Positions 1 to 43,813 of a stretch of 43,813 bases of DNA are shown one piece after another (position 1 is the stretch's first letter; each line of letters opens with the position of its first letter). The DNA is from Gemmatimonadota bacterium (GTDB taxonomy: Bacteria > Gemmatimonadota > Gemmatimonadetes > Longimicrobiales > RSA9). Where the stretch lies: contig JBDLIA010000021.1 in the NCBI GenBank assembly GCA_039715185.1, forward strand, positions 1 through 43,813, in the 5' to 3' direction. The notes under the pieces were generated by a model. That model was not told the DNA's origin. It saw only the letters and a list, made by a program, of their open reading frames with translations, and did no database searches. The translations under genes and the position numbers were made by a program.

Positions 1-96
1 ATGGACGCGAAGACGCGGCGACGGACTCGGAATGTGCACATGGTCATGGTACTGAAGGATATACCACTTGGGTCCATCCCGCTGCTGTCCACTTCC

Positions 97-1206
97 TCAG
101 ACGTTGAACCGAAACAATATCACGTCCCCGTCCGCCACCACGTATTCCTTGCCCTCGCTGCGCATCAGGCCTCGCTCCCTGGCCGCGGCTTCCGAGCCGA
201 CAGCCGTGAGGTCGTCCCAACCCACGGTCTCCGCGCGGATGAAGCCGCGCTGGAAGTCGGAGTGGATCTCGCCGGCCGCCTCGGCGGCGGTCGAGCCGCG
301 GCGGATGGTCCAGGCGCGGGCTTCCTTCTCCGCCGCCGTGAAGAAGCTGATCAGGTCGAGGAGATGGTAACCGGCGCGGATCAGCCGGTTCAGCCCGGGC
401 TCTTCGAGGCCGAGCTCGGCCAGGTACTCGGCCCGTTCGTGCGCGTCGAGCGATTGCAGCTCCGCCTCGATCGCCGCGGCGAGCGCCACCACCTCCACGT
501 CGTCTCCTCGATCGGCCAGGGCCGCACGGAGCGCGCGCACGTGGCGGTTGTCGGCCTCGGGCAGATCGCCCTCGAGCACGTTCGCCACGATGAGTTGCCG
601 CTTGGCCGTGAGGAGCTGTAGCTCAGCCAGCCAGCGGCGCTCGGCTTCGTTCTGGGTCGGCACTTCGCGTGCGGGCCGGCCCTCTGACAGCGCCTCCTCG
701 AGCCGCGCGAGCAGCTTCGCCTCGGCCTGAGCATCGCGGTCGCCGCTGCGCGCCACCTTGATCACGCGGTCGGTCCTCTTCTCCACGGTGGAGAGGTCGG
801 CCAACGCCAGCTCCGTGTCGATGATCTCCAGATCGCGCACCGGGTCGACAATGCCTGCCACGTGGGCGACGTCGGGATCGTCGAAGCAGCGCACGACGTG
901 GCAGATCGCGTGCACGCCACGGATGTGCGCGAGAAATCGGTTGCCGAGCCCCTCGCCCTCCGAAGCTCCCTCGACGAGTCCCGCTATGTCCACGAAGGTG
1001 ACGACCGCCGGCACGCGCGCCTTGGGCTTGATCACCTCGTTCAGCAGGTCGAGGCGCGGGTCGGGCACCTCCACCACGCCCACGTTCGGATCGACCGTGC
1101 AGAACGGGTAGTTCTCGGCCGCGGCGCCCGCCGCGGTGAGCGCGTTGAAGAGCGTGGACTTCCCCACGTTGGGGAGCCCCACAATGCCTAGCTTCAGGTT
1201 GGGCAT
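97..1206 (-). CDS. ychF: Redox-regulated ATPase YchF (Obg-family P-loop protein)
   Basis: YchF is a cytosolic, ribosome-associated P-loop ATPase of the Obg/HAS-GTPase group, linked to oxidative-stress control and translation. The 369-residue product has the usual length (about 363). It starts [18 protein letters not shown], so the G1 loop is at residues 10-18. [19 protein letters not shown]3 region follows. The G4 position reads NVLEG instead of NKxD, the known YchF signature that gives ATP preference. The C-terminal TGS domain is present and the protein ends [11 protein letters not shown], as in the family. It stands alone, divergent from nothing visible. The M20 peptidase gene ends 87 bases upstream on the same strand. 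Identification is secure. Confidence 0.97.
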
Positions 1207-1293
1207 GTTCCGTCTATGACGTGCGAAAGGCCCGGCGTGCTGGCCCGGGCCGCGGGCGTGAAGCTAACGGGACGCGCGTAGCATCGGGAGCCC

Positions 1294-2487
1294 CTATCCC
1301 GCCGCCTGCTGCACCGCGCCGATCAGCGCCGGATAGGCGTCATACGCCACGCGCGCCTCCTCCAGCGGCAGGCGCTCGACGTTTGTGTGCGCGTACCGCT
1401 CCTCGCCGGGGGCGTAGCCGATGGTGGGGATGCCGTGCACGCCGCACGCGTGGCCGCCGTCGGTGGCGAAGGTCCAGGGCCGCAGCGTCGGGCGCCGGCC
1501 GGTGGCGCGTTCCACCGCCTCCACGGCGGCGAGCGCGACCGGGTGTTCGGCCGACAGCAGGAAGCCGGGAGTGAACAACCGCCCGTCCCTCTCATGACCG
1601 GTCCAGGTGCGCTGCCGCTCGCTCGCGTTCGCCACCTCCAGCGTGTACGGCTCCTCCAAAGGCACGCGCTCGCGCAGCCAGGCCTCCAGGCGGCCGCGCG
1701 CGCTTTCCGCGCTCTCTCCGGGGAGCACGCGCCAGTCGCAGATCACGGTGACCACGTCTGGGATGACGTTGCGGCTGGTGGGCCGGGCGCTCACGTCGGT
1801 GGCGGCGATGGTCGACGGCCCCAGGATGGGATCGCCGCCCAGGGTCGCGGCGAACGCCTCGATGGCCTCGAGCACACGCCCCAGCGGCGCCAGGGCGTTG
1901 GCCGCGCGCTCCGGCGCGCTCGCGTGCCCCGCGACGCCGCGCACGCGCACCTCAAGCTCCGCGCGACCGCGGTGGCCGATGCACACGTCGCCGTGCGTGG
2001 ACTCGCCTATGATCACGGCGTCCGGCCTGACCTCGCCCGACTCGAGCAGCCTGCTCATACCCCAGCCGCCGCGTTCCTCGAGCACGGTGTGCGCGACGAT
2101 CACGTCGCCGGGTGGACCACCCGCGAAGCTCCGCGCGTACTCCGCCGCGGCGTGCGTCTGGATCGCGAGCGGGCCCTTGATGTCCATGGCGCCCCGGCCG
2201 TGCAGGACGCCCCCCTCGACCCGCGCTTCAAACGGGGGGTGCTCCCACTCGGCGGGGTCGCCCGCGTCGACCACGTCCAGGTGACTGGAGAGCATGACGG
2301 CAGGCCCGCCGCCGCCCGCGATCCGCCCAACCGCGCTGCCCGATTCGTCCAGGCCGACCTCGTCGAACCCGAGCGCGCGCATTTCTTCGGCGACCCGTCG
2401 AGCCACGTCACCCTCGCCCCCGGGCAGGCTCGGCAAACGGATCAGGTCGCGCGCGAACTCGATCGCGCCCTCGAAGGAAGGATCCAT
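1294..2487 (-). CDS. M20 family metallopeptidase (ArgE/DapE/ACY1/CPG2 type)
   Basis: This is a dizinc aminoacylase or peptidase of the M20 family. It hydrolyses an acyl-amino-acid or small-peptide bond; the exact substrate cannot be read from sequence. Of 397 residues, the key ones visible are H69-L-D71 (first metal site), GRGAMDIKG around 98-105 with bridging D102, the catalytic pair LEERGG with E137/E138, and GEST at 161-164. A lid/dimerisation domain lies in the middle. The C-terminal metal histidine is in ERYAHTNVERL. I start at the ATG at 2487 because the family fold begins with MDPSFEGAIEFARDLIRLPS; a 15-residue upstream extension is open but not family-like. ArgE, DapE or a carboxypeptidase G2-like role are all possible. 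Confidence 0.9.
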   Translation of the reverse strand: MDPSFEGAIEFARDLIRLPSLPGGEGDVARRVAEEMRALGFDEVGLDESGSAVGRIAGGGGPAVMLSSHLDVVDAGDPAEWEHPPFEARVEGGVLHGRGAMDIKGPLAIQTHAAAEYARSFAGGPPGDVIVAHTVLEERGGWGMSRLLESGEVRPDAVIIGESTHGDVCIGHRGRAELEVRVRGVAGHASAPERAANALAPLGRVLEAIEAFAATLGGDPILGPSTIAATDVSARPTSRNVIPDVVTVICDWRVLPGESAESARGRLEAWLRERVPLEEPYTLEVANASERQRTWTGHERDGRLFTPGFLLSAEHPVALAAVEAVERATGRRPTLRPWTFATDGGHACGVHGIPTIGYAPGEERYAHTNVERLPLEEARVAYDAYPALIGAVQQAAG

Positions 2488-2597
2488 GGCAGCGAACGTG
2501 CGCCTGTGACCGGCGCGTGGCAACGCCACCACCGCTGGCCACCCGGCAGGATCCGGGTCCCCTGCCCCGGGTCCTGCGCGCGCTAGTTGCTTTTTAA

Positions 2598-2613
2598 TTT
2601 AGCTCGATCTAAA
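2598..2613. promoter_or_regulatory. AT-rich inverted repeat, probable ArsR-family operator
   Basis: TTTAG-CTCGAT-CTAAA is a perfect 5-bp inverted repeat with a 6-base spacer. It lies inside a roughly 30-base AT-rich island (2587-2617) in otherwise very GC-rich DNA and sits 10 bases before the ATG of the ArsR-type gene. AT-rich dyads at this position are typical autoregulatory operators of the ArsR/SmtB family. The island probably also holds the promoter. Binding is inferred. Confidence 0.5.
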
Positions 2614-2622
2614 ATTTGTAGC

Positions 2623-2934
2623 ATGGCTACGCGACTCAGCGCAATCGCCAGCCCGGTACGGCAGCGCATCCTGCGCACCATCTGGGACCGCGAACGCAGC
2701 GCCGGCGAAATCGCCTCCGACTTCGACATCACCTTCGGGGCGGTTTCGCAGCACCTGGGGGTTCTTCGGGGGGCCGGACTCGTGCGAGTCCGCAAGGACG
2801 GGCGGCGACGGCACTACAGGGCCGACCGAGACGCTTTCGGGCCCATCGGCCCGGCGCTCGAAGCGATGTGGAAGGACAGCCTGATGAGGCTCAAGGCGGT
2901 CGTCGAAGACCAACACGGAAGGGACGTCGAATGA
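2623..2934 (+). CDS. ArsR-family winged-helix transcriptional regulator
   Basis: The product is a 103-residue DNA-binding repressor of the ArsR/SmtB fold. The winged helix is seen in SPVRQRILRTIW, SAGEIASDF, TFGAVSQHLGVLRGAGLV (recognition helix) and VRKDGRRRHYRAD (wing). There is no cysteine metal-sensor motif such as ELCVCDL, so it belongs to the non-metal subgroup commonly paired with SRPBCC/AHSA1 proteins. I start at ATG 2623, giving the usual family length; the open frame reaches back to a TTG at 2587 inside the AT-rich promoter island. The stop overlaps the next ATG (ATGA), so the SRPBCC gene is translationally coupled. Autoregulation through the dyad at 2598-2613 is likely. Confidence 0.92.
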   Translation: MATRLSAIASPVRQRILRTIWDRERSAGEIASDFDITFGAVSQHLGVLRGAGLVRVRKDGRRRHYRADRDAFGPIGPALEAMWKDSLMRLKAVVEDQHGRDVE

Positions 2935-3701
2935 CCGGCACCAACTCGATGGACTTCTCGGTCCACATCTGCGCTCCGCGCGAGACCGTGTTCCCGTTCC
3001 TCGCCGAGCCCGAAGGATTCGCGGCGTGGATGGGCGCGGGCAGCTCCATCGGCGGCGCGCCGGGCGACACCATGCGTGTGGAGTATCCCAACGGCGTGCA
3101 GGCGTTGGGCGAGGTGGTCGAGGTCGATCCTCCGCGGCGCATCGCTTTTACGTGGGGATTCGCGAACAACGAGAATGACATCGCCCCGGGAGAGACGCTC
3201 GTCACGATCACCCTCGATGAAGTGCCGGACGGCACGCTGCTGACGCTTCGGCACGAGCGCTTCGCGACGCCGGACCAGGCGACCGCGCACCGGGGGGGCT
3301 GGCGCTACTACCTCGCGCTGCTGACCGAAGCGGCGTCCGCCGCGACGTACGACGGCACTCTCGCCCACCGTGTCGAGGCGTTCATCGACGCGTGGGGCGA
3401 GGCCGACGTCGAGCGGCGTCGCGAGATCCTGCAGAAATGCGTCACCGACGACATCGTCTTCCGCGACGGGATCGGCTACACGCACGGCCTCGACGACCTG
3501 ATCGGCCACATCTCGGCGGCGCTGCGCTTCATGCCCGGCCTCAGCCTGGAGGGAAACGGCGCCCCGCGCCGCACGCACGAGGTGGCGGTGTTCGGCTGGC
3601 GGGTGAGGGACCCGGACGGCGCCGTCGTGGCCGCGGGCGACAACGTCGCGCGGCTCGCGCCGGACGGCAGGTTCAGGGAGGTGGTAGGCGTGAAGGGGTG
3701 A
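2931..3701 (+). CDS. SRPBCC (AHSA1-like) domain fused to a SnoaL-like domain
   Basis: This 256-residue cytosolic protein has two ligand-binding-type domains. Residues 1 to about 135 are an SRPBCC/AHSA1 domain, seen in DFSVHICAPRETVFPFLAEPEGFAAWMG, PPRRIAFTWGF and TLLTLRHERF. Residues from about 145 look like a SnoaL/NTF2-like fold: VEAFIDAWGEADVERRREIL, then DDIVFRDGIGYTHGLDDLIGHI, ending GRFREVVGVKG. The ATG overlaps the ArsR stop by 4 bases, and ArsR-AHSA1 pairs are a common bacterial arrangement in which the regulator controls the SRPBCC protein. The ligand is unknown. The SnoaL half could bind a small hydrophobic molecule or be non-catalytic. Confidence 0.85.
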   Translation: MTGTNSMDFSVHICAPRETVFPFLAEPEGFAAWMGAGSSIGGAPGDTMRVEYPNGVQALGEVVEVDPPRRIAFTWGFANNENDIAPGETLVTITLDEVPDGTLLTLRHERFATPDQATAHRGGWRYYLALLTEAASAATYDGTLAHRVEAFIDAWGEADVERRREILQKCVTDDIVFRDGIGYTHGLDDLIGHISAALRFMPGLSLEGNGAPRRTHEVAVFGWRVRDPDGAVVAAGDNVARLAPDGRFREVVGVKG

Positions 3702-3705
3702 GCGC

Positions 3706-5211
3706 CTAGCGCACGTCCGTCAGCAACCACTCCCCGCCGCCTTGCTTGGTAAAAAGCAGCATGAGCCTCTCGGTAACGCCGTCGACTCCGAGGACGAACC
3801 CGCTGATGTCGGAAGACGCTCCGGGCTCGATGCCGCGCACTCCTATACCCAGATCGCCCCCGACTTCTACCGGCCCGCTCGCGAACCAGCGCGCCAGGGT
3901 CTCGGCGAGAGCGGCCTTGTCGCGCCAACGTGCGCTCGTGAAGTCCTCGGAGACAACCGCCAAGGCGGCGTCGATGTCACCGCCTCTCAGGGCATCTTGC
4001 CAGCGCTCCAGCGCGTCGAAAAGGCGCTCTCGGCTTTCCCGCCGAATCTTCACGCTCCTCGCGTCGCGCACGAACCGCGGCGGATCGGTTCGGCCGATGA
4101 CCTGAGAGGCGACGATGTAGGCGTCGATCAAGCCGAATCCGGTGGACTCGTTTGCGAGAATCGCGACGACGATGCGGCGCTCGAGCTCCACGTAGAGGAC
4201 CGAATGCCCGCCGATGATGGTGCCGCCGTGGTAAATCACGCGGCCCACATCGGGGTCGGCATCCACGATCCAGCCGATGCCGTGGTCAACCTCCTCGCCC
4301 CCGACGGTGGTCTGGTTCGTGGCGAGCACGTCCAACGTCTCGTCGGCAATGAACCCGCTGCCCGGCAGGAAGGCGGACCCCAATCGAACGAGGTCTCCGA
4401 CGGTCGACAGGTAGCCGCCGGCCGCCCAGATGTAGGAGATGTCGTTTCGGGCGACGCGCACTCCCTCATCGTACAGCGCTGCGAGATGAGGGCTTGCCGC
4501 GCCGACGCTATCCGCCACCTCCGCGCGCGTGTCGGACATGCCCAGGGGGCTCAGCACGGCGGACCGCACGTACTCCGGAAACGGGCGGTCACTCGCTCCT
4601 TGTACCGCCGCGCTGAGCAGGGTCCACGCGTAGCTCGAGTACGACCAGCGCTCTCCCGGGGCATGCAAGAGGGGGTCGTCCCTGAACAGCTCGAGCGCGT
4701 CGACCACGTCCGCGTAGGCCTTCTTCGGGGCCGCGGTTTCGCCCAGCCGGTAGTGGCGCACGCCCCCCAGGTGACCGGCCAACAAACGCGCCGTCAACAC
4801 GCCGGACTTGGCGGGATATGCGGGAACGTAGGCGCGAATGTCGGTGTCCAGGTCCAGCCTCCCGTGCTCCAGGAGCTTGGCGATCGCCGCAGTGGTCAGA
4901 ACCTTCGAGACGCTGCCGACTCGGTACACGGTCTCGGACGTGGCGGCGATCCCGCTCTCGGCATCCTCGAAGCCGAACCCGGCCGACCAGAGCAGCTCAC
5001 CGTCGATAGCGACGGCCGCCGAAAGGCCGGTAATGCCGCGACTCTCCCGCAGGCGTTCGAGGAAGCCGGAAGCCGCCTCGATTCCTGCGGAATCGATCTT
5101 CGGAGGTCCGTCCTGCAGGGCGCGCGCGTGGGCAGGGCTGAACCAGAATGTCGCCGCCGCCCAGGCCGAGAACGCAAGGGTCACATGCCGGACACGTGTA
5201 CGGTGATCCAT
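3706..5211 (-). CDS. Secreted serine hydrolase (class C beta-lactamase/DD-peptidase family) with C-terminal NTF2-like domain
   Basis: The product is an exported serine beta-lactamase-related hydrolase of 501 residues. I choose ATG 5211 because it gives a clean signal peptide (basic MDHRTRVRHV, hydrophobic stretch, cleavage near AHARA). Catalytic motifs: S100-V-S-K103 (SxxK) in VYRVGSVSKVLTTAAIAKLL; YSSY around 191-194 in place of Y-x-N; and HGG in VIYHGGTIIGG in place of KTG. The HGG form is typical of the esterase/D-aminopeptidase branch rather than true beta-lactamases. The last 110 residues or so (RLFDALERWQDALRGGDIDAALAVV to the end) form an NTF2/SnoaL-like domain. Substrate is unknown; a peptidoglycan or ester-bond role is possible, and antibiotic resistance is not indicated. 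It is convergent with the SRPBCC gene, 4 bases away. Confidence 0.87.
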   Translation of the reverse strand: MDHRTRVRHVTLAFSAWAAATFWFSPAHARALQDGPPKIDSAGIEAASGFLERLRESRGITGLSAAVAIDGELLWSAGFGFEDAESGIAATSETVYRVGSVSKVLTTAAIAKLLEHGRLDLDTDIRAYVPAYPAKSGVLTARLLAGHLGGVRHYRLGETAAPKKAYADVVDALELFRDDPLLHAPGERWSYSSYAWTLLSAAVQGASDRPFPEYVRSAVLSPLGMSDTRAEVADSVGAASPHLAALYDEGVRVARNDISYIWAAGGYLSTVGDLVRLGSAFLPGSGFIADETLDVLATNQTTVGGEEVDHGIGWIVDADPDVGRVIYHGGTIIGGHSVLYVELERRIVVAILANESTGFGLIDAYIVASQVIGRTDPPRFVRDARSVKIRRESRERLFDALERWQDALRGGDIDAALAVVSEDFTSARWRDKAALAETLARWFASGPVEVGGDLGIGVRGIEPGASSDISGFVLGVDGVTERLMLLFTKQGGGEWLLTDVR

Positions 5212-5401
5212 TGATCTGCCCTGTGAATTGCGATTGGCTTCCGACCTAGGACGGGTGGAGGGGCCGGATGGTTCGTTGGCGCGGTTGCTGAGGTTGTTGG
5301 TCGGTGGCGGGGGCGCGCCTGGACTGGTTCCCGCGCGCGACGTGTCCACTCCTGGCGATGAGTAACTCGTTCGAGATTTGAACTAGTTGCGAATCGCGAA
5401 A

Positions 5402-5442
5402 AAGGAAAGGGGCCGCGCCTCCCGGGCGCGACCCCTTTCCTT
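5402..5442 (-). terminator. Intrinsic terminator of hppA
   Basis: The stem has 11 bp (AAGGAAAGGGG/CCCCTTTCCTT), one mismatch, then 6 bp (CGCGCC/GGCGCG), with a 5-base loop. Read on the minus strand it is followed by TTTCGCGATT, the end of the stem itself being rich in T. It begins 44 bases after the hppA stop codon, so it terminates that transcript. Confidence 0.85.
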
Positions 5443-5485
5443 CACTGGGCGCGGTGTACGGCGGCGCCGCGCCGGGCAGGCAGCC

Positions 5486-7657
5486 TTACAGCAGCGTCGC
5501 CAGGCCGTGCGCCAGCGTCAGCGCCACGTCCAGCGCGGCGTGCACGAGCCCGACCGCGGCGTCCACCGCCTCGGCGGCCGGCTCGGCGTCACCCGCGTGC
5601 ACGCGCGACAGCCACGGCGCCAGCACGAGCGCCACGACGCTCATGAGCTTGATCAGGATGTTGAGCGAGGGCCCGGAGGTGTCCTTGAACGGGTCACCCA
5701 CCGTGTCGCCCACCACCGCCGCCTTGTGCGGCTCGGACCCCTTGCCCCCGAGGTGACCCGCTTCGATGTGCTTCTTGGCGTTGTCCCAGGCGCCGCCCGC
5801 GTTGGCCATGAACAGCGCCATGAGCACGCCGGTAACGGTGGCGCCGGCGAGCAGGCCGCCCAGCGCCTCGATGCCGATGAAGTAGCCGACGGCGACCGGC
5901 GCGAAAATCGCCACCAGGCCCGGCAGGACCATCTCCCGCAACGCGGCGCGCGTGGAGATGTCCACGCAGCGGGCGCTGTCGGGCTTGGCGGTGCCCTCCA
6001 TGATGCCGGGGATCTCGCGGAACTGGCGGCGCACCTCTTCCACCATTCCGCCCGCCGCGCGTCCCACCGCGGTCATGGTGAGCGCCGCGATGTAGAACGG
6101 CAGCACGCCGCCCAGCAGCAGCCCGATCGTGACGATGGGGTCGGTGATGTCGAGCCCGGACTCGCGCAGCCCCACGGCCGACGCGTAGGCGCTGAAGAGC
6201 GCGAGCGCGGTGAGCGCGGCCGAGCCGATCGCGAAGCCCTTGCCGATCGCGGCGGTCGTATTGCCGATGGCGTCCAGGCCGTCGGTCACCTTGCGGACGT
6301 CCGGCCCCAGGTCGGCCATCTGGCTGATGCCGCCGGCGTTGTCGGCGATGGGGCCGTAGGCGTCCACCGACATGGTCACGCCCACCGTGGCCAGCATGCC
6401 GACCGCGGCGATACCGATGCCGTACAACCCGGCGACGGCGAACGAGACGTAGATCGCCAGCGCGATCAGAAGCACCGGGATCACCGTCGACTCCAGGCCC
6501 ACGGCCAGGCCGTGGATGATGTTTGTGGCGGAGCCGGTCTGGCTCGCGTCGGCGATGCGCCTGATGGGCTTGGAGGCGGTGTAGTACTCGGTCACGAGAC
6601 CGATCAGGATCCCCACCAACGTGCCGGCGAGCAGCGCCCAGAAAGGCCCGGTCGACGGGTAGGTCAGCCCCGCCGCGGCGTCTACCAGCTCGAAGTCCAG
6701 CCCGCGAATCACGAAGTACATCACGCCCAGGAACAGCGCCGCCGCGATGAACGTCACGTTGCGCAGCGCCGCCGCCGGATTGGTCTTCTCCAGGGCCTTC
6801 ATGAGCGCGATTCCCACCAGCGACATCAGCAGGCCGATGAAGATCGTGATCAGCGGCAGCGCCACGGCCTCGGCGCGGTTGGCCACGTACACGGGGCTGG
6901 TGGCGGCGATGGCGATGGTGGCGATCACGCTGCCGACGTACGACTCGAAGATGTCGGCACCCATGCCCGCGACGTCGCCCACGTTGTCGCCCACGTTGTC
7001 GGCGATGGTGGCCGGGTTGCGCGGGTCGTCCTCGGGGATGCCCGCCTCGACCTTACCTACCAGATCGGCGCCGACGTCCGCGGCCTTCGTGTAGATGCCG
7101 CCGCCCACGCGCGCGAACAGCGCGATGGAGCTCGCCCCCATGGCGTATCCGCTGACGATCTCGCCGAAACGCACGAACTCGGGGCCGGAGATGGCGGAAG
7201 CGCCGTAGAACCAGTACCAGCCGCCCACGCCGACCAACCCCAGCGCGGCGACCGAGAGACCCATCACGGCGCCGCCGAAGAACGCGACGCGCAGGGCCTT
7301 GCCCTGGCCTTCGTCCTTTGCCGCGGCGGACGTGCGCACGTTGGCGCGGGTAGCGGCGGTCATGCCGAAGAAGCCCGCCGCGATCGAGCTGAGCGCGCCC
7401 GTGATGTAGGCCAGCGCCGTCAGCTGCGAGATCGCCAGCCACAGCAGCGCGGCGACGACCACCAGGAAGACCGCCAGCACCGAGTATTCTCGGCGCAGGA
7501 AGGCCATCGCCCCGTCGTAGATCTGCGCTTCGAGATCCCGCATCAGATCCGTGCCGGAAGGCTGCTTACGCACGTACATGTAGAGGCCCAGCGCGGCCAG
7601 AAGGCCGATCGCCCCCGCCAGCGGAGACCACGTTGCCAGGGCGGTCAGGTCGGTCAC
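5486..7657 (-). CDS. hppA: Membrane-bound ion-translocating pyrophosphatase, K+-dependent type
   Basis: HppA is an integral-membrane PPase that couples PPi hydrolysis to H+ (or Na+) transport. The 723 residues have many hydrophobic helices and the complete substrate site: [39 protein letters not shown] and, near the C-terminus, [10 protein letters not shown] and [18 protein letters not shown]. The motif [18 protein letters not shown] has Ala, not Lys, at the position known to decide K+ requirement, so it falls in the K+-dependent class. Whether it pumps H+ or Na+ cannot be decided by eye. The GTG start at 7657 has a strong GGAGG ribosome site 5 bases upstream. A strong terminator follows. It lies downstream of pth, separated by that gene's terminator. 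Confidence 0.97.
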
Positions 7658-7691
7658 GAGCTCCTCCAGAGTGGTTGCCCTCGAAAAATCA

Positions 7692-7711
7692 GCCGCGGCG
7701 CGCGCCGCGGC
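7692..7711 (-). terminator. Intrinsic terminator of pth
   Basis: A perfect 20-bp palindrome (GCCGCGGCGC and its complement) lies 18 bases after the pth stop. On the minus strand it is followed by TGATTTTTCGA, giving the U-tract. It separates pth from hppA transcriptionally. Confidence 0.85.
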
Positions 7712-7729
7712 GATTCATGGTTGTCGCGT

Positions 7730-8293
7730 CTACCTGTTGTGCCGGCTCATGGCCACCTCGACGCCATCGTCCAGCCAGTCACGAACCGCCTCCGTGAGTC
7801 CCGGCAGCAGGCCCGCGACCGTCTCTTCCTCGTCCGGCTCGAAGTCTTCCAGCACGAAATCCGCCATGTCCCGGCCGGGCGGAAGCGGCCCCACGCCAAT
7901 GCGCAGCCGATTGTAGGCGGTGGTGCCCAGCGCCGCCTGTACCGATTTCAGCCCGTTGTGGCCGCCCGCGCTACCACCCGGGCGGAAGCGCACGCGCCCC
8001 ACGTCCAGGGCGGCGTCGTCCACGATGACGAGCAGATCGCTGCCCGGATCGAAGTCCTCCAGCCCGCGCAACGCGCCCAACGCGGAGCCGCTTCGGTTCA
8101 TGTACGTCAGCGGCTTGAGCAGGCGAACGTAGTGATCCCCGACGCGTCCGCCCGTCACCAGCGACCTGCCTTCTCGCCGGAAGGGGCCGATATCCCAGTC
8201 GTAGCTGAGCCTATCGACCGCCCACCAGCCCACGTTGTGTCTGGTGTCCTCGTACTCGGAGCCCGGGTTGCCGAGCCCGCAGATCACCCTCAC
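7730..8293 (-). CDS. pth: Peptidyl-tRNA hydrolase
   Basis: This is cytosolic bacterial-type Pth, which recycles peptidyl-tRNA dropped by the ribosome. The 187 residues match the family length (about 190). It starts MRVICGLGNPGSEYEDTRHNVGWW, containing the essential Asn and catalytic His (TRHNVG). KPLTYMNRSGSA, VIVDDAALDVGRVRFRPGGSAGGHNGLKS and YNRLRIGVGPLPPGRDMADFVL follow, all hallmark segments. The order prs - rplY - pth on one strand is a widely conserved cluster; the rplY stop is 27 bases upstream. Confidence 0.97.
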   Translation of the reverse strand: MRVICGLGNPGSEYEDTRHNVGWWAVDRLSYDWDIGPFRREGRSLVTGGRVGDHYVRLLKPLTYMNRSGSALGALRGLEDFDPGSDLLVIVDDAALDVGRVRFRPGGSAGGHNGLKSVQAALGTTAYNRLRIGVGPLPPGRDMADFVLEDFEPDEEETVAGLLPGLTEAVRDWLDDGVEVAMSRHNR

Positions 8294-8320
8294 GCCGCCG
8301 CGTCCGCCGAGAGGACGGGC

Positions 8321-9025
8321 CTACTCGGCCGACTCCTCCTCGCCTCCACCGTCCGCCTCCTCGCCACCCTTGCCGATGACCTCCGGCTCGCCGGCACCCT
8401 CTTCCCCTTCCAGCAGTTCCTCTTCCTCGCCCTCCTCGACCTCCGGCTCCTCTTCGGCGCGCGGGGCCGCGACGCTGCAGATGGTCCGCTCGAGGTCGAT
8501 CAGCGTGGTGACGCCCTCGGGCAAGTTGATGTCGCTCACGTGCAACGCATCGCCGATGACCATCTCGCTCACGTCGAGCTCTATGACGTTCGGGATCTTG
8601 GAGGGCACGCACCGCACGGTGAGGTCGTGGATGACGTGGTCGAGGACGCCACCATCCTCGCGCACCCCGATCGGGGTGCCTTCCAGACGGATCGGCACGC
8701 CGACCTCGATTTCCTCGCCGGCGCGCACCTGGTAGAAGTCCACGTGCAGAATCTCGTTGCGATAGGGGTGTGCCTGCACCTCCCGCACGAGCGTGTTGAC
8801 GGGCGCATCCTCACCCTCGACGGACAGCTCGATGATCGTGTTCTCCACCGAGATCCGGTTGAACAGCAGGGTCAACTCGTGCGCGTCGACGGACAGCGCC
8901 CGGGTCTCTTCCTGGCGTCCGTAGACCACCGCCGGCACGCGGCCGGTGCCACGCAGCTTGCGGGCGGCGCCTTTGCCCCGCTCCGCGCGGGGGGTGGCGA
9001 TCAACGTAATGGACTCCGTCGCCAT
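8321..9025 (-). CDS. rplY: Ribosomal protein bL25, CTC/TL5 (two-domain) type
   Basis: bL25 is the 5S rRNA-binding protein of the large ribosomal subunit, here in the long CTC/TL5 form. The first 90 residues or so are the L25 5S-binding barrel (RGKGAARKLRGTGRVPAVVYGR, NEILHVDFYQV). The rest is the CTC beta domain (IPNVIELDVSEMVIGDALHVSDINLPEGVT). I use ATG 9025 (234 residues) because GGAGGAAAGC lies immediately upstream; the frame opens earlier at a TTG that overlaps this Shine-Dalgarno. The last 45 residues or so form an extremely acidic Glu/Gly-rich tail ending GGGEEESAE, longer than in most homologues I know. It sits between prs and pth. Confidence 0.95.
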   Translation of the reverse strand: MATESITLIATPRAERGKGAARKLRGTGRVPAVVYGRQEETRALSVDAHELTLLFNRISVENTIIELSVEGEDAPVNTLVREVQAHPYRNEILHVDFYQVRAGEEIEVGVPIRLEGTPIGVREDGGVLDHVIHDLTVRCVPSKIPNVIELDVSEMVIGDALHVSDINLPEGVTTLIDLERTICSVAAPRAEEEPEVEEGEEEELLEGEEGAGEPEVIGKGGEEADGGGEEESAE

Positions 9026-9052
9026 GCTTTCCTCCAAAAAATATCGTGAGCC

Positions 9053-10000
9053 CTAGTCGAAGAGCTGGCTCACAGACTCGTTCGAGTGGGTATAGCGGAT
9101 CGCGCGTGCCAGCAGCTCGGCCACGGACAGCACGACCAGTTTGTCGAAACGTCGCTCAACGGGAACGTCCAGCGTATTCGTGACCACCACCTCCTCCACC
9201 GAGGACGACTGCAGCCGTTCTCCGGCGGGCCCCGACAGCAGCGGGTGCGTGGCGGCGGCGAAGACGCTGGTCGCCCCCCGCTCGTGCAGCGCCTCTATGA
9301 CACCGGACAGCGTCCCAGCCGTGTCGATCATGTCGTCCACGATCAGGCACGGCATGCCCTCCACTTCACCCACCACGGACACGACCTCGGCCACGTTGGG
9401 GGCGGGTCTTCGCTTGTCGATGATCGCGAAGCTCGCGTCCAGCCGGCGCGCTACGCCGCGCGCCATCTTCGCGGCGCCAACGTCCGGGGCCACCACCACC
9501 AGGTCCTCCAGCTTCTTGGCGGCGAAGTAGGCGCACAGCACCGGCGACGCGTACAGGTGGTCGACCGGGATGTCGAAGAAGCCCTGCAACTGGTGGGCGT
9601 GGAAATCGATGCCCAGTAGTCGGTCCGCGCCCCCGGTGACGATCAGATTGGCCACGAGCTTGGCGCCGATCGCCACGCGCGGTTGGTCCTTGCGATCCTG
9701 GCGCGCGTAGCCGTAGTAGGGCATCACCACGTTGATCCGCGCTGCCGAAGCCCGCCGCGCGGCGTCCACGATGAGAAGCAGCTCCATCAGGTTTTCGGCC
9801 GGCGACGGGGTCGGCTGCACGATGTAGACGTCGCGACCGCGCGCGTTCTGGTTCAGCCGAACGAAGATCTCACCATCGGCGAACCGCTTGATGGTAATGT
9901 CCCCAAGGGGCACACCCATGTGCTCGGCGATCTCCTCGGAGAGCGGCCGATTGGCCGTCCCCGAGAGGAGCATCATCGGTCCCCGGAATGTGTCTCGCAT
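9053..10000 (-). CDS. prs: Ribose-phosphate pyrophosphokinase
   Basis: Prs makes PRPP from ribose 5-phosphate and ATP, feeding nucleotide, His and Trp synthesis in the cytosol. Hallmarks are FADGEIFVRLNQNARGRDVYIVQPT (ATP-binding flexible region), RINVVMPYYGYARQDRKD, the DLVVVAPDVGAAKMA segment and the PRPP loop CLIVDDMIDTAGTL. ATG 10000 gives 315 residues, the length of the E. coli enzyme. The ATG at 9976 (MMLLSGTANRP) is also possible and has GGGGA in front of it. The open frame to 10063 adds an unlikely N-terminus. It is followed after 27 bases by rplY and then pth. Confidence 0.96.
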   Translation of the reverse strand: MRDTFRGPMMLLSGTANRPLSEEIAEHMGVPLGDITIKRFADGEIFVRLNQNARGRDVYIVQPTPSPAENLMELLLIVDAARRASAARINVVMPYYGYARQDRKDQPRVAIGAKLVANLIVTGGADRLLGIDFHAHQLQGFFDIPVDHLYASPVLCAYFAAKKLEDLVVVAPDVGAAKMARGVARRLDASFAIIDKRRPAPNVAEVVSVVGEVEGMPCLIVDDMIDTAGTLSGVIEALHERGATSVFAAATHPLLSGPAGERLQSSSVEEVVVTNTLDVPVERRFDKLVVLSVAELLARAIRYTHSNESVSQLFD

Positions 10001-10225
10001 GCGCTCGTCAGCCGCGGTTTGGTGCGAAAGCACGACAGCCTGAAAAGCTAGCCGGAGGGCCAAAGACCGTCAACGGCGGCTCGCGAGGCCCAACTGGGCG
10101 GACGCACGAGGCTGGCGGGACGTGAAGACGCCGCCGCCCCGGGCGGGACGACGGCGCTTCGGTGCCGATCCGATCTACGCGCCGCGAGGACCGCGGGGGC
10201 GCGGCCCGCGACTGGTCACGAGTCG

Positions 10226-10993
10226 CTAGAAGAGTCTGCTCAGAGCGAAGATCGCGGTCGGCACACTGATCAGCAGGATGCGCACGGTCTCACCGGTGCT
10301 CCGTCGCTCCGGCACCACTATCTGGTCTCCGGCGCGAATCCCCAGTTGGTCGAATGTCCTGCCCTCGTTCAGGGCGAGCTCCAGAGGCTCCCCCTCCCAG
10401 ACCCGGTCGCCGCGACGCTCAACGCGCACGTCGTCCAGCTTCGCTTCGCGGGTGGGGCCGCCGGCCATCGTAAACGCTTGGGTTACGGGCACGTCGGCGG
10501 GGATCACGTAGAAGCCTGGCTGCGACACCTCGCCGATGACCGAGATACGGACAAGCGCTTCCGCCCGCACGGCCGGAGAGCGGATGTAGCGTGTCAGGTG
10601 CTCCTCGAGGTGCGGCTCCAGTTCGGAGCGAAGTAGCCCGCCGAGCTCGACCTCGCCTCCTACCGGCAGCACCAAGACGGGTCCCGGCGCCACGGTGAAC
10701 GTGTCGCTCAGCTCCTCCTCGTTGCGCACCAGCAGGTGTACCTGGTCGCCCACGTGGAAGTCACCCTCGATCAGGCGCCCGCGGACCACGTCGGCTTCCA
10801 TCTGCAGCGCCTCGCGGTCCTCCTCGTGAAGATCATCGTCCACCAGCTGGCGCTCGATGTCGGCGAGCACCCGCTCGAGTCGGTCCCGGGTGTCTCCGAG
10901 GCGGGGGATCGCTCCCGGCGGAGCCTCCTGCCCCGAGACGGGCGGGGCGAGCGCGACCAGCGCGAGCGTCAGCGCTGCGATTCGGAGTCTCAT
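10226..10993 (-). CDS. Polysaccharide export protein (Wza-like, PES + SLBB domain)
   Basis: The product is a periplasmic/outer-membrane polysaccharide export protein of 255 residues. A Sec signal peptide (residues 1-21, MRLRIAALTLALVALAPPVSG) lacks a lipobox Cys, unlike classical Wza. A charged, probably coiled-coil segment (33-75, RDRLERVLADIERQLVDDDLH) is followed by the PES domain (about 80-148, FHVGDQVHLLV). The SLBB domain (about 148-230) begins RISVIGEVSQPGFYVIPADVPV and ends GDQIVVPER. A hydrophobic C-terminal helix (238-252) resembles the Wza membrane helix. The ATG at 10993 overlaps the stop of a small zinc-ribbon frame (ATGA). With the Wzc-like kinase nearby it forms the export machinery. 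Confidence 0.88.
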   Translation of the reverse strand: MRLRIAALTLALVALAPPVSGQEAPPGAIPRLGDTRDRLERVLADIERQLVDDDLHEEDREALQMEADVVRGRLIEGDFHVGDQVHLLVRNEEELSDTFTVAPGPVLVLPVGGEVELGGLLRSELEPHLEEHLTRYIRSPAVRAEALVRISVIGEVSQPGFYVIPADVPVTQAFTMAGGPTREAKLDDVRVERRGDRVWEGEPLELALNEGRTFDQLGIRAGDQIVVPERRSTGETVRILLISVPTAIFALSRLF

Positions 10994-11220
10994 CGATCGA
11001 GTTCCTCTCTGTGACCATCTGCCCCGCGTGGCGGGACGGAAATCAGTCCGAAGGCGGCGAGCCGCTCGACCGCGTCGCGCGGCCGGAGCCAGAGCGGCCG
11101 CACCCGGCCACAGGCGTCGCAAAACAGGGACCGCAAGGACGCCGACGTCGCACGGCCGTTGGTGCGCTCCCGCGGGAAGCGTCCGCCGGGGCCACACCCG
11201 CCACATCGATTACACCACAA
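10990..11220 (-). CDS. Small zinc-ribbon protein coupled to the export gene
   Basis: This is a possible 76-residue protein with Cys pairs C3-x2-C6 (plus C9) and C34-x2-C37 (CNRCGGC ... FCDACG), spaced as in a zinc ribbon. A basic/hydrophobic tail (RPLWLRPRDAVERLAAFGLISV) follows. Support for its being real: the stop overlaps the ATG of the Wza-like gene in the ATGA form used throughout this locus, and GGAGG lies 5 bases before the TTG at 11220. The frame stays open to an ATG at 11292 with no visible ribosome site. Function is unknown; a nucleic-acid or protein-binding regulator is plausible. No family was recognised. Confidence 0.5.
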   Translation of the reverse strand: MWCNRCGGCGPGGRFPRERTNGRATSASLRSLFCDACGRVRPLWLRPRDAVERLAAFGLISVPPRGADGHREELDR

Positions 11221-11680
11221 CGGAGCCTCCGTGCGCTCTCGCCTTCCGTGGTTCGCCAGGCATACGGTATCGTCGCATGGGGCCCTTCCCATTCAAAGCT
11301 GAAGCCACCGCTCAGAGACGGCCCGCGAATCGAGCTAACTCGTTGTTCAAGAATCGCTTGAGGCCCGGGGCGCCGATCGGTCCCAGCGCCAGTTTCGTTG
11401 TGTGTCCGCAACAACCCTTCCGGCGAGCCGCCTCACTGTTGTAGGTTCGCACCAGAGTCGACCCCGGCTGCTGGACCGACGCGGCACGCGCGGGTGCCCT
11501 CGGGGAGGATAGATTTCACGAAAGTGTAGGCGCAGTAGGCACATGGGCCGCGCGGGCGCGCACTCGCACGAAACCTGCCGGGGATGCGAACGGACCGAGT
11601 CGCTCTCCCCGGAGTGATTTCCCGCCTTCGAAGCGGGGCGAGTCCAAACGGTACTCTCCCGACCGTACAGGACAGCCTAG
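11221..11680. other. Divergent intergenic region of the export and pseudo-response-regulator genes
   Basis: No convincing gene is seen in about 460 bases. It holds the 19-bp dyad at 11397-11415 and, at 11483-11498, an inverted repeat GGCAC-GCGCGG-GTGCC. It must carry the promoters of both divergent transcripts; I cannot place either with confidence. AGGACAG lies 8 bases before the plus-strand ATG at 11681. Confidence 0.6.
11397..11415. promoter_or_regulatory. 19-bp dyad GTTG-N11-CAAC, copy 1 (candidate activator site)
   Basis: The sequence is GTTGTGTGTCCGCAACAAC. It shares 14 of 19 positions with the copy upstream of wzc (15076-15094), including CGCAACAAC, the GTTG arm and G at position 6. 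It lies about 180 bases upstream of the zinc-ribbon/Wza-like start. It is proposed as a binding site for the sigma-54 response regulator encoded in the locus; this is inference. Confidence 0.5.
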
Positions 11681-12526
11681 ATGCCCGAACCGCTGCCGCT
11701 GGTGCTGATCGCCAGCCGAGACGAGTGGACGACCCGATCCGTGGAGTCGGTCCTCACTCCCTCAGGCTTCGCCGTCGAGCGCGCGCAGAGCGGGGCCCGG
11801 CTGTTGGCCCACGCCGCCGCGACCCGACCCGACGTGGTGCTACTGGGCACCGACCTCCCCGACGAGACGGGGGTGTCGGTGGCGCGCCGGCTACGAGAGG
11901 CCAGCGCCGTCCCCCCGAGCACGCCGATTCTCCTGCTCAGCCCTACTCCTCCCTCGCGCGCCGAGCGCATCGCCGCGCTCGAGGCAGGCGCCTGGGACGT
12001 CCTCGCCTTCCCGGTCGACCCGAGGGAGCTGCGCGCTCGGTTGAGCGTCTACGCGGGGGCCAAGCGCGACGCCGACGCGGCGCGCGGCGAGGGCTTCGTG
12101 GACGCGCATACGGGTCTCTACAACATGCGCGGGCTGCTGCGCAGGAGCGCGGAGATCGCCGCTTTCGCGCGGCGCATGGAGCAGCCGCTCGCGTGCGTCG
12201 TGTTCGAGGCGGACCGCGCGGGGGCGTCAGGTATTGAGTTGGCTGACGGCCAGGCGCCGGACCTGTCGGCGGTCGCGACCGTCTTTCTCGAGGTGGGGCG
12301 CCGCTCGGATGTCCTGGGGAGGGTCGACGAAGCGCATCTGGCGATCCTCGCCACCGACACCGACGACAGCGGGGCGCGCGGCCTCGCGCGTAGACTGTCG
12401 GGCGCGCTGGAGCCCGGGACCGCCGCCGCTCTGCGGACCGGCGTGTGGGCCGTGTCGGACGCCGGTCAGGCCCCGGCCGACCCGAGCGAAATGATCACGC
12501 TGGCGACTCGGGCCGTGGAGGCGTAG
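11681..12526 (+). CDS. Degenerate receiver domain fused to a degenerate GGDEF domain
   Basis: This is a 281-residue cytosolic protein. Residues 5-127 have the receiver fold, but every phosphorylation residue is changed: the acidic pair after strand 1 is A11-S12, the phospho-acceptor position in DVVLLGTDLP is Gly56 (an Asp lies two residues on), and the conserved Lys is Phe110 (VLAFPVDPREL). From about 140, DAHTGLYNMRGLLRRSAEIAAFARR copies the start of a GGDEF domain. The signature itself is reduced to GRVDEAHLAILA, lacking GG and the metal ligands. So neither phosphotransfer nor diguanylate cyclase activity is expected; a binding or scaffold role is more likely. The gene lies next to the Wzc-like kinase and converges on it. 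Confidence 0.8.
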   Translation: MPEPLPLVLIASRDEWTTRSVESVLTPSGFAVERAQSGARLLAHAAATRPDVVLLGTDLPDETGVSVARRLREASAVPPSTPILLLSPTPPSRAERIAALEAGAWDVLAFPVDPRELRARLSVYAGAKRDADAARGEGFVDAHTGLYNMRGLLRRSAEIAAFARRMEQPLACVVFEADRAGASGIELADGQAPDLSAVATVFLEVGRRSDVLGRVDEAHLAILATDTDDSGARGLARRLSGALEPGTAAALRTGVWAVSDAGQAPADPSEMITLATRAVEA

Positions 12527-12563
12527 GCGGGTTCTCCAGCGCCACCCACGCCTCCGCCGACTA

Positions 12564-14933
12564 TCAGCCGACGCCCGCGGGCGCCTCGTCGTGGGGCTCG
12601 TAGCCCGGCAGATAGCCGTAGATCTCATAACCCCCGTATAGGCGGCCCGCGGCGACGTCGTTCACCACGGCGCCCATCACGTGGACCGGGAAGCGCTCGA
12701 GGTTGTCGAGCTTGCTCTCCGTCATTTCCCGGTCGGTGCTGCCCGTCCGAAGGACGATCAGCGCGTTGCGCGTTGCCGTGGCGAGCACCAGCGGATCCAC
12801 CCCAGCGCCGAGCGGCGGGCTGTCCACGAGGATGGTGTCGTAGCGGCCACGCAACTCGTCGAGGAGATCGGTCAGGCGCGTGGTGCTCAGCAGCTCCGGC
12901 CCTCGACTCAGGCGCGTACCCGCAGGCAGCAGGTCGAGCGCCGGGTAGGGCGTCGGCTTGATCACCTCACTCAGCGTGGCCGTACCGTCCAAGAAGTCCA
13001 GCAGGCCGGGCTTGCGCTCGATGCCGAACATGCGGTGCAGCGCGCCTCGCCTCGTGTCGCCGTCCACCAGCAGCGTGCGTCGGCCCAACTCTGCGTAGGC
13101 GAGCGCCAGGTTGGCGGACACGAACGACTTGCCGTCGCCGCTGCCGGGGCTGGTTACGGTCAGCATGACCGGCCCGCCGTTGCCGTTCTCGAAGGAAACG
13201 TTGAGACGGACGTTGCGGAACGCTTCCACCAGCTCGGCCGCGTTCTCGAACTTGCCGAGCTGCTTGGGGCTATGGATGTGCGGAATGGCAGCGAGGATGG
13301 GCAGTCCCATCTGCCGCACCTGGTCGGGATGCTGCAGCCGCGGATCGAACTGGTCCCGCAGGAACGCGCCCACCAGGCCGAGCGCCAGCCCGCCGAGCAG
13401 GATCACGAGGAACATCCGGATGCGCTCATCGTTCACGGGCCGGATCGGCACCGCGACTGGATCGAGCTGGCGTATGTCCGGTATGCTGCTGACCGCGGCC
13501 AGACGCGCTTCCTCGTAGGAGGACTGGATGTTCCGGTAGATCCTGTCCGCGATGTCGCGGTTACGCACCAGCCGTTGCTCCTCCATGGAGCGCGCCGGGA
13601 TGCGACGGATCTGCGCCGAGGCCGTGCCGATTCGCCTCTGCAGGTCCGACTCGGTAGCCGACAGCCTGTTGAGCACGCCCTGCGCCAGCGCCGGGATCGT
13701 CCTGGCCTCGATCGACGCGATCTGGCCGGTGACCTCCTGCACCTGCGGGTGCTCGTCCGTGTACTGCTGCAGCAGCGCCCTGCGCTCCGCGCGCTTGGCG
13801 GCGAGGTCCGTGAGGGCCAGCGTCAGCTCGCGCGTATCCTGCACCGACGGGACGATCTCGAGTGACCCGAGGCCGGCGGCGGTCTCGCCGCCCAGGGCGC
13901 GCCGGATGGCGTCCTGATCGCGGCGTACCTGATCGAGCTCGAACTGCTGCTCGTAGTAGTTGCGAATCACCGGATCCTGTGCTGCCTGCACGCCCCCGGC
14001 GATGGGCGCCCCGGATTGCGACGGGAGCGTGATGGTGACGGCGCGGAAGCTCTCCAGCGCCAGCTCCGCCTCGCCCAGATTGTCCCGCGCGTACGTGAGC
14101 TGGTCCTCCATGATGCGCGTCAGCTCGTCCAGGCGGGCGCGCTTGAGGTCGGCCGCCGTCTTTACGAACTCGTCGAGGACCACCTGCAGCGTCGCCGCGG
14201 CGGCGCGCGGCTCCTCGCCCTCGAGGGAGATGACCATGAAGTTGCCGTCGCGCACGACGGTGGCGTCGAGGGCGCCGGCCAGGCTGCGCGCCGCGCCCAA
14301 CGTGCGGAAGAGCTGGAAGCCGTAAGCGCCGCTGGGCTCCAGCGCGCCCCTGGGGGCCTGCACCGTGAAGCCGCGCTCCGCGCCCACCGGCTCGCCGAGC
14401 GCCGCGCTGTCGATCACGGCCCCGGCTCCGTCGAGCAGGGAGTAGCGCGCTCCGGACCGGTCGACCGTCAGCGAGTACGCGCCCGGCTGGAACGCCTCCG
14501 TCATGTCGATGTGGGGGATGATGACCGTGTCGGTCGGAGCCGCGGTGCCCACGTTTAGCCTGCGGTCACGCACCACACCGTCCAGCACGGCATGCGTCTG
14601 CAGGAGTTCCACCCACCCGTAGCTCTCGAGCGGCTGGCGGGCCTCGATCGGCCCGCGTCCGCCGCGCGGCGGCTCCTCGATCCAGACCTTGCCCTCCACG
14701 TAGTACATGGGCGTCATGTTCCACGCGACCACGCCTCCCGCCACCGCGCCCAGCGCGGTCAGGCCGAAGATCAGCCACTTGTATCGCAGGGCGGCGGCCG
14801 CGTAGCGACGCCAGTCGAGGCCTTCATCCTCCACCGGATGGCGCGCCGGCCCTTCGGGCGGCCATTCGGCATCATGCGGCTGTAAGGGCGCGGGGCCGCC
14901 ATGCGGAGTGGGAAGGTTCCTGTTCTGTTCCAT
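12564..14933 (-). CDS. Wzc-like polysaccharide co-polymerase with BY-type tyrosine kinase domain
   Basis: This inner-membrane PCP-2a protein of 789 residues controls polymer length and export by cyclic autophosphorylation. The first transmembrane helix (about 49-71, YKWLIFGLTALGAVAGGVVAWN) is followed by a Wzz-type periplasmic domain with long coiled-coil stretches. The second helix (MFLVILLGGLALGLVGAFL) follows a Pro-rich segment. The kinase has Walker A SPGSGDGKS (about 595-603), Walker A' LLVDGD (about 622-627) and Walker B ILVDSPP (about 702-708). The tail RLYGGYEIYGYLPGYE holds five tyrosines, the expected autophosphorylation cluster. ATG 14933 is used; the preceding TTG adds one residue. 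A sigma-54-like promoter and the dyad lie upstream. The cognate phosphatase is probably the product at 38379. Confidence 0.94.
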   Translation of the reverse strand: MEQNRNLPTPHGGPAPLQPHDAEWPPEGPARHPVEDEGLDWRRYAAAALRYKWLIFGLTALGAVAGGVVAWNMTPMYYVEGKVWIEEPPRGGRGPIEARQPLESYGWVELLQTHAVLDGVVRDRRLNVGTAAPTDTVIIPHIDMTEAFQPGAYSLTVDRSGARYSLLDGAGAVIDSAALGEPVGAERGFTVQAPRGALEPSGAYGFQLFRTLGAARSLAGALDATVVRDGNFMVISLEGEEPRAAAATLQVVLDEFVKTAADLKRARLDELTRIMEDQLTYARDNLGEAELALESFRAVTITLPSQSGAPIAGGVQAAQDPVIRNYYEQQFELDQVRRDQDAIRRALGGETAAGLGSLEIVPSVQDTRELTLALTDLAAKRAERRALLQQYTDEHPQVQEVTGQIASIEARTIPALAQGVLNRLSATESDLQRRIGTASAQIRRIPARSMEEQRLVRNRDIADRIYRNIQSSYEEARLAAVSSIPDIRQLDPVAVPIRPVNDERIRMFLVILLGGLALGLVGAFLRDQFDPRLQHPDQVRQMGLPILAAIPHIHSPKQLGKFENAAELVEAFRNVRLNVSFENGNGGPVMLTVTSPGSGDGKSFVSANLALAYAELGRRTLLVDGDTRRGALHRMFGIERKPGLLDFLDGTATLSEVIKPTPYPALDLLPAGTRLSRGPELLSTTRLTDLLDELRGRYDTILVDSPPLGAGVDPLVLATATRNALIVLRTGSTDREMTESKLDNLERFPVHVMGAVVNDVAAGRLYGGYEIYGYLPGYEPHDEAPAGVG

Positions 14934-14984
14934 CAACCGGGTCCCCCGGATCGGGTTGGACGAAGGATTACCGCCGCCCTCGAT

Positions 14985-15000
14985 AGCAAGGGTGATACCG
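14985..15000 (-). promoter_or_regulatory. Candidate sigma-54 promoter of the wzc-like gene
   Basis: On the minus strand the sequence is CGGTAT-CACCC-TTGC-T against TGGCAC-N5-TTGC-W. It matches 7 of 10 positions plus W, with the invariant GG and GC exactly 10 bases apart. The predicted start is near 14974, giving a leader of about 40 bases. The 19-bp dyad lies 75 bp upstream of it, a normal enhancer distance. Confidence 0.5.
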
Positions 15001-15075
15001 CTGGGAATCTACCCCGAGTGGGGCCATTTGGAGCCAAGCGTACCGCCTTCGGACTGCCGAGCCCGCCGACTTCGT

Positions 15076-15094
15076 GTTGAGCTGTCGCAACAAC
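15076..15094. promoter_or_regulatory. 19-bp dyad GTTG-N11-CAAC, copy 2 (candidate activator site)
   Basis: The sequence is GTTGAGCTGTCGCAACAAC. It sits in the gap between the divergent wzc-like gene and the sigma-54 response regulator gene, 75 bp upstream of the -24 element of the wzc promoter candidate. It is 139 bases upstream of the regulator's own ATG, so it could also serve autoregulation. Confidence 0.55.
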
Positions 15095-15232
15095 CGCCGC
15101 AAGAATGCCTTGACGCGACGGTGCAACGCCCGCACCTTGGCTACCCTCTCCCAGCAACGGCTCCTCTACGTCGAGCGAGCCGGCCCGGCCTCGAGCGGAG
15201 GCCGAGCTTATCACAGACAGTATAGCGAATAG

Positions 15233-16755
<1,523 letters not shown>

Positions 16756-16759
<4 letters not shown>

Positions 16760-17883
16760 GCGATCGGGGTGGCGTCGGGGATGAAGCCGTGTCCGACGCC
16801 GAACGGGCTGGGCCCCCGGTAGGGGAACCGGCTATCGCAGCAGCGGCCCAGCGCGTGGTGATGCGCTGGCGTAGCGAACTCGGCGACGTCGAGGACGCGG
16901 ACGAGTTGCGCCATGAGGTCGCGCTCGTGGCCGCCGCCGTGGCCGACCCCAGCGCCGAAATGCCCGCCGCATCGGCGCTGCGCAAGCGCGCCCTGGATCT
17001 GCTCCGGGGCGAGCTTCTCGGGGGCGCGGACCCCGCCGGGGTCGACGCCGCCGCGACGCTCGATCTGATGCGCCGCTGTGAGCGCTTGCGGGAGGCGTGG
17101 GACGCGGAGTGGAGCGCGCACTTCTCGTCCCGCCTGAGCGAACCCGACGGGCTCGACCTGGCCGTCGATATCGCCCACGACCTGCGCTCTCCGCTGGCGT
17201 CCGTGCTGTTCCTGGCCGAGGTCCTGTGGCAGGAGCACAGCGGCGAGGTCAACGCAACGCAGAAGCGCCAGCTGGGCATCATCTACAGCGCCGCGCTGCG
17301 CTTGATCTCCATGGCAAGCGACATCATCGAGCTCGCGCGCGGCGGCAATCTCATCGAGCCCGAGCCGGTTCCGTTTTCGCTGGGCGAGCTGCTGTCGTCG
17401 CTGCACGACATCGTCCGCCCGATGGCCGAGGAGAAGGGGCTCACGGTGCGGATGTCGGCGCCCGAAGGGGACCTGCGGTCCGGGCAGCCCGCGGCGCTTC
17501 GGCGGGTGCTGCTGAACCTCGCCTCGAACTCGCTGAAGTTCACCGAGGAGGGCTACGTAGAGGTGGTCGCCGCCGAGGCCGACGACGGGCTGGTACGGTT
17601 CAGCGTCCGCGACACCGGTCCCGGGATCCCGGACGAGGTCCAGCGCAGGCTCTTTCAGCCGTTCCGGAGGGTGCGCGGGCGCCGCGGCTACACGTTTTCG
17701 GGCGCCGGTCTCGGTCTTGCCGCGTCCCGCAAGCTGGTGGAGGCGATGGGCGGCGAGCTGGACGTGGAGTCGCGCCCAGAGTGGGGCACGCGGTTCCGCT
17801 TTGCGGTGGTGCTCCCCGCCGTGGACAGTCCGGTACCGGTGGGCGCCGGCGGGGTCCAAGATGTGACGCGCGGGGACGCTTGA
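16756..17883 (+). CDS. Soluble histidine kinase, partner of the sigma-54 regulator
   Basis: This 375-residue kinase has no transmembrane segment, so it senses a cytoplasmic signal. The N-terminal 130 residues are an acidic, Ala-rich helical region with no family I recognise. HisKA is at about 135-200 with phospho-acceptor H141 (DIAHDLRSPLASVLFLAEVL). HATPase_c has the N box LLNLASNSLKF (N257), G1 DTGPGIP (286-292), an F box near LFQPFRR, and G2 GAGLGLAASRKLVEAMGG (316-333). The ATG lies in the ATGA overlap with the regulator gene, so the two are made together. The input signal is unknown. The tail after the ATPase domain is short and Gly/Val-rich. Confidence 0.93.
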
Positions 17884-18185
17884 TCGTCTAGCGCGTGCGC
17901 GCATGCAACACGGGGCGGCTTGCGTCCGAGTGGAGGCGACCGGCTCGGTGGCGCACGATTGGGCTGCACCGGATCGGGCCAGAGGTGTGGAACGGGAGCC
18001 ACAGGCGCCGTCTCCGTGCGTCGCCGAAGCGGGCCGTGAGAGTTTCGGCCTAACCGTTCCAAGCCGGTATCTGGCAAGGAGATGGCACGATTGATTGGCG
18101 ACCGGGGCGAAGTCGCCACCGTCGCGCACGACGATTGCAAGGCAAGTCAGGTTCGAGTGCAGTACGACCCCTGAGTCGAATACGG
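17884..18185. other. Intergenic region upstream of the initiating transferase
   Basis: About 300 bases separate the kinase stop and the chosen transferase start. I see no gene here. It contains the sigma-54-type promoter at 18072-18087. No exact copy of the GTTG-N11-CAAC dyad was found; only GCAACA at 17905-17910. Confidence 0.55.
18072..18087 (+). promoter_or_regulatory. Candidate sigma-54 promoter of the initiating sugar transferase
   Basis: TGGCAA-GGAGA-TGGC-A matches TGGCAC-N5-TTGC-W at 8 of 10 positions plus W, with GG and GC exactly 10 bases apart. The predicted start is near 18098, about 88 bases before the ATG at 18186. It is in the right orientation, in a non-coding gap. Confidence 0.6.
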
Positions 18186-18980
18186 ATGCGTCTTTCAGAC
18201 AGCGTGGACCTCCCCAAAGCGGGCACCGGCCAATACGCCCGCGCCCGCGCCGAGAGTCTCGGTGGCTTCTTGGCCGTCGAGAACGGCGGCGGCATGGAAG
18301 GAGCGCCGGCCGCGACCGCCAGCGCCGGCCGCAGGGCCCCGGGCGCCGATCGCACCGTGCGCGCCCTCAACCTCGTCGTGGCGTGGTCCCTACTGATCCT
18401 GGGCCTGCCGGTCATGGCGCTCGTGGCGCTGCTCGTAAGGCTCACGTCGCCGGGTCCGATGCTCTATTCACAGCTCCGGGTCGGGCTGGACCGTCGTATC
18501 CCCGGAGACCATCGCTTCGCCGATCGGCGCCGCGTCGATTACGGGGGCCGCCTCTTCCGCATCTACAAGTTCCGGACGATGGTCCACACGCCGGGCAACG
18601 TAGCCGAGGCGTGGGCCGCGCCGGACGATCCGCGAATCACGCCCATCGGGCGCGTCCTCCGGCAGTTCCGCCTGGACGAGCTGCCGCAGTTGATCAACGT
18701 CCTCCAGGGCGAGATGAGCATCGTGGGGCCGCGCCCCGAGCAGCCCGCGATCTTCCAGAAGCTGCGCCGCACGCTGGGCGAATACCCGCGCCGCCAGCGA
18801 GTCCCGCCGGGCATCACCGGTCTCGCGCAGATCAGCCAGCACTACGATCGGTCGCTGGAGGACGTGCGCCGCAAGCTCGAGTACGACCTGGAGTACATCG
18901 GACGCCGGTCGCTCGGGGAGGACTTCCGTATCATGGTGCGCACGTTCCCCGTGGTACTGCTGCGACTCGGAGCGTGGTAA
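18186..18980 (+). CDS. Polyprenyl-phosphate sugar-1-phosphate transferase (initiating enzyme)
   Basis: This monotopic inner-membrane enzyme of the bacterial sugar transferase family (PglC/WcaJ catalytic domain) loads the first sugar-1-phosphate onto undecaprenyl phosphate and so starts the repeat unit. Of 264 residues, a 60-residue polar N-terminus precedes one hydrophobic segment (62-86, NLVVAWSLLILGLPVMALVA). Then come LTSPGPMLYSQLRVG, FRIYKFRTM (124-132) and the catalytic segment RLDELPQLINVLQGEMSIVG (162-181) followed by PRPEQP. The start is uncertain: ATG 18186 has no strong ribosome site, and ATG 18294 would remove part of the tail only. A sigma-54 promoter candidate lies upstream. The GT2 gene follows after 13 bases. 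Confidence 0.93.
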   Translation: MRLSDSVDLPKAGTGQYARARAESLGGFLAVENGGGMEGAPAATASAGRRAPGADRTVRALNLVVAWSLLILGLPVMALVALLVRLTSPGPMLYSQLRVGLDRRIPGDHRFADRRRVDYGGRLFRIYKFRTMVHTPGNVAEAWAAPDDPRITPIGRVLRQFRLDELPQLINVLQGEMSIVGPRPEQPAIFQKLRRTLGEYPRRQRVPPGITGLAQISQHYDRSLEDVRRKLEYDLEYIGRRSLGEDFRIMVRTFPVVLLRLGAW

Positions 18981-18993
18981 GGGACGAACGCGG

Positions 18994-19917
18994 GTGGACC
19001 TAAGCGTCCTGATCGCCACCGCGCACAGGCCGGGCCTCCTGGAACGCACACTGGACAGCGTTGCGGAGGCTCGTCTTCCATCCGGGCTGCGGCGCGTGGT
19101 GGTGGTCGAGAACGGGGATTCGCGGAGCGCCCCCGAGGTATGCGCCAGGTTCGCCGACAGGCTCCCCATCGAGTGTCATCACCTGGCGCAACGCGGCAAG
19201 GGCGCCGCCACCCAGTTCGGGCTCGAGTCGATAGCGACCGGCCTGGTCGTGTTCTTCGACGACGACGTGCGCATAGGAACGAACGTGCTCACGTCCTACG
19301 TGGAAGCAGCCGCGGAGCACGGCCCGGACTTCTTTTACGGAGGCCCGGTGTCGATCGACTACGAGGAAGCACCTCCCCCGTGGTTGCTCGAATTCCTGCC
19401 GTACTCGGCCCGGGGGTGGGACTGGAGCGTCTCCGACTGGCGCTGGTTCCTGGGCTTCAACTGGGCGGCGTTCGCGGAGCCGGCGCTGCGCCTGGGTGGG
19501 GCGCCGGCGGACCTGGGCCCCGGTGCCCGCGGACGCTCCAACGACAGCCCGACGGGCATGGAGACGGCCATGCAGCGGCGCATGGTAACGGCCGGCATGG
19601 GCCTCCAATACGTGCCGGATGCGCGCGTTTGGCATTGGGTGCCCAAGGAGCGGTGCTCCCCGGCGTGGACAGTACGGCGTGCGCACCGCAACGGCATTTC
19701 GGAGGGCCTGCACGCGAGTCCTAATCTGATCCGCTGGTTCGGGGTGCCGCGGTGGGCCGTGCGCGCGCTGGCGGAGACCGGGCTGGCACGCCTTGCCGCC
19801 CTGCTTCGGCGCGGCGAGCCGGTGGATCGCTTCATGCCCCGCTGGAAAATGGCCAGGGTATTGGGTTACTTGAGAGGCGCCTGGCGAAGCCGCCAGGGCT
19901 CCGGTTCGACCAGGTAG
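18994..19917 (+). CDS. Glycosyltransferase family 2
   Basis: This is a cytosolic or membrane-associated GT-A fold glycosyltransferase of 307 residues. It starts MDLSVLIATAHRPGLLERTL from GTG 18994. The nucleotide-sugar metal motif is VVFFDDDVRIG (D89-D91), with the acceptor region around YVPDARVWHWVPKER. There is no membrane helix. It follows the initiating transferase by 13 bases and is probably co-transcribed, so it may add the second sugar of the repeat unit. It converges with the Wzt-like gene, 13 bases away. Sugar specificity cannot be read from sequence. Confidence 0.85.
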   Translation: MDLSVLIATAHRPGLLERTLDSVAEARLPSGLRRVVVVENGDSRSAPEVCARFADRLPIECHHLAQRGKGAATQFGLESIATGLVVFFDDDVRIGTNVLTSYVEAAAEHGPDFFYGGPVSIDYEEAPPPWLLEFLPYSARGWDWSVSDWRWFLGFNWAAFAEPALRLGGAPADLGPGARGRSNDSPTGMETAMQRRMVTAGMGLQYVPDARVWHWVPKERCSPAWTVRRAHRNGISEGLHASPNLIRWFGVPRWAVRALAETGLARLAALLRRGEPVDRFMPRWKMARVLGYLRGAWRSRQGSGSTR

Positions 19918-19930
19918 AACCACACGCCGA

Positions 19931-21133
19931 TCAGGGCTTGGCGGGCTCCGGCTGCTTCAGCTCCACGCGGTGCTCCATGTTGACGACACCGAAAAAGCCG
20001 GGATCAACCGGGATCTGGAAAAGCACGTTCGGGCCGAACGCGAGATGGCGCCGTTCGGCCACATCGAACACGGAGCTCTCGATCGAGTAGAGGCCCCCGC
20101 CCAGATTGACTTTCAGCTCCAGGTCGACGGTGAACGGGCCCTCCCGCGGCATGGCGATGTCCTCGGCCTCCAGGTTGAAGGCGAACATCGTCTGTGCCTT
20201 CTGAACGGACCGCACGCGGAAGCTGACGGTCTGCGTCGGCGACGCGGGCGGCCGCACCTCCCCCTCGAGCTTCACCCGGATCGTCTGACCCGACGTGAGC
20301 ATGGGCTCGTCCTCCATCGTGAGCCGGCGCAGCTGAACCGGGAGACGCTCGCCTCCCGAGCCCGCGACCTCGCTCGAACCCGCGATATACTGGGCTACGC
20401 ACTCACCGGGGGGGCCCCGAAACGCGACCTCGCCGGCGTCGAGCAGGATCGCCTTCGTGCACAGCGCGGCGATCCGGTCCAACTGGTGGGACACGATCAC
20501 GACCGGGATGTTCTGGCCCGCGATCTCGCCGATGCGGTCGAACGCCTTGCGCTGGAATCGCAGATCGCCCACCGCCAGGATCTCGTCGATGATCAGCACG
20601 TCGGGGGCGAGGTGCGCGGCGATGGCGAACCCCAGGCGGGCGTTCATGCCGCTGGAGTAGCGCTTGACGGGGGTGTCGATGAAGTCCGCCAGTTCGCTGA
20701 AGTCGACGATCCGGTCGAACTGCGCGGTGATTTCCTCCTGCGTCATCCCCATGATCGAGCCCTGCAGGAACAGGTTCTCGCGACCCGTCAGGTCGGGGTG
20801 GAAGCCGGCCGCGATCTCGATCATCGAGCCCACCCGCCCGCTCACGCCACAGCTTCCGCGGGTCGGCCGCAGGATCCGCGTGAGCAGCTTGAGGATGGTG
20901 GATTTGCCCGCCCCGTTGGGGCCGATGATGCCCAGGGCCTCGCCGGGATCGACCGTGAAGGAGACGTCCCGAACAGCCCAGAATTCGGTCCCCTCGAGTT
21001 CGTCCGCGCCGGCGCGCCTGCGACCCAGCAACCGCCCCGCGATCGAGGGCACGAGATCCCGCAGGCTGTCATGCAACTCTCCCCGGCGGAACTTCTTCCA
21101 GACACGGTCGAAGTGTACGCTGTCCTGCGTCAT
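19931..21133 (-). CDS. Wzt-like ABC-transporter ATPase with C-terminal carbohydrate-binding domain
   Basis: This ATPase subunit of an ABC-2 polysaccharide exporter has 400 residues. The nucleotide-binding domain has Walker A GPNGAGKST (71-79), signature YSSGM (159-163), Walker B VLIIDE (179-184) and the H-loop VIVSHQ. From about 255, the extra beta-sandwich domain (RLTMEDEPMLTSGQTIRVKL, GPFTVDLELKVNLGGGLYSIES) corresponds to the Wzt C-terminal domain that recognises the finished glycan's end. It is the last gene of a minus-strand group (GT4, GT2, PRT-HAD, wzt); only 1 base separates it from the PRT-HAD stop. The matching permease is not adjacent but 6.4 kb away, at 27593-28555. Confidence 0.93.
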   Translation of the reverse strand: MTQDSVHFDRVWKKFRRGELHDSLRDLVPSIAGRLLGRRRAGADELEGTEFWAVRDVSFTVDPGEALGIIGPNGAGKSTILKLLTRILRPTRGSCGVSGRVGSMIEIAAGFHPDLTGRENLFLQGSIMGMTQEEITAQFDRIVDFSELADFIDTPVKRYSSGMNARLGFAIAAHLAPDVLIIDEILAVGDLRFQRKAFDRIGEIAGQNIPVVIVSHQLDRIAALCTKAILLDAGEVAFRGPPGECVAQYIAGSSEVAGSGGERLPVQLRRLTMEDEPMLTSGQTIRVKLEGEVRPPASPTQTVSFRVRSVQKAQTMFAFNLEAEDIAMPREGPFTVDLELKVNLGGGLYSIESSVFDVAERRHLAFGPNVLFQIPVDPGFFGVVNMEHRVELKQPEPAKP

Positions 21134-21134
21134 A

Positions 21135-22157
21135 TCAGTTCATATCCTTGGTACCGGCCTGGGTACTGGCCTCCACAGCCGACTTACCGGCCGCACGCTT
21201 GATGAGCCGCAAGACCTGACGTCGAGCGGCACCTACCCAGCCCCTGGCGAGCCAGTCGACTCCTCTGCGACGGCTTTGTGCGATCAGACTGGGCCGCACG
21301 AGCGAACGAGTCCCCATGCAGTAGACGGGCTTGCCCGACCGCTGGGCTATCTCGCTCGCCTGACTGGGATTGCTCTCCACGAAAAACAACGCGCCGGTCG
21401 TGCAATACACGTCTGACTTGAAGGCCCCGTACGCGCCCGCGGCCCGACGCGACTCCGCGTCCGGATAGTCCATCATGAGCAGTTCGCTGTACCGAATCCC
21501 GTTCTTCTCCAGCCACGCCTCGGTAGCCGGCCGGTACTTTTCCAGGCGGCAGGTAACCAGCCAGCCGACCTGCACGTTGGGCGTGTGCAGTGCGGGTGCG
21601 TTGGCTATGAAATCGAGATAGGCGGAACCGTCGTCGTTCTGCTGCGGCGTCGGATCGGGGCACAAGACGCCGTCGATGTCGACGCAGCTATAGGACATCA
21701 ACCAGTCGGCGTGCAGGAGATTCCATTCGAAAGCTCGGGGGGCGGCTACGACCTCGCAGTAGTGGTCGACCTCGTCCAGTGTTCCCAGGTCCGCGAAAAC
21801 CACCCCGTAGCGGATCCGGTGCGGCAGAGCGGCCGCACCGACGCGCTCTCTCACCTCCCGAAGCGACGCACCGGAGCGGATCGAATCGTCGACGATGAGC
21901 ACCGAGCGAGGCTCGTCCAGATAACGCTCGACGGCGTCCACGCCGTACTTGCCGCGGAAGCGCCGGCCTCCATCGTAGACGCGCCCCGCCAGGAATCCAT
22001 CGAGGTCGGCCATCGGAAGGTTCCGGTGCAGCGCCAGCAGCGTGGCCGCCAGCAGGCCGGAACGCGGCACCCCCACGATCAGGTCGATGTCGGCGGGGAG
22101 CGTCAGCGCCCACTCCACGATGCGCGCGTTCATGTCGTCGAAGCTCCGGTAGTTCAC
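21135..22157 (-). CDS. Phosphoribosyltransferase domain fused to a HAD-like phosphatase domain
   Basis: This is a 340-residue cytosolic fusion. The N-terminal type I PRTase domain (1 to about 150) has IDLIVGVPRSGLLAATLLA and the PRPP loop SVLIVDDSIRSGASL (85-99). The C-terminal part starts SYSCVDIDGVLCPDPT, the HAD motif I (D160-x-D162-G-V-L). It includes GWLVTCRLEKYRPATEAWLEKNGI, where motif II Ser/Thr would lie, and FKSDVYCTTGALFFVESNPSQA, near the motif III/IV zone. The GTG at 22157 overlaps the upstream GT2 stop (GTGA). A basic tail ends the protein. The linked pair suggests synthesis and dephosphorylation of a ribose-phosphate or nucleotide-type precursor for the glycan. That role is inference; the substrate is unknown. 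Confidence 0.8.
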   Translation of the reverse strand: MNYRSFDDMNARIVEWALTLPADIDLIVGVPRSGLLAATLLALHRNLPMADLDGFLAGRVYDGGRRFRGKYGVDAVERYLDEPRSVLIVDDSIRSGASLREVRERVGAAALPHRIRYGVVFADLGTLDEVDHYCEVVAAPRAFEWNLLHADWLMSYSCVDIDGVLCPDPTPQQNDDGSAYLDFIANAPALHTPNVQVGWLVTCRLEKYRPATEAWLEKNGIRYSELLMMDYPDAESRRAAGAYGAFKSDVYCTTGALFFVESNPSQASEIAQRSGKPVYCMGTRSLVRPSLIAQSRRRGVDWLARGWVGAARRQVLRLIKRAAGKSAVEASTQAGTKDMN

Positions 22158-23332
22158 GCGGCCTCCACGGTCGCGGTCGGATCCCGGCGGGTGGGCTCCC
22201 AGATGGCCGATTGCTCTCCGCCCAGCGCCTTCAAAGCGGCGTGGACGGCGGCGAGGTTTCCGAGCGCGGCCCACGCCGGCAACGCGAAGGGCCGGGGTAC
22301 CCGGCCGTCGCGCAGCCACGCGAGCGCGGTGATCAGGCCGAGCCCGATGGCGCCGGCCACGGCCAAGCGCGCCCACGTCTGGGTGACGGCGAGCAAGGCG
22401 GTCGCCGCCAGCGCGGCCAGGGCCGCCCAGGGGACCACCCAGCGAGCCACCTTGTGGCTCCACAACATCCAGGCGAAGACCCCATAACGGGCCGGGTTCA
22501 GCAGCGCGCTGTTGTACGCGAGCGTGCGCATTCCACGCACCATCGTTCGGACCTTGCGCCGGTACTCCCGGCGCAGCGACGCGGCTCGCGGCACCTGACA
22601 CGTGGCGGTATCCACGGACACGGCACGATACCCGTGCTCCCGCGCGCGCAACGCCGCCGCGAAGTCCCGGCTGAGGCCGGCCGGCAGCGCGAGCCGGTGC
22701 AGGGAAGCTCGGATCAGGTAGCAGCTGCCGGAGGCGCCCACGATTCCGTGCACGCGCGTCTCCAGCGCGCGCACCGCCATCTCGTATCCCACGTAGCCCC
22801 GCTCCCCCTCGTTACCCGCGTGCTCGTCCCCGCTGACGCTAACGTCCCTGCCGGAAGCCACTCCGACGCTGGGATCTCGGAACGCACCTACCAGCGCCTT
22901 CAGCGAAGCGGGGTGCGGGCGAACGGATGCGTCCGTGTTCAGGACGAGATCGGTGTCGATTTCCCTCAGAGCCGCCCCCTCGGCGGCGGTCTTGCCCACG
23001 CGGTCGGGGAGCGCGATGAGGTCCACGCCACGCGCGGCGTATGAGCGCACGATGCGATCCGTGCCGTCCGTGGAGCCGTCGGAAACGATCAGCACGCGCC
23101 TCAGCTCGGTGGGGTAGTCGAGCGCCAGCAGGCTGTCGAGCGCCCCCGCCATCTGGGCCTCCTCGTTGTACGCCGTGAGGGTCACGGTCACCGACGGCCA
23201 CTCCGACTCGCCTCCGTCCTCGGCCGCCGGCCTTCGCAACGCCGCCGCCACGCGGAGCAGCACGGGATAGCCCACGAAGGCGTAGCCGCCTATCGCGATG
23301 GCGACGACCAGGAGGGCGTACGCCACGGTCAT
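22154..23332 (-). CDS. Membrane glycosyltransferase family 2
   Basis: The product has 392 residues and the architecture of processive or membrane-bound GT2 enzymes. An N-terminal helix (4-28, AYALLVVAIAIGGYAFVGYPVLL) is followed by a GT-A domain with TLTAYNEEAQMAGALDSLL, VSDGSTDGTD, LVLNTDASVRP (DxD-like) and GASGSCYLIRASLHRL. Two or three C-terminal helices come after a basic segment (RREYRRKVRTMVRGMRTL), a typical R/QxxRW-like region without a clear QxxRW. Its ATG lies in an ATGA overlap with the GT4 gene upstream, and its stop overlaps the PRT-HAD GTG. Product unknown. Confidence 0.88.
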   Translation of the reverse strand: MTVAYALLVVAIAIGGYAFVGYPVLLRVAAALRRPAAEDGGESEWPSVTVTLTAYNEEAQMAGALDSLLALDYPTELRRVLIVSDGSTDGTDRIVRSYAARGVDLIALPDRVGKTAAEGAALREIDTDLVLNTDASVRPHPASLKALVGAFRDPSVGVASGRDVSVSGDEHAGNEGERGYVGYEMAVRALETRVHGIVGASGSCYLIRASLHRLALPAGLSRDFAAALRAREHGYRAVSVDTATCQVPRAASLRREYRRKVRTMVRGMRTLAYNSALLNPARYGVFAWMLWSHKVARWVVPWAALAALAATALLAVTQTWARLAVAGAIGLGLITALAWLRDGRVPRPFALPAWAALGNLAAVHAALKALGGEQSAIWEPTRRDPTATVEAA

Positions 23333-24459
23333 CGAGGTTGCTCCGATTGGAGGCGGGCGGCGCCGCCCAGTGCGACTCGGTACACGTCCTCGTAGCTCTC
23401 CACCCAGTCCGTGGCGACGCCGCGCGGGCGCCGCGCGGCTTCCGCGCGCCGCCTGGCCGCGGCGGGATCCCGGTGTATCTGCGCGATCGAGGCGGCCAGT
23501 CCGGCGGCGTCCTCCGAATCCGCGAACAGCGCCCCCTCGGCGCCGACCGCGTCGGGCACGCCCCCCACCCGGGTCGCGACCAGCGGGACCCCGGCCTCCA
23601 CCGCTTCCAGCAGGGTCACGGGGGTGCCCTCGCGGCGCGAGCTCAGCACGACGACGTCGAACCCGCACATGAGCCTGGCCGCATTGGCCAGCTCGCCCGC
23701 AAAGCGGGTCCGCCCGTCGAGGCCCAGCGCGGCGGCGCGATCCTCCATGGACCTACGCAGCGGGCCATCGCCCACTATCGACGCGCGCCAGGACAAGTCC
23801 GCGGGCAGCCGCGCCAGAGCCTCGAGGAACACGTCGGGGCCCTTCTCCGGGCTGAGTCTGCCGACCCAGCCGATGTGAAAATCGGTGGGGGACGCACCGA
23901 GCGCCCGGCGCGCTTCTGCGGCCGACGCGGGGGGGGTGGGCAGCGGCGCGCCGTTGACCACGGTGCTGACCCCCGTCACGCCGGCGGCCAGCAGCGCCTC
24001 GGCCAGGTCGGCCGAGACCGCAACGACGGCGTCGCAGCGTCGCAGGGCCCTGCGCTGCAGCCATTCATACGCGCGGTTGCGCGGACCACCGCCGGTGAAC
24101 CCGTGCACGGTGCTGACCCTCGCCGCGCCTACGCCCGCGGCGAGCGGGCCCGCGAGCACGTCGGAGCGGTAGCCGTGGGTGTGCAGGATCTGCGCTCCGA
24201 ACCCGCGCGCGAGCGTACGAACCGCGTGCCGCTCGGCGCCGTACGCCCGTGGCGGCAGCCTGAGCGGCACCAGGTCGACACCCCGGTGCTCGGCCGCGGT
24301 GATCGCCGCGGGCACGTCCGCGCCGACGTCCAGCACGGTCGCGAGCGTCACCCGATGACCCCGCCCGGCCAGCCCCGCCGTGAGGGCAGCGACGACCCGC
24401 TCCAGGCCCCCGAAGGGGGCCGGGGCGCACACGTGCAGAATGTTCAGCGCGTCCGTCAT
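23329..24459 (-). CDS. Glycosyltransferase family 4
   Basis: This is a GT-B fold retaining glycosyltransferase of 376 residues. N-terminal acceptor domain: ILHVCAPAPFGGLERVVAAL, with the Gly-rich loop. C-terminal donor domain: IGWVGRLSPEKGPDVFLEAL and VLSSRREGTPVTLLEAVEAG, the E-x7-E motif. ATG 24459 is chosen because MTDALNILHVC is the natural GT4 start; the reading frame otherwise runs far upstream as a shadow of the divergent membrane gene. It heads the four-gene minus-strand group ending in the Wzt-like ATPase. Confidence 0.9.
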   Translation of the reverse strand: MTDALNILHVCAPAPFGGLERVVAALTAGLAGRGHRVTLATVLDVGADVPAAITAAEHRGVDLVPLRLPPRAYGAERHAVRTLARGFGAQILHTHGYRSDVLAGPLAAGVGAARVSTVHGFTGGGPRNRAYEWLQRRALRRCDAVVAVSADLAEALLAAGVTGVSTVVNGAPLPTPPASAAEARRALGASPTDFHIGWVGRLSPEKGPDVFLEALARLPADLSWRASIVGDGPLRRSMEDRAAALGLDGRTRFAGELANAARLMCGFDVVVLSSRREGTPVTLLEAVEAGVPLVATRVGGVPDAVGAEGALFADSEDAAGLAASIAQIHRDPAAARRRAEAARRPRGVATDWVESYEDVYRVALGGAARLQSEQPR

Positions 24460-24479
24460 TCGGGCTTGCCGGCTCGGTC

Positions 24480-24498
24480 GTTGTGGCATCGACGCAAC
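24480..24498. promoter_or_regulatory. 19-bp dyad GTTG-N11-CAAC, copy 3 (candidate activator site)
   Basis: The sequence is GTTGTGGCATCGACGCAAC, with both 4-bp arms intact, G at position 6 and CG at positions 11-12 as in copies 1 and 2. It lies only 21 bp before the GT4 ATG at 24459, so for that gene it would overlap the promoter. For the divergent plus-strand gene it is 76 bp upstream of a weak sigma-54-like element at 24575. Confidence 0.45.
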
Positions 24499-24558
24499 GC
24501 TCAACCCACGCTCCGCCGCGCGCGCGCGGCACGCACGTCCGGCGCGCGCGCGCAAGGC

Positions 24559-24590
24559 GAGCCGCCACGTGGCGGCAGGCCGCACGGTTG
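24559..24590 (+). promoter_or_regulatory. Perfect palindrome abutting a weak sigma-54-like element
   Basis: GCCGCCACGTGGCGGC (24559-24574) is a perfect 16-bp palindrome. It is directly followed by AGGCCG-CACGG-TTGC-G (24575-24590), which has GG-N10-GC spacing and an intact TTGC but only 3 of 6 in the -24 hexamer. It may be the promoter and operator of the membrane glycosyltransferase at 24718. Alternating CG tracts at 24515-24551 lie just upstream. Confidence 0.3.
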
Positions 24591-24717
24591 CGGGGTGAGA
24601 GCGCCGTCGCTTCTTTCGGGCGACACGCGGTCCGAGTTGCAAGTCTTTGGCCGCGATCCTGCGGACAGCAAGGGGACGGTCGCGCCGCCCGAGGGCGGCA
24701 CTCCAGAGGCGAAACGC

Positions 24718-26403
24718 ATGGGCCACACCAAGTCGCACCTCCCCGCCGTCGAGCGCCTGCGCGGTGGCGCCTGGATTGGCGGCGCGGTCGTGGTGGTCGC
24801 CGCGCTCGCCGTGCGGCTGGTGGGCCTCGACCACACGCCGCACATGGACGAGCTCTACCACTTCATGGCCGGTGGCTCGCTCCTGGAGGACGGCTCCCTG
24901 CGGCTCTCGCCCGACGGCGGGGAGTACACCCGTGCGCGACTCTTCACCTGGCTGGTTGCCGGCTCCATGCGGGTCTTCGGCGAAGGACTCGCCCAGGCCC
25001 GGCTCCCCTCGGTGCTCGCCGGCGCGCTGCTGGCGGGCGCCGTGTTTGTCGCGGTGCGTAGTTACGCGGACCCGCTCGCCGCCTGGATCGCGGCCGCGCT
25101 CGTGGCTCTGGCCCCCACCGACCTCTATCTGTCTCAGAGCGCCCGCTTCTACACCGTGCATGCGCTGATGGTGTGGACCGCGGCGGTGGCCGTGTTCGCT
25201 CTGGCTTCGCGGCCGGAGCGTTGGGACCGGCGCGCGGCGGCGTACGCGGTCGGCGCGGTTACGGCGCTGGCCGTCGCCTACCACCTCCAGATCAGCACCG
25301 CGCTGGCGGCGGCGGCCATCGGCCTGGCGGCGCTCCCGGTCGCGATCTACACGCTGCGCGCGAAGCTGCCCACCGCGCCCCGCTGGACGTGGGCGCTCGC
25401 CGCCCTGGTGGTCGTTGCGTTGGCCTCGTGGGTCTGGCTCGGCGGCCTCGGCGAGCGCTTCGCGCGCGCGTACAGCGCGCCCAGCGCGGTGGTGGTGGGA
25501 CGCGACCCGAGCCCCCGCTTCTACTACGACTACTTCGCGCGTCTCTACGGCGGCGCCTGGTCGCTGCTGCCGCTGCTCGCGGCGCTGGCCTTGATCCGCC
25601 GCCCGCGCTTCGCGGCGTACCTGGCGGTCATGGCGGGCGCGGCCCTTCTGGCCGTCTCCTTCTCGGCCTGGCGCCACGAACGCTACGTCTACTTCGCCTT
25701 GCCCGCGGCGTACGCCCTCGCGGCCATCGGCGCGTCGACCCTGATCGGGTGGACCCACGGCGCCCTGGCTGCGCTCCTCGAGCGAGGAAAGGCGACGCGC
25801 GAGCGGCGTTCGTTGGCGCTCGGCCTGACGGTCGTGGCGGTGCTCGGCTGGGCCGCGTTTGCCGCCCCTAGCGTGGACGCCGTCTCCTACACCTACCGCA
25901 TGCTCACCGTCGACGACGGCGAGTGGTGGCTCGGTGGGCACTACCGGGGCGAGGCGGACTGGGAGCTGGCCGCCGACAGTGGTCTGGCCGAGGAGGCGGA
26001 GAGGGCCGCGGTGATCGTCGCAACGAGCCCGCACAAGGCGACATACGCGCTCGGCGGATTGGATTTCGTGTTGCTCGGACGCGCCGTCGACCGGCGAGGT
26101 GGCCTCGCCGCCGAGCCCACGCGCGACCGACAGTGGAATCGCCCCGAGGTGGCCTCCGCCGCCGCCGTGCAGGCGATCATGGCGTGCAACCCCAGCGGGA
26201 TGATCGTCGCGGAACGCCGCGAGTGGCGCCGCCCGGAGGGGGTGTCGGATGCGGCGGCGGATCTCATCGAGGCGACGGCCCGCAGCATCGCGCTGTCGCC
26301 GGCGACGAGGATGGTGGCATACGCGTGGGATGCTCCGGCGCGCGGCGCGACGCCGCCCGCTGGCTGGGCGTGCACGGCGGACGGCGGTATCGCCCGCCGC
26401 TAG
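24718..26403 (+). CDS. GT39-like (ArnT/PMT-type) membrane glycosyltransferase
   Basis: This polytopic inner-membrane GT-C enzyme has 561 residues and uses a polyprenyl-phosphate sugar on the periplasmic side. After the first helix (about 19-37), the first loop carries HTPHMDELYHFMAGGS, the acidic catalytic pair of GT-C enzymes. The segment LAPTDLYLSQSARFYTVHAL is typical of ArnT/PMT-like proteins. About ten more hydrophobic helices follow, then a soluble C-terminal part of about 190 residues. AGAGG precedes ATG 24718. The enzyme is related in plan to the product at 40827 (EQDELYTL, WHIYHSQFARYWTL). It stands alone on the plus strand and converges with the GT4 gene at 26415. Confidence 0.85.
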   Translation: MGHTKSHLPAVERLRGGAWIGGAVVVVAALAVRLVGLDHTPHMDELYHFMAGGSLLEDGSLRLSPDGGEYTRARLFTWLVAGSMRVFGEGLAQARLPSVLAGALLAGAVFVAVRSYADPLAAWIAAALVALAPTDLYLSQSARFYTVHALMVWTAAVAVFALASRPERWDRRAAAYAVGAVTALAVAYHLQISTALAAAAIGLAALPVAIYTLRAKLPTAPRWTWALAALVVVALASWVWLGGLGERFARAYSAPSAVVVGRDPSPRFYYDYFARLYGGAWSLLPLLAALALIRRPRFAAYLAVMAGAALLAVSFSAWRHERYVYFALPAAYALAAIGASTLIGWTHGALAALLERGKATRERRSLALGLTVVAVLGWAAFAAPSVDAVSYTYRMLTVDDGEWWLGGHYRGEADWELAADSGLAEEAERAAVIVATSPHKATYALGGLDFVLLGRAVDRRGGLAAEPTRDRQWNRPEVASAAAVQAIMACNPSGMIVAERREWRRPEGVSDAAADLIEATARSIALSPATRMVAYAWDAPARGATPPAGWACTADGGIARR

Positions 26404-26414
26404 GGTTCCGCGGC

Positions 26415-27584
26415 TCACCGCTCGCCCCTGCCGGCAGCGCACCGTTCCAGGATGGTGCGCACGCGGGCTGCGATGGCCGGCCAGCGGAATCCCTCCGCGA
26501 CCGCGCGCACGCGCTCCGGGTCGAACTGCCCCGGGTGGTCGGCGTAGATCCCGAGCGCGGCCGCGATCGTAGTGGGCTCGGAGTCCCTGATGAGCAGCCC
26601 GTTCTCGCCATCGACGACCGCGTCAATGGACCCGCCCGTGCGGCTGCAGATCACCGGCGTACCCGCGGCGGACGCCTCCATGTAGACGATCCCGAAGCCC
26701 TCCACGTCGGTGTCGCTGGCGCGTGAGGCCAGGACGAAGAGGTCCGCGTCGGCATAGAGTTCCTTGAGGCGCTCGCGGCCCACGAATCCCTCGAATCTGG
26801 TGCGTCCGGCCACCCCGAGCTCTTCGGCGAGGTTCTCAACCCGGCTGCGGTCCTTGCCATCGCCCACGACCGTGTAGCGCACATCGAGATCCGACGGCAG
26901 CAGGGCGAGCGCGCGCAGGACCCCGTCTACGTTCTTGCGTGGCGTGCCACGGTCCAGTCGCGTCACGGTCAGCAGCCGAAGCGGCCCAGGTCGCCGCTCC
27001 GGTCGCTCCTGGAAGAAGTCCTCGGCAACCCCCGGATGCACAACGCTGGTGTGACCCTCGTTGCCCGGATAGAGACGCGCCAGGATGGCCGCCGTGTTGG
27101 CGCTGTTGGCCAGTATGCCCGCGGCATCGGCCAACCCCTTGCGCAGGTCACGCACGCGCAGCCGCTCGCGCAATGCTGGGACGATCCGCCACACCACCGT
27201 GGACGTCTCAATGTGCCGGACCCAGGGCCGCGACCGGTGCACCCAGGGGCGCAGCAGGTCGTTGCCGTTCACGTAGATCGCCAGGGGAGCAGACAGGTGC
27301 GACGCGGCCGCGGCGTAGCCGGCGTTGCAGGCGAACCAGACATCGCAGCGGTGATCGGCCAGCACGGCCAGGTCGGCACTCAGCTCACGCGTGAGGACCC
27401 GCCGCAGGGGGATGCCCTGCCAGCGCTCGTCGTCGCCGGGGGCGTCGTGGCGGGTAAACACGACCACGTCGTCCCGCGGAGCCAATCCGGCCGCCAGCTG
27501 CCGGCCGAACTCGGCCATGCCGCCGAACTCCTTGAATTCGGGCGCGATGAGCCCGATGCGCATAGCCGACATCGCCGTGGGCAT
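26415..27584 (-). CDS. Glycosyltransferase family 4
   Basis: This 389-residue GT-B glycosyltransferase has IGLIAPEFKEFGGMAEFGRQL (acceptor domain), LLTVTRLDRGTPRKNVDGVL, LRYTVVGDGKD-type donor-site segments and DTDVEGFGIVYMEASAAGTP with the E-x7-E pair. Start options are ATG 27584 (GAGG upstream, 8 bases after the wzm stop), 27572 and 27563; I use 27584. It is the last gene of the lipoprotein - Wzm - GT4 operon, whose candidate sigma-54 promoter is at 29141-29156. It is likely involved in the same glycan that the Wzm permease exports. Confidence 0.9.
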   Translation of the reverse strand: MPTAMSAMRIGLIAPEFKEFGGMAEFGRQLAAGLAPRDDVVVFTRHDAPGDDERWQGIPLRRVLTRELSADLAVLADHRCDVWFACNAGYAAAASHLSAPLAIYVNGNDLLRPWVHRSRPWVRHIETSTVVWRIVPALRERLRVRDLRKGLADAAGILANSANTAAILARLYPGNEGHTSVVHPGVAEDFFQERPERRPGPLRLLTVTRLDRGTPRKNVDGVLRALALLPSDLDVRYTVVGDGKDRSRVENLAEELGVAGRTRFEGFVGRERLKELYADADLFVLASRASDTDVEGFGIVYMEASAAGTPVICSRTGGSIDAVVDGENGLLIRDSEPTTIAAALGIYADHPGQFDPERVRAVAEGFRWPAIAARVRTILERCAAGRGER

Positions 27585-27592
27585 GGCCCGCC

Positions 27593-28555
27593 TCAGACGT
27601 ACTCTGCGAAGACGAACTCGAACCGGTGGAACACGAGTGCGCCGACCGTCAGCGCGCCGACCGCGGACGCAGCCGCGTAGAGCAGGTACTCGGGGCTCCA
27701 CGCGATTACTTCGGCGCCACGACCGCTCACGACGGTGAGGGGCTGCAGCAGGTTGTGCCCCTCCACAACGGCCAGTCGGAAGCCTTCCAGAAGCGGGGCA
27801 AGCGGGTTGAGCATCATGATCTGCGCGCCGAGCGGCCCGAACATCGCCGGCTCGAAGAACACCGGCGTGAAGAAGATCCCGAACGTCAGCAGCACCTGCA
27901 CGATGTATTTGACGTCCCGGAAGAACAGGTTCGCGCAGCTCAGCAGCAGCGCCGTACCGAGTGTGAAGGCGAAGAGCAGCGCCGCCAGCAGCGGGATCCA
28001 CAGCAGGATTCCGAACGAGTACGCCACGCCCATCAAGGGCAGGGCGAGCAACAGCGCGATCGAGCCGACCGTCGAGTCGAACGACTGCGCCAGGACGGAA
28101 GCCAGCGGCAGCGCTTCGCGCGGAAAATACACCTTGCCGACCAGTTGGGCGTTGCCGGTCAGGCTCGTCGTCGCGAAGCCGATCGCACCCACGAAGAAGG
28201 CCCACGGAACCGCCTTCACGGCCATCCCGGCTATCTCACCGCCGTTGACATCGCTGCCCGAAACGTACGCCATCGCGTAGCGCACGAGCGCCCCGGCGAG
28301 GACTATCAGGCCCGGCATCAGAATGGCCCAGGCGAACCCCATGACCGCCTGCTTGTAGCGAATCCGCACGTCGCGGAGGGCGAGCTGGTAGGTCAGCTGG
28401 CGGTACTGCCAGGTCTCGGAGGCGATCTCGCGCAGCGTGCCGAACAGCCGGCGGCGAGGCGGGGACCCGCCCTCCGGCGAACCACGCGCGGCTTCAGCCA
28501 TTGCGGTCTCGGCGGAGTACCCGACCTGCGCATCGGGCGTAGATGTAGTAATCAC
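27593..28555 (-). CDS. Wzm-like ABC-2 permease of polysaccharide export
   Basis: This inner-membrane permease has 320 residues. A cytoplasmic N-terminus with an amphipathic stretch (YRQLTYQLALRDVRIRYKQA, typical of the TagG/Wzm family) is followed by six hydrophobic helices. The first is about VMGFAWAILMPGLIVLAGALV, and later NLFFRDVKYIVQVLLTFGIFFTPVFF matches the family. It is the expected partner of the Wzt-like ATPase at 19931. A GTG start at 28555 is used; ATG 28501 (MAEAARGS) would shorten only the unordered N-terminus. It is 18 bases after the lipoprotein stop. Confidence 0.92.
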   Translation of the reverse strand: MITTSTPDAQVGYSAETAMAEAARGSPEGGSPPRRRLFGTLREIASETWQYRQLTYQLALRDVRIRYKQAVMGFAWAILMPGLIVLAGALVRYAMAYVSGSDVNGGEIAGMAVKAVPWAFFVGAIGFATTSLTGNAQLVGKVYFPREALPLASVLAQSFDSTVGSIALLLALPLMGVAYSFGILLWIPLLAALLFAFTLGTALLLSCANLFFRDVKYIVQVLLTFGIFFTPVFFEPAMFGPLGAQIMMLNPLAPLLEGFRLAVVEGHNLLQPLTVVSGRGAEVIAWSPEYLLYAAASAVGALTVGALVFHRFEFVFAEYV

Positions 28556-28573
28556 TCGATTGGCACCCGCGGG

Positions 28574-29041
28574 TCAGGCGGCGGGAAGCGCGGTGATCAG
28601 AAGCACCAGGTCGTTGAAGTCGTTGTCCCCACCGTCCTCGAACTCGACCGTCCATTGGGGGAACTGGCCGACCGCGCGAAGCCCGGCATTGCCCCCCGCC
28701 CTGGCCGATTCGATCTGGATGGACACCGGAGTCCCCGCGGCGAAGGGTCCGGAAAACTCTCCCAGCACGCCCGGGCTCTCCGCGCAGCCGTCGGAGGTGA
28801 GCACCGGATTGGTCACCGCGGGCTTGGTGATGCGAACGGCGTTGCCGCTGACCATGCACTCGGTGGACAAGAGCGTCACGCGAAAACCGCCGGCCTCGGC
28901 CAGGATCAGGTCGCATTCCTGCAGCGATCCGTCCGGCTGGGTGCATTCCAGGCCGATCAGCGTTGGCCCGACCGGGTCGTCCCGGCAGGCGCCGAGCGCG
29001 GCCGCGGCCACGGCTACGAGCAGAATGGTCTTCTTCATCAT
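28574..29041 (-). CDS. Small lipoprotein with an acidic DUF4114-like C-terminus
   Basis: This exported lipoprotein has 155 residues. MMKKTILLVAVAAAALGAC is a textbook type II signal peptide with the lipobox LGAC, and the mature part begins CRDDPVGP. Internal Cys residues (ECTQ, QECD, TECM, GCAE) could form disulfides. The end, WTVEFEDGGDNDFNDLVLLI, contains the GGDNDFNDLV motif seen in calcium-binding DUF4114-type and secreted PEP-CTERM-type proteins. It is the first gene of an operon with the Wzm permease and a GT4, and has the best sigma-54 promoter in the window 89 bases before its start. Function unknown; a surface protein tied to glycan export is plausible. Confidence 0.82.
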   Translation of the reverse strand: MMKKTILLVAVAAAALGACRDDPVGPTLIGLECTQPDGSLQECDLILAEAGGFRVTLLSTECMVSGNAVRITKPAVTNPVLTSDGCAESPGVLGEFSGPFAAGTPVSIQIESARAGGNAGLRAVGQFPQWTVEFEDGGDNDFNDLVLLITALPAA

Positions 29042-29140
29042 GTTTTTGCTCTTGGATCTGGAAGATCGCTGGGCACCCGGTCCATCCCTTCCACAGATAG
29101 GGCATGCGGGCGTTCGTGCCCACTCGACGCCGCAATGAGA

Positions 29141-29156
29141 GGCAGAACCCGTGCCA
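29141..29156 (-). promoter_or_regulatory. Sigma-54 promoter of the lipoprotein-wzm-GT4 operon
   Basis: On the minus strand, TGGCAC-GGGTT-CTGC-C matches TGGCAC-N5-TTGC at 9 of 10 positions, with exact GG-N10-GC spacing. It sits in the 193-base gap between two same-strand genes. The predicted start is near 29130, giving a leader of about 89 bases. Repeats with GCAAAC (29187-29232) lie just upstream. Confidence 0.72.
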
Positions 29157-29186
29157 GTGGCGAACCGAGCGCCGGGTTCTCTTGCC

Positions 29187-29232
29187 GATCGCAAACATCG
29201 TATCCCGTTGCGGGTCATCGATCGGCGCAAAC
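29187..29232. repeat. Short repeats upstream of the sigma-54 promoter
   Basis: GATCGCAAAC (29187-29196) and GATCGGCGCAAAC (29220-29232) are near direct repeats. GTTGCG at 29207-29212 forms a dyad with CGCAAAC at 29226-29232. TTGC-CGATC-GCAA at 29182-29194 is another. They lie about 26-77 bp upstream of the -24 element and could be activator sites. Confidence 0.3.
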
Positions 29233-29234
29233 GC

Positions 29235-30689
29235 CTACTCCACATAGGCTTCCAGGCATTCAACCAGTGCGCTGGCCGCAGCCGCTCTGCTGAAAGCCTC
29301 CCGACCCGCGACCGGACCCGGTCTCTCGCCGGCGCACCACCTGTCGTAGAGCCCACACAGAAGCTCTGCGATGCCCGCGGGGTCGCCCGGGTCCGCTACA
29401 TGGGCACCGGTCCCGGCGAGCATGCGGGCCGGTGCGCTATTGGATCGTGCCAGAATAAGAGGCCATGCTTCGAACGTCAGATAGTCGTACACCTTCGCGG
29501 GTACCGCGAGGTCCTGTCCCCAAGGTAGACTCACCAGCACAGCCGCCCGCGCCATGAACCGAGCTGCGGCTTGCCTGTCCGCGGCCGGATGCAGGCGCAC
29601 AAGGTCCGCGACGCCAGCGGCGTCGGCGAGAGCCACAACCCAGTCCTCGCCAGGCTCGATCCGGCCCATGAACTCGACCCCGAATGTTTTCGGGCTTAGA
29701 GGCCGCACAGCGCGGAGTCTGGCGACCGCCTCGAAGAGGGGTGAGGGCGAACGGTCGCCGTAAATAGTACCCGCATAGGAGACGGTGAAGCGCCCTCGCG
29801 GTATCGAAGTGTGCGCGAGCTGGTCCCACCCGTTCCGAACCACCGTCACCTTGTCCCACGCCCACGGGTGCGCAGTCCGAAGCGCTTCGGCGGCGGGCTC
29901 GGTGTTGGCGAGCACCAAAGAAGCCAGTCGGACGACCCTCGCCTCTTCCCGGCGGGCCATGCGAAGCCATGCCGGACTCGCTACCGATTCGGACAGGAAC
30001 GCTGTTGCGGCCCATGGGTCTCTGAGGTCCGCTATGTAGGGAAGTCCCGTCGCGCCGGCTACGAGTCGCCCAGCGTCTTGAGTCCAGTGAGGGGGGGACG
30101 ACACGATCAGTGCCGAGTAACGGCTCGAGCGGCTCAGGCCAACCGCGACGTGCGCGGCTGCGCGCGCCCACGCTCTGCCTCTCGTTCGCTCGAGGCGCGC
30201 CCAAAATGCTCGCAGCCAACCGCGCGCCGACATCGGATCCCAACGGATATCGGCCACGGGGATGGCCAACGGGCGGCGAGTTGGGGATGGCGCTGTCCCC
30301 TCATGGCCAGGTTCACCACCGGCCAAAACCACACCGCCCCCAGCAGATGCTGCGCGAGGCTCGGAGGTAAGATCGCGCGGCCGTACGCCACGGTAGGCCT
30401 TCCAGATACAACGCTCCACGCGTGCCGCAATTGGCGTCGGGTCGGGCACTTCAATGACGCTCGTATCCGAGGGCAGTTCCGATAGAGACGGCGACGACAG
30501 ATCCGCGGATCCGTTCGCCGGTCGGGCGGTCACGACATCGACCCCCCAGCCGGCCCTGGAAAGGAGCGGCACCATCCGGCGCCACCTCAACGCGCCGATC
30601 AGGTCGCTCGGGGGAAAATGATAGCTAATCAGGAGCAGTCGCGGCCCACCAGATTTCCCGGCGGCCGCTTTCAGGATACGCTGCCTCAC
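29235..30689 (-). CDS. Glycosyltransferase family 4 (WbuB-like plan)
   Basis: This is a 484-residue GT-B glycosyltransferase. LLLISYHFPPSDLIGALRWRR is the typical opening of the WbuB-like GT4 group. YIADLRDPWAATAF (the RDPW motif), VVRNGWDQ, FTVSYAGTIYGDRSP and VSLPWGQDLAVPAKVYDYL follow in the donor domain. The insert between about 85 and 160 is long and Pro/Gly/Ala-rich. GTG 30689 overlaps the upstream GT4 stop (GTGA). It is the final gene of the long minus-strand operon starting with the CapK-like gene. It ends 79 bases before the sigma-54 promoter of the next operon. Confidence 0.88.
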   Translation of the reverse strand: MRQRILKAAAGKSGGPRLLLISYHFPPSDLIGALRWRRMVPLLSRAGWGVDVVTARPANGSADLSSPSLSELPSDTSVIEVPDPTPIAARVERCIWKAYRGVRPRDLTSEPRAASAGGGVVLAGGEPGHEGTAPSPTRRPLAIPVADIRWDPMSARGWLRAFWARLERTRGRAWARAAAHVAVGLSRSSRYSALIVSSPPHWTQDAGRLVAGATGLPYIADLRDPWAATAFLSESVASPAWLRMARREEARVVRLASLVLANTEPAAEALRTAHPWAWDKVTVVRNGWDQLAHTSIPRGRFTVSYAGTIYGDRSPSPLFEAVARLRAVRPLSPKTFGVEFMGRIEPGEDWVVALADAAGVADLVRLHPAADRQAAARFMARAAVLVSLPWGQDLAVPAKVYDYLTFEAWPLILARSNSAPARMLAGTGAHVADPGDPAGIAELLCGLYDRWCAGERPGPVAGREAFSRAAAASALVECLEAYVE

Positions 30690-31816
30690 GCCTCTCGATC
30701 CTCGTAGATGGCCGAATACTGCTCCACCATCGTGCCCAGATCGAACTCCCGGCGCACGCGCTCTCGCGCAGTCTCCCCATCGGCGCGCCTCTCCTCGGCG
30801 CCCTCCAGCGCACGAGACAGTGCTGTCGAGAGCGCGTCGGCATCACTCGGTGGCACAAGCCGGTGGGCCAGACCAGCCCCGAGAACGTCCGCGTTTCCGC
30901 CGACATCCGTCACCACGGGGCAGCAACCGGCGGCCATCGCCTCGAGCAGACTGATCGATGTCCCCTCGCTGTGGGATCCCAGGGCGAACACCGAGGCCTC
31001 CTCCAACAGCGACGCCACGTCGTCCAGCCAGCCCACGAAACGGATCTGGTCAGCGATCCCCGAATCGAACGCTCGCGCCTCGAGTGCAGAACGCTGGGAA
31101 CCGTCGCCTGCTACGATCAACACGGGCGGGCTCTCGCCCGAGTCGACTAGCGCGAGGCGGGCAAAGGCATCAATCAGTAAGTCGTACCCCTTCACTGGCT
31201 CCAAGCGTCCAACGCTGGCGACGATCCGGGCGTCGGAGGCTATCGAGAATGACCGGCGCAGCGCTCGCGTACCAGCACTGGCGACGCGCTTTGCCTCTAT
31301 CCCGTTGCGCACGACTCGGACACGGTCGCGGTCCACTCCGACTGCGCGGACAAGCAGCGTCGCCGTCTTTTCGGATACGGCCACCACTACGTCAGTGCGA
31401 CGCGATGCGACGCGGTCCAGACGGCGAGAAATCCACGGATCGGGTACGTGGCGACCGTGTTCGGTATGCACCAGTCTCGCAACACCGGCCGCTCGCGCCG
31501 CCTTAGCCGCCTTGTACCAGACCCCGCTGTGGGTGTGCACGACATCCGGGGCCAGCCTTCGGATCGCCTCCGCCAAGCGGCGCGGCCATAGCAGAGACGC
31601 CCGCTCCTGCCGCGGTCCGAGATGTACGGTTGCCGCGGACTCCAGGTCGCGGCCGAATCGGCCTACGTACTGAAGCGCCATGACATGACTCTCGAACCGA
31701 CGTTGATCCAGCCTGTTGACCAGATCCGCCAGGACGCGCTCCATTCCCCCGTAGTTCAGGTTCTGGATGATGTGCAGAACCCGGAGAGGCCCCTGTCCTG
31801 GGCGCGGGTCATTCAT
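30686..31816 (-). CDS. Glycosyltransferase family 4
   Basis: This is a 376-residue GT-B glycosyltransferase with VLHIIQNLNYGGMERVLADL (acceptor loop), DVVHTHSGVWYKAAKAAR, IVASVGRLEPVKGYDLLIDA and ALGSHSEGTSISLLEAMAAG, the E-x7-E pair. It overlaps both neighbours by 4 bases (the ATP-grasp stop upstream and the GT4 GTG downstream), so it is translationally coupled. Sugar specificity unknown. Confidence 0.92.
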   Translation of the reverse strand: MNDPRPGQGPLRVLHIIQNLNYGGMERVLADLVNRLDQRRFESHVMALQYVGRFGRDLESAATVHLGPRQERASLLWPRRLAEAIRRLAPDVVHTHSGVWYKAAKAARAAGVARLVHTEHGRHVPDPWISRRLDRVASRRTDVVVAVSEKTATLLVRAVGVDRDRVRVVRNGIEAKRVASAGTRALRRSFSIASDARIVASVGRLEPVKGYDLLIDAFARLALVDSGESPPVLIVAGDGSQRSALEARAFDSGIADQIRFVGWLDDVASLLEEASVFALGSHSEGTSISLLEAMAAGCCPVVTDVGGNADVLGAGLAHRLVPPSDADALSTALSRALEGAEERRADGETARERVRREFDLGTMVEQYSAIYEDREA

Positions 31817-33009
31817 GCGAACAGATCCCGCACCCAGCGGGCGCTCTCGGCGAGGAACGGCTTCGGATCTCCAACCCGTAGCACCTCCAGGCGAGTGCGG
31901 CTTCCTCTGCCACGGAGCTGTTCGCGCAAGGTCGCGGCTCCGACCGCAAAACTTCCCCGAATTCCGAACGTGTTACCGGCCCGAACCCTTGCGATCAAGT
32001 GGTCCACCTCGCCCCATAGCCAGCGCGAGCCCACATCCACAGCGTAGTGGGGTTCGACCTCGGGCCGGTTGCCAATCGCCCACTCAGCCAGCAGTAGCGG
32101 GAAATCTACACCGGCGTCGACGGCGAGTTGAAGCGAACCCCACAGTCGGGGGTTCACCTCCATGACGTGCGGAACTCCCATCGCCTCATCCAGCTTGAAC
32201 TCCACCATTGCGACACCGCTCCAGTCAAGTTCGGCCAGCAACGCGAGGGCAGACTCGCGCAGCTCCTCGGAAAGAGGGGCACTCTGCCGGTATACGCTTA
32301 CGCCACCGCTCGGCGGGCGTTCACGGATTCGGCGGTGGGCGAAAGTAGCCAGTACATCGCCCCGGTCCACCAACAGGAACACTCCCACACCGGGCCCCAC
32401 CACTCGCCTTTGAAGCAGGAGGGGAAATGCCGCAGCGGGCATCGCCGCTACGGATTCGGCCAGCTCGGCGGCATCTCGCGCATACTTCACGGAGAACTTG
32501 ACCCCGGGCTCCTCCAGCGGGCGAACCGACCGCGCGGGCTTGATGACGATGGGTAGTCCGAGGGCTGTCAACTCGTCGTCGCTCAGGGTCCTCGGTGCGT
32601 CCAGACAAACCGTGTGCGGCACGGCGATGCCGAGCCGCTGGGCGAGGCGGACGATCTCACCCTTGTCCGAAGCGCGTAGCACGGTCTCGAGAGGCGGAAA
32701 CGGAACCGAGGCGGGAGCCAGTCTGGACGGGTCTCGGCTCACCGCGAGGAGAGCAGCCTCGGAAACGGGAAGTACGACCGACGGACGGTACTTCCTCACG
32801 ACCTCGGTCAGCTCTTCGAGAAACCCGACGGGGTCGCGAAGAGGGGACCGGGCGGCATGCCGGGACGCCGCAAAACGAGAAGCGCCCGCCAGCGACCGCC
32901 GGGCCTCTGCGACCACTCGGACGGTCCACCCGGCGGCCCCGAGTGACCGGACCACCGCCAACGACGCGCGCTGCTCGCCGTCCGTGACGATTACGGACGG
33001 TTCAATCAC
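31813..33009 (-). CDS. ATP-grasp ligase
   Basis: This 398-residue cytosolic enzyme has a carboxylate-amine/thiol ligase fold of the CarB-like ATP-grasp group. A Rossmann-like pre-ATP-grasp domain (SVIVTDGEQRASLAVVRSLGAAG) precedes LRASDKGEIVRLAQRLGIAVP, LGLPIVIKPARSV (ATP-binding Lys), EPGVKFSVKY, VAMVEFKLDEAMG and PHVMEVNPRLWGSLQLAVDAGV, which carries the metal-binding E and N. It sits between a deacetylase and a GT4, with 4-base overlaps to both. In this setting it may attach an amino acid or other amine/carboxylate to a sugar or precursor. That role is inference; homologues have diverse substrates. Confidence 0.85.
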   Translation of the reverse strand: MIEPSVIVTDGEQRASLAVVRSLGAAGWTVRVVAEARRSLAGASRFAASRHAARSPLRDPVGFLEELTEVVRKYRPSVVLPVSEAALLAVSRDPSRLAPASVPFPPLETVLRASDKGEIVRLAQRLGIAVPHTVCLDAPRTLSDDELTALGLPIVIKPARSVRPLEEPGVKFSVKYARDAAELAESVAAMPAAAFPLLLQRRVVGPGVGVFLLVDRGDVLATFAHRRIRERPPSGGVSVYRQSAPLSEELRESALALLAELDWSGVAMVEFKLDEAMGVPHVMEVNPRLWGSLQLAVDAGVDFPLLLAEWAIGNRPEVEPHYAVDVGSRWLWGEVDHLIARVRAGNTFGIRGSFAVGAATLREQLRGRGSRTRLEVLRVGDPKPFLAESARWVRDLFA

Positions 33010-33905
33010 CGAAAAAGCCCCGCGAGCCGGAGGCGGAACCCCCGCGTACTCAACCCCGCCGCAACGTTCAAACGCGGCTCCTCGAAGGCGGTCCCGCGTT
33101 GCAACGAGGGCAGCCAGCCGCCGTCCACACGAAGCGCGCTCTCGTACCCGACCGCCCGCACCGCATCGGGGACATCCCGGGAGTAGAGGCCAAAGGGGTA
33201 CGCGAGCACGGGCTGGACCTGGAGTGCCTGTTCCTCGAACCAGTCGAGGGGTGCCCTCAACTCTCTGTCACGCGCGGCAGACGCTGCGGTCGCTAGATTG
33301 AGATGGAGCCACCCGTGAGCGCCAAGCGACATTCCCTTCAGCGCAGCGAATCGGGCAACCGAAGCGGCAGAGCCGGACCGCGCATAATCGGGCGTCTCGA
33401 CCCAGGTTCCTCCCCCCGCGATCCACATTTGCCGCGCCACATCCGGGTGCCCGTGGCCTTCCGACAGAACCCGGTCCCTCAGCTTGCCGTCGCCACCTGT
33501 CGCGTCCCACCATAGAGTGCGTCCGCCCAGAATGCCCGGTGCCACGAACATCGTCGCCGGGAGATTCCGCCTGACCAGCTCCTCCACCCCTACCTCGAGC
33601 GCGCCGGCGTAAGCATCGTCGAACGTGATCGCGACGCGCGGCCGGCCTTCGCTCGGCTCCCTTTGCAGCAAAGCCTCCGTCAGTGGTACCACCTCGCACT
33701 CAGCGACCAGGGCGTCGAGCTGGGCGCCGAACAGGTCTTGAGGGAGGTGCAGCGACCTGTCTCCCACGGGCGCTTCGCCTCGCGGCAGAATGTTGTGGTA
33801 CGCTAGAACAAGCGTCCGATCCCTGTGGCGGGCGCGACCGTATGCCGCCGGCCCCAGGTGGAGCAGGCCGGTCTCGAACGCTCGTTTGACGAATGATCTG
33901 GCCAT
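33006..33905 (-). CDS. NodB-family polysaccharide deacetylase (CE4)
   Basis: This metal-dependent deacetylase has 299 residues. The NodB core has VAITFDDAYAGALEV (D96/D97) and the metal histidines in GAHGWLHLNL (H197 and H201), with a further conserved-type LAYPFGLYSRDV near the end. There is no evident signal peptide; the N-terminus MARSFVKRAFETGLLHLG is amphipathic, so a cytoplasmic or membrane-associated site is likely. It probably removes N-acetyl groups from a glycan or lipid-linked precursor. Overlap of 4 bases with the ATP-grasp gene suggests a shared task, for example freeing an amine that is then acylated (inference). Confidence 0.9.
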   Translation of the reverse strand: MARSFVKRAFETGLLHLGPAAYGRARHRDRTLVLAYHNILPRGEAPVGDRSLHLPQDLFGAQLDALVAECEVVPLTEALLQREPSEGRPRVAITFDDAYAGALEVGVEELVRRNLPATMFVAPGILGGRTLWWDATGGDGKLRDRVLSEGHGHPDVARQMWIAGGGTWVETPDYARSGSAASVARFAALKGMSLGAHGWLHLNLATAASAARDRELRAPLDWFEEQALQVQPVLAYPFGLYSRDVPDAVRAVGYESALRVDGGWLPSLQRGTAFEEPRLNVAAGLSTRGFRLRLAGLFR

Positions 33906-33936
33906 AGGCCGCTCAGCCCCGCGCGGTCACGGCACG

Positions 33937-35340
33937 CTAGCGCTCGAGGATCCTTGCTCCCGCGGGTGGGCGCCGAAGCCCCCGCCGCCTGCCGCTAATC
34001 AAGTTCCCACGTTTGGCCGGCGGCGGCGGCGCGGCGACTGTCGTCAGCCCGACGACCATGGCGAGCAGTGAATACAGAAAGGCCGAATATGCGTGGGACA
34101 AGAAGAAACCGACCACGCAGTATCCAACGAGGCTGGCCGTGAGGGCCTGGCCAAGAGCACCAGCCGCCGACTGATCGCTTCCGGGCGGTCCCCGAGGACC
34201 TGCCAGGAGTCCCAGGCGGAAGGACCCCCGTAGCGCGATCCAGAGCATGGCCACGAACGCCAACAGGCCTCCGACGCCTAGCTCCGCACCAATCTGCACG
34301 AATGAATTGTGGGCCGCCGACCACTTGAACCCGATGCCGTACTCCTGCAAAGAAGCCCGCGCAGATACCGTCCCCTCGGCGACGGGAAAGGCCGCGACCC
34401 CCACCCCGGTGAGCGGGTTTTCGGCCATGTACGTAAGGCCCCTGGTCCAGACCTGCTTGCGACCCGAATCAGACTCCCAGTTGTAGTCCTCGGTGGGCGA
34501 CAGCATGCTCTCCATGAGCGACCAATACTGATCGCCGGCTACCACCAGGAAGAAACCGGCCAGCACCCCGACCGCCACCAGCCTGCGCGCACTCGGAATC
34601 GCGCGATAGGCGAGAGCCAAGAATACACCTACGGCGATCAGACCCAGGAACGCGCCACGCGAACCGCTCTTGACGATCGTCAACAGCGAGGCGCCCAGCA
34701 CGATCGCGGCGATGGTTTTGCGATAGGCAGACGAGCCCGGCCGAAGAAAAAATACGCCGAGGGGAAGACAACAGACGAGTAGCAATCCTACGTCATTCGC
34801 GTCGTAATAGAGAAGCCTGCCGAGACGCCCGCCGGTGTCTACGGTGAAACGCGTTGTTATGACGTACGCATAGAGCGCTGCGCCGGCGAGGTGCACGAGT
34901 GCCAATCGCTCGATGTCCTTCCAGGAACGGACCGCGTAAACGAGCAATGCCGACAGCAGGAGGGTCTTGACGTGATCCTGAAAAATGAATCGAAAGCTGA
35001 GTCCCTGATACAGGCTCGTCGGCACCGAGAGCAACATCAGCGCGAGTATCACGCCTGCCAGTCTGGCGATCGGATGTCGCGCCAAAGGCTCCCACCGACG
35101 CCCCGCTCGGGGCCCGAAGAGGGCCAATCCCGTGGCGGCGAGAATAGATACGGTGGGTACTTGCAGCGACCCGGCCAAAGGGAACAGGTCCTGGAGTCGC
35201 CATACGAACGCCAGGGTTGCGACCGCCACGGCGATTAGCAGCGGATCCCACCCCGTGGCAACCTGTTCTCCGGGAACGCGGCTGCGCCTGCTGGCCCCCC
35301 TTTGCCGCCTCTGCTCGCCGGCCACGACACGGCCATTCAT
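33937..35340 (-). CDS. O-antigen ligase/polymerase-like membrane protein (WaaL/Wzy_C family)
   Basis: This polytopic inner-membrane protein of 467 residues has about a dozen hydrophobic helices. The large periplasmic loop holds the family landmark AAHNSFVQIGAELGVGG, preceded by AENPLTGVGVAAFPVAEG, the signature region of WaaL/Wzy_C proteins. It either polymerises lipid-linked repeat units or ligates the glycan to an acceptor; sequence alone does not separate the two. The C-terminal tail is basic. The ATG overlaps the upstream GT4 stop by 4 bases, and the deacetylase follows after 31 bases. Confidence 0.88.
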   Translation of the reverse strand: MNGRVVAGEQRRQRGASRRSRVPGEQVATGWDPLLIAVAVATLAFVWRLQDLFPLAGSLQVPTVSILAATGLALFGPRAGRRWEPLARHPIARLAGVILALMLLSVPTSLYQGLSFRFIFQDHVKTLLLSALLVYAVRSWKDIERLALVHLAGAALYAYVITTRFTVDTGGRLGRLLYYDANDVGLLLVCCLPLGVFFLRPGSSAYRKTIAAIVLGASLLTIVKSGSRGAFLGLIAVGVFLALAYRAIPSARRLVAVGVLAGFFLVVAGDQYWSLMESMLSPTEDYNWESDSGRKQVWTRGLTYMAENPLTGVGVAAFPVAEGTVSARASLQEYGIGFKWSAAHNSFVQIGAELGVGGLLAFVAMLWIALRGSFRLGLLAGPRGPPGSDQSAAGALGQALTASLVGYCVVGFFLSHAYSAFLYSLLAMVVGLTTVAAPPPPAKRGNLISGRRRGLRRPPAGARILER

Positions 35341-36587
35341 GACCCCGCCCCCACCAACTCCCCGTTCAGTGAGACAGCCACCTTAGCGTAATCCTCGTGC
35401 ATGTCCTCGCCGATGGCGCTCCACGCATAGCGCTCTACTGCTGTTTCTCGCGCGCCGACCCCCAGCCGCATCCGCAGCTCCTCGTCCTCGGAAACCCGGA
35501 CGGCCGCTTCGGCGAATGCGGCAGGCTCATCCGCGACGAGGATGTTCCTCCCGTGTATCGCCTCGAGCCCTTCGCACCCAACGCTCGTGCTGACTACGGC
35601 CTTCCCCATGGCCCATGCGTCAAGAATCTTCAGCCGCGTCCCCCCCCCGACACGTACCGGCACGATGACACACGCCGCATCAGCAACATGTGGCCGAACA
35701 TCCTCTACGTATCCCGTCATCTGCACGCCCAACTCGGCATGGAGCTCTATCTCCCCGGGGGTCGCTCGGCCAACCCACGATACGCCTAGATTCGGACGCA
35801 AGCGGCGCACTTCGGGCAACACGTCGCGTGAAAAGAAAGAAAGGGCGTCCCGGTTCGGAAACCAGGACGTGCCGCCGACGAACACCAGGCCGTTCTCCCG
35901 GCCCTCCCGCGGCTGGAACGCGTTGACGTCCACGCCGTTAGGCACGACGCAGACGTTCGAGCCGGGAGCGACGGTTCTGAAGTGCTCCGCGTCCCGCTCG
36001 GATACGGCCACGTTGAGGCGTACTCGTGGACACCAACGAGCCTCGGCTCTTTCCACGAGACGACCCTGCCTGCGCATCACCTTTCGGGCAAGCGTGTTCG
36101 GCCCCCATTCGCTGCGGCGCACGAGCAGCGCGGATTCGACGTTGTGGTGAGCACAGACCGTCCGGTCGAGAGGCAAAAGCGGCAAGTATCTCACCAGGTC
36201 CAGGCTGTCGACGTGGACGAGACTGTACTCCTTCTCCCGGAGCAAGCGCGTGAGGGCCGCAAGAAACCGCCCCGAACTGTACGCGTATCGCGTGTAGGGC
36301 TGACCGGACGCGAGGCTGACCAGGTTGTCGAACCCGAAGCGCAAGCGGGAGTGCTCCTGGGGAATCGGAAAGGCCTGCACGCGAGCCAGTGGACCGAGGG
36401 CGGCCGTACGCGCCAATACGAGTGGGCCATCGGAAGTACTGCGGGTCCGCCAGAAGAATAGAGCGTCGACATCGTAGCGCTCGGCGAGTAGCCGGAGAAC
36501 GTTGTAGGTCCGAATAGCGACACCACTGTCGGGCGGATAGGGCAGCGTTTGGCCGAGAAACAGCAGCCGCGGTCGGTCAGCGCTCAC
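35337..36587 (-). CDS. Glycosyltransferase family 4 (resembles EPS/PEP-CTERM-locus sugar transferases)
   Basis: This is a 416-residue GT-B glycosyltransferase. Its opening LLFLGQTLPYPPDSGVAIRT resembles the sugar transferases reported from EPS/exosortase-type loci. It has CAHHNVESALLVRR, VCVVPNGVDVNAF, LVFVGGTSWFPNRDAL, ACVIVPVRVGGGTRLKILDA and WAMGKAVVSTSVGCEG. The classical E-x7-E pair is replaced by GGGTRLKILDAWAMG, as in that subgroup. It overlaps the CapK-like stop and the ligase ATG by 4 bases each. No exosortase is visible in the window. Confidence 0.9.
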   Translation of the reverse strand: MSADRPRLLFLGQTLPYPPDSGVAIRTYNVLRLLAERYDVDALFFWRTRSTSDGPLVLARTAALGPLARVQAFPIPQEHSRLRFGFDNLVSLASGQPYTRYAYSSGRFLAALTRLLREKEYSLVHVDSLDLVRYLPLLPLDRTVCAHHNVESALLVRRSEWGPNTLARKVMRRQGRLVERAEARWCPRVRLNVAVSERDAEHFRTVAPGSNVCVVPNGVDVNAFQPREGRENGLVFVGGTSWFPNRDALSFFSRDVLPEVRRLRPNLGVSWVGRATPGEIELHAELGVQMTGYVEDVRPHVADAACVIVPVRVGGGTRLKILDAWAMGKAVVSTSVGCEGLEAIHGRNILVADEPAAFAEAAVRVSEDEELRMRLGVGARETAVERYAWSAIGEDMHEDYAKVAVSLNGELVGAGS

Positions 36588-38008
36588 CGACCGACCCCCC
36601 GCGGCGACCCACCGGACTCGTTGACGATGAGGCGTAGCTTACCCGAGCTCTCACGTGGAATCTCACCTACCCAGCGAACGGTAATGGGCATTCCGGGCAG
36701 CCTTTTTGCGGCCTCCCGGCGGACCCTCTCGAGGGTGTCGACGGCGCCGTCCGCGCCACTCTGCCTGAGGTGGATGCACAGCGCCCCCTCCGCAGATTGG
36801 CGCACCTGAAACTGATCCACCCGTACTCCGCGGTGCCTGAGATCCTCGAATAGATACATGAAGAACTCGCCGTGGTACTTCCGCCCCTCGCCATCGGCGA
36901 CGAAATCGTAGGCTCTCCCCCAGATCCTGAGGAGGACCGGCCACGCCCGCCCGCACGAACACGGCTGACCGAGGGTGCCGGAGTCGCCCAGCCGGTATCG
37001 GATCAGCGGCATGGCGTCGTTCCCCAGGTCGGTAACGAGGATCTCTCCAGGTTCACCGTCCGGGACGCGCCACCCATCCGCATCTACCGTCTCGACGATG
37101 ACGTTTTCCGCCATGATGTGCAGGGATCCCGCTGGACACCCGTAGGCGATCGGGCCCACCTCCCCGCACCCGTATTCATTCTGGACCGGTGCACCGAACG
37201 CATCGCTGATAAGCCGTCGCTGGGACTCTGCAAGCACCTCGGCCGTCGTGATCACGACCCGAATCCCGAGTTCAGACCCGCTAAGGTCGTTTCGGAGCAG
37301 AAAGCGCGCGAACTCTTCCAACATGGAAACGTATCCATACACGTATCGAGGCCTTATCGAGCGACACCTCGACCAGTACTGGGCCAACCGATCGTCGTCG
37401 AAGGCGAATGCGGGGAAGGTAGAGCGGTTCATTGCGATGTCGGCTGCCACCGAGGCGAAGCCTCTGGATAGCGTCGTCGCTCCCCCCCAGAATCTGACGT
37501 TGCGATCGCCCGATCGGACTCCGAACCAACCGTGTCCGAGCCACGAAGCCGCCCTCTCCCGCGCCACCGCGTCGGCGTTTTTCACGACGCACACTGCCTG
37601 GCCGGTTGAGCCGCCGGTCGTCTTCGTGCTGGTCCGGCCCCTGTACCCCACGATACGGACCGCGTCGGCGGCCTGCTGAACCTTTTCCCGCTCGAGGATC
37701 GGGAGCGACTGCAGCAGCTCTGCCAGAGGAGCATCCGGATGTGCGCGGGAGGGAAGCGACGCGCGATAGTGAGCGGACCCCTGTCTCGCGAGAGCCATCA
37801 AGCGCAACAAGGCAAGCCGTTGACGTTCGACCACTGAGTCCGGATTCGACCACTCGCGAGCTCGCATGAGCCTCAGGTGTCGGCTGGTCCCGGTTTGCTG
37901 CGTAACAGCTAGCGCCAACGGGTAGATGACGTGCCGATTGGCAGCAGTACGGATTCTGTGGGCGACCGATTGCCGAATCATTGCTTGAGAGAACTGCGCA
38001 ACGTCCAT
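36584..38008 (-). CDS. CapK/PaaK-like adenylate-forming enzyme
   Basis: This 474-residue cytosolic enzyme belongs to the phenylacetate-CoA ligase/CapK branch of the ANL superfamily. The phosphate-binding loop is KTTGGSTGQ (129-137). NEYGCGEVGPIAYGC carries the aromatic/Glu motif. Then come LVTDLGNDAMPLIRYRLGD and a Cys pair, CSCGRAWPVL, as in PaaK-type proteins. The catalytic Lys lies in PRESSGKLRLIV. Such genes recur in capsule loci; they are thought to activate a carboxylate for glycan modification (inference). It is first in the seven-gene minus-strand operon. ATG 38008 is used; ATG 37981 is an alternative. Confidence 0.88.
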   Translation of the reverse strand: MDVAQFSQAMIRQSVAHRIRTAANRHVIYPLALAVTQQTGTSRHLRLMRAREWSNPDSVVERQRLALLRLMALARQGSAHYRASLPSRAHPDAPLAELLQSLPILEREKVQQAADAVRIVGYRGRTSTKTTGGSTGQAVCVVKNADAVARERAASWLGHGWFGVRSGDRNVRFWGGATTLSRGFASVAADIAMNRSTFPAFAFDDDRLAQYWSRCRSIRPRYVYGYVSMLEEFARFLLRNDLSGSELGIRVVITTAEVLAESQRRLISDAFGAPVQNEYGCGEVGPIAYGCPAGSLHIMAENVIVETVDADGWRVPDGEPGEILVTDLGNDAMPLIRYRLGDSGTLGQPCSCGRAWPVLLRIWGRAYDFVADGEGRKYHGEFFMYLFEDLRHRGVRVDQFQVRQSAEGALCIHLRQSGADGAVDTLERVRREAAKRLPGMPITVRWVGEIPRESSGKLRLIVNESGGSPRGVGR

Positions 38009-38052
38009 GCCCTGTCAAGGGGACCGCCGAAGCCAGAGAACTGACGCAATCT

Positions 38053-38071
38053 GTAGAGGGCACGCAACAAT
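38053..38071. promoter_or_regulatory. Degenerate copy 4 of the 19-bp dyad
   Basis: The sequence is GTAGAGGGCACGCAACAAT, 13 of 19 identical to the wzc-upstream copy, including ACGCAACAA at the right. The outer arms are imperfect. It lies between the sigma-54 candidate at 38211 and the capK-like start, so it would be downstream of that promoter; its use for the capK operon is therefore doubtful. Confidence 0.3.
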
Positions 38072-38210
38072 CATGGCGAGAGCGTCGCCTGAGCGCGACG
38101 ACCTCGCCGTGACCAAAGGCGGAGCTGGCAAGCCCGCGGGCCTGCCACTTGTTCTGCCATGCCGGTTCGTCCACCAGCCAAGGCCCTCCGTCAAAGTAGG
38201 TGGACATCGC

Positions 38211-38226
38211 TGCACTTGCCGGGCCA
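38211..38226 (-). promoter_or_regulatory. Candidate sigma-54 promoter of the capK-like operon
   Basis: On the minus strand, TGGCCC-GGCAA-GTGC-A matches 8 of 10 positions plus W, with exact GG-N10-GC spacing. The predicted start is near 38200, about 190 bases before the ATG at 38008. Confidence 0.5.
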
Positions 38227-38378
38227 AGGTTCCTGGCGTAGCCGAGCAGTCGTCACCCGCCACGAGATCTGGGCGATCCGCCAACCTTCGGCCTTGACCC
38301 CGACGCGGGCCGACCCTCTCGTGCTACCTTCGCAGGTAAATCTCTCAGCAAGGTTGGACCTTTGGCCGAGGCCTATCC

Positions 38379-38915
38379 GTGAGACTACTGGCCCGAGCGA
38401 TCCGTCACCTGCCGGACAGGCTCCTGCACGGACGCCGCCGTTCGGCGGCGCTCACCCGCCTGGCCGAGGGCCCGGCAGATCGCATCCTCGTGCTTTGCCA
38501 CGGCAACATTATCCGCAGCCCGTTCGTCGAGCGGAGGCTAGCCGCGGCCGGCGCGGAAGCCCGTTCCGGGGGTTTTATCGGACCTGGCCGCCGGTCACCT
38601 CCCGAGGCGCAGGAGGCGGCACGGGTCCACCGGGTCAACCTGAGCGGACACATCTCAAAGTTGGTGACGGAGGAAGATCTGCGCTGGGCGGAACTCGTTC
38701 TCGTCATGGATGGCATCCAGGAACGCCGAGCCAGAGAACTCCATGGAGCCGCGGGACCCTCGATCGTCCGACTTGGCGACCTGGACCCGCAGCCGATCGA
38801 GCGGCGAGCGATTCCAGACCCGTTCGGCGAGGGCGAGCCGGTGTTCCGCTCGACGTACCAGCGCCTGCTTCGGTGCCTCGAACCGCTGGAATCCCGTTTG
38901 CGTGGCGGCGGGTAG
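38379..38915 (+). CDS. Low-molecular-weight protein tyrosine phosphatase (Wzb-like)
   Basis: This cytosolic phosphatase has 178 residues. The P-loop is VLCHGNIIRSPF with Cys40, Arg46 and Ser47 (C-x5-R-S). The general acid is in the C-terminal loop IPDPFGEG (Asp147). The usual core is about 150 residues; here a 33-residue basic N-terminal extension precedes it. Wzb-type enzymes dephosphorylate Wzc-type kinases, so its expected partner is the BY-kinase at 12564. It starts at GTG 38379; no better start lies near the core. It is divergent from the capK-like operon and convergent with the Ig-like lipoprotein gene. Confidence 0.9.
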   Translation: MRLLARAIRHLPDRLLHGRRRSAALTRLAEGPADRILVLCHGNIIRSPFVERRLAAAGAEARSGGFIGPGRRSPPEAQEAARVHRVNLSGHISKLVTEEDLRWAELVLVMDGIQERRARELHGAAGPSIVRLGDLDPQPIERRAIPDPFGEGEPVFRSTYQRLLRCLEPLESRLRGGG

Positions 38916-38941
38916 TCCCAGCGATATCCGGTACAAAGCGA

Positions 38942-38969
38942 ACGGCGGCGGACTCTCGCCCGCCGCCGT
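38942..38969. terminator. Possible bidirectional hairpin between convergent genes
   Basis: A perfect 10-bp stem ACGGCGGCGG/CCGCCGCCGT has an 8-base loop, placed between the converging phosphatase and lipoprotein stops. T content after the stem is modest (TTCGCTTTG on the minus strand, none on the plus), so termination is plausible but not certain. Confidence 0.5.
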
Positions 38970-38995
38970 CAGAACACCCATCAACGCTGCCAGCG

Positions 38996-40477
38996 TCACC
39001 GCGGCCAGCCCGGGTCACGTGCCCAGACCGTTATGTCGTCCCACCATATCGACTGCGCCCTTGCCGGCCCCTGGTTCAGGTTCCGGCCGAGGTAGATTCC
39101 GTACACTCCGCGGCGATTGACCACGAAGTTGGTCTCCACGCTCATCAACTCTCCGTCGACCCAGAGAGCGGATCCCCCGTCCGGCACGTTGGGTGCGCTC
39201 GACGTTCTCATCCACAACCGGACCGTATGCCACTCGCCATCCCAGGCTGCGGAGCCGTCGCCTCCCGCCCACCGGCGAACGCCATCAGGATCAACCCACT
39301 CCCAGCGCCGACCCTGACCGTTTCCGTTCTTCAGTCCAAACCTGGAGGCCCCGTTCGTGGAGCCGCTCCAGTGCTTCACGCGACCACCCATGAGCTTGTA
39401 GTCCGGGTTGGATCCGCAGCTCCAGTCGGTCGGAGCCACCGTGTCCCACCCCCTATCGAAGCGGACGTGCGCCTCCACCCAGATCTCGCGTAGCTCGGGA
39501 AACGCCAGATTGCGGCCGATCGAGTAGTCGTTGCAGCGACGGTCCGACAACGACCTGTCCGGGAAGTCGTAGCGCATCGAGCCGCCGTTGGCGTCGTAGC
39601 TGTGACCCGCGTCGATCTGGATCAGGCCCGGATGACGATCCTCGGTCTCGGTGTAGAGGCTGAACGGATCGTTCATGAAGTGTCCGGTCGAGCTGTACTG
39701 AGAGTAGTCCTCGCGCAGCAGGACTCCGTCCGCGCCGATGGCGACAACGGACGCGTTGCTCGTGGACGACCAGTCGCCTACCGCGGCCGTGACGACCGCC
39801 GCGCCGACTGCTATCGCCGTGATGACTCCCGCTTTGTCCACCGTAATCGCGTCCGGGTTGCTGCTCGACCAGGTGACCTGCTCGGGAGCCGGGTTGCTGC
39901 CGTCGGGCAGCGTAACCACCAGCGTCCGAGTGGCCCCGAACCCCGCGAACGTGACCTTCCCAGGCGAAATGCCCGCACTGCCGTCGGTGGTGCCGGTGCT
40001 TCCGGAGTCGGTGCCTCCACCGGCGCCCTCGACGAATGCCTCGAAATGGAATGGTCTCGATTTGCGGGCCTTCGCCGTGAGTTTTTGATACTCGCCGTCA
40101 TGGCCGAGGGTCCAGGTTGCGGAAGTCACGCCGTCCTGGTCGGTGACCGAGGTGCCGGGGGTAACGCTGCCTCCGCCTTCCTTGACTCTCCAAACGACCT
40201 CGACTCCCGCCCGCGGGAACCCCTTCTTGTCGATCAGTTGGATCTCGAGCAGTTCCCCGACCGTCTCCCCGGGCGATCCGTTGGCGAAGAAGATCGTGGG
40301 GTTGAGGGCGATGATCTCGCCCTCGTCGGGCCCGAACAGATCCGCGCACCCGGTCGCTCCCAGGCTGGCGACCAGCAAGGCCGGCAGCGCCCGGAGGACA
40401 AGCCCTGGACGTCGGCCGTGGCGGGTTGTGGTGGTGGTTCGGGGATGAGCGATCAGGGTGGTGTCGCTGCGCGTCAT
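38996..40477 (-). CDS. Lipoprotein with two bacterial Ig-like domains and a jelly-roll/lyase-like C-terminal domain
   Basis: This exported lipoprotein has 493 residues. A long basic n-region leads to LPALLVASLGATGC with lipobox Cys44. Residues 52-150 look like a Big_1-type Ig domain (GVEVVWRVKEGGGSVTPGTS, TDQDGVTSATWTLG). A Gly/Ser/Thr linker (151-168) follows. Residues 170-247 form a Big_2-type domain (VTWSSSNPDAITVDKAGVIT). The remainder (LLREDYSQYS to the end) resembles the beta jelly-roll of polysaccharide-lyase or concanavalin-like proteins: RYDFPDRS, EIWVEAHVRFDRGWD, EWHTVRLWMRTS, GELMSVETNFVV, IWWDDITVWA. It may bind or cleave the exported glycan. ATG 40477 is chosen for the signal peptide. 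A 9/10 sigma-54 promoter lies upstream. Confidence 0.82.
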   Translation of the reverse strand: MTRSDTTLIAHPRTTTTTRHGRRPGLVLRALPALLVASLGATGCADLFGPDEGEIIALNPTIFFANGSPGETVGELLEIQLIDKKGFPRAGVEVVWRVKEGGGSVTPGTSVTDQDGVTSATWTLGHDGEYQKLTAKARKSRPFHFEAFVEGAGGGTDSGSTGTTDGSAGISPGKVTFAGFGATRTLVVTLPDGSNPAPEQVTWSSSNPDAITVDKAGVITAIAVGAAVVTAAVGDWSSTSNASVVAIGADGVLLREDYSQYSSTGHFMNDPFSLYTETEDRHPGLIQIDAGHSYDANGGSMRYDFPDRSLSDRRCNDYSIGRNLAFPELREIWVEAHVRFDRGWDTVAPTDWSCGSNPDYKLMGGRVKHWSGSTNGASRFGLKNGNGQGRRWEWVDPDGVRRWAGGDGSAAWDGEWHTVRLWMRTSSAPNVPDGGSALWVDGELMSVETNFVVNRRGVYGIYLGRNLNQGPARAQSIWWDDITVWARDPGWPR

Positions 40478-40826
40478 ACGAGCTCCGCAGTTTTGCGTCC
40501 CGCGAGCAGCTCCCCCCACTAAGATCCGCCCGCAACGAGAAGGCCGCCGGCGAGGCGACCTCGCTGGCGGCCCGGCCGGCACGACGGCGTCCCACGCCGT
40601 CACAGCCCCGTAGCTCTGCGCCACCGCCTTTCGACGGGTTTGCTCTTGGCAGCGATCTGTGTACGCCCGGGATGGAGGGCAACGCCGGTGCCGATTCGCG
40701 TCACGCGCGCGCGAGGGTCGACAAATCGTTTTACGAAAGAGACTTGGAAGGCTGTGAAGGGGACGTGGGATTGCGCGACGGGGCGTCCGGTGGACCGACC
40801 ATTTTTCGCCCTGATCGGAAAAAGTG
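40478..40826. other. Intergenic region upstream of the Ig-like lipoprotein
   Basis: These 349 bases lie between same-strand genes with no supported reading frame. They hold the sigma-54 promoter at 40679-40693 and a small dyad TCGT-TTT-ACGA near 40726-40736. A weak hairpin (CCCTGA/TCAGGG, 40809-40832) overlaps the upstream gene's stop and lacks a T-tract. Confidence 0.55.
40679..40693 (-). promoter_or_regulatory. Sigma-54 promoter of the Ig-like lipoprotein gene
   Basis: On the minus strand, CGGCAC-CGGCG-TTGC matches TGGCAC-N5-TTGC at 9 of 10 positions, with exact GG-N10-GC spacing, in a non-coding gap and in the right orientation. The predicted start is near 40667, which implies a leader of about 190 bases. 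Confidence 0.68.
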
Positions 40827-42287
40827 TCAGGGATCGCGGTCTTGGGCCGAAGGCGCCCTGGAGGGGCGAGGGTCTGTCGGACCGCACCAGTCCAGCGCCA
40901 CTGCGTAGCGCCGATAGTCGAGCCGCGCGGCCTCCCAGTGGCCGCGGCGGCGGCAGTGCTCGTCGATCCAGCGCTGTGCGCGCGGCCCGCCCGGTACCAG
41001 GCCCCTACGCCGAATGGCCGAAATGGCCCAGAAGCCGCCGGATTCCGCCAGCACCTGGTCGAGCTTGGCCGGGTCGCCGTCCGACTCGATCACGCTCAGG
41101 TCGGGAGCGTAGTAGCGGTGGACGATGACGGGCCACGCGACGACGGGAGCCGCGCCGACCTCTCGGATGGCCGCGTGCGCCGGGCGGAAGTCGAAGCGAG
41201 TTCCGTCGGCCAGGTGCGACACGGTCTGCGGCAGGACGCCCGCCAGAAGGATCGCGACGAAGCCAGCTGCAAAGCGCCCCCCCAACCCTTCGTGCGCCCG
41301 CTGCACCGCCGCGCCGGCGGCGAGGAAGAGGAGCGGCAGCGCCGCGGTGCCGTAGTCGGCGAAGACCGCGGTGCGGGTCCCGGCCAGCAGCAGCAGCAGG
41401 AGCACCGAGGCCAGGCCGCCCGCGCACGTCGCAGCGAGGCGGCGGGTGCCGGCTCGCCGCCAGAGCACGACCACGCCGACGAGCGCGGCGACCACCACCA
41501 CCGGCCCCGCCCATTGGATGATCGCGGGCACGAGGCGTGAGCTCCACTCGCCCCCGAACGCCCCCGGGTTACGCAAGGCCCGCCCGCCATCCAGCAGGCG
41601 TACCAGTCCGTACCACAGCGCGAGCGGCGCCAACATCGGCGCCCACACGTGGACGAGGTGGCCGGCCCGAGGAACGGGCGCGCGCACGTGCCCCTCCGCG
41701 GTCACGATCGTCGTCGCAATCGCGACGCCTACCAGCGCGAACAGGAACGTGGGGTGCGTAAGCGCCGCGAGCAGTCCGACCGTCACCGCGACAACCCGAG
41801 CCCACCGGGATGACCCATCCAGCGCCGGAGGCAACGCCGCGTAAAGCAGCACGGCAAGCAGGTACAGGAGCGTCCAGTACCGGGCGAACTGGGAGTGGTA
41901 GATGTGCCAGGGCGAGATCGCCACGAGCGCGGCCGCCGCCAACCCTCCGACGGGACCGATGAGACGCCGTCCGGCCCACCAGGTGGCCGCAACACCCAGG
42001 AGCCCGAACAAAGCCGCCGGCGCCCTCAATAGCCATGGCTCGGCCGGCAGGACGAGTAGCAGCGCGTGCTGTAGCAGATAGTAGAGAGGACGCCCGAGGA
42101 TTCCCGGCCCATCCCCCGCGCTCGCGCCGAAATCCGCCGCGTCGCGCAGGGTGTACAGCTCATCCTGCTCGAACGCCAGGGTTCCCAGACCCCAGACGCG
42201 GACGGCGGCCGCCAGCAGCAGCACGGCCGCGAGCAGCCAGCGCTCACGGGCGACGAAGGAGCGGTGGCCCGCGTCCTGGAGAGACAC
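40827..42287 (-). CDS. GT39-like (ArnT/PMT-type) membrane glycosyltransferase
   Basis: This polytopic GT-C enzyme has 486 residues. After the first helix, FEQDELYTLRDAADF supplies the acidic catalytic pair of loop 1. GRPLYYLLQHALL and SPWHIYHSQFARYWTLLYLL are typical of the PMT_2 family. About ten helices are followed by a soluble C-terminal segment with VAWPVIVHRYYAPDLSVIESDG. It is similar in layout to the product at 24718. Start GTG 42287 is 11 bases after the GT2 stop. The DPM1-like GT2 just upstream could make the polyprenyl-phosphate sugar that this enzyme uses (inference). Confidence 0.85.
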   Translation of the reverse strand: MSLQDAGHRSFVARERWLLAAVLLLAAAVRVWGLGTLAFEQDELYTLRDAADFGASAGDGPGILGRPLYYLLQHALLLVLPAEPWLLRAPAALFGLLGVAATWWAGRRLIGPVGGLAAAALVAISPWHIYHSQFARYWTLLYLLAVLLYAALPPALDGSSRWARVVAVTVGLLAALTHPTFLFALVGVAIATTIVTAEGHVRAPVPRAGHLVHVWAPMLAPLALWYGLVRLLDGGRALRNPGAFGGEWSSRLVPAIIQWAGPVVVVAALVGVVVLWRRAGTRRLAATCAGGLASVLLLLLLAGTRTAVFADYGTAALPLLFLAAGAAVQRAHEGLGGRFAAGFVAILLAGVLPQTVSHLADGTRFDFRPAHAAIREVGAAPVVAWPVIVHRYYAPDLSVIESDGDPAKLDQVLAESGGFWAISAIRRRGLVPGGPRAQRWIDEHCRRRGHWEAARLDYRRYAVALDWCGPTDPRPSRAPSAQDRDP

Positions 42288-42298
42288 CTCGGAGTCCG

Positions 42299-43351
42299 TC
42301 AGCGATCCTGCGCGCGGCGAGCGGCCCCGGACCGCCGCATCGGCGGCGCGTGGGCCCGGGGCGGCCGGGTTCGGCGAATGATGAGCTCGCCCACCAAGCC
42401 GGCAGACACGAGCTGGACGCCCGTCAAGAGCAGAACGATCCCCAGGAACAGGAGCGGCCGGGTCCCGATGTTCTCATCCAGGACGAGGCGCAGGTAACTC
42501 ATGTAGACCAGAATGGCGAACCCGACCATTCCTATCGTGAGGCCGACGCTGCCGAACAGGTGCATGGGGCGGTGCTCGAAGCGCGTAAGCATGAATACCG
42601 TGAGCAGGTCGTACGCCCCCTTGAAGAGGCGGCTGATGCCGTACTTGCTCCTGCCATGTGTGCGCGGCGCGTGCTCCACGGCCACCTCGCCGACCCGAAA
42701 CCCGCGCCAGGCGGCCAGCACCGGGATGAAACGGTGCATCTCGCCGTACAGATCGAGTTCTCGAACGACCTCCGCGCGATAGGCCTTGTACCCGCAGTTG
42801 AAATCGTGCAGGTCGAGTCCGGACACGCGCGCCGTTACCCAGTTGAAGAACCGGCTTGGTAACGTCTTGTTGAGTGGGTCGTGTCGGTTCTGCTTCCAGC
42901 CCGACACCATGTCGAACTCGTCCAGCGGCGCGAGCAGCTTGGGCATCTCCGACGGCACGTCCTGGAGGTCGGCGTCCATGGTGACGACCACGCCGCCGCT
43001 GGCCGCGGCGAACGCTACGTTGAGCGCCTCCGCCTTCCCCCTGTTCGAGCGAAAGTGGAAGACCTCGAGGCGCTTATCTTCTCGGGCCAACTCGTCGAGA
43101 AGCTCGGCGCTGCCGTCCCTCGAGCCGTCGTCCACGAGGATCATTTGGTGCGTCAGGCCCAACCCGGCGACGACTTCCGAGACCGACGTCACCAGCTCGC
43201 GAAGCGTCCCCACCTCGTCGAATACCGGCACGACGATTGAGAGATCGGGCCCCGCCGAGGGCGGCTCGCCACCACCGATCACGTCGGCGCTCGGCGCCGC
43301 GGCGTCATCCCGCATGGCATCCGTGTGCGTCTGCACTGCCTCCCCATTCAT
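42299..43351 (-). CDS. DPM1/GtrB-like polyprenyl-phosphate glycosyltransferase (GT2)
   Basis: This 350-residue GT2 has two C-terminal membrane helices. The GT-A domain shows LSIVVPVFDEVGTLRELV, MILVDDGSRDGS, FRSNRGKAEALNVAFAAASG, VVVTMDADLQDVPSEM (metal-binding DxD) and DFNCGYKAYRAEVVRELDLYG, the DPM1/GtrB/ArnC hallmark. The helices are about IGMVGFAILVYMSYLRLVL and PLLFLGIVLLLTGVQLVSAG. It transfers a sugar from a nucleotide donor to polyprenyl phosphate at the inner membrane. A polar 35-residue N-terminus precedes the domain. One base separates its ATG from the upstream stop. Confidence 0.93.
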   Translation of the reverse strand: MNGEAVQTHTDAMRDDAAAPSADVIGGGEPPSAGPDLSIVVPVFDEVGTLRELVTSVSEVVAGLGLTHQMILVDDGSRDGSAELLDELAREDKRLEVFHFRSNRGKAEALNVAFAAASGGVVVTMDADLQDVPSEMPKLLAPLDEFDMVSGWKQNRHDPLNKTLPSRFFNWVTARVSGLDLHDFNCGYKAYRAEVVRELDLYGEMHRFIPVLAAWRGFRVGEVAVEHAPRTHGRSKYGISRLFKGAYDLLTVFMLTRFEHRPMHLFGSVGLTIGMVGFAILVYMSYLRLVLDENIGTRPLLFLGIVLLLTGVQLVSAGLVGELIIRRTRPPRAHAPPMRRSGAARRAQDR

Positions 43352-43352
43352 G

Positions 43353-43813
43353 TCAGGTCACCTCCGCCCGCACCCCGCGCAGCGACGTACCCATCATTGA
43401 GTACACCACGCCGCCGATCGCGCCCACGAGCGCGAAACCGATGAAGAAGACCAGGCTGTAGGCCACCGCGTCAGCGGCGGCTACGCCGAACGGCGCCAAG
43501 AGCAGGAGCCAGGCCCCCTCCCGCACGCCTATACCGGACAGCGACACAGGCAGCATTGCGAGCAGGCTCACGACGGGCACGGCCGCAAGAAACAGCGCGG
43601 GCGGCAGACGCAGGCCGAGCGCCGTGGCCAGCAACGCCCACGCCACGATGTACAGCCCCTGAACGACGAGGCCAAGCGCGGCGATCCTCGCCAGCTCGCC
43701 CGGGGAACGCCGCAGCCGCCGCACGAGCTCCAGCGCCGGTCCGAAACGCCTCAACACCGCGTCGGAGCGAACCAGCCGGCGCAGCAACGCGACCGCGACC
43801 AACAGGGAGACCA
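43353..43813 (-). CDS. UPF0104/LPG-synthase-TM-like membrane protein (5' end outside the window)
   Basis: Only the C-terminal 150 residues or so are present; the frame is open to the right edge, so the start lies outside. Several hydrophobic helices are visible. The motif LPVSLSGIGVREGAWLLLLAPFG is the signature of the UPF0104 (lysylphosphatidylglycerol synthase transmembrane-like/AglD-like) family, whose members act in lipid or glycolipid translocation. It ends SLRGVRAEVT, 1 base before the GT2 ATG, so it belongs to the same operon. A lipid-linked glycan flippase-like role is possible but unproven. Confidence 0.82.
   Translation of the reverse strand, partial: VSLLVAVALLRRLVRSDAVLRRFGPALELVRRLRRSPGELARIAALGLVVQGLYIVAWALLATALGLRLPPALFLAAVPVVSLLAMLPVSLSGIGVREGAWLLLLAPFGVAAADAVAYSLVFFIGFALVGAIGGVVYSMMGTSLRGVRAEVT

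Follow-up and report, generated by a model that had tools for sequence, protein, structure and literature searches.

The two-step ribofuranosylation of a glycan directly from PRPP is described for the gPRT-PRP ribofuranosyltransferases (PMC10299916, PMC11231755, PMC12096443). These enzymes are found in Haemophilus (CriT/CrpP of Hib Bcs3), C. jejuni (Cj1432), K. pneumoniae O4 (ORF5) and O7 (ORF7), and E. coli K13 (KrkA). In Bcs3, CriT occupies residues 599-1036 and contains helical bundles, and CrpP carries a 98-residue helical cap (PMC10299916). A further report states that all previously identified PRP domains have an alpha-helical HAD cap, and ribofuranose-adding enzymes were sought there with the capped PRP domain as the marker (PMC11127046). 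The same report describes C. youngae ORF15, for which ribose-5-phosphate transfer and dephosphorylation take place on polyprenyl phosphate to serve a GT-C.

Here, we describe a PRT-HAD fusion encoded in a Gemmatimonadota window (the whole 43,813-nucleotide stretch of DNA analyzed). We propose, with moderate confidence, that the fusion acts in a surface-polysaccharide pathway as a two-step ribofuranosyltransferase that draws on PRPP. This proposal rests on both predicted folds, the conserved catalytic residues, the operon position, and the distribution of the family.

RESULTS

The fusion lies within a glycan cluster

The first-pass annotation had placed a PRPP loop and a HAD motif on one 340-residue protein in a glycosyltransferase operon, with a 4-base overlap with a GT2 gene and with wzt next in line. 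Each of these elements was recovered, with the gene on the minus strand (Table 1). In the translation, VLIVDDSIRSG spans residues 86-96 and DIDGVLC spans residues 160-166, the GT2 stop and the fusion GTG start share the bases GTGA, and the wzt ATG (21133) lies one base past the fusion stop. GT2, GT4, GT-C, and Wzm/Wzt genes were recognized around the fusion via Pfam. We read the open reading frame as coding because its GC content is 0.81 at the third codon position versus 0.48 at position 2.

Table 1. Features of the fusion and of the surrounding cluster (window coordinates, or residues where stated)
Feature	Position	Strand	Pfam	Remarks
Bacterial sugar transferase (initiating phosphoglycosyltransferase type)	18135..18980	plus	PF02397 (5e-57)	
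Wzt-type ABC ATPase	19931..21133	minus	PF00005 (2.4e-21)	C-terminal extension
PRT-HAD fusion	21135..22157	minus		340 aa; GTG start at 22157, stop at 21135-21137
Fusion, PRT domain	residues ~1-150			PRPP loop 86-96
Fusion, HAD domain	residues ~151-288			
Fusion, basic C-terminal helix	residues 291-336			
GT2 glycosyltransferase	22154..23335	minus	PF00535 (on 22154-23251)	membrane segments; start inferred at MTVAYALL
GT4 glycosyltransferase	23329..24447	minus	PF00534	start approximate
GT-C, PMT_2-like	24466..26403	plus	PF13231	~9 membrane segments; start approximate, true one may be near 24718
GT4 glycosyltransferase	26415..27602	minus	PF00534 (1.9e-33)	
Wzm-type ABC-2 permease	27593..28555	minus	PF01061	
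ATP-grasp gene	31813-33009		PF15632 (ATPgrasp_Ter)	

The AlphaFold2 model of the fusion has two separate domains (mean pLDDT 91.4, pTM 0.80). At the hydrophobicity threshold used, 0 transmembrane segments were found, and the protein is predicted to be soluble. Aligned with 53 viral relatives, the window protein shares invariant P31, R32, S33, G34, D91, G96, W145, D160, D162, G163, and R204, while D90, N146, T202, E206, R209, K247, E261, and S262 are kept in at least 90% of the sequences. Over 22 bacterial and 78 viral rows, the PRPP loop, the loop-I PRSG, and the HAD residues D160, D162, T202, K247, and E261 are near-invariant. An F-x-W-N hood is conserved as well. Conservation of this kind is well beyond what a chance reading frame would show.

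Both halves resemble enzymes of nucleotide chemistry

PF00156 matched residues 21-145 of the fusion (1.6e-6, above the model cut-off). When the model was compared via VIA-align, XGPRT ranked first among the matches listed for the N-terminal half (4jls_B, Z 15.3, 4.9 A over 124). This half is a core of about 150 residues in the model, without helical bundles of the CriT kind around it. It shares the fold of XGPRT and the other 6-oxopurine PRTases (Z of about 15) but differs from them in its fused HAD and in the Asp of the purine-enzyme PRPP loop (DDVADTG and DDITDTG in the aligned 6-oxopurine PRTases), a position that varies in the fusion family, with Asp in no more than 2 of 100 rows. This variability counts against purine salvage, which we rejected as the main role.

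No Pfam model matched the HAD half, and PHROGs placed it near phage polynucleotide kinases. All four HAD motifs are present (I, D160/D162; II, T202; III, K247; IV, E261), including motifs III and IV, whose absence the first-pass annotation had named as a finding that would refute its reading. Many HADs have a second Asp in motif IV, where the fusion family has serine. The best of the VIA-align matches listed for residues 151-284 was the T4 Pnkp 3'-phosphatase (5uj0_B, Z 13.0, 2.9 A over 119), and Pnkp phosphatases were matched again (Z 12.6, 3.1 A over 119) when the HAD half was folded alone (pLDDT 96.2). Foldseek returned no match at E<=0.001 for the HAD half alone. A phage arabinose-1,5-diphosphate phosphatase (9iqw, rank 46, Z 6.7) was set aside as a relative given that its score falls within the chance range for HAD matches. 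The model has only one short helix between motifs I and II and no helical cap; the spacing between these motifs is 42 residues in the window protein and 27-47 (median 42) over 100 rows. The fusion thus shares a capless fold with the T4 Pnkp/Pnkp1 3'-phosphatase (Z 12 to 13) but lacks a kinase domain and carries a PRT instead. The predicted structures bear out the suggestion of a transferase and a phosphatase on one chain, with XGPRT-like and Pnkp-like folds whose active sites look intact.

The usual substrates of both folds, XGPRT-like and Pnkp-like, are nucleotides or nucleic acids, adenine phosphopsicosyltransferase (7f06) was among the weak sequence matches to the fusion, and the cluster contains an ATPgrasp_Ter gene. 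We therefore considered that the PRT could ribosylate a base or small molecule, a role suggested for the PRTase, HAD, and ATP-grasp genes in the Ter system, or that the viral copies could modify DNA. Such a role is improbable given the glycan gene context and the poor conservation of the purine-enzyme Asp. The Ter system has the same enzyme classes and one ATP-grasp family in common with the window, whereas the window cluster consists of glycosyltransferases and an ABC exporter. The ATP-grasp family, moreover, is widespread among genomes of the phylum. The Ter system was rejected because the TerD family was found in 0 of 1 genome (that of the window) versus 2 of 14 control genomes.

Some relatives have lost catalytic residues

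HAD motif I is altered, with the PRPP loops intact, in the copies of L004/G079 (SIEG), L005/G076 (SLEG), L003 (239-1246, copy L003a; EIDG), and L006 (DLEG). The Rhodobacter plasmid L014 carries two fusion genes (12001-12975 and 14629-15579) flanking a GT4 gene; the first has degraded PRT loops, a decay opposite to that in G076 and G079, and the other is intact. Given that the HAD nucleophile is replaced in G076 and G079, dephosphorylation cannot be universal in the family. Judging from their residues, these two copies should be inactive as phosphatases, and 5-phosphoribosyl groups could then stay in place. Copies of these kinds (motif I missing in L004 and L005 and altered in L003a and L006; PRT loops lost in the first L014 copy) also raise the idea that the window protein is accessory or has decayed, serving in regulation or binding with both folds preserved but at least one activity lost. 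This is very unlikely, given that each catalytic residue we examined is retained in the window copy, in the PRT and the HAD half alike.

Relatives are rare in the phylum and present on many viral contigs

A fusion match was found in 4 of 154 genomes of the window's order, with three places in G124, and in 6 of 395 genomes of the phylum sample. Among 72,556 plasmid records, 41 matched at ~41-50% identity, all from alphaproteobacterial genera. Uncultivated viral contigs yielded 85 relatives, of which 80 were kept (72 distinct sequences), some with cysteine-rich N-terminal extensions. Single-protein searches of genome contigs and of viral contigs gave one weak locus each. No full-length relative was found in annotated phages, though many uncultivated viral contigs (L021-L100) carry one. 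In a midpoint-rooted FastTree phylogeny, the 22 bacterial sequences grouped with 4 viral ones (support 0.874), nested in viral diversity.

Of the 23 bacterial loci that we inspected, seven come from six other genomes and 15 from the set of 41 plasmid records; the window itself is the remaining one. At 18 of the 23, a gene for a glycosyltransferase, polysaccharide flippase, pyruvyltransferase, or GT-C lay at most two genes from the fusion, a raw count over loci that are not all independent, given that the plasmid records are partly close kin (e.g., L009/L110 and L010/L108/L109). The other five were L017 and L020 (unscanned), L003 (too short), L112 (MBOAT and DUF1574 genes), and L113 (none). A wide spread away from glycan genes, which the first-pass annotation had named as refuting its reading, is thus mostly not what these loci show; two of them carry no glycosyltransferase, and the G076 fusion has no glycan neighbors. 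In the Rhizobium plasmids L010, L108, and L109, the fusion has a caspase-family gene on one side and a glycosyltransferase on the other, with type VI secretion genes (vgrG) next to it. A GMC oxidoreductase gene occurs near the fusion in L014 (Rhodobacter) and L016 (Sinorhizobium sojae).

The viral neighbor table covers 72 of the 80 loci; a methyltransferase gene lies directly upstream of the fusion in 19 of these 72 (14 distinct sequences) and overlaps it in 17. Other neighbors are mixed and include tail and capsid genes as well as GT2, GT17, sugar-nucleotide, and pyruvyltransferase genes. The scans of near and far viral neighbors are indicative only, as they drew on 100 of 133 and on 100 of 181 cluster representatives, respectively, and list 25 of 39 families in each case. 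Phage copies may act on something other than the bacterial acceptor.

The fusion co-occurs with a rare GT-C

Homologues of the window GT-C (E<=1e-20) were present in 9 of 390 phylum genomes, including all 6 fusion-positive genomes of the phylum sample (hypergeometric P 1.8e-11 by genome and 2.4e-6 by genus). G124 likewise has the GT-C, so that 7 of 7 known fusion-bearing genomes of the phylum carry it. The two genes are neighbors in G183 (31 bases apart), G371, and G383. They lie on different contigs in G076 and G079, so the pairing does not come solely from a single island being inherited as a unit. In the three GT-C genomes that have no fusion, the fusion profile gave nothing beyond weak matches of PRTase type.

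A lipid-linked donor would account for this co-occurrence more readily than direct transfer would. The fusion could charge polyprenyl phosphate with ribose-5-phosphate and dephosphorylate it to polyprenyl-phospho-ribofuranose, from which the GT-C, after flipping, would add the pentose at an extracytoplasmic site. The fusion would then stand in, as a soluble enzyme, for the UbiA-type synthase found in three-component systems (PMC11127046). The basic C-terminal helix, which is present in bacterial copies and missing from most viral ones, is consistent with such a role. However, the helix is not significantly amphipathic (its observed moment was reached by 9 to 30% of shuffles), and the argument from an amphipathic membrane helix was dropped. 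As a control, homologues of the cluster ATP-grasp gene were found in 88 of 390 genomes, among them 5 of the 6 fusion genomes, suggesting that fusion genomes are glycan-rich in general and that this accounts for part of the GT-C signal, although the GT-C link is much sharper. In G076, G079, G149, and G084, the GT-C adjoins a GT2 pair whose products may themselves be the GT-C donors, and one pair member has homologues in 10 of 10 tested genomes. No GT-C was recognized beside the alphaproteobacterial copies scanned. Taken together, we regard the lipid donor as possible but rather unlikely. In four genomes, the GT2 genes adjoining the GT-C (L132 7030-9764, L128, L129, and L131) form a possible polyprenyl-phospho-sugar cassette.

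DISCUSSION

Like the gPRT-PRP enzymes, the fusion combines a PRTase fold bearing a PRPP loop with a HAD bearing motifs I-IV on one chain encoded in a surface-polysaccharide locus, and, as in K. pneumoniae O4 and O7, the locus encodes export by an ABC transporter. However, its HAD has no helical cap, its PRT is a bare XGPRT-like fold without the helical bundles of CriT, and its PRT comes first, unlike Bcs3 and Cj1432, in which the HAD precedes the PRT (the KrkA paper gives the order in other words). Bcs3 entries were not among the structure matches listed for the fusion. The fusion is like a gPRT-PRP enzyme in its proposed action, yet it is set apart from that group, as described, by cap, bundles, and order. 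None of the titles and abstracts listed from the open PMC literature describes a PRT-first, capless-HAD build.

The reaction proposed for the fusion, PRPP-dependent ribose-5-phosphate transfer followed by dephosphorylation, also resembles that of C. youngae ORF15 and the mycobacterial DPPR synthase (UbiA-type PPPRS), and a GT-C partner is again at hand. The UbiA-type enzymes are integral membrane proteins, whereas the fusion is predicted to be soluble and has a type I PRTase fold; with 0 hydrophobic segments and that fold, identity with a membrane PPPRS was rejected. The analogy to DPPR synthesis drawn in the first-pass annotation is kept alive by the rare GT-C in all seven fusion genomes of the phylum, although the fusion, unlike DPPR synthase, has no predicted transmembrane segment. 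Its broader suggestion of a PRPP transferase and phosphatase for glycan assembly is probably right, although the better-documented precedent is direct ribofuranosylation of a glycan and not a lipid or nucleotide precursor.

For direct glycan ribofuranosylation, we infer the donor, acceptor, step order, and product as follows. The XGPRT-like N-terminal domain would bind PRPP-Mg and move ribose-5-phosphate with inversion onto an acceptor hydroxyl, releasing pyrophosphate. The capless C-terminal HAD would then remove the 5-phosphate via Asp160, leaving a ribofuranose open to extension by the next enzyme. We take the acceptor to be a cytoplasmic lipid-anchored glycan that would be exported afterwards by Wzm/Wzt. 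In the window, where the fusion gene lies between GT2 and wzt, a glycan is the likelier acceptor, with a lipid as a serious rival. A bolder version, which we regard as doubtful, is that the family represents a third, separately evolved pentofuranose build, in which a soluble XGPRT-like/capless Pnkp-like fusion charges polyprenyl phosphate for the phylum's dedicated GT-C, and phage members act cytoplasmically on virion glycans or DNA.

In summary, our analysis suggests that a known job is probably done by a differently built, uncharacterized enzyme that is also encoded on at least 80 uncultivated viral contigs. Given its capless HAD and reversed domain order, such an enzyme could escape a screen for capped PRP domains, and pentofuranose in glycans may exceed the current count. 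The members on viral contigs would give phages a PRPP-driven sugar modification, and copies that have lost the HAD nucleophile predict glycans decorated with phosphoribosyl groups. Together, the fusion and the rare GT-C constitute a testable candidate two-gene pathway.
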